DNA from: Taklimakanibacter lacteus
Lineage (GTDB): Bacteria > Pseudomonadota > Alphaproteobacteria > Rhizobiales > Aestuariivirgaceae
Direction: 5' to 3'
DNA length: 64,000 nucleotides
NCBI GenBank assembly: GCA_003576695.1
Contig: QOZQ01000005.1
Coordinates: 248,001-312,000 of the forward strand
Each line of letters starts with the position of its first letter. Within the stretch, counting starts at the first letter, position 1. Below, one piece after another: positions 1 through 64,000 of this stretch. Under the pieces are notes generated by a model that did no database searches, had not been told where the DNA came from, and was given only the letters and a program-made list of their open reading frames with translations. The translations under genes were made by a program, and so were the position numbers.

Positions 1-377
1 CCGCAGACGCTGCCGTCGAGATTGAAGGAGTTGAGGATCACCGAGGCAAAGCGCGGGTCCCAGCCATGCTGGCGCACGGTGTCGGGATCAGGCAGCGCCA
101 TGATGTTCGGATAGCCATTGTCGTCATTGCTGATCGGACCCGGAAACACCGGAATGCCGGTCGGCGCGCCGTCGCTATGGGCCACGCAATAGAGAATGGC
201 GTTCAGCGCATCGCCATTATAGGAGAGCTTGAAGGGAGCGGTCTTCGAGCGGAAGACGCCATTGACCTCCGCCATATGCACATTGATGAAGCGGGCGCCC
301 TTGCCGGCAAGCTCCTTATGGAGCTGCTGCAGCCTTTGCTTGCGCTCGGCCACCGCTTTGGCGAAATCCGTCGTCAT
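1..377 (-). CDS. Glutamine synthetase-like (gamma-glutamyl-amide ligase family), 3' end cut by window edge
   Basis: About 125 N-terminal residues are visible; the rest lies left of the window. The segment ARFINVHMAEVNGVFRSK and the later run PDPDTVRQHGWDPRFASVI match the layout of the N-terminal beta-grasp domain of the glutamine synthetase superfamily, where a strand is followed by a G-x-x-R-x-K step and then by the PDP-T-x-x-x-x-W-x-P segment. Family members ligate glutamate, or another acid, to ammonia or amines using ATP. The ATG shares four bases (ATGA) with the stop of the livM-like permease, so it is the last visible gene of the Liv operon. A role in gamma-glutamylating an imported amine would fit the aldehyde dehydrogenase and amidohydrolase genes upstream, but that is inference. 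The catalytic C-terminal barrel cannot be examined here. Confidence 0.62.
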   Translation of the reverse strand, partial: MTTDFAKAVAERKQRLQQLHKELAGKGARFINVHMAEVNGVFRSKTAPFKLSYNGDALNAILYCVAHSDGAPTGIPVFPGPISNDDNGYPNIMALPDPDTVRQHGWDPRFASVILNSFNLDGSVC

Positions 378-1471
378 ATGGGCTTTCCTTCCGTGATGGC
401 GCGCGGCTGCCGGCGCGCAAAGAGCCGCCAGAGCAGTTCATCCAGCTCCAGCCTTACAAAAATACCGCGCGGGCGAAAGGTCATGCCGAGAACGATGATG
501 GCGCCCATCGCGAGCCCTGAGAGCCCCAGAAGCGGGGGAAGCTGGAAGCCCGCAACGGCGATGCCGCTTTCGACGCTGCGGATCGCCTCGAGCAGCAGCG
601 CCAGCGCGATGCAGCCGAAGACCGCTCCCGACACGGTGCGCATGCCGCCCAGGATCAGCATGGCGAGCGTCGTCATCACCAGCTCGAAATGGAAGGCGCG
701 CGCATTGATCGTGCCCATGAAGAAGGCATAGAGAATGCCGCCCGAGGCGCATATCACGGCGCCGAGGATCCAGGCCAGAAGGCGCAGGCGGAAGACATCG
801 ACGCCGAACGCGCGGGCCGCGAGCAGACTTTCGGCACTGGCTCGGAGATGCAATCCCGAGGCGCTGTCCTTGAAGAGGCGCGCAATGATCGTGGCCAGCG
901 TCGCCGCGCCGATGGCGGTCGCAAGGCCGACCACTTGCGGAATGCCGAAGAAGGCCTGGGCGCCCTTGAACAGGTCGGTCCACTGGATGAAGATCGAATG
1001 CACCACCATCATCAGGCTGAAGGTCACGATGGTGGCAGCCTCGCCCGAAAGCCTGGCGATGACGAGGCCAGTGAGGGCGGCGATGAGGCCGGTAATGCCG
1101 AGGCCCGCTCCCGCGGCGAGCGCCGGGTGCAATACGATATCAGCGAGACCGAAGGGTGCGTCAGGGATGGAAAGCTTCTTCATCGCCACCGGGGTCGCCA
1201 GGATCGCCACCGAATAGGCGCCGATGCCGACAAAGGCCCCCTGCCCCAGATTGGCGACCATGGAATTGCCCATGAATATCTGGAGACCCAGCACGATCAG
1301 GAGATTGACATAGGCGGCAAAGGCGACGCGCACCAGATAGGCCGGAGCGAAGAGAAGAATGACGATGCCGATGAGGATGACCGGCAGCGCCGTCACCAGC
1401 CCGCCGACCAGCGAGCGCATCCACGGGGCCAAGGTTTTCTGCGCTGATCTGGTCTGGGTGGTGACGGACAT
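374..1471 (-). CDS. livM: Branched-chain amino acid-type ABC transporter permease (LivM family)
   Basis: The product is about 365 residues, with a short basic N-terminus (MSVTTQTRSAQKTLAPW) and then about ten hydrophobic segments. It contains the LivM-family stretch NLGQGAFVGIGAYSVAIL near residues 90-110 and ILGGMRTVSGAVFG near the C-terminus. LivM pairs with LivH to form the membrane channel of Liv-type importers for amino acids, amides and related small molecules. The chosen ATG has AAGGAG about ten bases upstream, inside the end of livH. An upstream in-frame start would overlap livH by about 60 bases and lacks such a site. The gene is five bases downstream of livH and overlaps the next gene by four bases, so it is translationally coupled in one operon. 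Confidence 0.9.
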   Translation of the reverse strand: MSVTTQTRSAQKTLAPWMRSLVGGLVTALPVILIGIVILLFAPAYLVRVAFAAYVNLLIVLGLQIFMGNSMVANLGQGAFVGIGAYSVAILATPVAMKKLSIPDAPFGLADIVLHPALAAGAGLGITGLIAALTGLVIARLSGEAATIVTFSLMMVVHSIFIQWTDLFKGAQAFFGIPQVVGLATAIGAATLATIIARLFKDSASGLHLRASAESLLAARAFGVDVFRLRLLAWILGAVICASGGILYAFFMGTINARAFHFELVMTTLAMLILGGMRTVSGAVFGCIALALLLEAIRSVESGIAVAGFQLPPLLGLSGLAMGAIIVLGMTFRPRGIFVRLELDELLWRLFARRQPRAITEGKPI

Positions 1472-1476
1472 GCGTC

Positions 1477-2376
1477 TCAGATCTCCTTGTCGCCGAGCTC
1501 GATCCGCCGGGTGAGCAATCCCTCCGGCCGCCACACCAGCAGGCCTGCGATGATGCTGTAGGCGATCGCGTCACGCAGGCCGCCATATTCCTGCGGCAAC
1601 AGGACGATGATCGCCACATCGAGGAAGCCCAGGAGCATGCCGCCCAGAACGGCGCCGCCGAGCGAGCCGAAGCCGCCGATCACGCAGGCGATGAAGGCCT
1701 TGATCACCGGCTGGAAGCCGAAGGTCGGGTCGATGCTGCCACGCCTGGCGATGATGAAGATCGCGGCAATGCCGGCGAGGAGGCCCGACAGAGCGAAGGC
1801 CGTGGCGATCACCCGGTTGGCCCTGATGCCCATCAGGCGGACGGTGGAGAATTCGCGCGTCGCCGCCCTGATCGCAAGGCCGAGAGTGGAGTGCTTGAGG
1901 AACAGGACGAGGCCGCCGATCGCCAGCGCCACCACGGCAAGCTCGAGGAGCTGCAGCAGCGAAATGGCATAGGGGCCGATGAAGATGGTGCGGCTCAGCT
2001 CGCTGAAGACCGGAACCGCGCGCGGACGCGGGGAGATCAGCAGCGTCAGCAGGTTCTGCACCACGATGCTGACGCCAAGTGCGGTGAGAAGGCCGGTGGT
2101 GGTCGGCGCGTGGCGCACCGGCCGGAAGGCGATCCGCTCGAACAGCACGGCGACCAAGGCGCCCGCGGCGATGGCGATGGGCGCCACCAGCCAGGGCGAG
2201 CCGATGCCGATCAGTATGGCGAGATACATCGAATAGCCGGCGCAGGCGATGATCTCGCCATGGGCGAAGTTCATCAGATTCATGATGGAATAGACGAGCG
2301 CCAGGCCGAGCGCGATGAGCGCATATTCCGAGCCGAAGGCGAGCGCGTTCAGGCCTTGCTGGATCGCATAATCCAT
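1477..2376 (-). CDS. livH: Branched-chain amino acid-type ABC transporter permease (LivH family)
   Basis: This 299-residue integral membrane protein has the LivH hallmark N-terminus: a first helix, then ALGLALVYSIMNLMNFAHGE near residues 20-40. It also has IGGFGSLGGAVLGG near residues 225-240. It is the second channel subunit, partner of the livM product. The spacing to livF is six bases and to livM five bases, both on the minus strand, giving a compact operon. The family assignment is secure. The substrate is not readable, because Liv-type systems also carry urea, short amides, choline-like compounds and aromatic acids. Confidence 0.92.
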   Translation of the reverse strand: MDYAIQQGLNALAFGSEYALIALGLALVYSIMNLMNFAHGEIIACAGYSMYLAILIGIGSPWLVAPIAIAAGALVAVLFERIAFRPVRHAPTTTGLLTALGVSIVVQNLLTLLISPRPRAVPVFSELSRTIFIGPYAISLLQLLELAVVALAIGGLVLFLKHSTLGLAIRAATREFSTVRLMGIRANRVIATAFALSGLLAGIAAIFIIARRGSIDPTFGFQPVIKAFIACVIGGFGSLGGAVLGGMLLGFLDVAIIVLLPQEYGGLRDAIAYSIIAGLLVWRPEGLLTRRIELGDKEI

Positions 2377-2382
2377 GTCGCC

Positions 2383-3084
<702 letters not shown>

Positions 3085-3100
3085 GCTTCTCCCCCTTTCC

Positions 3101-3227
3101 GTCATCCCGGCGAAAGCCGGGACCCCCTAAATTCTTTCAATGCGATCAGCGCCGCCCAGATTGCACTTATTCAATGGGTCCCGGCTTTCGCCGGGATGAC
3201 GAACCATGGCCGGGATGACGAACCATG
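3101..3227 (+). repeat. Palindromic intergenic repeat (REP/MITE-like), copy 1, with short tandem duplication
   Basis: The element has 25-base near-perfect inverted ends: it starts GTCATCCCGGCGAAAGCCG and ends with the reverse complement at 3176-3200. Each arm itself contains the hairpin CCCGGCGAAAGCCGGG. Directly after it, an 18-base piece (CCGGGATGACGAACCATG) is present twice, at 3191-3208 and 3210-3227. A second copy with the same ends and nearly the same length lies at 58477-58575. Both copies sit between genes of ABC transporter operons. No open frame is inside. It is non-autonomous, as expected for a REP-type element. Confidence 0.85.
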
Positions 3228-3234
3228 AAAGAAA

Positions 3235-4395
3235 CTATTTCAGATACGGAATATTGGGCGGCATGACCTCGGTGATGAGAGCCCGCTTGCCGTCGGCGAA
3301 GCCGATCACCGGCACCGTCTTGATCGGATAGCTCTGCTTCTCGGCGAAGGAGATGGTCTCGGCGGTGACACCCTTATAGCCGCCCTCGGCGCGGATCGCG
3401 TCGCGCAATTTGGCCGGATCGACACTGCCCGCCTTCTTCGCGGCACCGGCGATCACCGCCACCATGTCGCCGCCCAGCGCATCGAAGATGCCATTGACCT
3501 TGAAGCCGGCGTCCTTGCACTCTTTCAGGAACTGGTCGATGGCGCCGCCATTGCCGATGACGCCATGGGTGGCGAAGATCACCTTGTCGAGATCGGCTTG
3601 CTTGCCGACCGTCGCCTCGAGGGAAGGATCATCGAAGCCGTCGGACCCGGCGATCCAGCCATCATAGCCATTGGCGCGCAATTGCCGGATGAGGATGCCG
3701 ATATCGGGCAGGATGCCGCTGACATGGATGACATCCGGCTTTTCGCCCAGGGCCTTGATGCTGGCAATCTGCGGCGACCAGTCGGAAATGCCGAAATTAT
3801 AGCTGAATTTGCCGACCACCTGGCCGCCCGCCTTGGTGAAGGCGTCGCCGAACCATTCGGGCAGCTTCGCCGACCAGGAGCCTGAATCCTCCGAGGTGAG
3901 GAGCACGGCCTTGCGCGCGCCCTTGGCATAGGCGACGGCGGCGGTCGCGGCGGCATTGATCGGATCGGGCACGGCGCCGGCAATGAAGTTGCCGGTACCG
4001 AGCTCCTGCATCTCGACTTGCGTGTTGGGCGCGGAATAGACGGTGACGTTGTAGCTCTGCGCCATGGTCGTCATCGGAATGAGGGCATCGGGGAAGGGCA
4101 GGCCGGTGATGACCTGGGCGCCGGCATCGAGGAATTTCTGGCCAAGCGAGACAGAGAGCTGCGCGTCGGAGCGGTTGTCCTCGACCAGGATCTCCACTTT
4201 CGGATCATCGGCCCCTGCCGCCTTGTTCACCTTGTCGGCCATGCAGCGCATGCCTTCGGATTCGGCATAGGGCGTCAGAGGACCGGTCAATGCCACGGCG
4301 ATGCCGATCTTGACGGTGTCGGCGGCGAAGGCGGTGCCGCCCCCTCCGATGACGAGCCCCAGGGCCATGACCGGTACGAGCTTCTTCAGTTCCAT
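3235..4395 (-). CDS. Periplasmic substrate-binding protein of the Liv-type ABC importer
   Basis: This 386-residue protein has an N-terminal export signal (MELKKLVPVMALGLVIGGGG, then cleavage after TAFA). The mature part opens VKIGIAVALTGPLTPYAESEG, the type I periplasmic-binding fold start typical of LivK-like proteins, followed by VEILVEDNRSDAQ. It delivers the substrate to the LivHM channel. It starts inside the last ten bases of livG and is followed by the palindromic repeat and then livF. The pocket residues that bind the alpha-amino and carboxylate groups in LivK cannot be aligned reliably by eye, so the ligand is unknown. Confidence 0.92.
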   Translation of the reverse strand: MELKKLVPVMALGLVIGGGGTAFAADTVKIGIAVALTGPLTPYAESEGMRCMADKVNKAAGADDPKVEILVEDNRSDAQLSVSLGQKFLDAGAQVITGLPFPDALIPMTTMAQSYNVTVYSAPNTQVEMQELGTGNFIAGAVPDPINAAATAAVAYAKGARKAVLLTSEDSGSWSAKLPEWFGDAFTKAGGQVVGKFSYNFGISDWSPQIASIKALGEKPDVIHVSGILPDIGILIRQLRANGYDGWIAGSDGFDDPSLEATVGKQADLDKVIFATHGVIGNGGAIDQFLKECKDAGFKVNGIFDALGGDMVAVIAGAAKKAGSVDPAKLRDAIRAEGGYKGVTAETISFAEKQSYPIKTVPVIGFADGKRALITEVMPPNIPYLK

Positions 4396-5150
4396 TGTCT
4401 TTCCTCCCGTATGTTTTTTTGATGCGGCGCTGCTTCGGCAGCCCCCAGATAGATCTCGGCCACTTTCGGATTGGCGCGGATGAGCTCGGGCGTCCCGATC
4501 GCCACCACCTCGCCCATGTCGAGCACGCAGATGCGGTCGCAGACGCTCATGATGAAATGCAGATCATGATCGATGACAAGGAGCGCGCACCGGCTGCGCC
4601 GGCGGATGGCGCGCAGCTGATCGGCGAGGGCTGCCGTCTCGTAGTCATTCATGCCGGCCGCCGGCTCATCGAGCAGCAGAAGCTTGGCGCCCAGGGCCTC
4701 GGCCCGCGCCAGCTCGAGGCGGCGCTGCTGGCCATAAGGCAATGTGCCGGCCGGACGCCCGGCATCGGCGGCGAGGCCGAAGCGGTCGAGCAGCGCATCG
4801 ATATCGATGCTGCGCGCGACCTCGGGCCGGTGACGGCGGCAGGTGATGAGACCGACCTCGACATTCTGGCGCACCGTCAGGGACGGGAAGAGACGCAGAT
4901 TCTGGAAGGTGCGGCCGACACCCTGGCGGGCGGCAAATTCAGGCCCGCGGCCGGTGAGATCGACATCGCCCAGGCGGATCGAACCGCTGTCGGGCTTGAG
5001 GACGCCGCTGATGGCATTGACGAGCGTCGACTTGCCGGCGCCATTGGGACCGATCAGGCCCAGAATCTCATCCGCAGCACCGACGAAGCTCACGCCGCGC
5101 AAGGCGCGCACGCCCATGAAACTCTTGCTGACGTTGTCGATCGACAGCAC
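4386..5150 (-). CDS. livG: Branched-chain amino acid-type ABC transporter ATP-binding protein (LivG family)
   Basis: With a GTG start the product is about 254 residues. It shows Walker A GPNGAGKSTLVNAISG, the LivG-type VGRTFQNLRLFPSLTV stretch, signature LPYGQQRRLELARA and Walker B LLLLDEPAAGMN. The GTG is preferred: GGAG lies seven bases upstream, and the N-terminus then reads VLSIDNVSKSFMGVRALRG as in relatives. The only longer alternative is a TTG start at 5234, which would lie inside the palindromic operator. The gene follows the cupin/HTH regulator on the same strand, separated by about 110 bases that carry the operator, so livG probably heads its own regulated transcript. Confidence 0.9.
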   Translation of the reverse strand: MLSIDNVSKSFMGVRALRGVSFVGAADEILGLIGPNGAGKSTLVNAISGVLKPDSGSIRLGDVDLTGRGPEFAARQGVGRTFQNLRLFPSLTVRQNVEVGLITCRRHRPEVARSIDIDALLDRFGLAADAGRPAGTLPYGQQRRLELARAEALGAKLLLLDEPAAGMNDYETAALADQLRAIRRRSRCALLVIDHDLHFIMSVCDRICVLDMGEVVAIGTPELIRANPKVAEIYLGAAEAAPHQKNIREERQWN

Positions 5151-5225
5151 GGATCTCCGCGGCCTCCCTCTGGCGCTTATGATTGGTAGCGTTGCGGCGC
5201 TGTTATCGAGACAGTCTATTGCCGG

Positions 5226-5263
5226 ATTTTCCAAAATGCAAGAAATTTTCTATTTTGGAAAAT
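5226..5263. promoter_or_regulatory. Candidate operator: 12-bp perfect inverted repeat upstream of livG
   Basis: ATTTTCCAAAAT at 5226-5237 and its exact reverse complement ATTTTGGAAAAT at 5252-5263 are separated by 14 bases. The site lies between the regulator stop codon and the livG start. A closely similar sequence recurs at 8106-8138 in front of the SDR and aldehyde dehydrogenase genes. The AT-rich composition contrasts with the GC-rich surroundings. Binding by the adjacent cupin/HTH protein is inferred, not shown. Confidence 0.7.
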
Positions 5264-5896
5264 TTATCCGCGACGCGTTCCCGGAGCGCCGGCCAGGTCC
5301 ATGTCTCCCGGCACCGTGTTCGACATCAGAACCACGGCATCCGCCGATCCCACCGCGACATAGGCATGCGGCATGCTGGCATCGAACAGGATGCTGTCGC
5401 CGGTCGCCAGCACGGTCGGCTCGTAATGCTCGGTATGGAGGTTGAGCGTGCCTTCGAGCACATGCAGGAACTCCTCGCCCGGATGGCTGCGCCAGCCGCC
5501 GCTGTCTTCGACGGTGCGGGCGCTGATCACGACGCGCCAGAAGACATTGCGCTTTTCGCGGAAGTCGCTGCACAGGACCTCAAACCGCATGCCCGGCGTC
5601 TGATGCACGATGCCGCCGCCCGCCTGAGTGATCGAGCGGCGCGCGATGGGCGTCTTGTCCGAGGACGAGAGAAAGGCGGTGACCGGCACCTTGAGGAGGC
5701 CCGACAGCGTCAAGGCGATGTCGAAAGTGAGCCTGGCCTTGCCGTTCTCGATCTTGGAGAGCTGCGAGACCGACAGCCCGCAGGCAGCGCTCAGCTCCTC
5801 GAGAGTGAGACCCTTGGACTTTCTGATTTCGCGAATCTTGGCGAGGACGGTTTTGGACTTCACCAGCGCCTGAGCTCCATTTTTCGAATCCGGCAA
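5264..5896 (-). CDS. XRE-type HTH regulator with C-terminal cupin domain
   Basis: This 210-residue protein has two parts. Residues 15-70 form an XRE helix-turn-helix (IREIRKSKGLTLEELSAACG, then SVSQLSKIENGK). Residues about 125-195 form a small cupin barrel (WRSHPGEEFLHVLEGTL, then GDSILFDASMPHAY). Proteins of this build (PuuR/SutR-like) usually repress catabolic operons and sense a ligand through the cupin. The gene starts two bases after the N-formylglutamate amidohydrolase-like gene and ends right at the palindrome in front of livG, so it is embedded in the operon it probably controls. PuuR itself controls a gamma-glutamylation pathway, which fits the glutamine-synthetase-like gene of this locus. 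Confidence 0.88.
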   Translation of the reverse strand: MPDSKNGAQALVKSKTVLAKIREIRKSKGLTLEELSAACGLSVSQLSKIENGKARLTFDIALTLSGLLKVPVTAFLSSSDKTPIARRSITQAGGGIVHQTPGMRFEVLCSDFREKRNVFWRVVISARTVEDSGGWRSHPGEEFLHVLEGTLNLHTEHYEPTVLATGDSILFDASMPHAYVAVGSADAVVLMSNTVPGDMDLAGAPGTRRG

Positions 5897-5898
5897 AT

Positions 5899-6687
5899 CT
5901 AGCCTACCGTCACTGGTCCGACACTGTCCATGAGATGCATTTCCGCCTGCAAAGCGGGAATGAGCGCGTCGGCCATCTTTGCCACATCCGCCGCGGTCCC
6001 CAGAAGGTCGTTGCGGATTTCGAGATAGAGACAGGCAAGCCCCTGATCGAGGCCGTAATGGCGCAGCGTATAGCCTTCCGCGGCATGCCAGTCATAGGGC
6101 TCGTTGCTGCCGATGACGAACGCCTTCTGCCGGCGCAGCTCGGCAAGGGCCGCATCACCCATCCGGCATTCCTTGCGCCACAGGACGCCGATATCGGTCG
6201 GACGCGTCTTGCCGCCCATGACCGGCGTGAAGGTGTGGACGGAGACGACAGCCGGCCTTGCCACCAGAGACGCGCGCATCGCGGCATCGAACGGCAGGCG
6301 CGCAATCGCCTCGCGCAAGGCTCTGTCTTCTTCTGTCGCCGCGAGATTGCCGGGCACCGGTATGCCACCCATATCGGGACGCAGGCAGTCCCAGTCGGCG
6401 GGGGCGCGATTGAGATCGAGGAACAGGCGCGAAAAATTGGCCATGACGGCCGGCGCTGCGAGTCTTTCGGCAAGAAGCAGGGTCAGCGCGGCGCCGCCAA
6501 TGTCCCAGGCGAAATGCGTGTCGAGGAATGGAGCGGCAATGCCGAGATTGCGCCAGGGCGGCGGCACGAGATTGCCGGCATGCTCGCAGACGAGCAGCAG
6601 CGGTGAAGGTCGCCCCGCCGCGTGGAAGGTGACGGAAGCCTTGGCGAGCGCGTCGCGGTCGCAATCAGGCAAATTCGGTGCGGACAT
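5899..6687 (-). CDS. N-formylglutamate amidohydrolase family protein
   Basis: The product is about 262 residues. The family signature appears as LLLVCEHAGNLVPPPWRNLG near residue 30, THFAWDIGGAALT near 55-67 and FSRLFLDLNRAP near 85. These segments hold the putative metal- and substrate-binding residues of the HutG-type amidohydrolase family, which hydrolyses N-formyl or other acyl-amide bonds of acidic amino acids. The 5' end overlaps the aldehyde dehydrogenase gene by 23 bases, so the two are probably co-translated. No histidine-utilisation genes are nearby, so a role in histidine degradation is unlikely. Cleaving an amide formed in this pathway is a reasonable but untested guess. Confidence 0.85.
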   Translation of the reverse strand: MSAPNLPDCDRDALAKASVTFHAAGRPSPLLLVCEHAGNLVPPPWRNLGIAAPFLDTHFAWDIGGAALTLLLAERLAAPAVMANFSRLFLDLNRAPADWDCLRPDMGGIPVPGNLAATEEDRALREAIARLPFDAAMRASLVARPAVVSVHTFTPVMGGKTRPTDIGVLWRKECRMGDAALAELRRQKAFVIGSNEPYDWHAAEGYTLRHYGLDQGLACLYLEIRNDLLGTAADVAKMADALIPALQAEMHLMDSVGPVTVG

Positions 6688-8065
6688 GAAACGCCTTGAT
6701 ATCGCTGGCCTGCCTCAGGCCTTCACGGCCATTGACGCGGCCGAGGCCGGAATTCTTCAACCCGCCCCAGGGCAGATAGAGATCGGCATGATCGCAACGG
6801 TTGAGATAGACCGTGCCCGCCTCGATCTCATCGAGGAGCTTCAATCCGGTGTCGCTGTCGGCCGTCCAGACGCTGGCGCTCAGCCCATAGTCGCTGTCAT
6901 TCATCAGGCGAATGGCCTCGGCATCGTCACGCACGGTCTGGATGGCGACAACAGGACCGAAAGTCTCCTCGCGCATCACCGTCATCGTATGATCGGTGCC
7001 GACCAGCATTTCAGGCTCGACATAGGCCTCGCCCGGCAGGGATGTCGGCGACCGCCCGGGCGCCAGGACGCGCCGCGCCCCCCTGGCGACGGCATCGCCA
7101 ATATGGGTGCGAATGGTTTGGGCGGCGCGCGCACTCACCACCGGACCGATATAGGGCCTGGCATCGATCGGATGATCGATCGTGACCTCGGCCGCCTGCG
7201 CGGCAAAGGCCTCGATGAAGCGTGGGGCGATCGCTTCATGCACATAGATACGCTCGACCGAGCAGCAGGACTGGCCGGCATTGGAATAGCTGCCCTCGAT
7301 CAGCAAGGGGATGGCCTTGTCGAGATCCGCATCGGGGCGGATGTAAGCGGGATCCTTGCCGCCAAGCTCGAGATGGACATGAGTGAAGGTGCCGGCGGCG
7401 GCGGTATGGACGCGCCTTCCGCCCGGGACTGAGCCGATGAAATGGACGGAGCGCAACCGCCCGGAGCCAATGACGCGCTCGGCATCGGGATGGGTCATGT
7501 CGAGGGCCTGGAAGACGCCAGGCGGCGCGCCCGCTGCGGCAAAGGCTTCCGCCGCAATGTCGCCGATGAGCGGCGTCTGCGGCGAGTGCTTGAAGAGGAC
7601 GACATTGCCCGCCACCAGCGGACCCGAGACGAGATAGCCCAGCATCGCCACTGGATAGTTCCAGGCACAGATCGACAAGGTCACGCCCAGCGCCACATAG
7701 CGGGTGAAGCGTCTGATCCCCGGATCGGCGGCAAACTCCTCATCCGCGAGAGCCACCGCCGCTTCGGCGGTGAGATCGCCGACGAGCTTCAGGCGGGCCG
7801 TCTCGTCCGCCTGCCAGAGCGGACGCCCCATCTGCCAGGCGACGGCTTCGGCAAGTGCCGGAGCGCGCCTCGCCATTTCCTCGCCGAAGCGGGCGATGAC
7901 GGCGATGCGCTCGGCGATGGGCGTGCGCGCCCAACCCTTTGCCGCCGCCTCGGCCCGGGCCAGCGCCGCCTCGATCTCGCGCGAACCCGCATAGAGGCGA
8001 CGGGCATAGACTCTCCCATCGACCGGTGACACGACGTCGAAGGCCGCACGCTCCGCAATGTCCAT
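6665..8065 (-). CDS. NAD(P)-dependent aldehyde dehydrogenase family protein
   Basis: This 466-residue protein has typical family length. The visible catalytic elements are the general base in THVHLELGGKDPAYI near residue 235, the nucleophilic cysteine in NAGQSCCSVERIYV near residue 270, and EETFGPVVAI near residue 370. It oxidises an aldehyde to the acid. It is the first gene of the minus-strand operon and faces the SDR gene across an intergenic region that carries one of the two matching operators. An SDR alcohol dehydrogenase plus an aldehyde dehydrogenase would convert an alcohol to an acid in two steps. The substrate is unknown; succinate-semialdehyde- or betaine-aldehyde-like choices cannot be separated by eye. 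Confidence 0.92.
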   Translation of the reverse strand: MDIAERAAFDVVSPVDGRVYARRLYAGSREIEAALARAEAAAKGWARTPIAERIAVIARFGEEMARRAPALAEAVAWQMGRPLWQADETARLKLVGDLTAEAAVALADEEFAADPGIRRFTRYVALGVTLSICAWNYPVAMLGYLVSGPLVAGNVVLFKHSPQTPLIGDIAAEAFAAAGAPPGVFQALDMTHPDAERVIGSGRLRSVHFIGSVPGGRRVHTAAAGTFTHVHLELGGKDPAYIRPDADLDKAIPLLIEGSYSNAGQSCCSVERIYVHEAIAPRFIEAFAAQAAEVTIDHPIDARPYIGPVVSARAAQTIRTHIGDAVARGARRVLAPGRSPTSLPGEAYVEPEMLVGTDHTMTVMREETFGPVVAIQTVRDDAEAIRLMNDSDYGLSASVWTADSDTGLKLLDEIEAGTVYLNRCDHADLYLPWGGLKNSGLGRVNGREGLRQASDIKAFHVRTEFA

Positions 8066-8105
8066 TTCTCACCCCTGAAGACTACCGGATGACCAATCTA
8101 CACGA

Positions 8106-8138
8106 ATTATCCAAAATGGAAAATTTTTTCGTATTCGG
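8106..8138. promoter_or_regulatory. Candidate operator, second copy, in the ALDH/SDR divergent promoter
   Basis: ATTATCCAAAATG at 8106-8118 matches the first 13 bases of the site at 5226 with one difference. TTTTC and a terminal GG follow at the same spacing in both copies. The site lies between the divergent starts of the aldehyde dehydrogenase (8065, minus) and the SDR (8186, plus), so one bound regulator could control both directions as well as livG. Confidence 0.6.
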
Positions 8139-8185
8139 CTTTTTTGTGCTATGTAACCCGCATAAAACCAGCGGAGAGAGAATCC

Positions 8186-8947
8186 ATGCCCACGCCAAGC
8201 TATGATTTTCGCAACAGAACAGCCGTCGTGACCGGCGCCGGCGGCGGCATGGGCGAGGCGATCACGCTGGCGCTCGCCAAAGCGGGCGCGGCCGTCACCG
8301 CGATCGATGTGAAAGCCTGTCCCGACAGCCTGAAGGCCGCAGGCGCTGCCGTGCAGTATGCGCAGGGCGATCTGCGCGATGCGGGCTTTGTCGAGAAGGC
8401 CATCCGTGCTGCCTATGACCGCCATGGCCGGCTCGACTATCTCGCCAATGTCGCGGGCGTGCTGTGGTTCGGACGCGACAAGTCGCTGCTCGAGACCGAG
8501 CTTTCGGTCTGGGACGAGGTGATGGAGATCAATCTCAAAAGCATGGTGCTGACCAGCCGCGCCGCCACGCCTTTGCTGCGCAAGACGGGCGGCGGCGCCA
8601 TGGTCCATGTCTCAACCATCCAGTGGATGCGCGGCGATCCGCAGCCGCAGGACGCCTATCAGGCGTCCAAGGCCGCGGTCTGCGCCATGTCGCGCTCGCT
8701 CGCCATGCAGCTCGCGGCCGACGGCATCCGCTCCAACAGCATCTGCCCCGGCCCGACATTGACGCCCCTGCAGGCGCGCTGGAACACCGAGCAGATCCGC
8801 GGCCAGGTTGCCGATTATGTGCCGCTGAAGCGCATCGGGACCGCGGATGACATGGCGAATGCCGCGCTGTTCCTTCTGTCGGACGGCGCCAGCTACATCA
8901 CCGGCATCGACCTCGTCGTCGATGGCGGATTGTTGCTCAGAGTTTAG
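8186..8947 (+). CDS. SDR family NAD(P)-dependent oxidoreductase
   Basis: The product is about 253 residues with the classical short-chain dehydrogenase layout. The cofactor loop VVTGAGGGMGEAIT is near residue 12, NVAGV near 85, the catalytic serine in HVSTIQWM near 142 and YQASKAAVCAM (YxxxK) near 156. The C-terminus has the family ending YITGIDLVVDGG. The ATG at 8186 has GGAGAG upstream; a TTG 42 bases earlier has none. It is transcribed away from the aldehyde dehydrogenase and shares its operator region, so it probably belongs to the same pathway as an alcohol- or hydroxy-acid-oxidising step. Confidence 0.92.
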   Translation: MPTPSYDFRNRTAVVTGAGGGMGEAITLALAKAGAAVTAIDVKACPDSLKAAGAAVQYAQGDLRDAGFVEKAIRAAYDRHGRLDYLANVAGVLWFGRDKSLLETELSVWDEVMEINLKSMVLTSRAATPLLRKTGGGAMVHVSTIQWMRGDPQPQDAYQASKAAVCAMSRSLAMQLAADGIRSNSICPGPTLTPLQARWNTEQIRGQVADYVPLKRIGTADDMANAALFLLSDGASYITGIDLVVDGGLLLRV

Positions 8948-9026
8948 GTTCAGGCTCGGAACGATCATTCGACGCTCCGGCGTGCCGGTCCACGGAACGC
9001 CGCGACGGCTCGTGCGTTCTTCCGAC

Positions 9027-9284
9027 ATGAATCGCCGCGAAAGGATCAGGCTCACGCTCGAGCATATCAAAGTGACGAAGGCGCTCGCCGCAAGGCTGGC
9101 CGAATTCATCGAGCTGGCGCGGAAAGCCGGCTACGAGCCTGTCCATTCGACAAAGACGCTTGCGCGGTTCGAGACGGAGCTCAAGGAACAGCGCCTCGCC
9201 CTCGCCCGCCTGACCATCATCAGCCAGAAGGAATTCACGCCGGCTGAAGCAAAACCTGCCGGGGCCGGCCGGCGTGCCGCCTGA
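9027..9284 (+). CDS. Small hypothetical protein
   Basis: This short frame of about 85 codons begins MNRRERIRLTLEHIKVTKAL and is predicted to be mostly helical and charged, with an alanine/glycine-rich tail. I do not recognise the family. Support is modest: codon use resembles the neighbours, and it occupies an otherwise empty gap between the SDR and the small exported protein. Against it, no clear ribosome binding site precedes the ATG. If it is not a gene, the stretch from 8948 to 9525 holds only the promoter of the next gene. Confidence 0.4.
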   Translation: MNRRERIRLTLEHIKVTKALAARLAEFIELARKAGYEPVHSTKTLARFETELKEQRLALARLTIISQKEFTPAEAKPAGAGRRAA

Positions 9285-9525
9285 TACCTGCCCAGCCATC
9301 GAAAAGCCCGAAATTGCGCTCTCCATGACGGTTGCGATTCCGCTTGAGAGGGGGCGGAATGGGGACGGGCTTCTCATCGGCTCATCCAGGATGTTCATCC
9401 ATGCGGAGCGGTGACGCATAAATGGATATTTGCAGGAACTTTTACTCTGTCGCCGCGTTAAGGTTGACCGCAACTGAATTTGTGGCAGCTTCAGAACGTC
9501 ACGTCGTGGAGAAAAGGAGTAAACG

Positions 9526-9870
9526 ATGGACAGGAGACTGTTTGTTACAGGGCTGTTTGGCGTAGCGGGAGCGGCAGCTCTCGCGACGATCGTGACACCC
9601 CGGACGGAGGCGCTGGCGGGCGTGCTCGCCGATGAAACCGCCCCCGGATCAAGCGTCCTTCCCAATCTCGAGGATTTGAAAGCCGACGCCGATGAAAGCG
9701 GCGACACCACGCAGGAAGCCGGCGAGCAACTCGCCTGGCACAATGGCTACCGGCATCGCCGCCGGCGCCGTCGGCGCTGGCGCCGCATTTGCCGGCGCTA
9801 TTGGCGGCATGGGCGCTGGCGTCGCCGTTGCCGCAGGCGGCCGGTGTGGATCTGGCTGTCGATCGGCTGA
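9526..9870 (+). CDS. Small exported protein with twin-arginine-like signal and arginine-rich tail
   Basis: The product is 114 residues. The N-terminus MDRRLFVTGLFGVAGAAALA resembles a Tat signal (RR followed by a hydrophobic stretch). The middle (about residues 30-70) is acidic. The C-terminal third is extremely basic and aromatic, for example YRHRRRRRRRWRRICRR, and ends in tryptophan-rich PVWIWLSIG. I recall similar small proteins in rhizobial genomes but know no function. AAAGGAG lies seven bases before the ATG, a strong start. A rho-independent terminator follows closely, so it is a monocistronic unit. Confidence 0.75.
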   Translation: MDRRLFVTGLFGVAGAAALATIVTPRTEALAGVLADETAPGSSVLPNLEDLKADADESGDTTQEAGEQLAWHNGYRHRRRRRRRWRRICRRYWRHGRWRRRCRRRPVWIWLSIG

Positions 9871-9887
9871 AGCTCAACGACAATGCA

Positions 9888-9921
9888 AGGGAGCGGACTC
9901 GTCGGGTCCGCTCCCTTTTTT
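9888..9921 (+). terminator. Rho-independent terminator
   Basis: An 11-bp perfect stem (AGGGAGCGGAC with GTCCGCTCCCT) and a 7-base loop are followed by a run of six T. It ends the small exported protein transcript and, being placed between convergent genes, also abuts the 3' end of the GntR gene. Confidence 0.92.
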
Positions 9922-10604
9922 CATGGGCTGACCAGCCCCAGCAGCACCTGATAGGCGGCGTCGATATCGGCACGCACCGCATCGCTCACCTGCTTCTCGT
10001 TGCGCGTCTTGAGACCGTCGACCATCATCTGGTGATGGGTGTTCGAGACCTCGTAATTGCCGGAACCGCGCAGCAAGTTGAAGTAGGGGCTGATCTGCAG
10101 CCACAGATTCTCGATGATGGTGATCAGCGTCTCCGAGCGCGCGGCGCGATAGATGGCGAAATGCAGCGCGTGGTTGGCGCGCAGGAAAGAGCGCACATCG
10201 CCCGCCTGATTGGCGAGGCCCAGCCTGCGATAGAGGTCCTCGATGTCGGCGATCTCGGCATCGGTGATGTTGCGGGCAGCCCACACCGCGGCCAGCGTCT
10301 CGACCTCGACGCGGACATTGCGCAGGTCGTTCAGGCTGGCGCGGCTGAGCGGCGGGATGCCGATCGAGCGGCCCGAGACGACGGTCAAGGCATTGGCGGC
10401 GGTCAGGCGCTTCAGCGCCTCGCGCACCGGCATGTGGCTCACCTCGAAGGCATCGGCGAGCGACTGGATGGTGACCAGCTGGCCAGGTGCGATCTCGCCA
10501 TCGAGAATGAGATCGCAGACCTTGCGATAGACCCGGTCCTGCAAGGTCTCGCGGTTGAGCGGAACGACTTTCAGATTTGTCCTGGGATGTTGTGCGCCTG
10601 CCAT
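9921..10604 (-). CDS. GntR family (FCD/FadR subfamily) transcriptional regulator
   Basis: The product is about 227 residues. The N-terminal winged helix includes IQSLADAFEVSHMPVREALK and the wing TVVSGRSIGIPP. The C-terminal FCD helical domain (residues about 95-220) carries metal-ligand-type residues in NHALHFAIYRAA and NTHHQMMVDGL. FCD regulators respond to organic or sugar acids. The start MAGAQHPR has GGAAG upstream; longer in-frame starts exist but lack a site. It is divergent from the sugar importer operon, and a 15-bp palindrome lies between them, so it is the likely local repressor of that operon. Confidence 0.88.
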   Translation of the reverse strand: MAGAQHPRTNLKVVPLNRETLQDRVYRKVCDLILDGEIAPGQLVTIQSLADAFEVSHMPVREALKRLTAANALTVVSGRSIGIPPLSRASLNDLRNVRVEVETLAAVWAARNITDAEIADIEDLYRRLGLANQAGDVRSFLRANHALHFAIYRAARSETLITIIENLWLQISPYFNLLRGSGNYEVSNTHHQMMVDGLKTRNEKQVSDAVRADIDAAYQVLLGLVSP

Positions 10605-10724
10605 GCCGCTCGCTTCCGTCAGCCCTTCGCGAAATTCCCTCATCCTTTCAGGGCGAATCGCCGCCACCGCAAGGGTGAGCCACACGCCAGAGCTGCAATA
10701 TTTTGGCTCATTGAAAATAAATCA

Positions 10725-10739
10725 TTGATCTTTGATCAA
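10725..10739. promoter_or_regulatory. Candidate GntR operator upstream of the sugar importer
   Basis: TTGATC-TTT-GATCAA is a perfect 6-bp inverted repeat with a 3-base spacer, in an AT-rich stretch about 80 bases before the binding-protein start and about 120 before the divergent GntR start. Its size and symmetry suit a dimeric GntR/FCD regulator. Confidence 0.55.
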
Positions 10740-10819
10740 AACAAGGAAATTATCTGGCGGCTGCCCCGGAACAACAAAGCCAACCGGGGATCGGCGCCAA
10801 CAATCCTGGGAGGACCCTC

Positions 10820-11950
10820 ATGACGTTATCGAGCCGACTCAAGAAACTTGCTTTGTGCACGGCGCTGGCTGCCGGCCTCGTCGCAACCGCCGGATCGGCG
10901 CAAGCCGCCGGGAAGCACAAGATCTTCCTCAGCATGAGCTTCATCGGCAATGACTGGCAGGCGGAAGCCGCCAATATGGTGAAGGCGATGGCCGCCCATA
11001 AGAGCCTGGCCGACAAGGTCGACCTGCAGGTGCAGGTGGCGGGCCCCAATGCGCAGCGCCAGATCCAGCAGATCAACGCCATGGTGCAAGCGGGTGCCGA
11101 AGCGATCGTGATCTTCCCGATCTCGCCCACCGCCTTGAACCAGGTCGTCAAGAATGCCTGCGACAAGGGCGTCAAGGTCTTCGCCTATGATGCCGAGATC
11201 ACCGAGCCCTGCGCCTACAATATCTCGATCGACCAGGAGGAAGCGGGCCGCGTCACCGCCGAATGGCTGGTGAAGAAGCTCGACGGCAAGGGCGATATCG
11301 TTCTGGTCACCGGCGTGCCCGGCACCTCGGTCGACAATCTGCGCACCAAGGCCGCCAAGGAAGTCTTCGCCAAGCATCCCGACATCAAGATCGTCGGCGA
11401 AGCGGTCGGCATGTGGAGCCAGGCGGTCGCGCGCACCGAGCTTTCGAAGATCACCGCGACCCGCAACTGGGACACGATCAGCGGCCTGTGGATGCAGGCC
11501 GGCTGCTATACGGCGAATGCCATGCAGCTCGAAGCCGGCAAGACGGCGGAGCAGTTGCTGCCCTGCGCCGGTGAAGGCTCGAATGGCGGACGCATCCAGA
11601 TGCTGCCCGCCGGCACCGAGGTGGAGAGCGCTGCCGCACCCTATGCGCCGATCGGCGCGCCGCGCATCTCCTATGCATCGCCGCCCTATTCCGGCGGCCT
11701 CGCCTTGAAGCTCGCGGTCCAGGCGCTGGAAGGCAAGGATGTGCCGAAGAAGACCGTGCTGCCGCTGCCCGTCGTCACCAATGACACGGTGAAATTGTGC
11801 AAGGAAGGCACCTGGCAGGAGATGAAGGACGGCTGCAATGCGTTCCTGCCGTCGCTGGTCTCCAATCCGGGCTGGTTCGCCTCGATCTTCTCGCCGGAGA
11901 CGCCGGAAATCGGCCTCAACGCGGCGCTTGTCGGTCAGCCGGAAAACTGA
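10820..11950 (+). CDS. Sugar ABC transporter substrate-binding protein (CUT2/RbsB type)
   Basis: This 376-residue exported protein has a signal peptide of about 29 residues ending GSAQA. The mature part starts IFLSMSFIGNDWQAEAANMV, the first strand and helix of the LacI-like periplasmic fold, and continues with QIQQINAMVQAGAEAIVIFP, typical of ribose- or xylose-binding proteins. It is longer than RbsB (about 295). GGGAGG precedes the ATG. It is the first gene of the operon that continues with a two-domain ATPase and a fused permease. A strong hairpin follows the stop codon and may raise the dose of this protein over the membrane parts. Confidence 0.9.
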   Translation: MTLSSRLKKLALCTALAAGLVATAGSAQAAGKHKIFLSMSFIGNDWQAEAANMVKAMAAHKSLADKVDLQVQVAGPNAQRQIQQINAMVQAGAEAIVIFPISPTALNQVVKNACDKGVKVFAYDAEITEPCAYNISIDQEEAGRVTAEWLVKKLDGKGDIVLVTGVPGTSVDNLRTKAAKEVFAKHPDIKIVGEAVGMWSQAVARTELSKITATRNWDTISGLWMQAGCYTANAMQLEAGKTAEQLLPCAGEGSNGGRIQMLPAGTEVESAAAPYAPIGAPRISYASPPYSGGLALKLAVQALEGKDVPKKTVLPLPVVTNDTVKLCKEGTWQEMKDGCNAFLPSLVSNPGWFASIFSPETPEIGLNAALVGQPEN

Positions 11951-11956
11951 CCTCAT

Positions 11957-11993
11957 CCGGGCGAGGCCGTCTTCCTCCTCAGGCCTCGCCCGG
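11957..11993 (+). other. Intergenic stem-loop after the binding-protein gene
   Basis: A perfect 12-bp stem (CCGGGCGAGGCC with GGCCTCGCCCGG) has a 13-base loop and is followed by GCTTTA rather than a long T-run. It is therefore more likely an mRNA-stabilising or partial-termination hairpin than a full terminator. Such hairpins often lie after binding-protein genes. Confidence 0.7.
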
Positions 11994-12019
11994 GCTTTAT
12001 CCGGTTCGATTCCGCGTCC

Positions 12020-13570
12020 ATGATCGAAGCCATGAACAGCGACAAGCTCGCGGTCAGCGTCAAAGGCGTGCGCAAGGCCTTCGGGCCGACGCTTGCCGTC
12101 AATGATGTCTCCTTCGACATCAAGGCCGGCAGCGTGCATGCGCTCCTGGGCGAGAATGGCGCCGGCAAATCGACCATCGTCAAATTGCTGTCGGGCCTCA
12201 TGCAACCCGATGCCGGCCATATCGAGATCGCGGGGCGGATGGCCAGTCTTTCGTCGCCCCGCGCGGCGCACCGGCATGGCATCCAGACCGCATTCCAGGA
12301 AATGACCCTGGTGCCCGACCTCTCGGTGCTCGACAACATGATGCTGCCCTATGCGCCCATGGGCATCACCGGCACCATCAGGCGCCGGTCGGCGCGTGCC
12401 GCGATCCAGCGGCATCTGGAGAAGATCGGCTTCAGCATCGATCTCGACGCCGAGACCGGCGAGATCGACCTCGCTCTGCAGCAGAAGATCGAGATCGCGC
12501 GCGCCACCTATCGCAATCCCGATATCCTGCTTCTCGATGAACCCACTTCCACGCTTTCCGGCGGCGATGTCGACTGGCTCGGCCAGCTGATCGCCAGCCT
12601 CAGGGCGCAGGGCCGGACCATCGTCTTCATCTCGCATCGGCTGCGCGAGGTGCGCGCCTTCTGCGACAGCCTCACCATCCTGCGCAATGGCCAGCACATC
12701 ATGACCGGGGCGGTCGGCGACATCTCCGACAAGGATGTGATCGAAAAGATCGTCGGGCGCTCCATCGCCCAGACTTTTCCGCCGCGGCCGAGCGATCCGT
12801 CCGTCTTCGGGCCGCCGGTACTGTCGGCCCATGATCTCAAGGCCGGCGACAAGCTCGAGGAAGCGAGCTTCGACCTGCGCAAGGGCGAGATCCTCGGCAT
12901 TGCCGGGCTCCAGGGCATGGGCCAGCTCGATCTGTTCCTCGCCTGCTTCGGCATGGCCACCATCCGGCGGGGCGGGCTCGCGGTCGACGGCCAGCCCGTC
13001 ACCATCACATCGCCGGTCGATGCCATGCGTCCCAATATCGGCATCGGCTTTCTCCCTGAGGACCGCAAGACCGAAGGTCTCTTCCTCAAGCTCAGCGGCC
13101 GCACCAATGCCTCGATCCCGGTGATCGAGCGTTTCTCGCGCTATGGGCTCATCGACAAGAGCGGTGAAGAAAATGCGGTGCGGCAGGCCTTCGATACGGT
13201 CGAAGTGAACGAGCGCGCCTTATGGACACAGGCCGGCGCCTTTTCCGGTGGCAACCAGCAGAAGATCGCCATCTCCAAATGGCTGGTGGCGCAAAGCCGC
13301 ATCCTGCTTCTCTTCGATCCGACGCGCGGCATCGATGTCGGCACCAAGCACGAGCTCTATGTCATGATGCGCGACTTCACCAACCAGGGCGGCGCCATCC
13401 TGTTCCATTCGACCGAGGTGCCGGAGCTCGTGCATCTGTGCGACCGGGTGCTGGTGCTCTATGCGGGGCGGATCGTCGCCGAGATCGCCAGCGGCAAATT
13501 GAGCGAGAGCGCCATCATGCGCCCGGCGCTCGGCCATGAGGATTCAGCGCCTGAGGATGCCGCCGCATGA
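12020..13570 (+). CDS. Sugar ABC transporter ATP-binding protein with two ABC domains (RbsA/MglA type)
   Basis: The product is about 516 residues, normal for RbsA-type proteins. Domain 1 has an intact Walker A (GENGAGKSTIVKLLSG) and Walker B (ILLLDEPTSTLSGG), but the signature reads IDLALQQKIEIARA instead of LSxGQ. Domain 2 has a degenerate Walker A (GLQGMGQLDLF), a canonical signature (FSGGNQQKIAISKW) and LLLFDPTRGIDVG, where the usual D-E pair is F-D. One complete ATP site could form from the domain 1 Walker motifs and the domain 2 signature. An internal ATG at 12032 is an equally possible start. The 3' end overlaps the permease gene by four bases. Confidence 0.93.
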   Translation: MIEAMNSDKLAVSVKGVRKAFGPTLAVNDVSFDIKAGSVHALLGENGAGKSTIVKLLSGLMQPDAGHIEIAGRMASLSSPRAAHRHGIQTAFQEMTLVPDLSVLDNMMLPYAPMGITGTIRRRSARAAIQRHLEKIGFSIDLDAETGEIDLALQQKIEIARATYRNPDILLLDEPTSTLSGGDVDWLGQLIASLRAQGRTIVFISHRLREVRAFCDSLTILRNGQHIMTGAVGDISDKDVIEKIVGRSIAQTFPPRPSDPSVFGPPVLSAHDLKAGDKLEEASFDLRKGEILGIAGLQGMGQLDLFLACFGMATIRRGGLAVDGQPVTITSPVDAMRPNIGIGFLPEDRKTEGLFLKLSGRTNASIPVIERFSRYGLIDKSGEENAVRQAFDTVEVNERALWTQAGAFSGGNQQKIAISKWLVAQSRILLLFDPTRGIDVGTKHELYVMMRDFTNQGGAILFHSTEVPELVHLCDRVLVLYAGRIVAEIASGKLSESAIMRPALGHEDSAPEDAAA

Positions 13571-15627
13571 GCATGGCCGCAGCAGCACCCTCCTCGCCCG
13601 TGCGGCGCCTCCTCGCCACCCATCGCGGCGTCGCTGTCGCGGCGGCCGTCTTTCTCATCCTGATCGCCGTCGTCGATCTGATCAGCGCCGGTCCCCTCAC
13701 CTATTTCGACATCTCCTTCCTGGCGAGCGGCGGCGCCACCTCGGCGCTGGCCGCCATCGGCCAGACCATCGTCATCCTGTCGGGCGGGTTCGATCTGTCC
13801 GCCGGCGCGGTCATCTCGCTGGTCAATGCGGTGCTGGCGCGCTCGATGGACCCCATGAACATGGAAGCCAATGTGCTCCTGTGGACATTGGTCGGCATGG
13901 GGATCGGCATGACGACCGGCGCCGTCAACGGCTTCTTCATCGCCGTGCTCCGGTTGCAGCCGATCGTGGTGACGCTCTCCACCATGTTCATCATCCAGGG
14001 CGTGACGCTCCTCGTGATGGACAAGCCGGGTGGCTTCGTGTCGCCCTCGCTCGGCACCTTCTATCTGGGCGATGCTATCCCCGGATGGCTTCCCATGCCG
14101 ATCGCCCTCATCGGCGTGGTGCTGCTCGCCTGGGCCTGGCTCAAGAATACGCGGCTCGGCACCGCGATCTATGCGGTGGGCAGCGACGCCGATGCGGCCG
14201 CCGCGGTCGGCGTGTCGACCGTGCTCACGCGCTTCCTCGTCTATGTGATCGCCGGCGGCTGCTATGGCCTGGCCGGCGTCTTCATCAGCGCCCAGACCGG
14301 CAGCGGCGATCCCTTGGTCGGCAATCCGCTGCTGCTTTCGATGTTCGCCGCGGTGGTGGTGGGGGGCACCAGGCTCGGCGGTGGGCGTGGCGGGCCATTG
14401 GGCAGCGCCATCGGCGCCTATGTGCTGATGATCGTCGTCAATATCCTGCTCGTCCTCAATGTGTCGGCCTATTATTCGACCATTGCCGAGGCCACCATCC
14501 TCATCCTGGCAGTCCTCGCCGGTTCAATCTCCCGCACATCGACGCTGGCGCAGCAATTGCGGGTGCTCGGCACCAGGCTTGGCGCAAGGCGCGCCGGCAC
14601 GCTGGTGTCGCAATTGCGCCAGGACGACCAGCGCCTCGCGATCGCGAAGACCCGCAAGACTGTGGAGGCCGCGGCAAAACCGTCCTTTCTCACGCGCAAT
14701 GCCGAGATCCTGCGCTATGCCCTGCCCGCTTATGTCTGCTTCATCATCGTCATCCTGGTGACGCAGGCCTGGCTCGGCGGCGCCATCCTCAATCCCGGCT
14801 ACTGGAATTCGCTGATCGTCCTGTCCTCCTTCCTTGCCATCCTGGCGCTGGGCCAGGGAACGGTGATCCTCACCGGCGGGCTCGATCTCTCGGTGCCCTG
14901 GACCATCGGCTTGTGTGGCATCCTGCTTGCCGGCATGGTCAAGGGATCGGATGTGGCGCTGATCTATGCGCTGCCTTTGGTGCTGCTGCTCGCCTGCTTC
15001 ATCGGCCTCATCAACGGGCTCGGCATCGTGTTTCTCGGCCTCTCGCCCATCGTCATGACGCTCGCCACCAACGGCCTGCTGCAGGGGGCGGCCCTCCTTT
15101 ATTCCAACGGCACGCCCGACGGCTTCTCATCGCCGATGCTGCGCTGGTTCATGACCGGCAAGATCTGGATCTTCACGCCGGTCGTCTTGTTCATGGTGCT
15201 GTTCGTGATCTTCGCCGTGACGCTTCTCGGCCGCACCGCCTTCGGCCGGCGCGTCTATGGCATCGGCAACGGGATCAGGGCGGCCGAGCTTTCCGGCATC
15301 GCCGTCGGGCGCACGCTGGTCTTCGTCTATATGCTCTCGGCTTTGTGCTCAGGCCTGGTCGGCGTGCTGCTGACCGGCTTCTCAGGCCAGGCGAGCCTCG
15401 GCATGGGCGATGACTATCTCCTGCCCTCGATCGCCGTCGTGGTGGTGGGCGGCGCCCTGATCACCGGCGGGCGCGGCCATTATCTCGGCATGCTGGGCGG
15501 TGTGCTGCTGCTCACCGGGCTGCAGACTTTCCTTGCCGGCACGACACTGCCCTATGCGACACGCGCCATCCTGTTCGGCCTCGTGGTGCTGGGCGCGGTG
15601 GTGGCGCTCCGCGACAGAAGAAACTAG
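13567..15627 (+). CDS. Fused double permease of a CUT2-type sugar ABC transporter
   Basis: This 686-residue membrane protein is made of two RbsC-like permeases in tandem. The first occupies roughly residues 15-325 and contains VILSGGFDLSAGAVISLVNA; the second, about 365-685, contains VILTGGLDLSVPWTIGL. Each half also has the later family motif (VVVGGTRLGGGRGG in the first, VVVGGALITGGRGH in the second). The linker around 330-365 is hydrophilic and basic. Normal CUT2 systems use a homodimer or two separate permeases, so this is a natural heterodimeric fusion. It is translationally coupled to the ATPase (ATGA overlap). No frameshift is involved; one frame is open throughout. Confidence 0.93.
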   Translation: MSMAAAAPSSPVRRLLATHRGVAVAAAVFLILIAVVDLISAGPLTYFDISFLASGGATSALAAIGQTIVILSGGFDLSAGAVISLVNAVLARSMDPMNMEANVLLWTLVGMGIGMTTGAVNGFFIAVLRLQPIVVTLSTMFIIQGVTLLVMDKPGGFVSPSLGTFYLGDAIPGWLPMPIALIGVVLLAWAWLKNTRLGTAIYAVGSDADAAAAVGVSTVLTRFLVYVIAGGCYGLAGVFISAQTGSGDPLVGNPLLLSMFAAVVVGGTRLGGGRGGPLGSAIGAYVLMIVVNILLVLNVSAYYSTIAEATILILAVLAGSISRTSTLAQQLRVLGTRLGARRAGTLVSQLRQDDQRLAIAKTRKTVEAAAKPSFLTRNAEILRYALPAYVCFIIVILVTQAWLGGAILNPGYWNSLIVLSSFLAILALGQGTVILTGGLDLSVPWTIGLCGILLAGMVKGSDVALIYALPLVLLLACFIGLINGLGIVFLGLSPIVMTLATNGLLQGAALLYSNGTPDGFSSPMLRWFMTGKIWIFTPVVLFMVLFVIFAVTLLGRTAFGRRVYGIGNGIRAAELSGIAVGRTLVFVYMLSALCSGLVGVLLTGFSGQASLGMGDDYLLPSIAVVVVGGALITGGRGHYLGMLGGVLLLTGLQTFLAGTTLPYATRAILFGLVVLGAVVALRDRRN

Positions 15628-15639
15628 GAGAAGACCAGA

Positions 15640-16446
15640 ATGAGCAACAAGGCTCCCCAATCGGCCAATGACTTCCTTGCCGGGCTGCAAGGTCAGCGCG
15701 TGCTGATCACCGCCGGCGCCTCGGGGATAGGCTTCGCCATCGCCAGCACGCTGTCGAGCCTGGGTGCCCGGGTCGCCATCTGCGATATCGCGGATGCAGC
15801 CCTCGCCGATGCGAAGAAGGCCTTGCCGAAACTTCTCGCCACCAAGGCCGATGTCGCGGTCGATGCGGATGTCGCGGCGATGTTCGCGCTGATCGCCAAG
15901 GAATGGGGCGGGCTCGATGCCCTCATCAACAATGCCGGCATTGCCGGCCCGACCGGCGGCGTCGATGAGATCTCGCCGGCAGACTGGCGGCGCTGCATCG
16001 ATGTGTGCCTCACCGGGCAGTTCCTGTGCGCCCGGCTGGCGGTGCCGATGCTGAAGCAGGCGGGCGGCGGGTCGATCGTCAACATGTCCTCGGCCGCCGG
16101 ACGGCACGGCTATGCTTTCCGCACACCCTATTCCTCGGCCAAATTCGCCATAGTCGGCTTCACCCAGAGCCTCGCCAAGGAGCTCGGCCCCTCGCGCATC
16201 CGGGTCAATGCCATCCTGCCCGGCATCGTCGAAGGGCCGCGCATGGACAAGGTGATCGCCGACCGCGCCAGGCAGATCGGCATCAGCCACAAGGACATGG
16301 AAGAGCGCTATCTCGAGCGCGTGTCGCTCAGGCGCATGGTCAGCCCCTATGACATCGCCAGCATGGTGGCGTTCCTTCTGTCCGATGCCGGCGTCAATGT
16401 CTCAGGCCAATCCCTTGGAGTCGATGGCAATGTCGAAACCCTCTGA
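15640..16446 (+). CDS. SDR family oxidoreductase (sugar or polyol dehydrogenase-like)
   Basis: This 268-residue classical SDR has the cofactor loop VLITAGASGIGFAIA near residue 20, NNAGIAGP near 97, the catalytic serine in VNMSSAAGRHG near 148 and YSSAKFAIVGF near 163. It ends VSGQSLGVDGNVETL. AGGAG precedes the ATG, and the gene begins twelve bases after the permease stop. In this operon it most likely oxidises the imported sugar, giving a lactone for the SMP-30 proteins, or a sugar acid intermediate. It overlaps the next gene by 17 bases. Confidence 0.92.
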   Translation: MSNKAPQSANDFLAGLQGQRVLITAGASGIGFAIASTLSSLGARVAICDIADAALADAKKALPKLLATKADVAVDADVAAMFALIAKEWGGLDALINNAGIAGPTGGVDEISPADWRRCIDVCLTGQFLCARLAVPMLKQAGGGSIVNMSSAAGRHGYAFRTPYSSAKFAIVGFTQSLAKELGPSRIRVNAILPGIVEGPRMDKVIADRARQIGISHKDMEERYLERVSLRRMVSPYDIASMVAFLLSDAGVNVSGQSLGVDGNVETL

Positions 16447-17395
16447 ACGCTGGAACACAGCCGTCATCGGCTCGGGCTTCATCGGCCGCGCCTGGGCGAT
16501 CAGCTTCGCGCGCGCCGGCTCGCCTGTGCGCCTGTGGGACCAGGCGGAAGGCGCTGCGCAAAAGGCGCTCGACTATATAGCGGGCGTCCTCGACGATCTC
16601 GACCGCAACGACCTCCTCAATGGCGACAAGCCCGCCACCGTGCTCGCCCGCATCACGCCGGCCCAGACCATGGAAGAGGCGCTGGCGCTGGCGACCTATG
16701 TGCAGGAGAACACGCCGGAAGTGCTCGCCACCAAGATCAAGGTGTTCGAGGCGCTCGATAAAGCTTCACGGCCTGACGCGATCCTCGCGAGCTCGACCTC
16801 GGCCCTCCTGCCGTCGCGCTTCACCGAAGGCCTCAAGGGCCGGGCGCGCTGCGTCGTCGTCCATCCGATCAATCCGCCCTATCTCATCCCCGCCGCCGAG
16901 GTGGTGCCCGCCCCATGGACCTCGGCCGAGACGATGGAGCACACGCGCCAGTTCCTGATCGCGGCCGGTCATGCGCCTTTGGTGATGAAGAAGGAGCTCG
17001 ACGGCTTCATCATGAACCGCATGCAGGGCGCCCTGCTCGAGGAAGCCTTCCGCCTCGTCGCCGATGGCTATGCCAGCGTCGAGGACATCGATATCGGCAT
17101 CCGCGACGGGCTGGCGCTGCGCTGGTCCTTCATGGGTCCGTTCGAGACCATCGACCTCAATGCGCCGGGCGGGGTGCGCGACTATGCCGAGCGCTATCAG
17201 GGCATCTACGAGAATCTGTTCCCGCAGATGCAGCGCCGGGTCGACTGGGTGGGGCCGGTGATGGACGAGATCGAGCCGGAGCGGCGCAAGCGCACACCCG
17301 CGACGCAGCTGCAGGAGCGCCAGATGTGGCGCGACAAGAGATTGATGGCATTGGCCGCGCACAAGAAGCGGGCCGCGAAGGAGATCGGAAATTGA
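16430..17395 (+). CDS. 3-hydroxyacyl-CoA dehydrogenase family protein (L-gulonate/L-carnitine 3-dehydrogenase-like)
   Basis: The product is about 321 residues. A Rossmann motif VIGSGFIGRAWAISFARAG sits at the N-terminus. VVHPINPPYLIPAAEVVPA holds the catalytic histidine region near residue 140, and LDGFIMNRMQGALLEEAF is near 185. Single-domain members of this length acting without CoA include L-gulonate 3-dehydrogenase and L-carnitine dehydrogenase; they oxidise a beta-hydroxy acid to a beta-keto acid. That is exactly the substrate class of the next gene. The ATG at 16430 has GGAG nine bases upstream. It overlaps the SDR gene, and its stop (TGA) overlaps the next start (TTG). Confidence 0.88.
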   Translation: MSKPSERWNTAVIGSGFIGRAWAISFARAGSPVRLWDQAEGAAQKALDYIAGVLDDLDRNDLLNGDKPATVLARITPAQTMEEALALATYVQENTPEVLATKIKVFEALDKASRPDAILASSTSALLPSRFTEGLKGRARCVVVHPINPPYLIPAAEVVPAPWTSAETMEHTRQFLIAAGHAPLVMKKELDGFIMNRMQGALLEEAFRLVADGYASVEDIDIGIRDGLALRWSFMGPFETIDLNAPGGVRDYAERYQGIYENLFPQMQRRVDWVGPVMDEIEPERRKRTPATQLQERQMWRDKRLMALAAHKKRAAKEIGN

Positions 17396-18327
17396 CTGCA
17401 CCCAAAGGCAAAGTGATCATCACCTGCGCGGTGACGGGCGCCATCCACACGCCGACCATGTCGCCCTATCTGCCGATCACGCCGGACGAGATCGCCAGGG
17501 AAGCGATCGCCGCGGCGGAAGCAGGTGCCGCGATCCTGCATCTTCATGCGCGCAACCCCGAGAACGGCAAGCCCGACCAGACGCCGGAAGCCTTCGCCCG
17601 CTTCCTGCCGCGCATCAAGCAGGCGACCAGGGCTGCGATCAACATCACCACCGGCGGCAGCCCCTATATGAAGGTCGAGGAGCGGGTGAAGCCCGCCGCC
17701 ACCTTCAAGCCGGAGGTCGCCTCGCTCAATATGGGATCGATCAATTTCGGGCTCTATCACCTGGTCGACAAATACAAGAGCTTCAAATTCGACTGGGAGA
17801 AGCCGCATCTCGAAGCGACGCGCGATCTCGTCTTCCGCAACAGCTTCAAGGACATCGAATATATCCTCGAGACCTGCTACGGCAACGGCACGCGCTTCGA
17901 ATTCGAATGCTACGACATCGCGCATCTCTACAATCTGGCGCATTTCGCCGATCGCGGCCTGGTCAAGCCGCCGCTCTTCGTGCAGTCGGTGTTCGGGCTC
18001 CTGGGCGGCATCGGCAATCATCCGGAAGATGTCGCCCATATGAAGCGCACCGCCGACCGCCTGTTCGGCGATAGTTTCCGCTGGTCGGTGCTGGGCGCCG
18101 GCGCCAGCCAGCTGCGCATCGCGGCCCAGGCGGCTGCCCTTGGCGGCAATATCCGCGTCGGCCTCGAAGACAGCCTGTGGGCCGGCAAGGGCAAGCTCGC
18201 CACCTCCAATGCCGAGCAGGTGGCACTGGCGCGCAAGATCATCGAGGGCCTCGGCATGCAAGTGGCGACGCCCGATGAAGCGCGCCAGATCCTCGAGCTG
18301 AAAGGCGGCGACAAGGTCGCTTTCTAG
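17392..18327 (+). CDS. Beta-keto acid cleavage enzyme (BKACE, DUF849 family)
   Basis: The product is about 311 residues, a normal length. The family pattern is clear: VIITCAVTGAIHTPTMSPYL at the N-terminus, AGAAILHLHARNPENGKPDQ with the zinc-ligand H-x-H near residue 50, NITTGGSP near 83, FECYDIAHLYNLA near 170, and GLEDSLWAGKGKLATSNAEQ near 260. BKACE enzymes split a beta-keto acid with acetyl-CoA, giving acetoacetate and a new acyl-CoA. The start is TTG: GAAGGAG lies upstream and the preceding stop overlaps (TTGA). Directly downstream of a beta-hydroxy acid dehydrogenase, it probably consumes that enzyme's product. Confidence 0.92.
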   Translation: MTAPKGKVIITCAVTGAIHTPTMSPYLPITPDEIAREAIAAAEAGAAILHLHARNPENGKPDQTPEAFARFLPRIKQATRAAINITTGGSPYMKVEERVKPAATFKPEVASLNMGSINFGLYHLVDKYKSFKFDWEKPHLEATRDLVFRNSFKDIEYILETCYGNGTRFEFECYDIAHLYNLAHFADRGLVKPPLFVQSVFGLLGGIGNHPEDVAHMKRTADRLFGDSFRWSVLGAGASQLRIAAQAAALGGNIRVGLEDSLWAGKGKLATSNAEQVALARKIIEGLGMQVATPDEARQILELKGGDKVAF

Positions 18328-18339
18328 GGAGTTCATGAT

Positions 18340-18605
18340 GAATAGGATCGCTCTCACTCCCTCCAACTTCCCTTCTCCCGTCCGAAGGATGGGAGAAGGT
18401 GCCCGAAGGGCGGATGAGGGCTCTTTCTCGAACCCCTGTAAAAACTTCAAAAGCACTTCGTGTTTCAGGCAAAGAGCCCTCACCCGGCCTCTCGCCTTCG
18501 CGAAGCCGAGATTTCGCCCCGACAGCGCAGATAACTTCCGCTTCTGCGGAGCAAGGTCGGCCCCCCTCTCCCATTGCTCCGCAACGGGCGAGGGGGAAAA
18601 TATTC
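18340..18605. repeat. GC-rich intergenic repeat region between BKACE and lactonase genes
   Basis: This gene-free stretch of about 300 bases contains palindromic and low-complexity segments (TTCTCCCGTCCGAAGGATGG with GGAGAAGG, and CCTCTCCCATTGCTCCGCAA followed by CGGGCGAGGGGG). The segment at 18570-18596 resembles 29457-29486 in the other NitT operon gap. No protein or RNA gene is recognisable. It resembles the dispersed intergenic repeats common in rhizobia, and separates BKACE from the lactonase pair without an obvious terminator. Confidence 0.6.
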
Positions 18606-18635
18606 GAGAGTCATAGTTCCTAAAAAGGAATCCCC

Positions 18636-19508
18636 ATGCTGCGCATCGAGATCTTCAGCGAGGACCGCAACGCGCTCGGCGAAGGACCTTTATGGGATGT
18701 CGCCGAGCAGCGGCTCTACTGGATCGATTCCTACGGACCCGCCGTCTACTCCGCCGATGTGAAGGGCCAGAACCGCCGGCACTGGCCGCTGCCCGAGCCC
18801 GTGGGCTCGATCGCCTTGCGCGAGACAGGCGGCGCCATCGTCTCCTTGCGCAGCGGCTTCCATGCGCTCGATTTCAAGACCGGCAAGGTCACGCTCATCG
18901 CCGAGACGCAGCCCGGCGAGCTGACGCCGCGCATGAATGACGGCAAGGTCGACCGCCAGGGCCGCTTCATCGCGGGCTCGATGGATTTCGAGGAGCGCAA
19001 TGGCGTCGGCAAGTTGTTCCGGCTCGATCCCGATCTCTCGGTGCATGAGCTCGACCGCGGCATCGTCTGCTCCAATGGCCCGTGCTTCAGCCCGGACGGC
19101 CGGACGCTCTATTTCGCCGATACGGGCAAGAAGCTCATTTATGCCTATGACTATGACATAGCGGCGGGTTCAGTGCGCTCGCGCCGTGTCTTCACCAGCT
19201 TCGAGACCTTGCGCGGCCTGCCCGATGGTGCCACCGTCGATGCGGAAGGCTATGTGTGGAGCTGCGAGGTCTATTCCGGCCGGCTGATCCGCTTCGATCC
19301 TCAGGGCGTCATCGACCGGATCGTCGGCCTGCCGGTGCAATCGACCACCAGCCTCATTTTCGGCGGGCCTGATCTCGACATCGCCTATGTGACCTCGATG
19401 GCGCGGCCGTTCAACAATCAATATCACCGCGAGCGCGAGGCAGGCTGTGTCTTCGCCATACACGGCCTCGGCGTGAAGGGGCTGGCCGAACCGCGTTTCA
19501 AAGGCTGA
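18636..19508 (+). CDS. SMP-30/gluconolactonase/LRE family protein (copy 1)
   Basis: This 290-residue beta-propeller lactonase has the metal-ligand glutamate in LGEGPLWDVAEQRLYWID near residue 15, the Asn/Asp pair region NDGKVDRQGRFIAGSMDF near 105, SNGPCFSPDGRTLYFADTG near 145 and GATVDAEGYVWS near 195. SMP-30 proteins hydrolyse aldono- or sugar lactones using one divalent metal. AAGGAA precedes the ATG. It is followed 14 bases later by a paralogue of nearly the same length. Confidence 0.92.
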   Translation: MLRIEIFSEDRNALGEGPLWDVAEQRLYWIDSYGPAVYSADVKGQNRRHWPLPEPVGSIALRETGGAIVSLRSGFHALDFKTGKVTLIAETQPGELTPRMNDGKVDRQGRFIAGSMDFEERNGVGKLFRLDPDLSVHELDRGIVCSNGPCFSPDGRTLYFADTGKKLIYAYDYDIAAGSVRSRRVFTSFETLRGLPDGATVDAEGYVWSCEVYSGRLIRFDPQGVIDRIVGLPVQSTTSLIFGGPDLDIAYVTSMARPFNNQYHREREAGCVFAIHGLGVKGLAEPRFKG

Positions 19509-19522
19509 CAGAGGAGAGGGAA

Positions 19523-20401
19523 ATGAAGATCGAAGTCCTGGTCGATGTGAAGACGACGCTTGGCGAAGGGCCTCTGTGGGATGTCGAGCAGCAGCGGCTC
19601 TACTGGATCGATGCCGCCGGCATGCGGGTCTTCCGGGCCACCGCCCAGGGCACCGAGATCCGCGCCTGGGACGTGCCCTCGCGCGTCGGCTCGATCGCCA
19701 TCCGCAAGGACGGCAAGGGCGCCATCTGCTCGCTGGCGAAGGGCTTCCATGCGCTCGATTTCGCGACGGGAGACTGTCCGCTCATCGCCGAGATCGAACC
19801 GGACCGGCCGACCAACTGGATCAATGACGGCAAGGTCGACCGCGGCGGGCGCTTCTTCGCCGGCACGATGGACAGCCAGGAATCCGGCCCCCATGGCGCG
19901 CTCTATCGTCTCGATCCCGATTTCAGCGTGACCAAGGTCGAAACGGGAATCATCGTCTCCAATGGCCCATGCTGGAGCCCGGATGACCGCATCTTCTATT
20001 TCGCCGATTCCTGGTCGGGCGAGATCTGGGCCTATGACTATGACAGGAAGACGGGCTCGGTGAAGAACCGTCGCACCTTCGCCAGGCTCGACACCTCGAC
20101 CGGCGGCGCCGCCGACGGGTCGACCGTCGATGCCGAAGGCTGCCTGTGGAACGCGCAGGTCTATGACGGCAAGCTCATCCGCTACCGGCCCGACGGCAGG
20201 GTCGAGCGCGTCATCGACATGCCGGTGAAGAAAGTGACGAGCGTCATGTTCGGCGGACCGAACCTCGATGTCCTCTATGTGACCTCGATGGCGAAGCCGC
20301 CGCTGCCGCGCTTCCCGGACGACGGCGTGCTGCGCGGCAGCCTGTTCGCCATCACCGGGCTCGGCATCAAGGGGATTCCAGAGTCGCGGTTCGGCGGCTA
20401 G
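19523..20401 (+). CDS. SMP-30/gluconolactonase/LRE family protein (copy 2)
   Basis: This 292-residue paralogue of the preceding gene has the same landmarks: TLGEGPLWDVEQQRLYWID, NDGKVDRGGRFFAGTMD, SNGPCWSPDDRIFYFAD and GSTVDAEGCLWN. The two proteins are clearly homologous along their whole length but differ at many positions, so the duplication is not recent. Having two lactonases in one operon suggests two lactone intermediates, two anomeric or ring-size forms, or a functional shift of one copy. GAGGAGAGG precedes the ATG. It is the last gene of the presumed operon. Confidence 0.92.
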   Translation: MKIEVLVDVKTTLGEGPLWDVEQQRLYWIDAAGMRVFRATAQGTEIRAWDVPSRVGSIAIRKDGKGAICSLAKGFHALDFATGDCPLIAEIEPDRPTNWINDGKVDRGGRFFAGTMDSQESGPHGALYRLDPDFSVTKVETGIIVSNGPCWSPDDRIFYFADSWSGEIWAYDYDRKTGSVKNRRTFARLDTSTGGAADGSTVDAEGCLWNAQVYDGKLIRYRPDGRVERVIDMPVKKVTSVMFGGPNLDVLYVTSMAKPPLPRFPDDGVLRGSLFAITGLGIKGIPESRFGG

Positions 20402-20466
20402 TCCCGCCGCAGCACATTGAATCATCGCTCTCTTCCTCCAAAAAAGCTTGACTTTCGTTTTAGATT

Positions 20467-20502
20467 GCTCATTCTAGAATGGTTAATTTAGAAAGAATGA
20501 GC
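20467..20502. promoter_or_regulatory. Candidate autoregulatory TetR operator
   Basis: GCTCATTCT at 20467 and its exact reverse complement AGAATGAGC ending at 20502 are separated by 18 bases. A perfect inner palindrome ATTCTAGAAT lies at 20471-20480. The outer arm ends one base before the TetR start codon, so a bound repressor would block its own expression. Confidence 0.6.
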
Positions 20503-20503
20503 G

Positions 20504-21073
20504 ATGGCACGCACGCGATTATTCAATGAAAGCAAGGTGCTTGGCGGTGCAATGGATGCGTTCCGGCGCCAGGGTTTCGCCGGCGTGTCGATCAAGGACC
20601 TGGAACAGGCCACCGGCCTCACCTCCGGCAGCATATATAATGCCTATGGCGACAAGGACGGCCTCTACCGGGCCGCCTTCAACCACTATATCGACGCCGT
20701 CATCCGCACGCGGCTGCGGACCTATGCCGGAGACGATGCCGGCCTCGATGGGCTGGAGCAGCTCTTCCTCTCTTTGCTGCGATCGCCCGATGCGGACGAG
20801 CATGGTTGCCTGCTGACCAATGCGGCAGTGGAGTTCGGCGCCGAACCCTCGGTGGCCTCGCAGGGCGTGCAGGAAGGCTTCGCCCTCCTCAAACAAGGCA
20901 TCGAACGGGTCGTGGCGCGCGAAATGCCTGCCGGCCGTGCCGATGTGATCGTCGCCCGGCTTCTCATTCTCTATCAGGGGATACTGGTGCTGGTGCGGGC
21001 CGGCCGGGAAGCAAATGCCTGCGTCACGGTGATCGAGAGCGAATTCAAACAGCTCAGGGAGATGCGGTCATGA
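20504..21073 (+). CDS. TetR/AcrR family transcriptional regulator
   Basis: This 189-residue protein has a TetR N-terminal HTH: VLGGAMDAFRRQGFAGVSIK, then DLEQATGLTSGSIYNAYGDK near residues 30-50. The C-terminal part resembles the TetR_C domains found with oxidoreductase or hydrolase neighbours (DEHGCLLTNAAVEFG). It is translationally coupled by a four-base overlap to the hydrolase that follows, so the pair forms one operon. Its promoter carries a symmetric site that would allow autorepression. Confidence 0.9.
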   Translation: MARTRLFNESKVLGGAMDAFRRQGFAGVSIKDLEQATGLTSGSIYNAYGDKDGLYRAAFNHYIDAVIRTRLRTYAGDDAGLDGLEQLFLSLLRSPDADEHGCLLTNAAVEFGAEPSVASQGVQEGFALLKQGIERVVAREMPAGRADVIVARLLILYQGILVLVRAGREANACVTVIESEFKQLREMRS

Positions 21074-22188
21074 CGAGCCTCACCCGCCGCTCATTTGTAT
21101 CCGGCCTTGCCGGCGCTCTCATGGCGCCCGCCCTTGCGCCGCTCTACGCTGCCGGGCCAGCCATGCCTCCCGTCCGCTTCATAGAAAGCAATGGCATCAG
21201 GATGGCCGTCTATGAGGCAGGCCGTGGACCTGCTGTCATATTGCTGCATGGTTGGCCCGAGCTCGCCTTCTCCTGGCGCCACCAGATCGCGCCGCTCGCC
21301 GCCGCCGGCTATCGCGTCATCGTTCCCGACCAGCGCGGCTTCGGCCTGACCGATGCGCCGCCCAAGGTCGAGGACTATGACCTGGCGCATCTGACCGGCG
21401 ATCTCGTCGGGTTGCTCGATGCGCTCGGGCTCGAGAAGGCCGTGTTCTGCGGCCATGACTGGGGCGGCCTGGTCGCCTGGCAGATGCCGCTGTTCCATCC
21501 AAGCCGTGTCGCCGGCGTCATCGGTCTGAACACACCCTTCATTCCGCATGAGATGCTGTGGCTGCATCCCGATCTCATCCACGGCCTGACGCCGCCCGAC
21601 AAGCCCTTCGCCGCGAATGAGGCCGCTGATCCGCTCGCGCAGATGCGGCAGATCTACAGCCCGGACATGTATGTGATCATGTTCCATGATGGCGACCGCG
21701 CCGACAAGGCGATGGCTCGCGACGTCGAGCGTACCTTCCGCACCATCATGCGCAAGGGCGTCATTACCAGAGCGCAATATATGAAGCTTCCGCCGGCGGC
21801 GCGGCACATGGCTTTCTTTTCACAGCTCGAGGCGCCGGAGCCACCGAAGCTCCCCGGCGAGGCGATCCTCGATGCCGACGAACTCGTTGTCTTTGTCGAG
21901 AGCTACAGAAGGACCGGCTTCACGCCCGGCATCAACTGGTATCGCAACCTGTCGCGCAATTGGAAGGCGGGTCTAAAGGTCGATCAGACCGTGAAAGTCC
22001 CAGCTCTGATGATCGGCGCCGAGGACGACGTCGTGCTGACGCCGGCCATGATGGACGGCATGGAGGCGCATATTCCCGATCTCGAAAAACACGTGATCCC
22101 CGGTTGCGGACACTGGTCGCAGCAGGAGAAGCCGGAGGAAGTCACCGCTCTGATGACCGATTGGCTGAGGCGGCGCTTTCCGGGGTAA
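21070..22188 (+). CDS. Alpha/beta hydrolase, epoxide hydrolase-like, with Tat-type signal
   Basis: The product is about 372 residues. The N-terminus TSLTRRSFVSGLAGALMAPA is a twin-arginine export signal. The hydrolase core shows the oxyanion motif LLHGWPELAFSWRH, the nucleophile elbow FCGHDWGGLVAW with Asp as nucleophile, and a C-terminal histidine in GCGHWSQQEKPEE. HGWPE with HDWGG is typical of epoxide hydrolases and relatives such as haloacid or haloalkane hydrolases. Export of such an enzyme is less common and suggests action on a xenobiotic or toxic compound in the periplasm. It starts at the ATGA overlap with the TetR gene. Confidence 0.88.
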   Translation: MTSLTRRSFVSGLAGALMAPALAPLYAAGPAMPPVRFIESNGIRMAVYEAGRGPAVILLHGWPELAFSWRHQIAPLAAAGYRVIVPDQRGFGLTDAPPKVEDYDLAHLTGDLVGLLDALGLEKAVFCGHDWGGLVAWQMPLFHPSRVAGVIGLNTPFIPHEMLWLHPDLIHGLTPPDKPFAANEAADPLAQMRQIYSPDMYVIMFHDGDRADKAMARDVERTFRTIMRKGVITRAQYMKLPPAARHMAFFSQLEAPEPPKLPGEAILDADELVVFVESYRRTGFTPGINWYRNLSRNWKAGLKVDQTVKVPALMIGAEDDVVLTPAMMDGMEAHIPDLEKHVIPGCGHWSQQEKPEEVTALMTDWLRRRFPG

Positions 22189-22201
22189 ACCCACTTAGCG
22201 G

Positions 22202-22819
22202 CTAGAAATCATCGGGAAAGATCGACCGGAGATAGAGAAAGCAGGCATTGCGCGCCTGCTTCTGGCCCGCGATGCCGCTGGCATTCACCTGATTGGCGAT
22301 CCAGAGGCCGTCGATGAGGGCATTCAGGGTGGCGGCGATCACCGTTGCGTCGAGCTTGAGCTTGCGTTCCCTGGCAAGGGCTATCACCTCGGCCTTCACG
22401 AAGGCATGATAGCGCGCCTTCAGCTCGGCGAGGCGGCGGCGATAGTCGTGATTGCGCGCCGCTTCCGCCCAGAAGGCACTCCATACCGCGACATGATCTT
22501 CATTTGAGATTTCAGGATCGAAATCGAGCAGCACCATGGCCTTGAGCCGGTCGGCGGGCTTGTCCTGGACAGACGGGCGGTTGAGCGCGGCGTCATATTC
22601 GGCGACGAGCTGATCGAGCGCCGCCAGGATCAGGCCGTCCTTCGACTTGAAATGAAAGGCGGCGACGCCATAGCTGCAGCCGGCCTCCCTGGCGATGTCA
22701 TTCATGGTGATGCCGGTAAGGCCCTTGCGCGCGATCACCGTCGCCGCGGCGTCGAGAAGCGAGCGCTTTCGTTCCTGGACCTGATCCTCGCGCGAGGCGA
22801 TGCGCGCCTTGCCTGCCAC
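22202..22819 (-). CDS. TetR family regulator, BetI-like
   Basis: The product is about 205 residues with a GTG start preceded by AGGGAC. The TetR HTH reads GLTGITMNDIAREAGCSYGV followed by AAFHFKSKDGLI. The C-terminal domain has VWSAFWAEAARNHDYRRRL and ALIDGLWI, which resembles the BetI (choline regulator) ligand domain. It lies 17 bases downstream of the transaminase gene on the same strand, so it probably shares its transcript and feeds back on it. A palindromic site resembling BetI-type operators lies upstream of the transaminase. Confidence 0.88.
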   Translation of the reverse strand: MAGKARIASREDQVQERKRSLLDAAATVIARKGLTGITMNDIAREAGCSYGVAAFHFKSKDGLILAALDQLVAEYDAALNRPSVQDKPADRLKAMVLLDFDPEISNEDHVAVWSAFWAEAARNHDYRRRLAELKARYHAFVKAEVIALARERKLKLDATVIAATLNALIDGLWIANQVNASGIAGQKQARNACFLYLRSIFPDDF

Positions 22820-22836
22820 GTCCCTCGTCCCTTTCG

Positions 22837-24231
22837 TCAGGCCTCGGCCGGCTGCTTGAGCTCGGCCGCGGCTTTCAGGATTCCTTGCCGCAAGATGGCG
22901 ATCATCTCATCGATCTGGGATTTGGTGATGACGAGCGGCGGCGACAGCACGCAGACATTGCCGAGCGGGCGCACCAGAAGGCCAAGATCGAAGCAATGCG
23001 TGTCGATGCGGCCGCCGAGTTTCTTGTCGCGGTCGGTCACTTCGGGCGATGCCGTATCGACCAGGCATTCGACGCAGCCGACGAGGCCTGCGACCCTGAT
23101 ATCGGCGACATGGGGAAGATCCCTGAGGCTCCGGAGCGCATCCGCGAAATGGCCGGACACGTCGCGCACATGCTGCAATATGCCGTCCCGCTCGATGACA
23201 TCCATATTGGCGAGCGCTGCCGCACAGCTCACCGGATGGGACGAATAGGTGTAGCCGTTGCTGTAATAGCTGCCCTTGGCATTCTCGCCCGCCACCTTGT
23301 CGAGCAGGCGCTCCGATATGGCAAAGCCCCCTAAGGGCACATAGCCCGAGGTGACGCCCTTGGCGAAAGTGATGATGTCGGGGACGACGCCGAAGACCTT
23401 CTCGGAGGCGAACCATTCGCCGCAGCGGCCGAAAGCGGTCACCACCTCATCCGAGATATAGATGATGTCATGCTTCTCGCAGATGGCCTTGATGCGGGCG
23501 TGATAGCCTTTGGGCGGAATGATGACGCCACCCGAAGCCAGGAGCGGCTCGGCCAGGAAGGCCGCCACCTTGTCGGGGCCGATGGTCCCGACCGTGTCCT
23601 CGAATTCGCGCACCAACTTGTCGAGGAACTGGGCCTCCGTCAGCCCCGGCGCCAGGCGGATATTCGGCGCCGAGATGAAAGTGATGCGGGGCGAGGCGAT
23701 GTCGAAATTCTGCCAGTTGAAGGCGCGGCCGGAACAGGCGGCAGTGAGGCTGGTGCTGCCGTGATAGCCCTCGCGGCGCACGATGATGTGCTTCTTCTCC
23801 GGCCGTCCCAGCACATTGTTATAGAATTCGGTGAAGCGCAGCGCCGAATCCACCGCCGTCGAGCCGCCGGTGGTGAAGAAGACGCGGTTGAGATCGCCGG
23901 GCGTCACCTCGGCAATGCGCCGCGCCAGCTCGATGGAGGGTGAGTTGGTCGTGTACCAGGGCGAATTGTAGGAAAGCTTGAGCGACTGGGCCGAGACCGC
24001 ATCGGCGATCTCCCGGCGGCCATAGCCGATCTGGGTGCACCACATGCCGGCAGGCCCATCGATGATGCGCCGGCCATGGGCATCGACGACATGGATGCCC
24101 TCACCATAGGCGATCAAAGGCCGTGTTGCCTTGCCGAGCTTCGCCATTTCCTCGGACGGCGACAGAAGATGACGCTTCGCGTCCTCCAGCGTCTCGCCCG
24201 CATTCCACTGCGCGCCCACATTGTCCGGCAT
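22837..24231 (-). CDS. Class III aminotransferase (omega-transaminase-like)
   Basis: This 464-residue PLP enzyme has family landmarks: GPAGMWCTQIGYGRREIADA near residue 60, FFTTGGSTAVDSALRF near 118, REGYHGSTSLTAACSG near 155, DEVVTAFGRCGEWFA near 258, and the PLP lysine in ITFAKGVTSGYVPLGG near 285. It moves an amino group from an amine or omega-amino acid to a keto acid such as pyruvate. AGGAG precedes the ATG. Together with the BetI-like regulator it forms a two-gene unit. The substrate cannot be deduced; polyamine, beta-alanine and aromatic amine users all share these motifs. Confidence 0.93.
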   Translation of the reverse strand: MPDNVGAQWNAGETLEDAKRHLLSPSEEMAKLGKATRPLIAYGEGIHVVDAHGRRIIDGPAGMWCTQIGYGRREIADAVSAQSLKLSYNSPWYTTNSPSIELARRIAEVTPGDLNRVFFTTGGSTAVDSALRFTEFYNNVLGRPEKKHIIVRREGYHGSTSLTAACSGRAFNWQNFDIASPRITFISAPNIRLAPGLTEAQFLDKLVREFEDTVGTIGPDKVAAFLAEPLLASGGVIIPPKGYHARIKAICEKHDIIYISDEVVTAFGRCGEWFASEKVFGVVPDIITFAKGVTSGYVPLGGFAISERLLDKVAGENAKGSYYSNGYTYSSHPVSCAAALANMDVIERDGILQHVRDVSGHFADALRSLRDLPHVADIRVAGLVGCVECLVDTASPEVTDRDKKLGGRIDTHCFDLGLLVRPLGNVCVLSPPLVITKSQIDEMIAILRQGILKAAAELKQPAEA

Positions 24232-24291
24232 GATGCTTCTCCTGGCAGACCCGTCCCAGGATACGAATTCCGCAGACAGCGAGTCAATATT

Positions 24292-24307
24292 TTTGATTGT
24301 TCAATCA
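24292..24307. promoter_or_regulatory. Candidate BetI-like/TetR operator upstream of transaminase
   Basis: TTGATTG-TT-CAATCAA is a 7-bp perfect inverted repeat with a two-base centre. It is followed by further CAATCAATTAAT copies of the half site, about 61 bases before the transaminase start. The half site resembles sequences recognised by BetI-type regulators as I recall them. The downstream TetR gene is the natural candidate binder. Confidence 0.55.
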
Positions 24308-24509
24308 ATCAATTAATCTCAGATGCGGAAACATCCCTCTTGCAACCATGGGCCAAGCCATGGGATTTGGGAAATATCAGCGTCCGGAGGCATGTCTCCC
24401 GTCTGGGCATGACTCGTGCGCACAATGGCGTCGATGACGTGGGAAGGAACTAGAGCGGGTACCTACTGCGGCCTGCCCGGACAGAACATAACCGTGATAG
24501 AATGGGTCT

Positions 24510-25403
24510 TCATGCCGGAGCGACAAGGATCCGGTCGTCAGGATTTATATGCTGTTTGAGCATACCTAGGAGTCCCTCAAGAATCTCTTTCTGGGTCCAA
24601 TCGACGTGGATGCGTGGGTAATTTCGCTTGGCGCGGAAAGCCCCGAAATCGCCGCGCTGGACCTTCATTGGGTCGCCATCGTCATAAGCTCTTCTTACCC
24701 ACCAGGCCCACAAATCTGCAGCTTGCAGGGGCAAAAACACAGTGTCGTCCTCAAAGCGAGGGGTGGCACCCATTGCCGCGCCAAAGAGCTCGCGGCGGCT
24801 CTTGGCGAACGACTCCCATTGCGTCAGAATAACTTTCTTCTCTGCTTGATTGTCGAAGTAGAAATCAACAGGTTCATCAGTCGGAAGCCCAAATCTGGCT
24901 AAATCAGATCGGCGAGCGTTGAAAACATCCAACAACAGCCTTGAGCACATCAAAAACGGATTGGCCACGAAACTCCAATCGATGCCCACGCCGGGAATAC
25001 TGATTCGCGACATTGCTCTCTTGGCATCCGCAAGATTGTAGGCACATGAGATTGACATTAGAACATGTCGCTCAATGATACGGAAGAAGCCCGGAACCCT
25101 CGCGAGACGTTCGGGTGAGGCGGCCATTTCCGACATTTTAAAATGGTAGATGCCTGCTTGGTTGATGGTACCAAAAGGCAGCATCTCCTCCCATTCTTTT
25201 GCGAAATGCGCCCACGATTCTGCCGTAGCGATGTGCCCAGCTAGGACGAAAGTGGAGTCCGCCCCTTTGTAACTATCATCGATGAACGCCTGAAGAGCCA
25301 CAAATTGCCACCCTATCGCTATTGAGGGGCGCATGCCGGCGACCTGCGCGACCACCCGGTCGGCGGTGACTCCCATGATGAGTAACAGGAGTACGCATAT
25401 CAC
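24510..25403 (-). CDS. DUF3800 domain-containing protein (copy A)
   Basis: The product is up to 297 residues. The DUF3800 pattern is visible: an early acidic strand motif LQAFIDDSYKGADSTFVLAG, then WAHFAKEWEEML, HFKMSEM, the central VDFYFDNQAEKKV near residue 190, and LPLQAADLWAWWVRRAY near 232. DUF3800 is an uncharacterised family thought to have an RNase H-like fold with conserved Asp residues. The start is uncertain: the frame opens with a hydrophobic MICVLLLLIMGV stretch, while a later ATG at 25334 gives the usual start of the domain. Base composition is less GC-rich than the neighbours. It is divergent from a second DUF3800 gene. Confidence 0.82.
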   Translation of the reverse strand: MICVLLLLIMGVTADRVVAQVAGMRPSIAIGWQFVALQAFIDDSYKGADSTFVLAGHIATAESWAHFAKEWEEMLPFGTINQAGIYHFKMSEMAASPERLARVPGFFRIIERHVLMSISCAYNLADAKRAMSRISIPGVGIDWSFVANPFLMCSRLLLDVFNARRSDLARFGLPTDEPVDFYFDNQAEKKVILTQWESFAKSRRELFGAAMGATPRFEDDTVFLPLQAADLWAWWVRRAYDDGDPMKVQRGDFGAFRAKRNYPRIHVDWTQKEILEGLLGMLKQHINPDDRILVAPA

Positions 25404-25421
25404 AGACCCTTAGGCCTTGGC

Positions 25422-25469
25422 GCGGGAAAGACGATATTGGGTCCATAGTCCCAATATTGTCCTTCCCGC
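25422..25469. repeat. Long inverted repeat between two divergent DUF3800 genes
   Basis: Two 20-base arms (25422-25441 and 25450-25469) match as inverted copies at 18 of 20 positions and are separated by eight bases. Either strand would form a strong cruciform or RNA hairpin. It lies upstream of both genes, so it is not a terminator for them. A large operator, a mobile-element scar or a hairpin recognised by one of the products are the options. Confidence 0.8.
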
Positions 25470-25500
25470 ACCCGGTGGAGTATTATTACAGGAGCGGGAT

Positions 25501-26244
25501 ATGACCGCGAGTCCTTTCAAGGAGTTGGCCGCTGTTGTTTGCGGCAATAATGGACCGAGGATATTGGCATTGCTTAGGGCGTATCTTGACGCGAGCAACG
25601 GCGGCGGCATTTATGCCGTCGGCGGCTTTATCGGCAGGGAGTCCGATTGGAGCGCCGTCGAACCTATTTGGAAGGAGGCGCTGGCCACCTTCCGGCTCGG
25701 GGATGATTTTCATCTCGCTGAGATCGTACCCAATTTGGGGCACGAGAAGGGGTCCCTATGCATACTGCATTTCTCCAAGATCATGGGCCGTTCTAACCTT
25801 CATGGAATAGGCGCGTCTTGCGAAATTGCACACTGGCAAACCCGCGATACTGGTTATGAGAACCCGTATCACTTCTGCTTCAGTATGGCCTTGAATATTC
25901 TCCGCGAGGAAGCGGGGCTGGAGTATGATGGAGAGCCGGTAGCCCTTGTGATTGACGATGATGTTCAACCCCACGACCTTACTGAGGCAATATTTGCGGC
26001 CTATCAGAAGGAGTCGGGCGACCAATTCGCGTCACTGACGTTTGGAAGCCGAAAGCGATTTCAACCCATCCAATGCTCCGATTTAGCGGTTGGCGCGCTT
26101 CGAAAGGAGTGGCTGGAAGGATTGCTTAGCCACAAGCAGGAAGCAATACGCCAATACTTGGGCGCCATTGGTCCGAAGGCGCGCTTTACGCATTTCTCGG
26201 CCGAGACCGAACGCATGGTAAATGAAGTGCTTAACCGCACCTAG
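25501..26244 (+). CDS. DUF3800-like protein (copy B)
   Basis: The product is about 247 residues, starting at an ATG with AGGAG seven bases upstream. It has RAYLDASNGGGIYAVGGFIG near residue 30, DWSAVEPIWKEALATF, DDFHLAEIV, EPVALVIDDDVQPHDLTEAI near 145 and FQPIQCSDLAVGALRKEW near 185. These line up with the Asp-containing strands and the L-Q-A-A-D helix of DUF3800, but the sequence is far from copy A (for example C-S-D for A-A-D), so the pair is an old duplication or two separate acquisitions. Composition is less GC-rich than the surrounding genes. Function is unknown. Confidence 0.75.
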   Translation: MTASPFKELAAVVCGNNGPRILALLRAYLDASNGGGIYAVGGFIGRESDWSAVEPIWKEALATFRLGDDFHLAEIVPNLGHEKGSLCILHFSKIMGRSNLHGIGASCEIAHWQTRDTGYENPYHFCFSMALNILREEAGLEYDGEPVALVIDDDVQPHDLTEAIFAAYQKESGDQFASLTFGSRKRFQPIQCSDLAVGALRKEWLEGLLSHKQEAIRQYLGAIGPKARFTHFSAETERMVNEVLNRT

Positions 26245-26439
26245 GCATAATCCGATCAAAAGGCTCAAGCTCTTTGCCGCTTTCATCGACGCCGATTTAG
26301 CGAGCGGTCTCTATGAACCGCTTGCGTTGGGTCTTTTCCTCCGTCCTCGCCTTGTCCGCTTTCCTCTTAGGGCTTTCAGCTTCAGACTTTTGGCCTTGCA
26401 TGCGTCGCGTATATTATTGTCTCATTGCTCCGAAACTAT

Positions 26440-27324
26440 TCACCCCTGAAAGCTGGCGAGGAAGCGGCGCGCCAGGGGATTGTCGGTGGCGCTGCGCTGG
26501 CATACCGCATAGAAGGTCGAATCATAGCTCAAGGCCTTGTCGCACAGGCAGCGCAGTTCGCCGCGCGCCACCCAGGACGCGGCATAGTGCGCCGGCAGAT
26601 AGCCGATGAAGCCGCCGCTCAGGATGAGGACGAGCTGCGCTTCCATCATCTCGACGGTCGCATCGGCCTGGCGGTGGCCGATGCGCTTCAGATCCTGGCT
26701 GTGCAGATAGCCGCGCGCGACAATGGCATGGCGCGCCAGGTTGCGGGCGGCGAGCCTGTCGCTCTCTGCGAACAGCGGATGGCCCCTGGCGCAATAGAAC
26801 GACTGCTTCTCCACGCAGATCGGCACATAAGAGAGATCGGACCGCCGGGTGAGGCTCGGCATGATGATGATATCGCGGGCGCCGGCGATGAGCTGGGCTT
26901 CCAGCTCCTCCGGCCCCGCCACCATGAGATCGATCTGCACCGAAGGGGCGGACTGGCGGAAATGGCCGAAGACGCGGGCCAGCCCCAATTCGGCATTGGT
27001 GGCGAGCGCATCGACGGCGCCCAGTCTCACCACGCGCTTGAGATTGGGCGACAGGGCGCCGGCCTGGTTGCTGAAGCGGTCGACCGCCTGGAAGAGCTCG
27101 TGCGAGGCGTCATAGACGCTGCGCCCCGCTTCGGTCAGCGCGAAGCCGGAGCGGCCGCGCCGGCACAATCTGGCGCCGAGACGCGCTTCGAGCTCGGCAA
27201 GGCTGGTCGAGATGCGCGACTGGCTGAGATTGAGGACGAGCTGGGCCCCGGCAAGCCCTTGCGATTCGACAATGACGCGGAAGATGCGGATGAGCCGCAG
27301 ATCGACATCGAGGAGCTGACGCAT
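26440..27324 (-). CDS. LysR family transcriptional regulator
   Basis: This 294-residue protein has the LysR HTH at residues 5-65 (GLAGAQLVLNLSQSRISTSL, then AELEARLGARLCRRGRSGFA) and a periplasmic-binding-like effector domain after about residue 90. It is divergent from the NitT/TauT-type importer operon, with an intergenic gap of about 180 bases where a LysR-regulated promoter would be expected. It is the likely activator of the operon that starts at 27504. Its effector is unknown. Confidence 0.92.
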   Translation of the reverse strand: MRQLLDVDLRLIRIFRVIVESQGLAGAQLVLNLSQSRISTSLAELEARLGARLCRRGRSGFALTEAGRSVYDASHELFQAVDRFSNQAGALSPNLKRVVRLGAVDALATNAELGLARVFGHFRQSAPSVQIDLMVAGPEELEAQLIAGARDIIIMPSLTRRSDLSYVPICVEKQSFYCARGHPLFAESDRLAARNLARHAIVARGYLHSQDLKRIGHRQADATVEMMEAQLVLILSGGFIGYLPAHYAASWVARGELRCLCDKALSYDSTFYAVCQRSATDNPLARRFLASFQG

Positions 27325-27503
27325 GCGATACTTCTGCTTTCCGGATGTAATGATCTCATCTTGCCTCTTTTTCGATGGTTTCGGAAGCCCATAAGATGGC
27401 GGGAAAGAGGGCCGCCCCTAGAGGGACGATCGCCCCGGCTTGTCACCAGATGGGAAGCACTTCTCGGCGCGACAGCAGAGCGCGCCGGACAGGGAGGAAG
27501 ACA

Positions 27504-28517
27504 ATGACCAGGATTCTCAAGACGCTGTTGATGTGCCTTGCGGCCGGCTGGGCTGCGCTCAGCCTCGCAGGCGGCCCGGCCGGCGCCGAAGTGGGCAATG
27601 CCAACAAGGTCACCTGCATGTATCCGGTATGGGTGGGCTTCGGGCCTGTCCATCTCGCCAATGAGCTCGGCTATTTCAAGGAAGAAGGCATCGAGGTCGA
27701 GGAGATCCTCGATGACGACATGCCGAATGCGATGGCGGCGATGGAGCGCGGCGATATCGACTGCTATCTGCGCACCGTCGGCGAATATCAGGGCCTCGGC
27801 CGGCGCAAGGAGACGCAGGGCATCATCATCGGCACGATCGATCTGTCGACCGGCGGCGATGGCTGGGCGGCCGACCAGTCGATCAAGTCGGTCTGCGATC
27901 TCAAGGGCAAGACCATCGCGGTGGAGCCCAACCTGCCGGCACGCCTCATCCTGCAGATGGCGCTGAAGAAGGACTGCAATCTCTCGATCAAGGATACGAC
28001 GCTCGCCGATATCGCGGCGGCCGATGCGATCGGCATCTTCAGCGATCCCAAGGTGGCGGCGGTCGGCACCTATGAGCCGGTGCTGAGCCAGGTGGTCGCG
28101 GCGCATAAGGAGCGCGGCGCCCATGTCCTCGTGTCGTCGAAGGACCAGAAGGATCTCATCCTCGACATCATCATGGCGCATACGGGCGAGCTCAAAGGTA
28201 ATCCTGATAAATATGTGAAGTTCCTGCGCGCTATCTACAAGGCGGTCGATTATTTCAACGCCAATCAGGAAGCGGCGATCCCGATCATCGCCAAGCAGTT
28301 CTCGATCACGGCGGATGACTTCAAGGCGACGCTGCCCAATTTCCGCTACACGCCGCTCGCCGAAGCCAAGGATTTCATCGGCCCGGCCGACAAGGAAGGC
28401 CGCGTCTATGAGATCTTCAACGAGGCGATGGATCTCAATCTCGAATTCGGCTCTTCCGATGTGAAGCTTAACCCTGAGGATCATATCGACCGGTCGATCA
28501 TCAACAAACTCCCGTGA
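27504..28517 (+). CDS. NitT/TauT-family ABC transporter substrate-binding protein
   Basis: The product is about 337 residues with a signal peptide ending AGGPAGA. The mature sequence opens VTCMYPVWVGFGPVHLANEL with GYFKEEGIEVEE just after, the NMT1/THI5-like hallmark, and continues DMPNAMAAMERGDIDCYL. These proteins bind nitrate, sulfonates, pyrimidine precursors or other small anions and amides. The ATG follows AGGGAGGAAG. It is the first gene of a long operon containing permease, ATPase, two SDRs, a ureohydrolase, a deacetylase-like amidase and an SHMT-like enzyme. Confidence 0.9.
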   Translation: MTRILKTLLMCLAAGWAALSLAGGPAGAEVGNANKVTCMYPVWVGFGPVHLANELGYFKEEGIEVEEILDDDMPNAMAAMERGDIDCYLRTVGEYQGLGRRKETQGIIIGTIDLSTGGDGWAADQSIKSVCDLKGKTIAVEPNLPARLILQMALKKDCNLSIKDTTLADIAAADAIGIFSDPKVAAVGTYEPVLSQVVAAHKERGAHVLVSSKDQKDLILDIIMAHTGELKGNPDKYVKFLRAIYKAVDYFNANQEAAIPIIAKQFSITADDFKATLPNFRYTPLAEAKDFIGPADKEGRVYEIFNEAMDLNLEFGSSDVKLNPEDHIDRSIINKLP

Positions 28518-28533
28518 CCAGCGGGATGCTCCC

Positions 28534-29394
28534 GTGGACATGCGCATGGAGGTGACACCACGTAAGGCAGAGGCGGAGCAAAGCCCCGCCCGGCCCGATC
28601 GTAAGTCGGCCTGGCGGGATCTCTTCACTTTCCGCGCCGCGGCCCAGCCGCGCCAGGAGCTCTGGCTCGGCGTCGGGGCTTTCCTGCTGGTGCTGGTTGT
28701 GTGGTCGATCGTGGCCGAATCGGGCCTCGTCCAGCCGCAGATCCTGCCCTCGCCGCGCGCGGTTGTTGCCGCATGGCTCAGGCTTTTCACGGAAGCCGGC
28801 TATCTGGGCGATATCGCCATCAGCGTGGCGCGCGTCTGGGCCGCCTTCCTCGCCTCCGCCGTCATCGCCATCCCGCTCGGCATATTGATGAGCGGCTATC
28901 GCTTCGTCACGGCGGTGACCGAGCCCATCATCGACTTCGTGCGCTACCTGCCGGTGCCGGCACTGGTGCCGCTGACCCTCATCTGGCTCGGCATCGGCGA
29001 AGGCTCGAAGGTGACACTTCTGTGGATCGGCACCTTCTTCCAGCTCATCCTCCTCATCGCCGATGATGCAAGACGGGTGCCGAAGGAATTCATCGAGACG
29101 GGGCGCACGCTGGGCGCTTCCGATGGTGCCCTGATGAAGGACGTGCTGCTCAGGGCGATGCTGCCCAATATGGTCGACAGCCTCAGGATCACGCTCGGCT
29201 GGTGCTGGACCTATCTGATCGTCGCCGAGATCGTCGCCTCGAGCTCCGGCATCGGCTATGAATTGTGGACGGCGCGGCGCTACGGCAAGACGCCGGAAGT
29301 CTTCGCCGGCATCCTCACCATCGGCATCATCGGCCTCTTCTGCGACCAGGCGATCCGCATGCTGCACCGCCGCTGGTTCCGGTATCTGCAATGA
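28534..29394 (+). CDS. NitT/TauT-family ABC transporter permease
   Basis: This 286-residue protein has a long hydrophilic N-terminus (about 45 residues) and then six hydrophobic segments. The coupling-loop EAA motif reads EFIETGRTLGASDGALMKDV near residue 190, and TYLIVAEIVASSSGIGYELW follows. It is the TauC/SsuC-type channel subunit. It begins 17 bases after the binding-protein stop and is followed by a repeat-filled gap before the ATPase. Confidence 0.92.
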   Translation: MDMRMEVTPRKAEAEQSPARPDRKSAWRDLFTFRAAAQPRQELWLGVGAFLLVLVVWSIVAESGLVQPQILPSPRAVVAAWLRLFTEAGYLGDIAISVARVWAAFLASAVIAIPLGILMSGYRFVTAVTEPIIDFVRYLPVPALVPLTLIWLGIGEGSKVTLLWIGTFFQLILLIADDARRVPKEFIETGRTLGASDGALMKDVLLRAMLPNMVDSLRITLGWCWTYLIVAEIVASSSGIGYELWTARRYGKTPEVFAGILTIGIIGLFCDQAIRMLHRRWFRYLQ

Positions 29395-29418
29395 TGCAGA
29401 CCGGAACGAAATCACGCG

Positions 29419-29628
29419 TGTCACCCTCGCCCCGCTTCAGCGGGGAGAGGGGGGGACCCATTGCGCAGCAATGGGCGGGTGAGGGGCCTGCCGGGAATTG
29501 GACTCTGTCCTTCGATCAAACAGCTGAAACTGCATTGCGCGGCCCGTTGCCCCTCACCCTTCCCGCCGCTGCGCGGCGGGCCCCTACCCTCTCCCCGCTG
29601 CGCTTCGCTTGCAGGGCGAGGGTGTCAG
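29419..29628. repeat. Palindromic GC-rich repeat between permease and ATPase genes
   Basis: The gap carries outer inverted ends (TCACCCTCGCCC at 29421 and GGGCGAGGGTG at 29614-29624) plus inner hairpins such as CCCCGCTTCAGCGGGG and CCCGCCGCTGCGCGGCGGG. The 29457-29486 segment is similar to 18570-18596. It interrupts an otherwise tight transporter operon. No coding potential is credible inside it. Confidence 0.75.
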
Positions 29629-29638
29629 AGGTACCGCG

Positions 29639-30439
29639 ATGAGCACATCCGCTTTCATCCGCATCAATCAGGTCGCCAAGGCGTTCGCCACGCCCGATGG
29701 CGGCACCATCCCGGTGGTGGATCCGCTGTCGATCGACATCAAGGAAGGCGAGTTCGTCGTCTTTGTCGGACCCTCGGGCTGCGGCAAGACGACGGTCATG
29801 CGCATGGTGGGCGGGCTCGAGACGCCGAGCGCGGGTGACATCCATCTCGACGGCAAACGGGTCGAGGGACCCAGTCGCGACAAGGGCATGGTGTTCCAGT
29901 CCTATTCGTCCTTCCCCTGGCTGACCGTGCTCGGCAATATCCGCTTCGGGCTGCGCTATCGCAACGACATCTCCTCAGCCGAAAAAGAGCGGATCGCCCG
30001 CCACTATCTCGCTCTCGTCGGCCTCGGCCAGTTCGCCGATTACACGATCAACCGCATATCGGGCGGCATGCGCCAGCGCGTGGCGATCGCGCGCACGCTG
30101 GCCGCCAATCCGCTGGTGCTGCTTATGGACGAGCCCTTCGGCGCGCTCGATGCCCTGAGCCGCGAGCGCCTGCAGATCCAGCTCATGGAGCTGCGCCGGG
30201 CCGAGCGCAAGACCGTCATCTTCGTCACCCATGATGTCGATGAAGCCGTGCTGCTCGCCGACCGCATCGTCGTCTTCTCGGCACGGCCGGCGCGCATTCT
30301 GGCCGATATCCCGGTCAGCGCCACGCTGCCCGAGAAGCGCAGCCTCGACATTCTCGACATACCGGAATTCCGCCAGATCCGCCGCGAGGTGCTGGCGCTG
30401 ATCCGCGCGCAGGAGACAGGCCTGGAGGCAGCAGAATAA
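29639..30439 (+). CDS. NitT/TauT-family ABC transporter ATP-binding protein
   Basis: The product is about 266 residues. It has Walker [18 protein letters not shown]-loop VFQSYSSFPWLTVLGN, signature ISGGMRQRVAIARTLA, Walker B LVLLMDEPFGALD and H-loop VIFVTHDVDEAVLLAD. It is the SsuB/TauB-type ATPase partner of the preceding permease. The ATG at 29639 has AGAGG eight bases upstream; an earlier start would lie inside the repeat. The stop overlaps the next start (TAATG). Confidence 0.93.
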   Translation: MSTSAFIRINQVAKAFATPDGGTIPVVDPLSIDIKEGEFVVFVGPSGCGKTTVMRMVGGLETPSAGDIHLDGKRVEGPSRDKGMVFQSYSSFPWLTVLGNIRFGLRYRNDISSAEKERIARHYLALVGLGQFADYTINRISGGMRQRVAIARTLAANPLVLLMDEPFGALDALSRERLQIQLMELRRAERKTVIFVTHDVDEAVLLADRIVVFSARPARILADIPVSATLPEKRSLDILDIPEFRQIRREVLALIRAQETGLEAAE

Positions 30440-31215
30440 TGGCGGCGTTCGATTTCAGCGGCAAGCGCGTCCTGGTGACGGGCGCAAGCCACGGCATCGG
30501 CTATGCGGTGGCGGAGGGCTTCGCGCAAGCGGGTGCGGAGGTCACGATCCTGTCCAGCACGAAGGACATCAGCGAAGCCGCCAGCCGGATCGCAGCCGCT
30601 ACGGGGCGCAAGATCGGTGCCGAAATCTGCGACATCACCGATCGCGCCGCGGTGCGCCGTTCGGTCGGCGGGCTCGGTCCGCTCGACATCCTGGTCAACA
30701 ATGCCGGACTCGAGCGCCTCACGCCCATGTATGAGAAGGGCGATGAGGTCGAGCGCCTGTTCGCGCGCATCATCGAGATCAACCTCATCGGCACCTATTA
30801 TGTGACCCGGCAGGTTCTCGAGCAGATGCCGGAGGGGTCGAACATCATCATCACCGCCTCCATCTGGTCGAAGAGTGCCGCCGCCGATTTCGCCGCCTAT
30901 GTCACCTCGAAGCACGGCAATCTCGGCTTCATGCGCGTGCTCACCAAGGAGCTGGGTCCCCGCAATATCAGGGTCAATGCCGTATGCCCCGGCTGGGTCA
31001 AGACGCGCGCCGCCTTGCGCTCGCTCGCCGAAGTCTCGGCCCGCGCCGATATCAGCGAGGACGACATGCTGGGCCAAATCCTCTCAGGTCAGGCGCTTCC
31101 GGGGCTGATGGAGCCCGATGACGTCGCCAATCTCTATCTGTTCCTCGCTTCCGACCTTGCCCGCAACATCACCGGCCAGGCCGTCAATGTCGATCGCGGC
31201 GAGGTGATGGCATGA
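30439..31215 (+). CDS. SDR family oxidoreductase (operon copy 1)
   Basis: This 258-residue classical SDR has the cofactor loop VLVTGASHGIGYAVAEGF at the N-terminus, NNAGLERL near residue 90, the active-site serine in IITASIWSKSAAAD and YVTSKHGNLGF near 155. It ends NITGQAVNVDRGEVMA. It is coupled by overlaps both to the ATPase upstream and to a second SDR downstream, so the three are made together. Two adjacent SDRs suggest sequential oxidations or isomer-specific steps on the imported compound. Confidence 0.92.
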   Translation: MAAFDFSGKRVLVTGASHGIGYAVAEGFAQAGAEVTILSSTKDISEAASRIAAATGRKIGAEICDITDRAAVRRSVGGLGPLDILVNNAGLERLTPMYEKGDEVERLFARIIEINLIGTYYVTRQVLEQMPEGSNIIITASIWSKSAAADFAAYVTSKHGNLGFMRVLTKELGPRNIRVNAVCPGWVKTRAALRSLAEVSARADISEDDMLGQILSGQALPGLMEPDDVANLYLFLASDLARNITGQAVNVDRGEVMA

Positions 31216-31922
31216 CGCTCAAGGACAAGCGCGCTTTGGTGACAGGCGGCGCCAGCGGCATCGGAAGAGCGATCGCCGATGCCTTTGCGGGCGAAGGGGC
31301 GCGCGTGACCATCGCCGACCGTGCCGAAGTGGCGGGTGCCGGGTTCGAGGCACGGCGCGTCGATGTGGCGAAGGAAGAGGACGTCATCGGGCTGCTTTCC
31401 GGCATGAAGCAAACAGGCGGCATCGACATCCTCGTCAATTGCGCCGGCATCCTGATCGAGAAGCCGCTGCTTGAAACCAGTGTCGTCGATTTCGAGCGGC
31501 TGATGGACGTCAATCTCAAAGGTGTGTTCCTCGTCGGACGTGAGGCGCTGCGCCTGATGGTGGCGCAGGATCGCGGTGGCCGGGTGATCAATATCGCCTC
31601 CGAGCTCGCCTATCTGGGCCGCGAGAACTGCTCGCTCTATTGCGCCTCGAAAGGCGGCGTCCTGTCGCTGACGCGGTCCTGGGCGCGGGAATTCGCGCCG
31701 AAAATCCTGGTCAATGCCATAGCGCCGGGGCCGATCGACACGCCGATGCTCGGGATCGAAATGACATCGCCCGAGACGCTCGCCAAGGAATCGCAGAATC
31801 CACTCGGCCGCATCGGGCGACCGGAGGAGATCGCAGCGGCCGCCGTGTTCCTTGCCGGACCTGGCGCCACTTTCATGACCGGCCAATGCGTCAGCCCGAA
31901 TGGCGGCGCGGCGATGTTCTGA
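31212..31922 (+). CDS. SDR family oxidoreductase (operon copy 2)
   Basis: This 236-residue SDR has ALVTGGASGIGRAIADAF at the N-terminus, NCAGIL near residue 78, a catalytic serine in INIASELAYLG and YCASKGGVLSLT near 140. It ends TFMTGQCVSPNGGAAMF. It starts at the ATGA overlap with the previous SDR. It is shorter than copy 1 and clearly a different subgroup, so this is not a recent duplication. Confidence 0.92.
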   Translation: MTLKDKRALVTGGASGIGRAIADAFAGEGARVTIADRAEVAGAGFEARRVDVAKEEDVIGLLSGMKQTGGIDILVNCAGILIEKPLLETSVVDFERLMDVNLKGVFLVGREALRLMVAQDRGGRVINIASELAYLGRENCSLYCASKGGVLSLTRSWAREFAPKILVNAIAPGPIDTPMLGIEMTSPETLAKESQNPLGRIGRPEEIAAAAVFLAGPGATFMTGQCVSPNGGAAMF

Positions 31923-31934
31923 CGGAGAAGTAGA

Positions 31935-32888
31935 ATGAGCAAGAGCAACGCGCAGTTCCAGCCGCTCGATTCAGGCCTCGTGCCGCGCTTTGCCGGCCTG
32001 CCGACCTTCATGCGCCTGCCGATCGCCAGGCCCGATGAGGTCGATATCGCGCTGGTGGGTGTGCCTTTCGATGGCGGCACCACCAACCGCACCGGCGCCC
32101 GCCATGGCCCGCGCGAGATCCGCAACCAGTCAAGCCTGGTGCGCCGCGTCCATCATGTGACCGGCCTTTCGCCCTTCGACCGGATCAAGGCGGGCGATTG
32201 CGGCGATGCGCCGATCAACCCGCTCGACCTCATGGAAAGCCTTGACCGCATCCGCGATTTCTTTGCCCAGATCCATGCCGCGCGGACGCGCCCCCTCACC
32301 GCCGGCGGCGATCATCTCATCACCTTGCCCATCCTCAGGGCGCTGGCGAGCAAAGGCCCGGTCGGCCTCATCCATTTCGACGCCCATTCCGACACCTATG
32401 ACAGCTTCTTCGGCAACCGCTACAATCACGGCACGCCCTTCCGCCGCGCCATCGAGGAAGGCCTGCTCGATCCCAAGCGCATGATCCAGATCGGCATCAG
32501 GGGCGCCATATCGGATGCTTCCAATTATGATTTCGCCCGCGATGCCGGGGTGCGGATCGTCTTCATCGAGGAATTCGCCGAGCGCGGCGTGAAACCGGTG
32601 ATGGACGAGGCGCGAAAGCTCGTCGGCGACAAGCCCACTTATGTGACCTTCGACATCGACGCGCTCGATCCCTCGATCGCGCCCGGCACCGGCACGCCCG
32701 AAATCGGCGGCATCACCACGCGCGAGGCGCAAGCGCTGGTGCGCCTGCTCGACGGCATCGACATCATCGGTGCCGATCTTGTCGAAGTGTCGCCGCCGCT
32801 CGATCCGACCGGCGCCACCGCCCTTGCCGGCGCCACGCTGATGTTCGAGCTGCTCTGCGTCATGGCAAGCTCTGCCGGCAGAAACTGA
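31935..32888 (+). CDS. Ureohydrolase (agmatinase/guanidinobutyrase-like), copy 1
   Basis: This 317-residue member of the arginase/agmatinase superfamily shows all binuclear-metal motifs: LTAGGDHLITLP near residue 125, LIHFDAHSDTYDSF near 147, and TFDIDALDPSIAPGTGTPE near 240, followed by GGITTREAQALV. The N-terminal part has GVPFDGGTTNRTGARHGPRE, the agmatinase-type start. These enzymes release urea from a guanidino group using two Mn or Ni ions. GGAG precedes the ATG. It follows two SDRs in a NitT-type operon, so the guanidino substrate is probably unusual. The loop that fixes chain length in agmatinases cannot be judged by eye. Confidence 0.92.
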   Translation: MSKSNAQFQPLDSGLVPRFAGLPTFMRLPIARPDEVDIALVGVPFDGGTTNRTGARHGPREIRNQSSLVRRVHHVTGLSPFDRIKAGDCGDAPINPLDLMESLDRIRDFFAQIHAARTRPLTAGGDHLITLPILRALASKGPVGLIHFDAHSDTYDSFFGNRYNHGTPFRRAIEEGLLDPKRMIQIGIRGAISDASNYDFARDAGVRIVFIEEFAERGVKPVMDEARKLVGDKPTYVTFDIDALDPSIAPGTGTPEIGGITTREAQALVRLLDGIDIIGADLVEVSPPLDPTGATALAGATLMFELLCVMASSAGRN

Positions 32889-32902
32889 GCGAGGTTCAAG
32901 CG

Positions 32903-33832
32903 ATGATCCAGAATCCCATCCCCTGGCCCAATGGCGCCAAATGCGCCGCCTGCCTCACCTTCGACATGGATGCCGACAGCCTCATCCATGTCGATTATCC
33001 CAATGACGGCAACAGCCGCGTCTCGGCCATATCGATGCTGCGCTATGGGCCGACGGTGGCGGTGCCGCGCATCGTCTCGACCTACCGGAAGCTCGGCATC
33101 CACCAGACCTTCTTCGTGCCGGCCTGGTGCATCGAGCAATATCCGCAAGCGGTCGAGACCATGCTGAAGGGCGGCCATGAAGTTGCCCATCACAGCTATA
33201 TCCATGAGAACCCCCTCAACCAGACGCGGGAAGACGAGGCCTTCTGGCTCGATGCCGGCATCGAGGTGATCGAGCGTTTCACCGGCAAGCGCCCGCGCGG
33301 CTGGCGGGCGCCGCTCTATAATTTTTCCGGCAATTCGCTCGATCTCCTGCTCGAGCGCGGCTTCCTCTATGACGCCTCGCTGATGGGCGATGACATTCCC
33401 TATGTCATCAAGAGCCGCGTCGACGGGCGCACGCTGATCGAGATCCCCGGCCACTGGGGCGTCGATGACTGGCCACAATGGGTGCAGTCCTTCGATCTCA
33501 ACTACATGATGCCGGTGCGCTCGCCGCGCCAGGGCTTCGAGATCTACAAACAGGAATTCGAGGCGGCTCATGCCTATGGCGGGCTGTGGCTGCCGGTGGT
33601 GCATCCTTTCGCCACCGGGCGGCTGGCGCGCTGGCATGTCTTCGCCGAATTCCTGGAGAAGATCATGGCCCAGGGTGACGTGTGGTTCGCTCCGCTTGAA
33701 GAGATCGCCGCCCATGTGCGCGGACTGATCGACCAGGGCAAATATTCGCCGCGCGTCGAGCTCATCCCGCAATATCAGGAACCGGTCGGCCGTGTGCTGC
33801 CGCGAAGCTGGAGCCGGCAGCTGAAGAAATAG
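32903..33832 (+). CDS. Polysaccharide deacetylase family protein (PuuE allantoinase/cyclic imidase-like subgroup)
   Basis: This 309-residue carbohydrate esterase 4-type fold protein has the catalytic Asp pair in CLTFDMDADSLIH near residue 18, the metal histidines in GGHEVAHHSYIHENP near 92, RGWRAPLYNFSG near 132 and a late histidine in VVHPFATG near 235. It lacks a signal peptide, and it carries the D-M-D-A-D variant typical of the cytosolic subgroup that includes PuuE allantoinase and HpPgdA-like imidases rather than cell-wall deacetylases. It lies 14 bases after the ureohydrolase. Opening a cyclic amide or ureide is therefore a better guess than sugar deacetylation. Confidence 0.88.
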   Translation: MIQNPIPWPNGAKCAACLTFDMDADSLIHVDYPNDGNSRVSAISMLRYGPTVAVPRIVSTYRKLGIHQTFFVPAWCIEQYPQAVETMLKGGHEVAHHSYIHENPLNQTREDEAFWLDAGIEVIERFTGKRPRGWRAPLYNFSGNSLDLLLERGFLYDASLMGDDIPYVIKSRVDGRTLIEIPGHWGVDDWPQWVQSFDLNYMMPVRSPRQGFEIYKQEFEAAHAYGGLWLPVVHPFATGRLARWHVFAEFLEKIMAQGDVWFAPLEEIAAHVRGLIDQGKYSPRVELIPQYQEPVGRVLPRSWSRQLKK

Positions 33833-33895
33833 GACCTATCCGATCGACGTCCGGTTTGGTAAGCGCTGGGCCGGCATGATCGGGAAAGACGGTTG

Positions 33896-35215
33896 ATGAG
33901 CAGCTTGGCCAGAAGGGCATGGGTCGCCGATGCGGTGGAGGACTATGTCGCGGACATAGCCAGCTGGACCTCCGACCAGGCGGCCGGGACCATCGACGAG
34001 CGTATCCATGCGCTGGTGAGCGAGAACCGGCATATCCATGAGCGCGACTGCGTCAATCTCAATCCCGCCGCCAATGTGATGAATCCGCGGGCCGAGGCCC
34101 TTCTGGCGCAGGGCCTGAGCTCGCGGCCGTCGCTCGGCTATCCGTCGCAGAAATATGAGATGGGTCTCGAGGCGGTCGAGAAGATCGAGGTCATCACGGC
34201 GGCGCTCGCGGCCGAGATCTTCCAGGCGCGGTATGCGGAGATCCGCGTCGGCTCGGGCGCGCTCGCCAATCTCTATGCCTTCATGGCGACGACGAAGCCC
34301 GGCGATGACGTCATCGTGCCGCCCGCTTCCATTGGCGGCCATGTCACCCACCAAAGCGCGGGTGCCGCCGGACTCTATGGCCTCACCATCCACGAGGCGC
34401 CGGTCGAGCCTGAGCTCTATGGTGTCGATATCGAAAAGCTCGCGCACATGGCGCGGCGCATCCGGCCGAAGCTGATCACGCTCGGCGGCAGCCTCAATCT
34501 CCTGCCCTGGAACGTGAAAGCGGTGCGCGCCATCGCCGATGAAGTGGGAGCCCGGATCCTGTTCGATGCCGCCCATCTATGCGGCATGATCGCCGGCGGC
34601 ACCTGGCCCAATCCGCTGCGCGAGGGCGCCGATCTCATGACCATGAGCACCTATAAAAGCCTTGGCGGCCCGGCTGGCGGACTCGTCGTCACCAATGACA
34701 GCGGGCTCGCCGAGCGCCTCGACCATATCGCCTTTCCCGGCCTCACCGCCAATTTCGACGTGGCGAAATCGGCGGCGCTCGCCATCACGCTGCTCGACTG
34801 GCGGGAATTCGGCACAGACTATGCCCGCATGATGGTCGATACCGCTGCGGCGCTCGCCGATGCGCTCGCGAGGCTTGGAGTGCCGGTTTTCAGGACATCG
34901 CAGGGCTTCACGCAATCGCATCAATTCGCGCTGCGTGCCCGTGGCTTCGGCGGCGGCCAGGCGGTTTCGGCGAAGCTGCGTGAGGCGAATATCCTTGCCT
35001 GCGGCATCGGCCTGCCGGAGGCGCCGGTCGAAGGCGACATGAACGGCCTCAGATTCGGAACACCGGAAATCGTGCGTTGGGGCATGCGGCCGGAACATAT
35101 GCCGGAACTCGCTGGGCTGATCGCCGAGGCGCTCTCGGCCAATGATGCGGCAAGCCTCGCGCCGCGCGTGGCGTCTTTCCGGATGCGTTTCGACAAGCTG
35201 GCTTTCGTGCGTTAG
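33896..35215 (+). CDS. Serine hydroxymethyltransferase-like PLP enzyme
   Basis: The product is about 439 residues and matches the SHMT fold throughout: LVSENRHIHERDCVNLNPAA near residue 40, LGYPSQKYEMG near 80, FQARYAEIRVGSGALANLYA near 105, RILFDAAHLCGMIAGG near 222, and the PLP lysine in MTMSTYKSLGGPAGGLVV near 250. In housekeeping SHMT this lysine lies in TTTTHKTLRGPRGG, so His before Lys is replaced by Tyr and the following Arg is missing. This suggests a side-branch enzyme such as an aldolase or an alpha-methylserine-type transferase. Its 3' end overlaps the convergent M20 gene by four bases. A TTG just before the ATG is a weaker start. Confidence 0.85.
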   Translation: MSSLARRAWVADAVEDYVADIASWTSDQAAGTIDERIHALVSENRHIHERDCVNLNPAANVMNPRAEALLAQGLSSRPSLGYPSQKYEMGLEAVEKIEVITAALAAEIFQARYAEIRVGSGALANLYAFMATTKPGDDVIVPPASIGGHVTHQSAGAAGLYGLTIHEAPVEPELYGVDIEKLAHMARRIRPKLITLGGSLNLLPWNVKAVRAIADEVGARILFDAAHLCGMIAGGTWPNPLREGADLMTMSTYKSLGGPAGGLVVTNDSGLAERLDHIAFPGLTANFDVAKSAALAITLLDWREFGTDYARMMVDTAAALADALARLGVPVFRTSQGFTQSHQFALRARGFGGGQAVSAKLREANILACGIGLPEAPVEGDMNGLRFGTPEIVRWGMRPEHMPELAGLIAEALSANDAASLAPRVASFRMRFDKLAFVR

Positions 35216-36447
35216 GACGACGCCAGGCGTCTCACCACATCGAGAAGCACATTGGCGCCGGCGACGAGATCCGTCTCGGGCGTGAATTCCTTCGGGTTGT
35301 GACTGATGCCGCCAATGCTCGGCACGAAAATCATCGCCGAGGGCGCAATGCGCGCGATCATCTGCGCATCATGGCCGGCGCCGGAGGTCATGCGCCGGCA
35401 GCTGAGACCGCGCGTTTCGGCGGCCGCTTCGATGCGCGCAACCAGATCCCGGTCGAAAACCACCGGCTCGAAACGGGCGAGACGCTCGGCTGAAATGACG
35501 ACACCCGTTTCGGCCGCAAGTGCCGCAAGATAATCGGCAAGCGCCTGCTCCTCGGCTTTCAGGCGCACTTCGTCGGGGTCGCGCAGATCGACCGTGAAGA
35601 TCGCCCGCGCGGGGATGACATTGATGGCGTTAGGCTCGAAGGCGATGGTGCCGACCGTCGCCACGGTTCCGGATCGCGAGGCCGCCGCGCGGCCCTGCAG
35701 GAAGGTGATGACGCGCGCCGCGGCGTGGCCCGCATCCTGGCGCAGCGCCATCGGCGTCGTGCCGGCGTGATTGGCAACACCTTCGATGGTGACCCGCTGC
35801 CAGGAAATGCCCTGGAGATTCTCGACAGCGCCAATGGCGACGCCTTCACGCTCGAGCACCGGCCCCTGCTCGATATGGAGCTCTAGATAGGCTTCGGGCT
35901 GGAGAAAGCCCGGCTCTTCGCGCCCGGCATAGCCAATATGCGCGAGCTCTTCGCCGAGCCTGATGCCGTCCGTGTCCCTGACGGCCAGAGCGTCATCGGC
36001 GCCGAGCCCTCCGGCATGGACGAGAGATCCCATCATGTCGGGCGCGAAGCGAACGCCCTCCTCATTGGTGAAGGCCGCGACGACGATGGGCTGCCTCGGC
36101 ACGAAGCCCGCCTCCTTCAGGGTTTCGACGACTTCGAGCCCCGCCAGGACGCCATAGCAGCCGTCGAAGATGCCGGCATCGATCACCGTGTCGATATGGG
36201 AGCCCAGCATCAACGGCTTCGCTTCCGGCGCCTCGGCGTCGTTCCAAAGCGCGAAGATATTGCCGATGCGATCGATCTTCACCGCGAGTCCGGCATCCTT
36301 CGCCCAGGCAACGAACTTGTCGCGACCGAGCTTGTCTGCATCGGAAGCGGCAAGCCGGGTGAGCTTGCCGTCGGCCGTCCGGCCGAGCTCGCCCAATTCC
36401 CTGAGGCGGGCCAACAGGCGTTCGGGATCGATCGCGAGATTGGTCAC
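35212..36447 (-). CDS. M20-family Zn amidohydrolase (N-carbamoyl-L-amino acid hydrolase/allantoate amidohydrolase-like)
   Basis: This 411-residue protein has the family motifs in order: LMLGSHIDTVIDAGIFDGCY with two metal ligands near residue 80-95, AFTNEEGVRF near 127, LELHIEQGPVLE near 190 (substrate and metal), ANHAGTTPMALRQDAG near 228 and SIGGISHNPKEF near 380. Members cleave N-carbamoyl or ureido groups from amino acids, allantoate or beta-ureidopropionate. Its 5' end overlaps the M24 gene upstream by four bases, so these two form an operon convergent to the SHMT-like gene. A PuuE-like ring opener plus an AllC-like hydrolase in one locus suggests ureide breakdown. Confidence 0.92.
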   Translation of the reverse strand: MTNLAIDPERLLARLRELGELGRTADGKLTRLAASDADKLGRDKFVAWAKDAGLAVKIDRIGNIFALWNDAEAPEAKPLMLGSHIDTVIDAGIFDGCYGVLAGLEVVETLKEAGFVPRQPIVVAAFTNEEGVRFAPDMMGSLVHAGGLGADDALAVRDTDGIRLGEELAHIGYAGREEPGFLQPEAYLELHIEQGPVLEREGVAIGAVENLQGISWQRVTIEGVANHAGTTPMALRQDAGHAAARVITFLQGRAAASRSGTVATVGTIAFEPNAINVIPARAIFTVDLRDPDEVRLKAEEQALADYLAALAAETGVVISAERLARFEPVVFDRDLVARIEAAAETRGLSCRRMTSGAGHDAQMIARIAPSAMIFVPSIGGISHNPKEFTPETDLVAGANVLLDVVRRLASS

Positions 36448-37619
36448 CGGATCACCGGCAACTCACGCGGCGCGCGTTTGGTCAGGAGGCGCGGCCCATC
36501 CTTCGTCACCGCGATATTCTCTTCATGGACGATCATCTTGCCGGGCGCATATTCCATGCCGGGCTCGATGGTGAGGACCATATTCTCGACGATCAGCGTG
36601 CCGTCGCCCAGGCGATGCGAGGGCGGCTCGGTCAATTGCAGGCCGAGGCCGTGGCCGAGGCGGCCGACATTATTGCCGATGGCGCCCGCTGCATCGATGA
36701 TCTTCGCCATGGCGCGCCAGACATCATCGGTCTTCGCCCCCGGCACCGCGGCGGCGATGCCGGCCTCGGTCGCCTGCCACAAGGCCTCATGCACGCGATG
36801 GACCTCATCGGCGACCCGGCCCACCGCGTAGTTGCGGTCGAAATCGCAGAAATAGCCGTCAAAGGTCGATCCCGTGTCAATGAAGAGAATGTCGCCTTCC
36901 TCGATCGCGCGGTCATGCGGCCCGCAGACGATCTGCGCCACGCCGCCCGGCCCCGATATGGCCGGCAGGAAGGGCGTCGCATCGGCGCCGCGCCGGGCAA
37001 TATCGATGCGCAATTTGCGCACCACCTCGCGCTCGCTCTCGCCCATGGAAATCTGCGCTGGCAGCGCCGCATAGGCGTCACTGGCGAGCCCGCATATATA
37101 ATGTATGTGGTCGATCTCGGCCGGGGTCTTGACCATGCGGATTTCCCAGATGCAAGGCGAACCGTCTTCGATGGCGGAGCCCAGCCTTTGGCGCAATGTG
37201 AGAAAATCCGCGACCGGCATGCGCAAGGCCATTTCGCGGCCCATCTCGGCACCGACCCGGCCATGCTTGCGCTTCAGCCCGCCGATCGTCGCGGCGAGAA
37301 GCGAAAGGCCGTCATCCTCAGGCACGGGCGCCGGCCAGGTGCGGATATCCTTCACCCAAGTGAGCGCCATTTCGGGCGCGCCGATTTCCGGAATGACGGC
37401 GATCGGCGCTCCCTCCAGCGGCACGATGACGAACCAGGGGCGCGTCGGGCTTTCCCAGAACTGGGTGTCGAAGCCGGTGAAATAGCGGATATTGGGCGGC
37501 GCGGTCAGCAGAAGCGCATCGAAGCCATGTGCATCCATGATCTTCTGCGCGCGGAGCGTGCGGCGCTCGAATTCAGCCGGGGTGAAACCGCGTCGGGGGA
37601 TCTTCTGCTCGGTCGCCAC
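36444..37619 (-). CDS. M24-family hydrolase (Xaa-Pro peptidase/creatinase-like)
   Basis: The product is about 391 residues. The pita-bread metal site is complete: FIDTGSTFDGYFCDFDRNYA (two Asp) near residue 245, GHGLGLQLTEPPSH near 325, MVLTIEPGMEY near 348 and VHEENIAVT near 365. The N-terminal creatinase-like domain begins near residue 15 and includes ALLLTAPPNIRYFTGF. The chosen start is GTG with AAAGGA upstream. The frame stays open far upstream, but that extension is an antisense shadow of the ureohydrolase gene. Homologues include proline dipeptidases, creatinase and ectoine hydrolase. With intact metal ligands a peptidase-like hydrolysis is favoured over creatinase chemistry. Confidence 0.9.
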   Translation of the reverse strand: MATEQKIPRRGFTPAEFERRTLRAQKIMDAHGFDALLLTAPPNIRYFTGFDTQFWESPTRPWFVIVPLEGAPIAVIPEIGAPEMALTWVKDIRTWPAPVPEDDGLSLLAATIGGLKRKHGRVGAEMGREMALRMPVADFLTLRQRLGSAIEDGSPCIWEIRMVKTPAEIDHIHYICGLASDAYAALPAQISMGESEREVVRKLRIDIARRGADATPFLPAISGPGGVAQIVCGPHDRAIEEGDILFIDTGSTFDGYFCDFDRNYAVGRVADEVHRVHEALWQATEAGIAAAVPGAKTDDVWRAMAKIIDAAGAIGNNVGRLGHGLGLQLTEPPSHRLGDGTLIVENMVLTIEPGMEYAPGKMIVHEENIAVTKDGPRLLTKRAPRELPVIR

Positions 37620-37751
37620 TTCATGTCCTTTCGGTCTTGTCAGATATTCCTGGCTGCGCCATCCTTGCAAATATCCGCCTCCTTTCGCAGGGAAATCCGG
37701 CGAAAACCTCGCAAAAGCGAATAAGTTCTGCAGCAACTGGACCGGTCCCCC

Positions 37752-38714
37752 ATGAAAAACGATCCGCGCTTTCAGCCTTTCGACGCCAGCAAGACGCCAC
37801 GCTTCGCCGATATCGCGACATTCCTGCGCACGCCGCGTCATCCGATCGGCCCTGAAATCGATATCGCCATAGCGGGCGTTCCCTTCGACATGGGGGTCAA
37901 TTTCCGCTCCGGCGCCCGCCACGGCCCGGCCGCCATCCGCGAGGCCTCGCGCATCATCCGCCAGATCCACCCAACCAGCGGCATCGCGCCGTTCCGCCTG
38001 TGCAATGTCGCCGATGTCGGGGATGCGACCGTCAATGCGCTCGACCCCGCCGCCAGCATCGGCCTCATCGAGGCCTTCTTCCGCGAGGTTCACGGCGCCG
38101 GCGCAACGCCGATCGCCATTGGCGGCGATCATACGATCCCGCTCCCCATCCTGCGCGTCATCGCGCGCGACAATCCGGTCGGCGTCGTCCAGTTCGATTC
38201 GCATGCCGACACGCTCGATGAATTGCTGGGCACCAAGATCAATCACGCGACCACCTTCCGCCGCGGCGTCGAGGAAGGGCTGATCGATCCCAGGCGCACG
38301 ATCCAGATCGGCCTGCGCGGCAGCCGCTTCAGCGAGAATGACATCAAATGGGGCGCCGACGCCGGCTTCCGCATCATCACCATCGATGAATATGAGAAGA
38401 TCGGGCGCGACGCCGTCATCCGCGAGATCGACCGCGTCATCGGCAAGGGCCGGACCTATGTCACCTTCGACATAGACGGACTTGACGCCGCCTATGCGAT
38501 GGGTACCGGTGTGCCGGAAGTCGGCGGCTTCTCGGTGCGCGACGCGCAAGTGATGATCCGCTCGCTGCAAGGCAAGCACCTGGTCGGCGCCGATATCTGC
38601 GAGGTGGCGCCGGTCTTCGACCCGACCGGCCAGACGGCCCTCAATGCCGCCAATCTCCTGTTCGAGATGCTGTGCGTCATTGCCGACAGCCGGACCAATC
38701 ACGCCTCGAGATAG
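37752..38714 (+). CDS. Ureohydrolase (agmatinase family), copy 2
   Basis: This 320-residue protein has metal motifs AIGGDHTIPLPIL near residue 125, VVQFDSHADTLDEL near 147 and TFDIDGLDAAYAMGTGVPE near 240. The central motif has Ser between Asp and His (DSH), where copy 1 and most agmatinases have Ala (DAH), but all metal ligands are kept. It is divergent from the M24 gene across about 130 bases, and its 3' end overlaps the convergent glutamine-synthetase-like gene by 16 bases. Two clearly different ureohydrolases in one locus imply two guanidino intermediates or a hetero-oligomer. Confidence 0.92.
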   Translation: MKNDPRFQPFDASKTPRFADIATFLRTPRHPIGPEIDIAIAGVPFDMGVNFRSGARHGPAAIREASRIIRQIHPTSGIAPFRLCNVADVGDATVNALDPAASIGLIEAFFREVHGAGATPIAIGGDHTIPLPILRVIARDNPVGVVQFDSHADTLDELLGTKINHATTFRRGVEEGLIDPRRTIQIGLRGSRFSENDIKWGADAGFRIITIDEYEKIGRDAVIREIDRVIGKGRTYVTFDIDGLDAAYAMGTGVPEVGGFSVRDAQVMIRSLQGKHLVGADICEVAPVFDPTGQTALNAANLLFEMLCVIADSRTNHASR

Positions 38715-40042
38715 CGCTGCACCTCGGCCGCGCTCACCGCCTTGCGGAGGGCTGCGTCCTCGGCCTCGCACAGCGCCGCATAATGCTCGACGAAGGGCGC
38801 GCCGAACAGTTCGCGGGCCTTGGCGCTCTGCCGGAATGCCTTGGTCGCCGACAGGAGATCGAGCGGCAGGCGCTCGGCGCCTTGCGGAATCTCGTTGGGG
38901 CCGCCGGACGTGATGGGCGGGGCTTCAAGCTGGAGCTTGCGCGCGAGGCCATCGAGGCCTGAGCCCAGCATGGCGGCGATCGCCAGATGCGGGTTGAGGT
39001 CGCTGCCCGGCAGGCGCAATTCGAGGCGCGTCATGGCCTCGCTCTCGGCGGCAACCCGCACCGCGGCCGCGTAGTTATAAGGCGCCCAGCTCACCGTCTT
39101 CGGCGCCCAGCTTCCCGGCGCCAGACGGCGATAGGCATTCACCGTGTTGCCGATCAGCGGGAAGATCTCAGGCACCGTCGCGATGATGCCGGCAAGGAAG
39201 GATTTCGCCTCGGGCGAGAGGCCCTGCGCATCGGCGTGGTCGGCAAAGAGATTGCGGCCCGTCTTGCGCTCGACAAGCGACAGGCTGATATGGCCGCCAA
39301 TGCCGGGAAAGCCCGCACCCAGCAGCGACATGAAGGACGCCGTCATGCCGCGCCCGCGGCAGAAGGCCTTGGTGAACAGGCGGAAAAAGGCGGCATCATC
39401 GGCGGCGCGCATGGCCGGCTTGTGCTTCAACGTCGCTTCGAAGCAGCCAGGCCCCAATTCGACGCTGAGCGAGAAGAGGTCGATATCGCCGGCGGTGAGG
39501 CAAGCCTCGAGATCGCTGACGAAACCCGCATGGGTGGCCGCGGTCTGACCCGACCAGCAGCGATTGTCGGGTGCGAAGGGCACGAGATCGGCGAATTTCT
39601 TGGCCCGCAGCGACTCGGCTGTCTCATTGAGGACGATGAACTCGAACTCGGTCGCGACATGCGCGTCGAGACCCAATGCGTCAGCCCTGGCGACCTGGCT
39701 GGCGAGCACGTTGCGGGGATCTATGGGCGCCTGCGGACCAGCATAGAAGGCAACGAGCGCGGCCGCGTCCTTCTCGAAAGGATAGCGGCGCAGGGAGGCG
39801 GCATCGTAGGCGATCGCCTCGCTGCCATAGGGTCCGGGAAACATGATCTGTTCGGCCAGATCCCATTTCGGCAGGACATTAGCGAACAAGGCGGTCTCGG
39901 CCTGGCCCAGCAGTTCCTCCCGCCTGAGCCGCCGCTCGCGGAAAATGCCGGCATAATCGAACAGGCCAACATGGACGACATCGGCGTTCAGTGCTGCAAG
40001 GGCCTTGGCAAGCTCGGCCCGCAAGCCGGGTGGTCTCGACAT
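38699..40042 (-). CDS. Glutamine synthetase family protein (gamma-glutamyl-amide synthetase-like)
   Basis: The product is about 447 residues. It has an N-terminal beta-grasp region (HVGLFDYAGIFRERR), then the catalytic barrel: ATEFEFIVLNE near residue 140, SVELGPGCFEATLKHKPAMR near 195 (metal Glu residues), GGHISLSLVERKTG near 255, AYRRLAPGSWAPKTVSWAPY near 320 and LELRLPGSDLNPHLAIAAML near 355. The pattern matches PuuA/IpuC-type gamma-glutamyl-amine ligases rather than housekeeping GlnA. The ATG has GGGAG nine bases upstream; a GTG start 36 bases earlier is possible. Its gene product may mask an amine by gamma-glutamylation before oxidation. Confidence 0.9.
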   Translation of the reverse strand: MSRPPGLRAELAKALAALNADVVHVGLFDYAGIFRERRLRREELLGQAETALFANVLPKWDLAEQIMFPGPYGSEAIAYDAASLRRYPFEKDAAALVAFYAGPQAPIDPRNVLASQVARADALGLDAHVATEFEFIVLNETAESLRAKKFADLVPFAPDNRCWSGQTAATHAGFVSDLEACLTAGDIDLFSLSVELGPGCFEATLKHKPAMRAADDAAFFRLFTKAFCRGRGMTASFMSLLGAGFPGIGGHISLSLVERKTGRNLFADHADAQGLSPEAKSFLAGIIATVPEIFPLIGNTVNAYRRLAPGSWAPKTVSWAPYNYAAAVRVAAESEAMTRLELRLPGSDLNPHLAIAAMLGSGLDGLARKLQLEAPPITSGGPNEIPQGAERLPLDLLSATKAFRQSAKARELFGAPFVEHYAALCEAEDAALRKAVSAAEVQRYLEA

Positions 40043-40105
40043 CGGAAGCTTCTCCCACAGTGGCCTCAAGTTAAGCACAGGCGCGCGCGCCGGCGGAAGC
40101 CCTGC

Positions 40106-40711
40106 TCACAGAAGATCGATGAGCACCACAAGGACAAGCGCCACGGCCAGAGTCAGATTGATCAGCCGCGACGCCTTCGGGTCACGCAAGATACCGGTGA
40201 GGGCCGATCCGGCCAGCGCCCAGAGCGTGTGGATGGCGATGATGGCAAGGCTGAGGATCAGGCATTTGAGGGCGGCATCGATCACGGCATCCGCAGGAAC
40301 AAGCTTCGCCTTGGCATAGACCGCGCCGATGGCGAGATAGGCCTTGGGATTGGCGATGCCGAGCACCAGGCCCGCAAGCCAGCCGGGCACCGGTTGATCG
40401 CGCTGATCGGAGAGCGGCGGCGCTGTGGCGATCCGAAAGGCGAGATAAAGGATATAGAGCGAGGCCGCGATGGTGATCGGCAGAGCAAGCTGCGGCGAGG
40501 AGAAGAGCAAGGCCGAGGCGCCGAGCGCCATGGCGAGCAGGACGGCAATAGTGCCAAGATTGATGCCGATGAAATAGGAGAGCGAGCGCCGCAACCCATA
40601 GGCGGCCGATACCGCGGTTACGCTCAATGTGGTCGGCCCCGGACTGGCCATCAACGCCGCGGCCGAAAGCAGGAGCGCGATGAGGCCCGGGATGGAAATA
40701 TCCTGCAGCAC
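40106..40711 (-). CDS. LysE/RhtB family amino acid exporter
   Basis: This 201-residue membrane protein has six predicted hydrophobic segments and the family N-terminal motif AALMASPGPTTLSVTAVSAA followed by YGLRRSLSYFIGINLGT near residues 18-55, and GIANPKAYLAIG near 118. The start is GTG. LysE/RhtB proteins export amino acids or amino-acid-like metabolites. It lies between the ureide-like cluster and the dimethylformamidase-like cluster, on the same strand as both, with about 60 and 50 bases of separation. Confidence 0.9.
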   Translation of the reverse strand: MLQDISIPGLIALLLSAAALMASPGPTTLSVTAVSAAYGLRRSLSYFIGINLGTIAVLLAMALGASALLFSSPQLALPITIAASLYILYLAFRIATAPPLSDQRDQPVPGWLAGLVLGIANPKAYLAIGAVYAKAKLVPADAVIDAALKCLILSLAIIAIHTLWALAGSALTGILRDPKASRLINLTLAVALVLVVLIDLL

Positions 40712-40761
40712 ATTGCGAGACTAGCGCTCGCCCAAAGCGGGGTCTTGAACGATCGTGCATC

Positions 40762-42960
40762 TCAGCCTTGTCTATCAAACCGCTTCAGGACATTCAGGGT
40801 CATGCGCGAGACCTCATTGTCATAGAAGTTCCAGGCCATGGCGCCGGCCCAGGCGATGGAGCCGGTGGAGAAGACGGCGCCGCCGCCGTCGGTCTCGAAA
40901 TAGACGAGGTCGGAGCGGATCGCCTCGTTCTGGGTGCCCGACATATCGGGTGTCGGATCGAGCATGTCCTCGGGCGTCATCAGATATATGTCGGTATGCG
41001 ATCGCGAGCTGCCGAGAATGAGAGCCTGCGGCGGCGTCCCCAAAGTGAAATCGGCACGATCGATTTCCATGCCGGCGGCACCCTTTCCCGAAAGGCCAAA
41101 GGCGCCGAATTTGCGACCGGGGCTTCGATCGATGCCGGCAAAGATGAAATCGGCCCGCGGGTCGGAAGCGGCCTCGGTCAGCTCATAGGGCTCGGAAATA
41201 TCGAAGCCCTGCGAGCTCATGATGAGGCCGGTGAGATGCGTCGAAGGCCTGCCATTGCGCCGCCACAGCCCGCCATATTCGCCGGTGAAGGCGTGATGGA
41301 ACTGGCCCGGCCCCGGCTCCCATGGTCTTATCCCCGCTTCCGAGCGGCGGCATTCGATGACACCCGGATGCCTGTCGCTGAAGGAGATGCGCCAGTAGAA
41401 GCCGTTGCCGCCGAGATATATCAGCTTGCCACCGCGATCGACGAAGCCCTGCACGGCATCGAGCATTTCCAGCGAGTAGTATTCGGGATGGGTGCCGGTC
41501 AGCACCACATTATAGCGGCGCAGCAGCGACAGGCCCTCCCTGTGCAGGTCCTCATCGGTGATAACGTCACAATCGATACCGTGATGGTCGAGCCAGCCGG
41601 TGATATGGGTGTCGGCATTGAACTGCCAGATATTGGAGCCGAGGCCGCCCAGGAAGCCCTTCACCCCCGGCTGCAGGTCCAGCACCGGCCGGTTGCGCGA
41701 TGAATGGAAGACGCCGCTGCCATCGGCATGGACTTCATAGAAGGAAAAGCCGAGCTCAGGATGTTCCTGCAGGAAGGCATGATGGCGGTCGATCTCGACC
41801 AGCCGTCCCATGCCGACCTCGGTGCCCGGCACATCGAGGCCGAGCCGGTGATTGGCGTAAGCGAGATAGCTCGCCGTCGGCATGAGGAAGCAGACCGTGT
41901 TGCCGGTGGCGCCGTGGCGGGGCGGCCTGACCGCGAAGACGCAGTGATAGGCCTGCGTCTCATCATCGTCGGGCACGAGACGAATTGCATAGAGGCCGCT
42001 CCTCAGATCGGCGGGAAGCGTCACGGTGAAGTCGGTTACCCATCCGGCATCGGTCATGTCGTCAGCATGGAAGTGAATGGCCGAATAGAGCTCGCTCTGT
42101 CGGCGCCAATCCAGGCATTGGCCGGTCCAGCGCCACCCGGTCATGGCGCGGGCCGGACATTGCACGGTCACGCCGTGGAGCTGATGCGGCGAGGCGTCGA
42201 TGACATCGGTACCCTCCATGGCGCGTGAAAAATCCCAATGCGCGATGAGATCGGGGCTGCGGCTGAGCGTCTGCGGCAGCGCCAGGCGGGTCATGGCTTC
42301 AAGCGGTTCGAGGGGACGATCGAACAGGACAGGAGAATCGATCTTGCCGTCGAAGTGCCCCTCGCCCGGCGCCCGCGCGGCGATCATCACCGTGGTCATC
42401 TGGCCCTCTAACTTGCGCGGGGCAGCAGACGTCCGGCCGGTCTCCACGATGTGCCCGGCCGGAGACACTGCGCTGAGCTGCAGGGTCTTCGCTGCTTTGT
42501 CGCAGGAGACGACAAGCAGCGTCCATTGACCGCGGATAAGCGTTTCCTTGAGCGAGAGCTTCGTTTCACCGAGCCTGGCGCCGGGCCGGCCATTGCTGTC
42601 GATCAGGAGCTCCAGGCCGGGATTTGAAAGGAGGAAGATGGTGCGTTCGCCGCTCATGAGCGTGGGCTGGACCGGCACCGCCAGGGTGAAGCTCGCAAGA
42701 TCGGCCAGCACGTTGCCGCGATCTTCGATCCGCACATAAGAGCCCGGACGGATCGCTTGCCGGCGTGCCGGCCGCACGCCGCCCAGATCGAGCGTGACTG
42801 GTTCATCCTTGTAGCCCGGCCCCTGCGGGTGGCGATCACCCTGGATGACGCGGCGCAGATCGGCGCGATAGAAGCGCGCGCCATAGGATGAAGCCTTGAC
42901 CTCGATTACCTCGCCAGGCGCTGCGCTCAGTGTGTTGGTGTAGGCGATGAGTGAAAGCAT
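40762..42960 (-). CDS. N,N-dimethylformamidase large (beta) subunit-like protein
   Basis: The 732-residue product is close to the large subunit of N,N-dimethylformamidase (about 760). The N-terminal half is beta-rich with a LamG-like section (HFDGKIDSPVLFDRPLEPLE, then LIAHWDFS, residues about 100-300). The second half resembles a glutamine-amidotransferase-like fold: VCFLMPTASYLAYANHRL near residue 357, FYEVHADGSGVFHSSRNRP near 407, GTHPEYYSLEMLDAV near 489 and LGGNGFYWRIS near 516. Characterised DMFase holds one iron with Tyr, Tyr and Glu. Tyr368, Tyr408, His491 and Glu493 here have near-matching spacing (recalled, not aligned). It starts right after the small-subunit-like gene, with GAGG upstream. 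Confidence 0.85.
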   Translation of the reverse strand: MLSLIAYTNTLSAAPGEVIEVKASSYGARFYRADLRRVIQGDRHPQGPGYKDEPVTLDLGGVRPARRQAIRPGSYVRIEDRGNVLADLASFTLAVPVQPTLMSGERTIFLLSNPGLELLIDSNGRPGARLGETKLSLKETLIRGQWTLLVVSCDKAAKTLQLSAVSPAGHIVETGRTSAAPRKLEGQMTTVMIAARAPGEGHFDGKIDSPVLFDRPLEPLEAMTRLALPQTLSRSPDLIAHWDFSRAMEGTDVIDASPHQLHGVTVQCPARAMTGWRWTGQCLDWRRQSELYSAIHFHADDMTDAGWVTDFTVTLPADLRSGLYAIRLVPDDDETQAYHCVFAVRPPRHGATGNTVCFLMPTASYLAYANHRLGLDVPGTEVGMGRLVEIDRHHAFLQEHPELGFSFYEVHADGSGVFHSSRNRPVLDLQPGVKGFLGGLGSNIWQFNADTHITGWLDHHGIDCDVITDEDLHREGLSLLRRYNVVLTGTHPEYYSLEMLDAVQGFVDRGGKLIYLGGNGFYWRISFSDRHPGVIECRRSEAGIRPWEPGPGQFHHAFTGEYGGLWRRNGRPSTHLTGLIMSSQGFDISEPYELTEAASDPRADFIFAGIDRSPGRKFGAFGLSGKGAAGMEIDRADFTLGTPPQALILGSSRSHTDIYLMTPEDMLDPTPDMSGTQNEAIRSDLVYFETDGGGAVFSTGSIAWAGAMAWNFYDNEVSRMTLNVLKRFDRQG

Positions 42961-42962
42961 GG

Positions 42963-43265
42963 TCAGACCTCAGGCCCGCCGAGATCGCGCCAGCGGCGCA
43001 GGAAGACATCGCGCTCGGCGCTGGCGAGATCATGGTACTCGATACCCGCGATCTCGCTGATCGGTTCGCCGCGCCGGGCCGGAAGGCGGCCGAGTTGCCA
43101 GCGCCGATAGGGCTCCTTGCACAGGATGACATATTTGCCCTCGGGCCCCAGGCCCCGCATCACATTGAGGATGCGTTGCAGGCCGGGGCTGCGATAGCCG
43201 AAGGGATCGCGCAGGAATTCATGCGCGAAGGGCACATCATCCGCGGTGATCCGATAGCGCGCCAT
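42963..43265 (-). CDS. N,N-dimethylformamidase small (alpha) subunit-like protein
   Basis: The product is 100 residues. HEFLRDPFGYRSPGLQRILN then GKYVILCKEPYRRWQLG and ERDVFLRRWRDLGG correspond in order to the small DMFase subunit as I remember it (NPFGYR..LQRVHNYF, GKYYIYSERE, VFLRRIED). The characterised subunit is about 130 residues, so this one has a shorter N-terminus. GGGGAGG precedes the ATG, and the large-subunit gene follows two bases after the stop, which supports 1:1 expression. The pair gives the best evidence that the neighbouring 732-residue protein is a true DMFase-type amidohydrolase and not just a distant relative. Confidence 0.78.
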   Translation of the reverse strand: MARYRITADDVPFAHEFLRDPFGYRSPGLQRILNVMRGLGPEGKYVILCKEPYRRWQLGRLPARRGEPISEIAGIEYHDLASAERDVFLRRWRDLGGPEV

Positions 43266-43313
43266 GCAACCTCCCCTTGATTGGCGAGGCGGCCGAAGCC
43301 GCCCCGCTTCCGT

Positions 43314-44675
43314 TTACGCCGCTTTCCTGGCGATGCCGGCATGCACCTCATCGAGCGTGCGCCGCAAGATGCCGAACAGTTCAGCGATCTCCTTTTCGGT
43401 GATGATGAAAGGCGGCGCCAGGACGATCGACTGGCCGAGCGGCCGGCAGATCAGGCCGTTCTTCAAGGCCTGACGCGCCACTCTTTCGCTGACATCGAGA
43501 CTGCCGGCGAAAGGCTCCTTGGTCTTCCTGTCGGCGACCATTTCGAGGGCGCCCATCAGGCCGACACCGCGCGCTTCCCCGACGATCGGATGATCTGCCA
43601 TGGCGCGCAGATGTTTCTGGAAGGCGGGGGTCACGGCTTTGACATTGGCGAAGGCGCCGCCCTCGAGGATCTCGTCGAGCGCCGTCATGGCAATGGCGCA
43701 GCCGACCGGATGCGCGCCCGTGGTGAAGCCCGTCGGCAGCTCCTCATATTTGGCGCAGGCCTTCTCGATCCGCTCGGTCATCTCGGGCGAAAGGATGATG
43801 GCGCCCATCGGAAAGAAGCCGGCGGTGATGACTTTCGAGGCCACCACCATATCGGGCTTGATGCCGTAGGTGAGCGAGCCCCAGAATTCGCCGGTGCGGC
43901 CGAAGCCGCAGATCACCTCATCGGCGATGAGCGGAATTCCGTATTTCCCCAGCACCGGCTGGATAGCCTGGAAATACCCTTCGGGCGGCGGGATGACGCC
44001 GCCCGCGCCCATCACCGGCTCGGCGAAGAAGCCGGCAATATGGTCGGCACCGGTATTGCGGATGGTCTGCTCGAGCTCGAGCGCCAGCCGGGCCGAGAAG
44101 TCCTTCTCGCTCTCCCCCGCCTGGGCTTCGCGCCAATGATGCGGACAGGTGAGATGGCGGACCTCCTTGAGCGGAAGCCCCGAGGCCGATTTCACATAGT
44201 CCTTGCCGGTGAGGCTCGCCGTCATCACCGTCATGCCGTGATAGGCATTCCTGCGGCTGAGCAGCAGGCGGCGATGCGGCTTGCCCTCCGCTTCCGCCAG
44301 GAACCACAGCAGTTTCACCACCGTGTCATTCGCCTCGGAGCCCGAATTGGCATAGAAGACGCGATTCGCCTCCATCGGCGCCAGCTTGACGATGCGCTCG
44401 GAAAGATCGAGCGCCGACTGGCCGACCCGGCCGAAGAAGGCGTGATAGGCCGGAAGCCTGGCATAAGCGCGCTGCGCGGTCTCGATCAGTCTCTTGTTGT
44501 CGAAGCCGAGCACGACATTCCACAGGCCGGAATTCCCCTCCAGATATTTGCGGCCGCGGTCGTCATAGATATAGACGCCTTCGCCCCTGTCGACGATGAC
44601 CGGCCCCTGCTCTTCGAGCGTCGGTATGTGCGAGAAAGGATGCAGGAAGGCACTGGGATAGTTGCGTTTACTCAT
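43314..44675 (-). CDS. Class III aminotransferase (amine:pyruvate or polyamine transaminase-like)
   Basis: The product is about 453 residues. Motifs: YIYDDRGRKYLEGNSGLWNV near residue 38, FYANSGSEANDTVVKLLWF near 105, RRNAYHGMTVMTASLTGK near 143, DEVICGFGRTGEFWG near 245 and the PLP lysine in VVASKVITAGFFPMGAI near 270. The sequence style resembles beta-alanine/putrescine-pyruvate transaminases. The ATG at 44675 has GGGAGC upstream. It lies between a polyamine-type binding protein and the DMFase-like subunits on the same strand, so removal of an amino group from an imported diamine-like amide is a sensible proposal. Confidence 0.93.
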   Translation of the reverse strand: MSKRNYPSAFLHPFSHIPTLEEQGPVIVDRGEGVYIYDDRGRKYLEGNSGLWNVVLGFDNKRLIETAQRAYARLPAYHAFFGRVGQSALDLSERIVKLAPMEANRVFYANSGSEANDTVVKLLWFLAEAEGKPHRRLLLSRRNAYHGMTVMTASLTGKDYVKSASGLPLKEVRHLTCPHHWREAQAGESEKDFSARLALELEQTIRNTGADHIAGFFAEPVMGAGGVIPPPEGYFQAIQPVLGKYGIPLIADEVICGFGRTGEFWGSLTYGIKPDMVVASKVITAGFFPMGAIILSPEMTERIEKACAKYEELPTGFTTGAHPVGCAIAMTALDEILEGGAFANVKAVTPAFQKHLRAMADHPIVGEARGVGLMGALEMVADRKTKEPFAGSLDVSERVARQALKNGLICRPLGQSIVLAPPFIITEKEIAELFGILRRTLDEVHAGIARKAA

Positions 44676-44724
44676 AGGATTGCTCCCGGTTCCATGGTTG
44701 CGAATGGACAAAATCGTTCCCTTT

Positions 44725-44746
44725 CGTCCCGCTGGAGAGCGGGACG
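44725..44746 (-). other. Intergenic stem-loop after the polyamine-type binding protein gene
   Basis: CGTCCCGCT and AGCGGGACG form a perfect 9-bp stem with a four-base loop, placed between the binding-protein stop and the transaminase start. No T-run follows on the minus strand. It is probably an RNA-stability or attenuation hairpin of the transporter mRNA. Confidence 0.7.
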
Positions 44747-44782
44747 ATCGGCAAGTTGCTGCGATCTCCTCAGGCCTTCTGG

Positions 44783-45820
44783 TCAGTTGGCCTTGATGCG
44801 CGACCAGGCCCGGTCATAAAGCTTCAGGTCGGTGCCAAGATCCTCGAATATCTGCAGTTTCGCGCGCACCTCGGGCGGCGGATTGATCGCGGGATTGTTC
44901 CTGAGCTCGGACGGCAGCAACTCGATCGCCGCCTTGTTGACCGAGCCGTTGGTCAGCATCGTCGTATTGAGGGCAGAGATCTCCGGCCTCAACAGATATT
45001 CCATGAACAGCTTGGCGTTATCCTTGTTGGGCGCCGTCTTCAGCATGCACAGATTTTCCTGATACATGGTGGCGCCTTCTTCCGGGATGGCGAAGCCGAG
45101 ATCGTCCGGTTTCTTGTTCACATTGAGCACGGCGCCGACATACCAGTGCGAGGCGGCCATATCGCCCGACTCGATCAGCGGCACCACATCATAGCGGAAG
45201 GCCGCGACATTGGGCTTCTGCTTGAGGATGAACTCCTCGGCGAGCTTGATGTCGGCGGGATCGCGCGAATTCACGGACTTGCCGTTCATGATGAGGCCGA
45301 CGCCGAGCGTCTCGCGCAAATCGTCGAGCAACGTGATGCGGCCCGGATTCTTCGCGGCATAGTCGAAGAGCTGCTGCCAGGACTTGATATCGCCACCCGC
45401 CACTTTCCGGTTGTAGAAGATGCCGACCGGACCCCAGGCATAGGGCAGGCAGAAATCGGCCTTGGGATCCTGCTTGGAGCGGAAGGCCGAGGGATCGATA
45501 TTCTCGAAGCCCTTGGACTGGTTGATATGGCTTTCCTCGATGAGGCCGAGCTGCAGCATGATGTCGGCCATATGGACCGACGGCCAGATCAGGTCATAGC
45601 CCGTGGCGCCGGCCTGGATCTTGGCCAGCATCTCCTCATTGGTCGAATAGGTGTCGAGCGAGACCTTGACGTCGTGCTCCTTGGCGAACTTATCGATCAC
45701 CTCGGGATTGATGTATTCACCCCAGTTATAGAGATGAAGCTCACCCGCCGCATTGGCGGGGACCGTCGCCAGCACCACCAGTGCCGCGCCCGACAAAACC
45801 ATATTTTTGAACCAGCTCAT
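44783..45820 (-). CDS. Polyamine-type ABC transporter substrate-binding protein (PotD/PotF family)
   Basis: This 345-residue exported protein has a signal peptide ending TVPANA. The mature start ELHLYNWGEYINPEVIDKFA is the PotD/PotF hallmark, followed by YSTNEEMLAKIQAGATGYDL and IWPSVHMADIMLQLGLIEE. It also has PEEGATMYQENLCMLKTAPN near residue 245. AGGAGG precedes the ATG. PotD-like proteins bind spermidine, putrescine or similar cations. The DMFase-like genes downstream suggest that the ligand may be an amide of an amine. It lies twenty bases after the potC-like gene. Confidence 0.92.
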   Translation of the reverse strand: MSWFKNMVLSGAALVVLATVPANAAGELHLYNWGEYINPEVIDKFAKEHDVKVSLDTYSTNEEMLAKIQAGATGYDLIWPSVHMADIMLQLGLIEESHINQSKGFENIDPSAFRSKQDPKADFCLPYAWGPVGIFYNRKVAGGDIKSWQQLFDYAAKNPGRITLLDDLRETLGVGLIMNGKSVNSRDPADIKLAEEFILKQKPNVAAFRYDVVPLIESGDMAASHWYVGAVLNVNKKPDDLGFAIPEEGATMYQENLCMLKTAPNKDNAKLFMEYLLRPEISALNTTMLTNGSVNKAAIELLPSELRNNPAINPPPEVRAKLQIFEDLGTDLKLYDRAWSRIKAN

Positions 45821-45840
45821 TTACTTCCTCCTCTTCCTTT

Positions 45841-46677
45841 TCAGTTCTTGCGTGATCTGAGATAGAGGCCGGCGCTCGCCACCACGAAGGAGAAGGCGAT
45901 CAGCAGAACGGCCAAAGCATTGATTTGCGGCCTGATGCCCCGCCGCATCATGGCGAGGATGAAGAGCGGCAAGGTCTGCGTGTCGACGCCGGCGATGAAA
46001 TAGGTGATGACGACGTCATCGAGCGAGATGATGAAGGCGAGCAGGAAGCCGCCAATGACGCCCGGCATGATCAAGGGCAAGGTCACCCGCCTGAAGGTCG
46101 TCAGCGGACCCGCTCCCAGATCGGCAGAGGCGATCTCGAGCGTGTTGTCCATGCCGGCAAGCCGCGCCGCCACGATGATATAGACATAGCTCGACAGGAA
46201 GGTGCAGTGGCCGATGATGATGGTGGCGAGGCTGAGCTTGAAGCCGACGCCGACGAAGAAGATCAGAAGTGCTATGCCGAGCACGATATCGGGCATCATC
46301 ATCGGCAGGAACAGAAGCCCCTGATAGATGCGCTTGCCGATGAAATCATAGCGGGCGGTGGCCAGCGCCGTCGCCGTCCCGATGACGGTGGAGATGGCGC
46401 TCGCCGCCAAAGCGACGACCAGGCTGTTGCGCAAGACCTGGAAAATACGGTCGGGATTTTCGGTGAAGGCGGCATCGAATGCCGCGCCCGCCGGTTGCAT
46501 GCCGAACAAGGTGCGATACCAGTCGAGCGTGAAGCCCTCCCACACCGCCATGTTGATGGCATTGGCATTGAAGGAATAGACGGTGATAAGAGCGAGCGGC
46601 GCGTAGAGGAAGACCAGGAACGCCGCGCCATAGAGATTGAGTGCCGCCCAGCCGGGGGAAAGCCGCTGCCTAGGCAT
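45841..46677 (-). CDS. Polyamine-type ABC transporter permease (PotC family)
   Basis: The product is about 278 residues with six hydrophobic segments. It has VYSFNANAINMAVWEGFTLD followed by WYRTLFG near the N-terminus, the EAA loop ASADLGAGPLTTFRRVTLPL near residue 175, and IISLDDVVITYFIAGVDTQT near 215. These are PotC/PotI characters. GGGGGAGG precedes the ATG, which lies eight bases before the end of the upstream potB-like gene. An upstream in-frame start would overlap potB more and lacks a site. Confidence 0.92.
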   Translation of the reverse strand: MPRQRLSPGWAALNLYGAAFLVFLYAPLALITVYSFNANAINMAVWEGFTLDWYRTLFGMQPAGAAFDAAFTENPDRIFQVLRNSLVVALAASAISTVIGTATALATARYDFIGKRIYQGLLFLPMMMPDIVLGIALLIFFVGVGFKLSLATIIIGHCTFLSSYVYIIVAARLAGMDNTLEIASADLGAGPLTTFRRVTLPLIMPGVIGGFLLAFIISLDDVVITYFIAGVDTQTLPLFILAMMRRGIRPQINALAVLLIAFSFVVASAGLYLRSRKN

Positions 46678-47593
46678 GGCCCACCTCCCCCACCGGCTGC
46701 GACTTGCCGGCGCGACGCATCCACAGCGCATAGAGCAGAATGAGGACCAGCACGCTCGCCATCACGATCATTGCGAGCGTCGAGCCGAAGGGCCAGTTGC
46801 GCGACTGAAGGAACTGCCGCTCGATGACATTGCCGGTCATCTGCACTTTCGAGCCGCCCAGGAAAGCCGGCACGATGAAGTTGCCGAGCGCCGGGATGAA
46901 GACGATGACGGCGCCGCCGGCGATGCCGGGCGCGGTCAAGGGCAGGATCACCCGCCTGAAAGTCTGGAAAGGCGTCGCTCCCAGATCCTGCGATGCCTGC
47001 ACCAGCGACCAGTCGAGCCGCTCGACGCTCGCATAGATGGGCAGGAACATGAAGGGGATGAGCACATAGACAAGTCCGACGATGACCGCGAATTCGGTGA
47101 AGATCATGTTGAGCGGCGCATCGATGAGGCCGAGCGACATCAGGGCCGTGTTGATGGCGCCGGTAGGCCGCAACAGCAGAAGCCAGGCATAGATGCGCAC
47201 CAGCAGGTTGGCGAAGAAGGGCAGCGTGATGGCGAAGAGGACAAGGTTCTTCGCGACGGGCCCCATGCGGCTCACCCAGAAGGCCACCGGATAGCACACG
47301 ATCAGCGAGACGATGACGGTGATGACGGCGTAATAGACGGAATTGAGGATGATCTGGATATAGAGAGGCTCGAACTCCTCCCCGCCGCCGAGCGGCCAGC
47401 CGAAAACGCGGCCATAGCTATAGGGATAGAACGACCAGACGACGCCGCCATAGAGGCCCGGCTCGAGGAGGCTGTAAACCACCATGATGCCGAGCGGAAT
47501 CAGGAAGAAGGCACCGAGCAGCAAGGTGATGGGCGCGAGAAGAAGGACAACCGCCCGCCGCCGCTGGCTGGTCATGGCGCTTCCAGCCGCCAT
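46670..47593 (-). CDS. Polyamine-type ABC transporter permease (PotB family)
   Basis: The product is about 307 residues with six hydrophobic segments. It has LVRIYAWLLLLRPTGAINTA near residue 132 and the EAA loop ASQDLGATPFQTFRRVILPL near 200, followed by GIAGGAVIVFIPALGNFIVP. These are PotB/PotH characters. The start overlaps the PotA stop: GTG at 47596 and ATG at 47593 are both possible. It is the second channel subunit with PotC. Confidence 0.92.
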   Translation of the reverse strand: MAAGSAMTSQRRRAVVLLLAPITLLLGAFFLIPLGIMVVYSLLEPGLYGGVVWSFYPYSYGRVFGWPLGGGEEFEPLYIQIILNSVYYAVITVIVSLIVCYPVAFWVSRMGPVAKNLVLFAITLPFFANLLVRIYAWLLLLRPTGAINTALMSLGLIDAPLNMIFTEFAVIVGLVYVLIPFMFLPIYASVERLDWSLVQASQDLGATPFQTFRRVILPLTAPGIAGGAVIVFIPALGNFIVPAFLGGSKVQMTGNVIERQFLQSRNWPFGSTLAMIVMASVLVLILLYALWMRRAGKSQPVGEVGHA

Positions 47594-48708
47594 CACGCCG
47601 CCCCGCTCTTCATCAGATGCGGCGACGTCGCCTGGTAATGCAGCGTTACCGTCTGGCCGGCTTTCAGATTCAAGCCGCCGGCGGCGCGTGCATGGCGTTC
47701 GAGCGCCATGACCGGCATGCCATTGCCGAGGCGCCCGTGCAGATGAAGATCGGTTCCGACGAAAACGATATTCTCGATCACCGCCACGATGCTTCCTGAA
47801 GCAGCGTTCCCGCCCGGCACGAGCGCAAAATGCTCGGGCCGCAGCATGACATCGACCTGCTCGCCGGCGGTGAAGCCGCCGGCCGTCACCGCAATGGCGG
47901 GGCCACCCGCGACCTGGACGCGCGCGGCGCCATTGTCCTGTGTGAGCGTGCCGGTGAAGATGTTGCTGGTGCCGATGAAGCCGGCGACGAAACGGCTGGC
48001 CGGCTGGTCATAGATCTCGGCCGGGGTGCCGAGCTGCAGGATCCGCCCCTTGTCCATGACCGCGATGCGGTCGGACATGGTCAGCGCCTCCTCCTGGTCA
48101 TGGGTGACAAAGATGAAGGTGATGCCCACCGTGTGCTGGAGATTTTTCAACTCGATCTGCATCGACTGGCGAAGCTTGCGATCGAGCGCTGACAGCGATT
48201 CATCGAGGAGCAGCACGCGCGGCCGGTTGACGAGCGCCCGCGCCAAAGCGACACGCTGCTGCTGGCCACCCGAAAGCTGCGCCGGCTTGCGCCGTTCGAG
48301 CCCCGACAGGCCGACAAGCCGCAGCACATCGGCAACCCTTGTCGCTTCCTCGGCGCGGGGAACGCCCGCCACCTGCAGGCCGTAGCCGACATTGCCGGCC
48401 ACCGTCATATGCGGGAACAGTGCGTAGTTCTGGAACACCGTGTTGAAGGGGCGCCGATGCGCCGGCACGCCGCTCATCGGCCGGCCATCGAGATAGATCT
48501 CGCCTTCATCGAGATCCTCGAAGCCCGCAATCGTCTTGAGCAGCGTGGTCTTGCCGCAACCCGAAGGGCCAAGAAGGGTGAGGAATTCGTTGTTCCTGAT
48601 CGACAAGGTGATGCCGTCGAGCGGCGTCACCACGCCGCTTTCGGGGGTGCGAAACGACTTGCGTACATTATCTACGCGCAGCAACTCGTGATCGGAGGCA
48701 TGTCGCAT
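47593..48708 (-). CDS. Polyamine-type ABC transporter ATP-binding protein (PotA family)
   Basis: This 371-residue protein has Walker [19 protein letters not shown]-loop [13 protein letters not shown], signature [19 protein letters not shown] and Walker [13 protein letters not shown]. The residue after Glu is Ser, not the usual Pro. A C-terminal TOBE regulatory domain starts near residue 275 ([14 protein letters not shown]). It is the first gene of the minus-strand operon. No strong ribosome binding site precedes the ATG. A perfect 12-bp palindrome lies about 23 bases upstream. Confidence 0.92.
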
Positions 48709-48730
48709 CCGGAAAGGCCCACTCCCTGGT

Positions 48731-48742
48731 GCATTTAAATGC
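48731..48742. promoter_or_regulatory. Candidate operator in the potA/GntR divergent promoter
   Basis: GCATTTAAATGC is a perfect 12-bp palindrome within the roughly 105-base gap between the divergent potA-like and GntR genes. The half site GCATTT is repeated eleven bases later. The GntR product is the natural candidate to bind here, but this is inferred only from position and symmetry. Confidence 0.5.
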
Positions 48743-48814
48743 TTCGAACGGCATTTCTTTGCTCTGAAATTATGCTATTATGTCTTTCAACCCATGTAAA
48801 GTACAAAATCTAAC

Positions 48815-49753
48815 GTGACCGGCAAACCACCCGCCCTCAGAAGCGAACTGCAGACCGAGCTTGTCAGCCGGATCGGCGAATGGATCCGCTCCCGCGCCCC
48901 TGAGAGGACAATGCGCATCCGGGAGGCGGTGCTGTCGCGCGAGCTCGGCGTTTCGCGCACGCCCATCCGCGCCGCCCTGCAACGGCTGGTCGGCGACGGC
49001 ATTCTCGAAGCGCATGCGCTCGGGGGCTATGTCGTGCTGCAGATGCCGCCCCTTGCCGCCGATCCGGCGGCGCCGGGCGATGAGGCCAGCGGCCTCCACG
49101 GCCTGCTGCTGCGCGACATGATCCTCAATGAGCTGCCGGACCCCGCCACCGAAAGCGCGCTGATGCGCCGTTATGATGTCGGCCGTGGCGAGATATTGCG
49201 TGCCTTGCGGCGGCTGATGCGCGAAGGCCTCGCCGAGCCTCTGCCCGGAAGAGGCTGGTCGATGCTGAAATTCGACAGCGAGCAGATGCTGAAGAGCTAT
49301 CACCTGCGTCATGTGCTCGAACCGGCGCTGCTCACCGATCGCGATTATGTGGTGGATCGCGCGGCGCTGGAGCGGCTGAAGGCGGACCATCGGAACGCCC
49401 TTCTCGCTTTGTCACCCAGCTCTCCCTGGCGCGAGCTTTTCGAGCTCGACGCCACGTTCCACGAGACGCTGGCGCGCGGCAGCAACAATGATCTCATCGT
49501 CGACATCATCCGGCGGCAGAACCGCCTGCGGCGCCTCGCCGAATTCGTCGGCTATTCCCGCCTGGAGCGGATCCGCGACTCGATGGAGGAACATATCGCC
49601 ATCATCGATGCGCTTCTCGCCGGTGATCCGGCATGGGCATCGGCCCTGATGCGCCGGCATCTGGTGACCTCGCGCGCCGAAACTGCGGAACATTTCAGCC
49701 GCGACCTCGAAGCGGCGCGCTCGGCGTCGGGCGGCATCGACAAGCTCAGATAA
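48815..49753 (+). CDS. GntR family regulator with two winged-helix-like regions and FCD-like domain
   Basis: The product is about 312 residues with a GTG start, longer than the usual 220-240. Residues 10-72 form a GntR winged helix (REAVLSRELGVSRTPIRAAL, then QRLVGDGILEAHALGGYVVL). Residues about 95-150 look like a second copy (TESALMRRYDVGRGEILRAL, then RRLMREGLAEPLPGRGWSML). The FCD-like helical domain follows (LFELDATFHETLARGSNNDL near 210). It is divergent from the polyamine/DMFase-like operon, which makes it the likely ligand-responsive regulator. Confidence 0.85.
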   Translation: MTGKPPALRSELQTELVSRIGEWIRSRAPERTMRIREAVLSRELGVSRTPIRAALQRLVGDGILEAHALGGYVVLQMPPLAADPAAPGDEASGLHGLLLRDMILNELPDPATESALMRRYDVGRGEILRALRRLMREGLAEPLPGRGWSMLKFDSEQMLKSYHLRHVLEPALLTDRDYVVDRAALERLKADHRNALLALSPSSPWRELFELDATFHETLARGSNNDLIVDIIRRQNRLRRLAEFVGYSRLERIRDSMEEHIAIIDALLAGDPAWASALMRRHLVTSRAETAEHFSRDLEAARSASGGIDKLR

Positions 49754-49895
49754 GTCGGCCGGTACCGTTTGCCGCAAGTCTCATGTCGTGGCGACCGTGC
49801 CGCCGACGGCCATGCCGAGATAATCCCAGATGGGCTCGACCTGTCCGTCGAGCATGTGCCTGCCTTCGAGGATGGGATGGCCAAGCGCTTGCCCC

Positions 49896-50200
49896 TTCCG
49901 CGATGTCACCGGTCATGTGCGGCGCGTGCAGGAAGGCATCGATTCGCTCAGGGAAGTCCTGGCCTTCGCCTTCGAAGCGAGCCTGATGATGGGCCAGGCG
50001 CAGCAAAGCGCCATCGCCCGCAAGCTCGCGGCCTGGGCCGCCATCCTGGCGGTGCCTCGGCGATCGCCGGCATCTACGGGATGAATTTCGGGAACATGCC
50101 GGGCCTCAAATGGCAATATGGCTATTTCGGCGTGGCCGCCGTCATCCTGGTGATCTGCGCCTTCCTCTATTACCGCTTCCGCCACAATAAGTGGCTCTAG
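49896..50200 (+). pseudogene. corA magnesium transporter remnant (C-terminal part, frameshifted)
   Basis: Two overlapping frames read as the end of CorA. The first gives FRDVTGHVRRVQEGIDSLRE and AFEASLMMGQAQQSAIARKL, ending near position 50060. The second continues SAIAGIYGMNFGNMPGLKWQ then YGYFGVAAVILVICAFLYYR, which is the last helices with the diagnostic G-M-N motif. A single small deletion near 50055, in the run after GCCATCCTGGCGGTG, explains the frame change. The N-terminal two thirds of corA are absent. The 457-base gap from 49754 to 50210 holds nothing else recognisable. Confidence 0.8.
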
Positions 50201-50210
50201 GTAAGGACGC

Positions 50211-51572
50211 CTAAACGAGCCCGCGTTCCCGGGCGATCTCGGCAATGCTTCTGGCGCAGACTTCGACCGTCAGATCGAGATGCTCCTTGCCGGCGACGAG
50301 CGGCGGCGCGATCTCGAGCGCCGAGCCGATGGCGCTGGCGATGACGCCGTGCTCGCGCATGCGGGCGACCACCGCTTTCACCGTATCGTCGGCGAAGGGC
50401 TCGCGGCTGTCCCTGTCCCGGGTGAAATCGACCGCATGCCAGTAACCGAGGCCGCGCACATCGCCGACGATCGGATGACGGCCGACCGCCCCCCGGAGAT
50501 TGGCGCCGAATTCAGCACCCAGGGACCGGGCCCGGCCGATGAGGCCGTCGCGCTCCTTGATGGCGATCGTCGCATTGGCGGCGGCGCAGGCGACGGCATG
50601 GCCGCTGAATGTATGGACATGACGGAAAACCGGAAGCGCGTCGGCGATCTCATCGCGCGTCATCACCGCGCCGATCGGCGCATAGCCGGCGCTCATCGCC
50701 TTGGCCATGTTCATGATATCGGGCTCGATGCCGAAATGCTCAGCGGCGAACCAGTAGCCGGTGCGCCCGAAGCCGGTGATCACCTCATCGATGATCAGAA
50801 GCACGCCATAGCGGTCGCAGATCTCGCGCACCCTCTGCCAGTAGCTGCGGGTCGGGATCTGGACGCCATGCGCCTGCATGATGGGCTCGCCGATGAAGGC
50901 GGCGACGAGCTCCGGCCCTTCGAACTGGATCTGCCGCTCGAGATGCATGGCGCAGTGTTCCGCATAGGCCTCATCGCTCATCCGATAGGGATTGCGGTAG
51001 CACATCGGATTGGCGACGAAGCTGAAACCCGGGGCGCGCGGATCGGGAATGTCGCGCACCCCCAGCCAGTCGGTGACCGACAGCGCGCCCAGCGTCGACC
51101 CGTGATAGGCGTTCCAGCGCGAAATGACCTTGTAGGCGCGGGGCTTCGCGGTGCTCTGCTGATATTGCTTGGCAAGCTTGAGCGCCGTCTCGGTGGCCTC
51201 CGACCCGCCGCTGACGAAGCAGGTCTTGGACAGCCGCCCCGGCGCCAGCTCGGCAAGCTTGGCGGCCAGCGTCACCGCGGGCTCGCTCAGGAACCGGCAG
51301 GTGCCGGAATAATGCAGGCGCATCGCCTGCTCATACATGGCGCGCGGGACCTCCTCGCCGCCATAGCCCAGGGAATTGGCGCGCGAGCTCGAGCTCATCA
51401 TGTCGAGATAGCGGCGCCCTTCATGGTCGCTGACATGGACGCCCTTGCCTTCGACATAGATGCAGGGACCTTCGCTTTGCAGCTCGGACTGCGGGAAAAG
51501 CGAGAACAGAGTGTGCTGATAGGCCTTGCTCACCAGATCCTGCGAATTGACTGTTTGCGCTATGCCCGCCAT
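50211..51572 (-). CDS. Class III aminotransferase (adenosylmethionine-8-amino-7-oxononanoate/omega-transaminase-like)
   Basis: The product is about 453 residues. Motifs: GVHVSDHEGRRYLDMMSSSS near residue 50, CFVSGGSEATETALKLAK near 117, SRWNAYHGSTLGALSVTDW near 150, DEVITGFGRTGYWFA near 255 and the PLP lysine in IMNMAKAMSAGYAPIGAVM near 280. The start MAGIAQTVNS has GGGGG upstream; longer in-frame starts lack support. It stands alone between the corA remnant and the Gfo/Idh/MocA genes. It is the third class III transaminase in this window, each in a different sub-branch. Substrate unknown. Confidence 0.92.
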   Translation of the reverse strand: MAGIAQTVNSQDLVSKAYQHTLFSLFPQSELQSEGPCIYVEGKGVHVSDHEGRRYLDMMSSSSRANSLGYGGEEVPRAMYEQAMRLHYSGTCRFLSEPAVTLAAKLAELAPGRLSKTCFVSGGSEATETALKLAKQYQQSTAKPRAYKVISRWNAYHGSTLGALSVTDWLGVRDIPDPRAPGFSFVANPMCYRNPYRMSDEAYAEHCAMHLERQIQFEGPELVAAFIGEPIMQAHGVQIPTRSYWQRVREICDRYGVLLIIDEVITGFGRTGYWFAAEHFGIEPDIMNMAKAMSAGYAPIGAVMTRDEIADALPVFRHVHTFSGHAVACAAANATIAIKERDGLIGRARSLGAEFGANLRGAVGRHPIVGDVRGLGYWHAVDFTRDRDSREPFADDTVKAVVARMREHGVIASAIGSALEIAPPLVAGKEHLDLTVEVCARSIAEIARERGLV

Positions 51573-51854
51573 TTCAATTCCCCCTCGCATATCCCCTTCG
51601 TTCATGTGGCAAAGAGCGTATGCACAATGTGGTCCGGTCAAAAGGACCAGCGTCATGCGAAATCGCAGAACCACTTAGGCCAGGCCGCAGGTCCTGCGCC
51701 ACCCGCTCCCGGTGGCAGAAGGCGCCGGCATTCCGCAATATCAGCAACTCTACCGTCAGAGGCGAGCCCACATCCGCAAGCCCGGCCCGCACGCGTGAGG
51801 CGTCAATCAGCGTCCGCTCGCCTTGCAAAGAGGCCTCTTGCATCCAACCAAGAC

Positions 51855-52901
51855 TCAGAGCGTCACCACCTGCCCTTCGTGGATGGAGCGGTCGGCGGCG
51901 ACGACGATCTTGAGGCTCTTGACCCCGTCATTCATGTGGTCGGTGAGATCGATGTCCTCCTCGATCGCCTTCAGCAGATAGCGCTGCTCGCGCTCGCACA
52001 GGCCGTCATGATCGGGCTCGTCCGTCATGTCGATGCGCTCATCGGGCTTCGACATGTCGGCATGGTGCCAGAGGATCTGGTTGGTCTTGGTATGGGCGTT
52101 GATGTCGTCCGACTTCACTTGGCCTCCGGTCTCGGCCATGACGATCGACACCGAGCCCTTGGGTCCGATCACATCCTTCACGAAGAAGGCCGTCTCGCTC
52201 ATCATCGGGCCCCAGCCCGCTTCATACCAGCCGACCGAGCCGTCATCGAAAGTCACCTGCAGCATGCCGTAATTCTGCTTGGCCACCTCGTTGCTGAGGC
52301 GCGCCCCGATCGCATGCACCTTGACCGGCTTGGCCTTGGGCGCCATCTGGCACATAATGTCGACATAATGCACGCCGCAATCGACGATGGGCGGGAAACT
52401 GTCCATCAGCCGCTTGTGCCAGGCCCAGGTCTCGCCATTGGATTGCTGGTTGAGATTCATGCGGAAGACCAGCGGCGTGCCGAGCTTGCGCGCAATCTCG
52501 ATGAACTTCACCCAGGACGGATGATGGCGCAGGATATAGCCGATCACCAGCTTGCGCTTTGTGCGCCTGGCCGTCTCGACCACCTTCTCGGCATTGGCGA
52601 CGCTGTCGGCCAGGGGCTTCTCGACGAAGACATGGGCGCCCGCCTCCATCGCCTTGATGGCGAAATCGGCATGGGTGTCGGGCAAGGTGTTGATCGAGAC
52701 GACATCGGGCTTGAGCTCCTTGAGCGCGGTGTCGAAGTCGGAGAATTTTTTCGCCCCCTTCAGCGCATCGGGCAGCTGGCGCTGGGCGATGCGCCTTTCG
52801 CACACGCCTGCGACCTCGAAACCCGGAATGCGCGTATAGGCCAGCGCATGGCTCATGCCCATATTGCCGAGGCCGACCACCAAAACCCGCTTCTTTGCCA
52901 T
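51855..52901 (-). CDS. Gfo/Idh/MocA family oxidoreductase (copy 1)
   Basis: This 348-residue protein has an N-terminal Rossmann motif RVLVVGLGNMGMSHALAYTR, the family E-K-P motif in GAHVFVEKPLADSVANAEKV near residue 95, and a C-terminal alpha/beta domain with CGVHYVDIMCQMA near 175 carrying the catalytic histidine region. Members oxidise or reduce sugars, inositols or other cyclic compounds with NAD(P). AGGAGG-like GGAGG precedes the ATG. It is the last gene of the NitT-type operon and starts two bases after a homologous gene. Confidence 0.92.
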   Translation of the reverse strand: MAKKRVLVVGLGNMGMSHALAYTRIPGFEVAGVCERRIAQRQLPDALKGAKKFSDFDTALKELKPDVVSINTLPDTHADFAIKAMEAGAHVFVEKPLADSVANAEKVVETARRTKRKLVIGYILRHHPSWVKFIEIARKLGTPLVFRMNLNQQSNGETWAWHKRLMDSFPPIVDCGVHYVDIMCQMAPKAKPVKVHAIGARLSNEVAKQNYGMLQVTFDDGSVGWYEAGWGPMMSETAFFVKDVIGPKGSVSIVMAETGGQVKSDDINAHTKTNQILWHHADMSKPDERIDMTDEPDHDGLCEREQRYLLKAIEEDIDLTDHMNDGVKSLKIVVAADRSIHEGQVVTL

Positions 52902-52903
52902 GT

Positions 52904-53911
52904 CTAGTTTCCTCCGATTCTGATCACATTGCCGGTGCGCGCCGATTCTTCCGCCGCAAGCGTCGCTTCAAGCGCTGCGGCGGCGTCTTCCGGCCGCCCC
53001 ACGCTCGGCGTCTTCTTATGCAAGGCGCAGCTGGCGAAATAGGCAAATTCCTCGCGCAGCGCGCCGCCGCGCACGCCGTCGAATTCAGGCCAGTAGGTCG
53101 TGTCGGGACTATGCAGCTTGTCCTTCGACACAATGCCGAGATTGGGGAAGGTATCCTGCACATGGATGATGCCTTCGGTGCCGATGATCGACATGCGCTC
53201 GTCGATATCGAAAGGCGTCTTCTCGGGCATGCACCAGACCGTCTCCAAGGTCGCCGTGGCGCCGCCGGCGAAGCGATACATGGTCTGGCCGATATCGGGG
53301 AATTTGAGGCCGCGCACATCGACCGTCTGGGCATAGGCGGATGTGATCCTGTCGCCGGTGAACCACAGCATGAGATCGGTGTCGTGGATCGCATCGCCGA
53401 CAATGGGGCCGATCTTGTTGAGGATCTCGGGCGTCCAGGCGGCAGGGATATTGCGCCTGGAGCTCATGGCGACGATCCGGCCGATCTTTCCGGCATCGAT
53501 CGCCTGCTTCGCCATGCGGTAGCGCGGGTTGAAGCGGCAGATATGGCCGACGAGCAGAATGCCTTTGGCGCGTTTGGCGGCGGCGATGATCTTGCTGCAG
53601 TCGGCAACAGTCGAAGCCATCGGCTTTTCGAGGAAGACATGCTTGCCGGCCTCGAGCGCCGCAATGGCGGGCTCGGTATGCTGGTCCCACATGGTGACGA
53701 TCGACACGGCATCGATCTCAGGGTCGGCCAGCATATCGTGATAATCGCGATAGGTTTTCCTGACGCCGAATTTCTGCGCCAGCTGCGCCAGGCGATCGGG
53801 CTTGCGCGTGCACAAAGCGGCCAATTCCAGATTGGGCACGCCGACAATGGTGTCGCAATGGATCTCGCCGAACCAGCCCAGCCCGATGACACCGATGCGC
53901 AATCTGTCCAT
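52904..53911 (-). CDS. Gfo/Idh/MocA family oxidoreductase (copy 2)
   Basis: This 335-residue protein has LRIGVIGLGWFGEIHCDTIV at the N-terminus, GKHVFLEKPMASTVADCSKI near residue 90 and GDAIHDTDLMLWFTGDR near 170 with the catalytic Asp/His region. It is homologous to copy 1 but only in the general family pattern, so the two may act on different intermediates. GGGGAG precedes the ATG. It lies ten bases after the SDR gene. Confidence 0.92.
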   Translation of the reverse strand: MDRLRIGVIGLGWFGEIHCDTIVGVPNLELAALCTRKPDRLAQLAQKFGVRKTYRDYHDMLADPEIDAVSIVTMWDQHTEPAIAALEAGKHVFLEKPMASTVADCSKIIAAAKRAKGILLVGHICRFNPRYRMAKQAIDAGKIGRIVAMSSRRNIPAAWTPEILNKIGPIVGDAIHDTDLMLWFTGDRITSAYAQTVDVRGLKFPDIGQTMYRFAGGATATLETVWCMPEKTPFDIDERMSIIGTEGIIHVQDTFPNLGIVSKDKLHSPDTTYWPEFDGVRGGALREEFAYFASCALHKKTPSVGRPEDAAAALEATLAAEESARTGNVIRIGGN

Positions 53912-53921
53912 GTGTCTCCCC

Positions 53922-54707
53922 TCAGAATGGTTCGAGCGTCAATTCACGTGCCATGACGATATTGCCGGCCGTCAAGCCGCAATCGACCGGAATTGCCGCC
54001 CCGGTGATGGCGCCGGCCGCCTCGGAAGCAAGGAAGCCGATGACGCGCGCCACATCGATCGGCTCGACGATCCGCCCCAGCGGATACCAGCGCATGAGCG
54101 TTGCCAGGACCTCGGGATTCTTCTTCGCCCGCTTGTCCCAGAGCGGCGTCCTGACCGTTGCCGGCAGGACGATGTTGGAGCGGATGCCAAAACGGCCATA
54201 TTCGAGCGCCAGCGAGCGGGTGAGCGAGATCATGCCGGCCTTGGCGGCGCTATAGGCCGGATCGCCCAGTGCGGAAAGTCCGTTGACCGAGCCGACTGCG
54301 ATGATCGAGCCTTGGCGTTTCTCCTGCATGGCCGGCAGCACGGCATGGGCGCAGTTATAGGCGCCGTTGAGATTGCCGTTCATATCCGCCTGCCAGCCGG
54401 CGGGATCGGTGCGCGCCAAGGTGGGATGATCGGAGAAGCCGGCATTGTTGATGAGGATGTCCACCGCCCCCAGCTCGCCGGCAAGATGGGCGAATGCCTT
54501 CGCAATCGTCCCGGCATCGCCGATGTCGGCGGTCGCATGGGCGATCTTCGTTCCTTCCCGCCTCAGCTCAGCGGCAAAGGATGCGACGCTGTCCTTCTTG
54601 TCGATGGCCGCAATCGCCGCCCCTTCACCTGCAAAGTAACGGCAGACAGCCTGGCCGATGCCGCCCGCAGCGCCGGTGACCGCGACGACCTTGCCCTTGA
54701 AGCTCAT
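53922..54707 (-). CDS. SDR family oxidoreductase
   Basis: The product is about 261 residues. It has VVAVTGAAGGIGQAVCRYFA at the N-terminus, NNAGFSDHP near residue 88, the catalytic serine in IIAVGSVNGLSALGDP near 135 and YSAAKAGMISLT near 150. It ends GAAIPVDCGLTAGN. The ATG lies in the ATGA overlap with the preceding gene, so the 69-base longer frame is not needed. Together with two Gfo/Idh/MocA enzymes it gives the operon three distinct NAD(P) oxidoreductases. Confidence 0.92.
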   Translation of the reverse strand: MSFKGKVVAVTGAAGGIGQAVCRYFAGEGAAIAAIDKKDSVASFAAELRREGTKIAHATADIGDAGTIAKAFAHLAGELGAVDILINNAGFSDHPTLARTDPAGWQADMNGNLNGAYNCAHAVLPAMQEKRQGSIIAVGSVNGLSALGDPAYSAAKAGMISLTRSLALEYGRFGIRSNIVLPATVRTPLWDKRAKKNPEVLATLMRWYPLGRIVEPIDVARVIGFLASEAAGAITGAAIPVDCGLTAGNIVMARELTLEPF

Positions 54708-55891
54708 GCGTATCGGTCCAGGATTTTCATGGCCTTGCCGATCCGCTCGACATTGGCCTGGCGCAAATGGCCCCAATTGTAGAAAGCGAGCTCCTTGACG
54801 CCGCCTGCGGCCAGGACTTCGACCCCGGCCAGGAATTCCGCTTCACCGGGAAAATCGGGATGAGCCGGCCGCATGATGCCGCGCAGCTGTCCGACACCGC
54901 GCAGCCGTCGCTTTATGTCGAAGAGATCGGCCTTCACCCGCGCCGCGCCCGGCTCATAGAAACAGGCTTCGATGATGCCCGCCGCTTCCGCCTGGGCCTT
55001 GAGATCGCTGCCCTCATACCAGGCGCCGCCGGTCGGGCGCGCGACCGAAGGAATGATCGCGATATTGACATCCTTGCGCACGTTCTTGCGAATTTCGCTG
55101 ATGACTGACGTCACGACTTCGGTGCGCCAGCGGAGGAACTCGCTGAGCTCCTCATCGCCTTGCGTGTCGGCATGCCAGAAGGCGTCCGCCATGTCGGCCG
55201 GAAAATCGACATCGCTCGCCAGATAGTCGCTCACATCGCGCACGACGTCAGCCTTCACCCGTCGCACGTCGATCCCCTCCCCCTCCGCATCCTTTACGCA
55301 GTGGTCGCAGAAGCACAGGCCGAGAAGGCTGTCGAGCCACCGGTTGGATGCGTTGAGCGCAAATTCATGGTGATAGCCATGCGCATAGGGGAGAAAGCCC
55401 GGCGTTTCGAGCGACAGCCCCGAGACGTCGTAGCTTTCAGTCACATCCCTGGCGAGGCCCAGCGCATAGGCGCGGGCGGCGGGGGCCGAGGGACACAGGC
55501 TATAGATATATTTATCGCCGAAGGCATTGGTGACAGCCGCCTCGGGGTGGGCGCTGCCGAGCAACGTATTGTGCAGGAGCACCAGCCACACATTGACCGC
55601 CATGCGCTTGTCGTCGGTCAATTCGCGCAAAGTATCGCGCTCCTGGAGCATCGTGTTCGCCACCGGCTTGATCGCCCCGTAGCGGGCGGGATCGGCATTG
55701 AAATAGACCGTGCCGTCCTCGGGGAAATAGATCTTGCCGGAACGGCCATGCGGCCTCAGGAATTTGCCGGCGTGATAGCTGCCGGCCATGGTCACGGTAT
55801 CGAGACCCAGCTTCAGGAACTGGTCGGTGGCTTTGCTGACGCCTTCCTCGGCGAGGTCCCAGGCATAGGTGTAGATGGCTCTGTAGCTCAT
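54704..55891 (-). CDS. Conserved protein of unknown function, TIM-barrel/glycoside-hydrolase-like
   Basis: This 395-residue protein has no signal peptide. The pattern of strands and helices (RAIYTYAWDLAEEGVSKATD, then TVTMAGSYHAGKFLRPHG, VSGLSLETPGFLPYAHGYHH near residue 157, DVNIAIIPSVARPTGGAWYE near 283, KELAFYNWGHL near 370) suggests an alpha/beta barrel related to glycoside hydrolases or isomerases. A C-x-C-x-x-C motif (GLCFCDHCVKD) near residue 192 could bind a metal. I do not recognise a named family. It sits between a VOC protein and an SDR in the importer operon, so it is probably a catabolic enzyme for the imported compound. Confidence 0.75.
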   Translation of the reverse strand: MSYRAIYTYAWDLAEEGVSKATDQFLKLGLDTVTMAGSYHAGKFLRPHGRSGKIYFPEDGTVYFNADPARYGAIKPVANTMLQERDTLRELTDDKRMAVNVWLVLLHNTLLGSAHPEAAVTNAFGDKYIYSLCPSAPAARAYALGLARDVTESYDVSGLSLETPGFLPYAHGYHHEFALNASNRWLDSLLGLCFCDHCVKDAEGEGIDVRRVKADVVRDVSDYLASDVDFPADMADAFWHADTQGDEELSEFLRWRTEVVTSVISEIRKNVRKDVNIAIIPSVARPTGGAWYEGSDLKAQAEAAGIIEACFYEPGAARVKADLFDIKRRLRGVGQLRGIMRPAHPDFPGEAEFLAGVEVLAAGGVKELAFYNWGHLRQANVERIGKAMKILDRYA

Positions 55892-55925
55892 GTCGTTGAT
55901 TGTCCGGATTGAGGAGTGGCAGGCT

Positions 55926-56261
55926 CTAGTTCCCGAACCAGCCTTCCTTCAGATAGTGCATATATTCGAAGACGGTGTTGTGCTTGCGGATGAATACGAC
56001 TTCCAGGAAGTCGCCGACGATGAAAGGCGGGATCAAGATCTCCTGTCCTTCGATATGAGGCGCCAAGGCATCGACGCGGAAGGCGATATGCGGATTGTTG
56101 CGGATGATTTCGGGCACTGTCGTTCCCGGCTCATAGCGCAGGAACTCGATGTGCTCGGGATGGTTGCGCGGGTTGGTCACCCATACGCGCGACTGCTCCA
56201 CCCAGTTCTCGTCGGGCTGGGGCACCGTGGTGGTGATGCCGACATGGTCAAAGACGAACAT
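55926..56261 (-). CDS. VOC (glyoxalase/bleomycin resistance/dioxygenase) superfamily protein
   Basis: The product is about 111 residues and begins MFVFDHVGITTTVPQPDENW, the first strand and histidine of the VOC fold. It continues with HIAFRVDALAPHIEGQEIL near residue 67, VGDFLEVVFIRKHNTVFEYM near 85 and HYLKEGWFGN at the end. These give the H..E metal-ligand arrangement seen in glyoxalase- or epimerase-like enzymes. GGAGAG lies about ten bases upstream. It follows the binding-protein gene by 64 bases. Lyase, isomerase or dioxygenase activity cannot be separated by eye. Confidence 0.85.
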   Translation of the reverse strand: MFVFDHVGITTTVPQPDENWVEQSRVWVTNPRNHPEHIEFLRYEPGTTVPEIIRNNPHIAFRVDALAPHIEGQEILIPPFIVGDFLEVVFIRKHNTVFEYMHYLKEGWFGN

Positions 56262-56325
56262 GGGCGCTGCTCTCCGGCTGGATGGATGAATTGGCGGCGG
56301 CCGCATGGACCGCCGCCACCTTAGA

Positions 56326-57450
56326 TCAGAGGGCCGCCTTGATGGCGTCGACATCCACTTTCTTGTAGTCGTCGGACAGCGCGAAGCCATCGGCATCGGC
56401 CTTGACCTTGGCCGCGTCGAAGGAATTGGCGACATCGACGAGATCGTTCTTCACCACGTCCTCGACCTTGAAGTCGCCCTGGATCTGGCCGATCTCCTTG
56501 GCCGTATCGAAGAAGAGCTGCCAGCTTTCCGGGATGTGATAGCCCCATTTCTTGCGCTCGTCCCAGCGGCCGGCGAAGACATTGGCGAGTTGCATCATCG
56601 ATTCCGTCGCCACCGACGGGTTCATCTGCGAGGAGAGGCCGGGGAACTGCTCCATGACGATCTGCGTCGCGGCGCGCGGATTCTGGCGCCCGAATTCGAG
56701 ACCGGCGGCCCAGCCCTGCAAATAGCGGCCATAGACTTCCTTCTTCGCCGCATCCTCGAAATCCGCCTTGCGGATAACGAAGCTGTTGGCGGGAAGCTTG
56801 GAGAAGTCGCGTCCGAGGAAATAGTCGAAATCGAGCCCCTGGCCCTTCCACTGGGCGCGCCAGCCTTCCCAGGACAGAGCGGCATCGCCATTGCCCTGCT
56901 TGAGGACCGTGCCCCAGGCCGGCCAGCCGCCATCGACATATTTCACCTTGCTGATGTCGACGCCCGCCGCCTTCAGCATCGGATCGCAGATCGACTGCCA
57001 GCCGGCGGAGCCGAGCACGATCGTCTTGCCTTCGATGCCCTTGATGTCGGCCGGTTTCTCACCCTTGCGGAAGGCGAAGTCGAACACATCGGCGCCGCCC
57101 ATATGGAAGACGGAGACGAGCGGGATGCCCTGGGCCAGGCCCAGCGAGAAGACGCCCGGCGAGGGATAGCCCATATCGGCCTGATTCTGGTCGACGAGCT
57201 TCACGCAGGCCGTCGCATCGGAAGGCCCGGGCTCGAGCGTCGTCTCGATATCGCCGAAATAGCCGTATTTCTTGCCGACCCAATAGGGGTAGTCGTCGAG
57301 CACCTCGATGGTGCCGCGCGGCGACACCCAGCGCACCGTGTCGGCCGCATGGGCCTTGCGCGCGCCGCCCAAGCCGCCCATGGCCGCGACCGAGACGCCC
57401 GCGGCGGTCAGGCTCAACAAACGACGCCGTCCAATCATCATCTGATTCAT
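56326..57450 (-). CDS. NitT/TauT-family substrate-binding protein with Tat signal
   Basis: The product is about 374 residues. The N-terminus has a twin-arginine signal (MIGRRRLLSLTAAGVSVAAM) with cleavage after KAHA. The mature part has VRWVSPRGTIEVLDDYPYWV followed by GKKYGYFGDIETTLEP, the NMT1-like start, and ADMGYPSPGVFSLGLAQGIP near residue 100. Tat export implies folding in the cytoplasm, sometimes linked to a bound cofactor or to substrate avoidance. AGGAGG precedes the ATG. It is the third gene of an ATPase-permease-binding protein unit. Confidence 0.92.
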   Translation of the reverse strand: MNQMMIGRRRLLSLTAAGVSVAAMGGLGGARKAHAADTVRWVSPRGTIEVLDDYPYWVGKKYGYFGDIETTLEPGPSDATACVKLVDQNQADMGYPSPGVFSLGLAQGIPLVSVFHMGGADVFDFAFRKGEKPADIKGIEGKTIVLGSAGWQSICDPMLKAAGVDISKVKYVDGGWPAWGTVLKQGNGDAALSWEGWRAQWKGQGLDFDYFLGRDFSKLPANSFVIRKADFEDAAKKEVYGRYLQGWAAGLEFGRQNPRAATQIVMEQFPGLSSQMNPSVATESMMQLANVFAGRWDERKKWGYHIPESWQLFFDTAKEIGQIQGDFKVEDVVKNDLVDVANSFDAAKVKADADGFALSDDYKKVDVDAIKAAL

Positions 57451-57567
57451 GTCTGGTTTCCTCCTGGTTTGTGCCTTTGTCGTCTTATCGTCGTCACGCA
57501 CTTGAAAAGTCACTTTTTGGGCATCGGCTTGTCCGAAAACCGCTGCACACTTTTCGGGCCGATGCCA

Positions 57568-58419
57568 TCACGCTTCCCAACTTGCCCACTTCTTGCCGAT
57601 CCAGAAAAACAGCACATAGATCGATATGCCGATGATCGCGAGGATGAGGATGACGGCGAAGAACTGCGGCATCCGGATGAGCGCCGAATAGTAGGTCAGG
57701 CGATTGCCGAGGCCTTCGGCACCGCCCACCATTTCGGCGCCCACGGTGGTGAGAAGGCCGAAGATCGATCCGACCATGAGCCCGACAATGATCATCGGCA
57801 TGGCCATCGGGATGCGGATCTTGGTGAAGATCTGGAAGGTCGAGGCGCCGAAAGAGCGGGCGAGCGCGATCTTGGCGAGATCGACGCGCCGGAAGCCCGT
57901 CGCCGAATTGATCATCACCATCGGGCCCGAAGCCAGCGCCACCGCGATGATGCGCGGCTCGCTGCCGAAGCCCAGCTTCAGGATGAGGAGCGGCACCAGC
58001 GCCAGCATCGGCGTCGTGACGAGCAGCAGGATATAGGGCGTCACGATCTTCTCGACGAAGGGGAACTGGGTGATGACGGCGGCCAGGACGAAGCCGATCG
58101 AGGCGCCGATGGCGAAACCCACCAGCAGTTCATAGAGCGTCGTGAGCAGATGCGGCCAGATGAATTTCCATTCGGTGAAGAGCGCGGTCACGATCTGGCT
58201 GGGCGTGGGCAGCACATATTGCGGCACGCCGAACCATTTGAGCAGGAACTCGGCGCCGCCGATGATGACCACGGCGACGAGGATGATGATCAAGGTCTCG
58301 AATTTGGTCCGGTGATCGCCGAGCCCCAGCGACGTGCCGGACAGGCCGACCCCGCCGCCCTCGCTTTTCTTCTTGTTGAATTCCGGGATCTTGTTGCCCA
58401 GCGCCTTGTCCACAGTCAT
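57568..58419 (-). CDS. NitT/TauT-family ABC transporter permease
   Basis: The product is about 283 residues. A hydrophilic N-terminus of about 38 residues is followed by six hydrophobic segments. The EAA loop reads AKIALARSFGASTFQIFTKI near residue 185, then RIPMAMPMIIVGLMVGSIFG. It is the TauC/SsuC-type channel. AGAGGAG lies just before the ATG. The palindromic repeat copy 2 separates it from the ATPase gene upstream. Confidence 0.92.
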   Translation of the reverse strand: MTVDKALGNKIPEFNKKKSEGGGVGLSGTSLGLGDHRTKFETLIIILVAVVIIGGAEFLLKWFGVPQYVLPTPSQIVTALFTEWKFIWPHLLTTLYELLVGFAIGASIGFVLAAVITQFPFVEKIVTPYILLLVTTPMLALVPLLILKLGFGSEPRIIAVALASGPMVMINSATGFRRVDLAKIALARSFGASTFQIFTKIRIPMAMPMIIVGLMVGSIFGLLTTVGAEMVGGAEGLGNRLTYYSALIRMPQFFAVILILAIIGISIYVLFFWIGKKWASWEA

Positions 58420-58476
58420 TCTCCTCTGAACCTTCTCCGGGTCTTGTTCGGGAGTTCCGCACTCATCCTCCAAACC

Positions 58477-58575
58477 GTCATCCCGGCGAAAGCCGGGACC
58501 TCCTGAATAGAACCAAGCGGGCGGCGCCGCCCGCGTTGAGAGAATTTAATGGGCCCCGGCTTTCGCCGGGGTGAC
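58477..58575 (+). repeat. Palindromic intergenic repeat (REP/MITE-like), copy 2
   Basis: It starts GTCATCCCGGCGAAAGCCG and ends with the near-exact reverse complement (GGGCCCCGGCTTTCGCCGGG then GTGAC), almost the same length (99 versus 100 bases) and ends as the copy at 3101-3200. The middle differs and contains its own small GC palindrome (GGGCGGCGCCGCCC). No gene is inside. Confidence 0.88.
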
Positions 58576-58623
58576 GGATAGTGGATGGGGCGGAGATTTC
58601 GCATGCGACAGCCTTCAGTGTTT

Positions 58624-59454
58624 CTAGGTGATCGCCAGCCCTTCATTGGGGCTGCGGCCATGATCGATGCTCGCCTTGATATGCAAAACGCGCTCGATGA
58701 AATCGGGCCTGGTCTGGATATCGACCGGGCGCGGGCGCGGAATGTCGATGTCGAAGATGGAAGCGATGCGGCCGGGCCTCGCCGACATCACGACGACGCG
58801 GTCGGCGAGGAAGATCGCCTCGGAAATCGAATGGGTGACGAAGACGATGGTCTTGCCGGTCTCCATCCAGATCTCCTGGATGAGAAGGTTCATCTCATCG
58901 CGGGTGAAGGCGTCGAGCGCGCCGAAAGGCTCATCCATCAGCAGCAGCGAGGGATTGACCGAGAGGCTCCTCACGATCGAGGCGCGCTGCTGCATGCCGC
59001 CCGACAATTCGCGCGGGAATTTCGTCTCGAAGCCCTTGAGATTGACGCGCCGGAGCAGCGTGTCGACACGCTCCTGGTCCACCTTCTTGCGCTTGAGTTC
59101 GAAGGGCAGCGCGATATTGGCGGCGAGATTGCGCCAGGGCAGAAGATTGGCGTCCTGGAAGATCATCGCGATCTCCGGATGCGGCTTGCTGATCTTCTCA
59201 TGCCCGAGCCTGATCTCTCCCCCGCTCAGGTCGTGCAGCCCGCCCATCGACCACAGCAAGGTCGACTTGCCACAGCCCGAGGGGCCGAGGATGCACAGGA
59301 ACTCACCATCACGAACCTCGAGCGACACATTGTCGAGGGCATGCACCGAGCCGGTGCGGGTCTGATAATATTTGGTCGCCCCCTCGACGAACATCTTGGT
59401 CGCTTTTTTGTCCGCCGCGCCGGGAGCTGTGCGCATATGCGTCGCATCCATCAT
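58624..59454 (-). CDS. NitT/TauT-family ABC transporter ATP-binding protein
   Basis: The product is about 276 residues. It has Walker A GPSGCGKSTLLWSMGGL, Q-loop IFQDANLLPWRNLAANI, signature LSGGMQQRASIVRSLSVNP, Walker B LLLMDEPFGALD and H-loop VFVTHSISEAIFLAD. It is the first gene of the operon that runs through permease, binding protein, VOC, barrel protein, SDR and two Gfo/Idh/MocA enzymes. Adjacent ATGs at 59454 and 59451 are both possible starts. An RpiR-like gene is divergent across about 245 bases. Confidence 0.92.
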   Translation of the reverse strand: MMDATHMRTAPGAADKKATKMFVEGATKYYQTRTGSVHALDNVSLEVRDGEFLCILGPSGCGKSTLLWSMGGLHDLSGGEIRLGHEKISKPHPEIAMIFQDANLLPWRNLAANIALPFELKRKKVDQERVDTLLRRVNLKGFETKFPRELSGGMQQRASIVRSLSVNPSLLLMDEPFGALDAFTRDEMNLLIQEIWMETGKTIVFVTHSISEAIFLADRVVVMSARPGRIASIFDIDIPRPRPVDIQTRPDFIERVLHIKASIDHGRSPNEGLAIT

Positions 59455-59501
59455 GGTGTTTCCGACCCTCAACGACTTGCCGCCGCTATTTTATCAAATC
59501 A

Positions 59502-59516
59502 TGTTACAAAATTTCA
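59502..59516. promoter_or_regulatory. Weak RpiR/HexR-like half-conserved site in the ABC operon promoter
   Basis: TGTTACAAAATTTCA matches 11 of 15 positions of the HexR-type consensus TGTAATTAAATTACA as I recall it, and lies about 50 bases before the ATPase start. It is too degenerate to be certain by itself. A much better copy lies at 59657. Confidence 0.35.
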
Positions 59517-59656
59517 GACTCTGCAATAGCAATTAGTCGGACGCGTCGTGAGAGGTTCCCTGAAAAGCCCGGCAACATAAGGTTCCATGGGAATTCCGGC
59601 CGGCTTTGACGGATTCATGGGCACTTATGCGGACGCTTGCCGAATGTCCAAAAGAG

Positions 59657-59671
59657 TGTAATTTAATTACG
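59657..59671. promoter_or_regulatory. RpiR/HexR-like operator upstream of the RpiR gene
   Basis: GTAATT-T-AATTAC is a perfect 13-bp palindrome (59658-59670). With its flanks it matches 13 of 15 positions of the HexR box TGTAATTAAATTACA. HexR belongs to the RpiR family, and the adjacent gene encodes an RpiR-type protein, so autoregulation and control of the divergent operon are likely. Confidence 0.65.
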
Positions 59672-59699
59672 AGATTGGAAAGTCCCCAGGACGAAGCGA

Positions 59700-60644
59700 A
59701 TGGCGCGGCGGCGCGGCGAGAGAGCGACAGAGCATCCCCCGGCGATCGACATCGTCTCGCGCATCCAGCGCATCGAAAGCGAATTATCCCCATCCGAAAG
59801 GCGGGTCGCCGAGATTGTCTGCCGCGATTACGAGGCGGCGACGCGCATGACGATCGCCGATCTTTCCGACAAGGCGAAAGTGAGCCAGCCGACCGTCACG
59901 CGTTTCTGCCGTTCGCTCGGCTGCAGCTCCTTCGCCGATTTCAAGATCAAGCTCGCCACCACGCTCACCGTGGCATCCGCCTATCTCAAATCGGACCGTG
60001 TCTTCGATGACGATGTCGGCCAGCTCGCCCGCACCGTGATGATGCGCGCGGCGACCGCGGTGCGCGAATGCCTCGACCAGCTCGACACCCAGGTCATCGG
60101 GGAGGCGATCGAGGCCCTGGCCAACAGCCGGCGCATCGATCTCTATGGCCAGGGCGGCGGCTCGGCGGCGATGATCGAGGATGCGAAACTGCGCCTGTTC
60201 CGGCTCGGCATTCCGGTCGCGGCCTATACTGACGGGCATCAGCAGCGCATGTCGGCGGCGACGCTCAGGCCCGGCGATGCGGTGCTCGCCATCTCCAATA
60301 GCGGCCGCTCGAAGCCGGTGGTCGAGGCGGTGGAGATCGCACGTTCCTTCGGCGCCCGCACCATCGCCCTGACACGGCCCGGCACGCCGCTGGCGGAGGC
60401 CGCCGACATGCTCATCGCGATCACCATTGCCGAGGGCGACAATGTGCTGGTGCCGACACCGTCGCGCTATGCGCATATGGCTGTGATCGATACGATCGCC
60501 GCCGGCGTCGCCGCCAAGCTCGGCACCAAAGCGCGCGAGTCGCTGCGCCGGGTGCGCTATACGCTGGCCCGCATCGGGGTGGCGATCCCGACGCCGGTGA
60601 CCGATCCGACGCCTTTGATGAAGGATTTCGAGACGCAGGAGTGA
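59700..60644 (+). CDS. MurR/RpiR family transcriptional regulator (HTH plus SIS domain)
   Basis: The 314-residue protein has an N-terminal HTH of the RpiR type (residues 15-90: ELSPSERRVAEIVCRDYEAA, then TIADLSDKAKVSQPTVTRFC) and a SIS sugar-phosphate-binding domain (RIDLYGQGGGSAAMIEDAK near 143, AVLAISNSGRSKPVVEAVEI near 198). SIS domains sense phosphosugars or related acids. It faces the NitT-type operon and is preceded by a palindrome like the known HexR box. A sugar-type effector would fit the Gfo/Idh/MocA and barrel proteins of that operon. Confidence 0.93.
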   Translation: MARRRGERATEHPPAIDIVSRIQRIESELSPSERRVAEIVCRDYEAATRMTIADLSDKAKVSQPTVTRFCRSLGCSSFADFKIKLATTLTVASAYLKSDRVFDDDVGQLARTVMMRAATAVRECLDQLDTQVIGEAIEALANSRRIDLYGQGGGSAAMIEDAKLRLFRLGIPVAAYTDGHQQRMSAATLRPGDAVLAISNSGRSKPVVEAVEIARSFGARTIALTRPGTPLAEAADMLIAITIAEGDNVLVPTPSRYAHMAVIDTIAAGVAAKLGTKARESLRRVRYTLARIGVAIPTPVTDPTPLMKDFETQE

Positions 60645-60731
60645 CAGGGATCCTGCACTCCCTTTGTGAATTCGATTGATTCCAAGAAGTTAGGAAGAGC
60701 CTCGGATTGGCGGCCTTCTCGTATTGTTTTT

Positions 60732-60746
60732 GTTCTTTTATTGTTC
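60732..60746 (+). promoter_or_regulatory. LexA (SOS) box upstream of imuA
   Basis: GTTC at 60732-60735 and GTTC at 60743-60746 are separated by exactly seven bases, the direct-repeat SOS box of Alphaproteobacteria. It lies 12 bases before the imuA ATG, within an AT-rich promoter. It predicts damage-induced expression of the imuA-imuB-dnaE2 cassette. Confidence 0.85.
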
Positions 60747-60758
60747 TATAAATACCCC

Positions 60759-61556
60759 ATGAGTTCCGTACCGGTAACCCTACCTCATTCTGGAAAGCGG
60801 CAGGCCCAGCGACCTGCCAGCCTGGATGATTTGCGCCAGCTTCTCGCCTCGCCGCCCCCGAAATCGCTGAAACGCCCGTGCTTCTCCTTCGAGCTGCCGC
60901 TCGACCGGCATCTGCCCCGGCAAGGCCTGTCGCTCGAAAGCGTGCATGAGATCCATGCCGCCACGCCGGAAGACCAGCCGGCGGCGCTGGGCTTCCTCAT
61001 CGCCCTCATGGCCGCCATCTCTCCCGGCACCGAGCCCCTCTTCATCGTCACGTCGGCGCCAGGACTCCTTTCCACCGGCCGGCTTTACGGCCACGGCCTC
61101 AATATGCTCGGGCTCGATCCCGGCCGCATCACGCTGGTCGAAGCGCGCAACGATATCGAAGCGCTCTGGGCCATCGAGGAAATCCTGCATTCGGGGGCCG
61201 CCCGGATCACGGCCGGCCTCCTCTCGCGATCGCTCGATCTAAAAAAGAGCCAGCGGCTCAGCCTCGCCGCGCGCGAGGCGCGGCGGCCGCTGCTGGTGCT
61301 GCGGCCACCTGATGGGTCGGCCGCGAGCGCCGTCGAAACACGCTGGAGCATTGCGGCGGCACCCGCTCATCGCAGCACCTCCTCAGGCCTCATCGCGCCC
61401 TGCTGGCAGGTGAGGCTCGAGCGGTGCCGCAATGGCTGGCCCGGTGAGTTTGTGTTGGAGTGGCATCATGCGTCGCATCGTTTCGGTCTGGCTGCCGCGC
61501 TGGCCGATCCTGCGCTTCCTGACAGCGCAGGAGGCCGGCAACTCGGTCACGCCTGA
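60759..61556 (+). CDS. imuA: ImuA, SOS mutasome accessory protein (RecA-like)
   Basis: The product is about 265 residues. The N-terminal half has DDLRQLLASPPPKSLKRPCF; the RecA/SulA-like region includes AALGFLIALMAAISPGTEPL, RLYGHGLNMLGLDPGRITLV and ALWAIEEILHSGAARITAGL. ImuA works with ImuB to recruit DnaE2 for translesion synthesis. The start at 60759 lies just after the SOS box. A longer frame begins upstream of the box and would place the operator inside the gene. The 3' end overlaps imuB by about 89 bases. Confidence 0.85.
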   Translation: MSSVPVTLPHSGKRQAQRPASLDDLRQLLASPPPKSLKRPCFSFELPLDRHLPRQGLSLESVHEIHAATPEDQPAALGFLIALMAAISPGTEPLFIVTSAPGLLSTGRLYGHGLNMLGLDPGRITLVEARNDIEALWAIEEILHSGAARITAGLLSRSLDLKKSQRLSLAAREARRPLLVLRPPDGSAASAVETRWSIAAAPAHRSTSSGLIAPCWQVRLERCRNGWPGEFVLEWHHASHRFGLAAALADPALPDSAGGRQLGHA

Positions 61557-63024
61557 CCAGCCTTTCGTTCTCACCGTCGAGGCTTCGGGTGGCCCCCGCA
61601 TCGCCGCCACGAACCCGGCTGCCGAGAGAAACGGGCTCTTCATCGGCCAGACCCTGAGCGATGCGCGCGCCAAGGCCGGCGGCCTTCTGCAAGTGCGCCC
61701 GCTCGAGCCCGAAAATGACGCGCGAGCCTTGCACCGGCTGACACTGTGGGCAACGCGCTACACGCCGGCAGCCGCACCCTGGGGGCCTGAAAATGGCGGC
61801 GATGGCTTCTTCCTCGATATCACCGGCTGCGCCCATCTCTTCGGCGGCGAGGCCGCCTTGCTCGATGACCTCATCACGCGCCTCGGGAAATTCCACCTCG
61901 CGGCACGCTGCGCCATTGCCGGCACGCCGGGTGCCGCCTGGGCGCTCTCGCATCATGCGCCGCATCTGCCGCTCTGCCTCGGCGAGGGAAAGGAAAGAGC
62001 GGCGCTGCGTCCCCTGCCGGTTGCGGCGCTGAGGCTCTGCCCCGACAGCCAGGCGACCTTGCGCCGGCTCGGCTTCAAGCGCATCGGCATGCTGATCGAT
62101 GCGCCGCGCGCGCCCTTCGCGGCACGCTTCGAGAAGGAGCTGCTCATGCGCCTCGACCAGGCGCTGGGCGTCAGGCCCGAGGCCTTGCATTACATCGCGC
62201 CGCCGCCCGTCTATCATGTGCAGCGCTCTTTCCTCGATCCGATCTTCGTGCAGGAGATCATCATCGCGACGGCGCGGAGGCTGGTGGAACGGCTTACCCC
62301 TAAGCTGATCCGCGACGCTGTCGGTATCCGGACTCTCAGGCTTACGCTGCATCGCGTCGATGGCGCCGTCCAGCATCTCGATATCGGCCTTGCCGCGCCG
62401 ACGCGCGATCCCGCCCATATCGCCAGGCTTCTCTCCCTCAAGCTCGACGGCCTGGGGCAAGGGCTTGAGGCCGGTTTCGGCTTCGACTGCATCGGCCTTT
62501 CCGTCACCCTGCCCGAAAAGCTTGCGGCCCGGCAAGGCGATCTCGCTTCGCCGCAAGATGAGGGCCCGACAGCGGAGAAGCAGGCCCTCCTCATCGATGC
62601 GCTGCGCCAGCGCCTGGGTGCGGAAAGTGTCAGGCAGCTTCTCGCCGTTGAAAGCCATATTCCCGAGCGCGCCGGGATTTCCCGCAAGGCGGAGGAGGCA
62701 CAGCCCGCCTGGCCCGAGCCCGATGCGGATGACCCGCGGCCGGTCTTGCTTCTGCCGGAAGCGGAAAGTGCTGAGGTCACCGCCCTCATTCCCGACGGTC
62801 CGCCGCGGCAATTCCGCTGGCGCGGCAAAGCCCACAGCATAATGGTGGCGCAAGGGCCTGAGCGGATCGCCGATGAATGGTGGCGCAGCGACGCAGATGG
62901 CCTGACGCGCGATTATTATTGTCTCGAGAATTCGGCCGGGCAGCGCTTCTGGCTCTATCGCGAAGGCCTTTATGGGCGCGAGACGGCCAGCCCCCGCTGG
63001 TTCGTCCATGGCTTTTTCGCGTGA
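61468..63024 (+). CDS. imuB: ImuB, catalytically inactive Y-family polymerase-like protein
   Basis: The product is about 518 residues and starts MRRIVSVWLPRWPILRFLTA. A real Y-family polymerase has D-x-D-x-F-F here, so the metal-binding residues are absent, as is typical of ImuB. Other family segments are present: DGFFLDITGCAHLFGGEAAL near residue 110 and AARCAIAGTPGAAWALSHHA near 145. ImuB is the hub that links DnaE2 to the beta clamp. It overlaps imuA at the 5' end and dnaE2 at the 3' end. Confidence 0.9.
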   Translation: MRRIVSVWLPRWPILRFLTAQEAGNSVTPDQPFVLTVEASGGPRIAATNPAAERNGLFIGQTLSDARAKAGGLLQVRPLEPENDARALHRLTLWATRYTPAAAPWGPENGGDGFFLDITGCAHLFGGEAALLDDLITRLGKFHLAARCAIAGTPGAAWALSHHAPHLPLCLGEGKERAALRPLPVAALRLCPDSQATLRRLGFKRIGMLIDAPRAPFAARFEKELLMRLDQALGVRPEALHYIAPPPVYHVQRSFLDPIFVQEIIIATARRLVERLTPKLIRDAVGIRTLRLTLHRVDGAVQHLDIGLAAPTRDPAHIARLLSLKLDGLGQGLEAGFGFDCIGLSVTLPEKLAARQGDLASPQDEGPTAEKQALLIDALRQRLGAESVRQLLAVESHIPERAGISRKAEEAQPAWPEPDADDPRPVLLLPEAESAEVTALIPDGPPRQFRWRGKAHSIMVAQGPERIADEWWRSDADGLTRDYYCLENSAGQRFWLYREGLYGRETASPRWFVHGFFA

Positions 63025-63032
63025 GCCGCGCG

Positions 63033-64000
63033 ATGAGCTACGCCGAACTCGCCGTCACCACCAATTTCTCCTTCCTGCGCGGGGCCTCGCATCCCCAGGA
63101 GATGGTCCAGCGCGCCGATGAGCTCGGCCTTGCCGCCATCGGCATTGCCGACCGCAACAGCTTCGCCGGGGTGGTGCGTGCTTATGATGAAGCCCGCAAC
63201 CGCAAAATCAAATATCTGGTCGGCGTTCGTCTTGTCACGCTGGACGGGTTTGAAGCGCTTGCCTATCCGACCGACCGTGACGCCTATGGCCGCCTCTGCC
63301 GCTTGCTGACAGAAGGAAACCGCAAGGCGAAGAAAGCCGAATGCCATATCACTTTCGCCGAGATTTGCGCGGCAAGTGAAGGGCAGATGCTGATCGCTTT
63401 GCCGCCACCCAGGCTCGATCGGGCTTTCCTGTCTCATCTCGCGGAGCTCGCGAAAGCTGCCCCCGAGCGGGTCTTTCTCGGCGCCATCCATCGTCACAGG
63501 GGTGATGAGAAACAATATTTTGCCAGGCTCGCCGAATGCGCCCGCCAGAACCGGACTCCCCTCGTCGCCCTCAATGACGTCCATTATCACGTTCCCGAGC
63601 GGCGGCCGCTTGCCGATGTGCTCACCTGCATCCGCGAGAAATGCACCATCGCGCAGGCAGGCTTCCGGCTCAATGCCAATGCCGAGCGCCATCTCAAGCC
63701 GGCAGAGGAGATGCTGCGCCTCTTTGCCGGCCATGAGGATGCCGTCCGGCGCAGCGTCGGGATCGCCCGAAGCTGCCATTTCTCGCTCGGCGATCTCAAA
63801 TATGAATATCCCGACGAGCCTATACCGCCCGGCAAGACGGCGCAGGAGCATCTGGCCGACCTCGCCTGGGCCGGCGCCAAAAGGCGCTATCCGGATGGCG
63901 TGCCGGACGATGTCACCACGAATATCCATGAGGAATTGCGCATCATCGAAAGCCTCGATTATGCCCGCTACTTCCTCACCGTGCATGATGTCGTCGCCTT
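63033..64000 (+). CDS. dnaE2: DnaE2, error-prone DNA polymerase (C-terminal part beyond window edge)
   Basis: About 322 N-terminal residues are visible. MSYAELAVTTNFSFLRGASH is the PHP domain start of DnaE2/DnaE, followed by AIGIADRNSFAGVVRAYDEA, PLVALNDVHYHVPERRPLAD and a stretch like the PHP exit (HEELRIIESLDYARYFLTVH). DnaE2 performs mutagenic lesion bypass in the SOS response. The ATG is chosen by similarity; a GTG at 63021 overlapping the imuB stop (GTGA) is also possible. The polymerase core is outside the window. Confidence 0.93.
   Translation, partial: MSYAELAVTTNFSFLRGASHPQEMVQRADELGLAAIGIADRNSFAGVVRAYDEARNRKIKYLVGVRLVTLDGFEALAYPTDRDAYGRLCRLLTEGNRKAKKAECHITFAEICAASEGQMLIALPPPRLDRAFLSHLAELAKAAPERVFLGAIHRHRGDEKQYFARLAECARQNRTPLVALNDVHYHVPERRPLADVLTCIREKCTIAQAGFRLNANAERHLKPAEEMLRLFAGHEDAVRRSVGIARSCHFSLGDLKYEYPDEPIPPGKTAQEHLADLAWAGAKRRYPDGVPDDVTTNIHEELRIIESLDYARYFLTVHDVVA

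Follow-up and report, generated by a model that had tools for sequence, protein, structure and literature searches.

The window, by which we mean the whole 64,000-nucleotide stretch of DNA that was analysed, comes from an Aestuariivirga-type bacterium and carries potABCD, an aminotransferase, dmfA1 and dmfA2 on one strand, with a gntR gene divergent from them. The open reading frames lie where the first-pass annotation had put them. The features, with the evidence for each in brackets, are as follows.

48815–49753, plus strand: divergent GntR/FCD-family regulator (FCD, E 1.4e-17; GntR, E 7.4e-15, two HTH stretches)
48731–48742, no strand assigned: palindrome GCATTTAAATGC, a possible operator lying between gntR and potA (window scan)
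47593–48708, minus strand: potA-like ABC ATPase (Pfam ABC_tran and TOBE_2; TIGR01187 above cut-off)
46670–47596, minus strand: potB-like permease (Pfam BPD_transp_1)
45841–46731, minus strand: potC-like permease (Pfam permease match; the gene caller suggests that the start may be closer to 46677)
44783–45820, minus strand: PotD-like binding protein of a distinct subfamily (Pfam SBP; pocket comparison; tree)
43314–44711, minus strand: class III omega-aminotransferase (Pfam; nearest solved relatives)
42963–43265, minus strand: dmfA1-like small (alpha) subunit, 100 aa (profile search, AlphaFold model, fold match)
40762–42960, minus strand: dmfA2-like large (beta) subunit, 732 aa (DMFA2_C, iron ligands, fold match)
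40106–40711, minus strand: LysE-type exporter, 50 bases past dmfA2 (Pfam LysE, E 4.6e-12)
38699–40078, minus strand: glutamine-synthetase-like ligase, 27 bases past the LysE gene (Gln-synt_C, E 5e-72)

The gap between dmfA1 and dmfA2 is 2 bases. The exporter and the glutamine-synthetase (GS)-like gene, which follow dmfA2 closely and in the same direction, are an addition to the operon as originally described. A LysE-type gene also lies immediately past dmfA2 in one other locus (L039), and the GS-like gene of the window stays below the NCBIfam cut-offs shown. A scan for promoters and terminators gave chance-level counts, with 2 promoter-like sites (2.2 expected) and 4 terminator-like sites (6.3 expected).

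What are the products of dmfA1 and dmfA2? The large subunit contains a DMFA2_C domain (Pfam, E 1.6e-91; 307.9 bits, cut-off 27), while the small subunit matched no Pfam model. A single-sequence search with the latter reached 6lvb_B, from the two-subunit N,N-dimethylformamidase (DMFase) of Paracoccus, at E 0.0011; a profile of 26 small subunits found the DMFase small subunit at E 7.1e-12, the next match lying at E 0.098. The AlphaFold model of the small subunit (pLDDT 91.6) has 6lvb_B, 6lvv_B and 6lvd_B as its top three fold matches, at TM 0.75, 0.74 and 0.68 (Foldseek E 1.2e-5 for 6lvb_B); the remainder of the 50 matches listed have a probability of at most 0.25. A published account of DMFase gives Y399, Y440, E521, H519 and N547 as the active-site residues, and the pAMI2 DMFase protein has the same residue numbering. 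In alignment these correspond to Y368, Y408, E493, H491 and N519 of the window. The predicted iron ligands Tyr368, Tyr408 and Glu493, together with the catalytic His491, are invariant in 51/51 aligned relatives, and Asn519 is kept in 46 of the 51. We conclude that, as judged by sequence and model, 42963–43265 and 40762–42960 are the small and large subunits of a DMFase-family enzyme, whose iron site is assigned by alignment. The earlier claims of a relationship between the small gene and the DMFase alpha subunit, and of an iron site at Tyr368, Tyr408 and the H-P-E-Y motif, are both upheld.

DMFase-like enzymes take their name from an industrial solvent. Might this one be a genuine dimethylformamidase, acting on DMF or small formamides? 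It belongs to the family and its iron site is identical. However, the window dmfA2 falls in a clade of 14 rows (support 100/100) that leaves the pAMI2 DMFase outside; it is 36% identical to that protein and 33–36% identical to the Paracoccus DMFases. Its regulator is of the GntR type and not the LuxR-type DmfR, its genes sit in an import and transamination operon, and neutral DMF would hardly require an importer. Moreover, a paralogue on the P. aminophilus chromid has not been tied to the use of DMF. We give this possibility almost no credence, and DMF degradation was rejected on the grounds of different clade and different regulator. The tree was restricted to gene calls longer than 600 aa and excluded the G003 copy as well as L035, L038, L093, L120 and L121, which repeat or extend other loci.

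In sequence, the large subunit is matched best, along its whole length, by N-acetyl-(R)-beta-phenylalanine acylase (PDB 8huy), which is also its first fold match. Omega-aminotransferases can accept beta-amino acids, so that an N-acyl-beta-amino acid acylase could supply the aminotransferase with its substrate. Against this, the identity is only 35%, the acylase entries found consist of the large chain alone whereas the window has a small subunit, and DMFase fits equally well by fold (TM 0.92 vs 0.87 on the query). A free ammonium end would also be a better fit than an N-acyl acid for the acidic residues in the pocket of the Pot-type importer (below). An acylase of this kind therefore seems to us unlikely.

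How far does the arrangement recur? The order potABCD–aminotransferase–dmfA1–dmfA2, with gntR divergent, is intact in the window's genome and three of the four other same-genus genomes (together G000–G003) and in a genome of another family (G063), which answers in the affirmative the question whether the pot–transaminase–dmf order would be found elsewhere. A related GntR gene was present in 12/12 clade loci tested, about 8 kb distant in one. The palindrome noted beside the divergent GntR gene was found at its reported place; GCATTTAAATGC occurs once in the window at up to one mismatch (0.13 expected) and exactly, between gntR and potA, in the three other same-genus genomes with the operon (L035/L055, L038/L056 and L039). 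It is absent between gntR and potA in G063.

That the neighbouring genes are functionally unrelated is highly improbable. Transporters do differ among clusters, the importer being replaced in 5 of the 14 clade rows by Opp, PAAT, APC or another Pot system, from which it follows that the substrate cannot be read off the importer. But gene order is identical in two families, the genes of the window are tightly spaced, and an aminotransferase orthologue accompanies dmfA2 in 13 of the 14 clade clusters, one of them on a betaproteobacterial plasmid.

If the importer carries polyamines, does its pocket resemble that of a polyamine-binding protein? Like E. coli PotABCD, potABCD encodes a four-gene ABC importer with a PotD-type binding protein (Pfam, NCBIfam), but the window PotD is only 29% identical to that of E. 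coli. We compared 12 positions that we take to be the polyamine contacts in the E. coli PotD structure. W34, Y37, S83, D168 and E171 are kept, whereas seven are replaced (T35G, Y85H, W229Y, W255Y, D257E, Y293N and Q327F); the positions come from an alignment at 29% identity, and position 229 moves by one residue in another alignment. The pocket is nearly fixed over 26 members of this distinct PotD-like subfamily, and its ligand is therefore probably no plain polyamine.

A second line of evidence comes from the company that this subfamily keeps. Where dmf genes are lacking, an S58/P1 (DmpA-like) hydrolase is adjacent to the importer in 18/18 examined loci (Shinella, Aminobacter, Thioclava, Roseateles plasmids, among others), the pocket being of the same kind. 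These loci comprise nine genomes (all those in the subfamily search except G000 and G063) and nine plasmid records; the latter are 9 of the 30 records apart from M382 and P. flavum, the other 21 lying outside the count, and L142/L155 and L148/L149 are near copies. By contrast, an S58 peptidase lies beside 0/10 control relatives of PotD, or 0/7 when only controls with permeases are counted, three of the ten having no adjacent pot permeases. The controls were chosen from 24 PotD-relative rows, two of them being members of the importer subfamily; the rows set aside, by choice, were largely clinical or repeated ones. Both hydrolases occur together in five dmf operons (L057, L058, L059, M382 and P. 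flavum), while in the window's genus the iron enzyme stands alone, without S58. The S58 protein of L059 is DmpA-like (match to 1b65, E 5.5e-125); DmpA itself is reported as using a beta-alanyl donor. Since another amide-splitting enzyme accompanies close relatives of the importer, the label 'polyamine' is probably wrong for the window's Pot system. What is new here is that the Pot importer of a dmf operon is probably not one for polyamines.

Among the metabolic genes, the aminotransferase is the one that accompanies the dmfA2 clade most constantly; its nearest solved relatives (3nui, 5ztx and 4e3q) are named pyruvate transaminase. Orthologues at 52% identity or more were found in 12/12 clade loci tested and in L057; L057 being a near copy of L058, only the latter entered the orthologue and co-divergence comparison. 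None was found in the L061 locus sequence. Nor was an orthologue of at least 50% identity present in any of the 18 importer loci that have S58 only, and so the aminotransferase goes with dmf and not with the importer.

We therefore favour, with a probability of roughly 0.6, an amide-utilisation operon. The Pot-type importer would bring in a small amide bearing a free amino (cationic) end, the Fe(III) enzyme DmfA1A2 would split it in the cytoplasm, and the primary amine or beta/omega-amino acid so released would be transaminated with pyruvate. In some relatives alanine racemase, D-amino-acid dehydrogenase or alanine dehydrogenase might recycle the resulting alanine, with an aldehyde dehydrogenase oxidising the aldehyde product; P. 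flavum, B. vietnamiensis and M382 do have alanine recycling genes in the neighbourhood of their clusters. The pairing of the importer subfamily elsewhere with another amide hydrolase (18/18) and the constancy of the aminotransferase (13/14) both support this sequence of import, hydrolysis and transamination. Of the pathway in the first-pass annotation these three steps thus gain support by comparison, while its wording of a polyamine importer does not.

Where other operons with this importer have an S58/P1 (DmpA-like) hydrolase, the iron enzyme may fill a comparable role here. A broader proposal, that the Pot subfamily imports amino-ended amides or beta-peptides and that S58/DmpA and Fe(III) Tyr-Tyr-Glu hydrolases swap behind it, has in our estimate rather less than even odds. 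The absence of the aminotransferase from the 18 S58-only loci counts against a single shared pathway, and the two hydrolases behind one importer could serve two different substrates. Our view of the substrate comes entirely from the genes' company: N-formyl diamines are one option, and the likeliest class, put forward weakly and itself doubtful, would be amino-acyl (alanyl, glycyl or beta-alanyl) amides of amines, or beta-alanyl dipeptides.

Could a free polyamine be imported instead, gamma-glutamylated by the GS-like enzyme and oxidised by the aminotransferase and an aldehyde dehydrogenase (ALDH), with DmfA1A2 in place of PuuD? As in Puu/transaminase polyamine catabolism, several relatives have GS-like, aminotransferase and ALDH genes. 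Eight of the 14 clade rows have GS-like genes near dmfA2, several clade clusters contain ALDH and FGase-family genes, a distant dmfA2 (L053) also adjoins FGase, GS and ALDH, and the window's own gene run extends into a GS-like gene. GS distances track those of dmfA2 (r 0.93, n=7, 0/2000 permutations; 48 of 56 GS matches used, eight partial or weak ones being dropped), which suits this explanation, though shared ancestry may account for co-divergence of cluster genes with dmfA2. On the other hand, no GS-like gene was present in the sequence flanking the operon in L055, L039 and L040, and the window GS shares just ~28–32% identity with its counterparts in L059, L060 and L061. As a PuuA-type enzyme it scores far under the GGputSyn cut-off (148.9 vs 650 bits), and the gene run of the window, unlike Puu, lacks a PuuB-, PuuC- or PuuD-type gene. 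Of 33 FGase genes in seven genomes, twelve have their start no more than 5 kb from a GS gene, and ten of these twelve pairs lie outside the studied dmf operons, so that another hydrolase may already serve a gamma-glutamyl module. Finally, the pocket of the window PotD is not PotD-like. We consider gamma-glutamylation improbable, on a par with the acylase.

We know of no natural substrates for most DMFase-like enzymes or for DmpA-type peptidases. If the two hydrolases do swap behind an importer of amino-ended amides or beta-peptides, the S58/DmpA and DMFase-type families would both gain a physiological role, and with either hydrolase behind one importer the substrate question would shrink to a few binding and activity assays. 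This PotD subfamily should not be read as polyamine uptake in environmental surveys.

Among the matches listed, the literature on bacterial phenolamide degradation held nothing relevant. Several other candidates were rejected. Ectoine degradation had been considered for the downstream M24 and M20 genes; the M24 gene has no NCBIfam match at 1e-30 and the M20 gene is of the hydantoinase/carbamoylase type. A CoA-mutase theme among genes adjoining L061 was confined to one genome, and the FGase-family neighbour was discarded as a dmf-tied gene given the ten of twelve GS-near FGase genes outside the studied dmf operons. An HDAC-like acetylpolyamine hydrolase, rejected as a general partner, is found only in the MED193 cluster (L062/L119), where its nearest relatives are HDAH and propanil hydrolase.

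Does the pair of genes resembling the subunits of N,N-dimethylformamidase (DMFase) belong to that family, and has it kept the iron site? The large subunit, DmfA2, matches the Pfam family DMFA2_C at E 1.6e-91. Among proteins of solved structure it is closest in sequence to N-acetyl-(R)-beta-phenylalanine acylase (E 7e-138), followed by the large subunit of DMFase (E 1.4e-121), and its AlphaFold model (pLDDT 90.9) fits both folds, with TM scores on the query of 0.87 (8huy_B) and 0.92 (6lvb_A). The small subunit, DmfA1, matched no Pfam family. A profile built from 26 of its relatives hits the DMFase small subunit at E 7.1e-12, every other match having an E-value of at least 0.09; the top three fold matches of its model (pLDDT 91.6) are DMFase small subunits, and no other convincing fold appears among the best 50 matches listed. 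The small gene is thus related to that of the DMFase alpha subunit, as the first-pass annotation had supposed.

According to the sections available of the DMFase study (PMC7686228), Y399, Y440 and E521 bind the iron, H519 is essential, the large subunit by itself is inactive, and the enzyme does not act on benzamide, n-hexanamide or acetamide. These residues align with Y368, Y408, E493 and H491 of the window protein, all four unvaried in 51 of 51 relatives, and the proposed Tyr/Tyr/Glu iron site appears, from this alignment, to be kept. Position 519 (N547 of DMFase) is Asn in 46 of the 51 and Asp in five. Beside the second ligand, Tyr408, stands Glu409 in 13 of the 14 rows, near copies included, of the dmfA2 clade that contains the window; DMFase and most others have Asp. 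In a tree of 51 large subunits, whose bootstrap is not fully settled, this clade has support of 100/100. The window enzyme shares the two-subunit type of the true DMFase of pAMI2 but lies outside its branch.

The pair stands within the following genes.

38699-48708, minus strand: co-directional run of, in order, potA, potB, potC, potD, a class III aminotransferase, dmfA1, dmfA2, a LysE-type exporter and a glutamine-synthetase (GS)-like gene
48815-49753, plus strand: gntR, divergent from this run

Judged by spacing, the LysE and GS-like genes may be part of the same operon. The GntR protein (312 aa) has a pair of GntR-type HTH matches ahead of its FCD domain; second-HTH matches at about 110-157 likewise suggest this double winged-helix arrangement, which is unusual. 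At the other end, the GS-like gene (38699-40078, minus) overlaps an agmatinase-family gene (37752-38714, plus) tail to tail by 16 bases at the 3' ends. Further downstream, both on the minus strand, lie an M20 enzyme of hydantoinase/carbamoylase type (35212-36447) and an M24 creatinase-like enzyme (36444-37640), orthologues of which accompany a diaminopropionate ammonia-lyase at locus L039. A called gene at 54704-55891 (minus), a 395-aa ORF, has no Pfam match at 0.001.

How widely does this arrangement recur? The order gntR<>potABCD-aminotransferase-dmfA1-dmfA2 is whole in the window's genome, in three others of the genus (G001, G002, G003) and in G063, of another family; the dmf-like pair belongs to a real, conserved operon. 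A fourth genome of the genus (G004, 87% complete) has only a 44% dmfA2 paralogue. Large-subunit matches at E 0.001 occur in 30 of 100 relatives, the window's genome counted, and that genome (5.78 Mb, 24 contigs) itself holds four DMFA2_C genes including dmfA2. The clade is rare: dmfA2 of at least 48% identity was found in 3/397 genomes of the order, the window's own included, and samples of 385 class and 398 phylum genomes returned the window's own only. Plasmids carry it in Rhodobacteraceae M382, Pseudorhizobium flavum, Rhizobium CB3060 and, in another class, Burkholderia vietnamiensis G4. A further, distant dmfA1-dmfA2 pair (L036, L037) occurs in G001 and G003, separated by about 13.5 kb from the first; it has SDR-like and ABC-ATPase-like neighbours, and a close copy (89%) of the agmatinase-family gene lies nearby.

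What does the importer of the operon carry? The first-pass annotation had called it a polyamine importer. At positions described in the PotD literature as polyamine contacts, the window PotD (29% identical to E. coli PotD) keeps W34, Y37, S83, D168 and E171 but departs at seven: G35, H85, Y229 (which a second alignment may shift by one residue), Y255, E257, N293 and F327. The same set occurs in all 26 subfamily members, except that 229 is either Tyr or Phe and that a single member has Trp at 85. Read from this pocket, the importer is probably not a typical polyamine importer, and that name probably wrong.

The partners of the subfamily point elsewhere. In all 18 examined loci of the subfamily that lack dmf, the potABC genes end next to a gene for an S58/P1 peptidase, which shares 53-60% identity with its counterpart in locus L059, and dmfA1/dmfA2 are absent from all 18; these loci comprise all nine subfamily genomes found in the survey other than the window's and G063, and nine of the 30 plasmid records other than M382 and P. 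flavum. The importer subfamily is common to both settings, but S58 is its partner there and the iron enzyme in the window. Around ten control PotD relatives (22-31% identity), seven with permeases alongside, there is no S58 within 7 kb. Both hydrolases accompany the importer in the near copies L057 and L058, in L059, in M382 and in P. flavum. In the Aestuariivirga-type genomes of this study and G063 the iron enzyme is the only hydrolase beside it; their S58 genes lie elsewhere, with no pot operon of the window type adjoining in the four loci viewed. In the PotD tree, whose root is made unsure by long outgroup branches, a single clade (100/100) holds the dmf-linked sequences. S58 is found on both sides of their branch and so probably preceded the iron enzyme as partner. 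The closest relative of the L059 S58 is DmpA, which takes a beta-alanyl donor according to the part available of PMC9570944.

We propose that the importer would carry an amide whose amino end is free, that DmfA1A2 and S58 would both cleave amides of this kind, and that the aminotransferase would use the amine. The annotated outline, in which an amide is imported and hydrolysed and the amine transaminated, is retained. Amino-acyl or beta-alanyl amides are a first guess at the substrate, with odds of about three in ten; N-acyl diamines, N-formyl diamines among them, are possible.

Does the aminotransferase belong to the same pathway? Its orthologue (at least 50% identity) occurs in 0/18 S58-only loci, so it travels with dmf and not with the importer, which counts against one shared pathway. 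One such locus, in P. aeruginosa RW109, has a different aminotransferase (33%) and an ALDH nearby. Within the dmfA2 clade an orthologue (at least 52%) is present in 13 of 14 clusters, counting MED193, where it lies just beyond L062; in L061 it was not found in the DNA examined around the cluster. Alanine racemase and D-amino-acid dehydrogenase near the P. flavum and B. vietnamiensis clusters, and alanine dehydrogenase near that of M382, fit an aminotransferase turning pyruvate into alanine.

A GntR regulator occurs in 12 of 12 clade loci tested (about 8 kb off in CB3060), and the window-type importer adjoins dmf in nine of 14 rows; the remaining transporters are Opp-type (MED193), APC permeases (AC27/96, CB3060), PAAT with APC (B. 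vietnamiensis) and another Pot (L061). The PotD pocket of this last is classical at most positions, and the L061 pair adjoins a CoA-mutase-like gene with MeaB and an AMP-ligase-like gene. GS-like genes lie near eight of the 14 rows, S58 peptidases near five, and FGase-family and ALDH genes near several. Identity is 78-89% among the GS of T64, M382, MED193 and P. flavum; between the window GS and those of L059, L060 and L061 it is only about 28-32%. The dmfA2 distances are correlated with the distances for dmfA1 (r 0.80), the aminotransferase (0.94) and gntR (0.87; n=12 each), for GS (0.93, n=7) and for potD (0.91, n=8), with 0/2000 permutations as high, or 1/2000 for potD; shared ancestry alone can explain this. 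Twelve of 33 FGase genes (7 genomes) start less than 5 kb from a GS-like gene, which suggests that these pairs are a separate module. The window has an FGase-family gene at 6004-6606 (minus), with a GS-like gene about 7 kb off, just ahead of its first base, and in L053 (G069) a distant dmfA2 (32%) that lacks a recognised dmfA1 partner stands among FGase, GS-like and ALDH genes.

The operon is a new variation on a known type of enzyme, set among partners with which we have not found it described. Within the literature covered, which takes in only some subscription journals, the available portions of the dimethylformamidase papers gave no link to a Pot-type importer or transaminase, and of the matches listed for P1/S58 peptidase together with PotD none held either peptidase term. 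According to the accessible part of PMC4543880, pAMI5 carries another dmfA1A2 locus, which was not tied to DMF use. Outside the clade, dmfA1-dmfA2 pairs lie near Pot-like transporter genes (L064, L112) and oligopeptide-type binding proteins (L096, L097), a hint that the family serves many different amides. On pAMI2, the PLSDB 'AAK-1 beta-lactamase' at 6096-6359 of L126 lies inside an IS3 transposase gene and looks like a false prediction.
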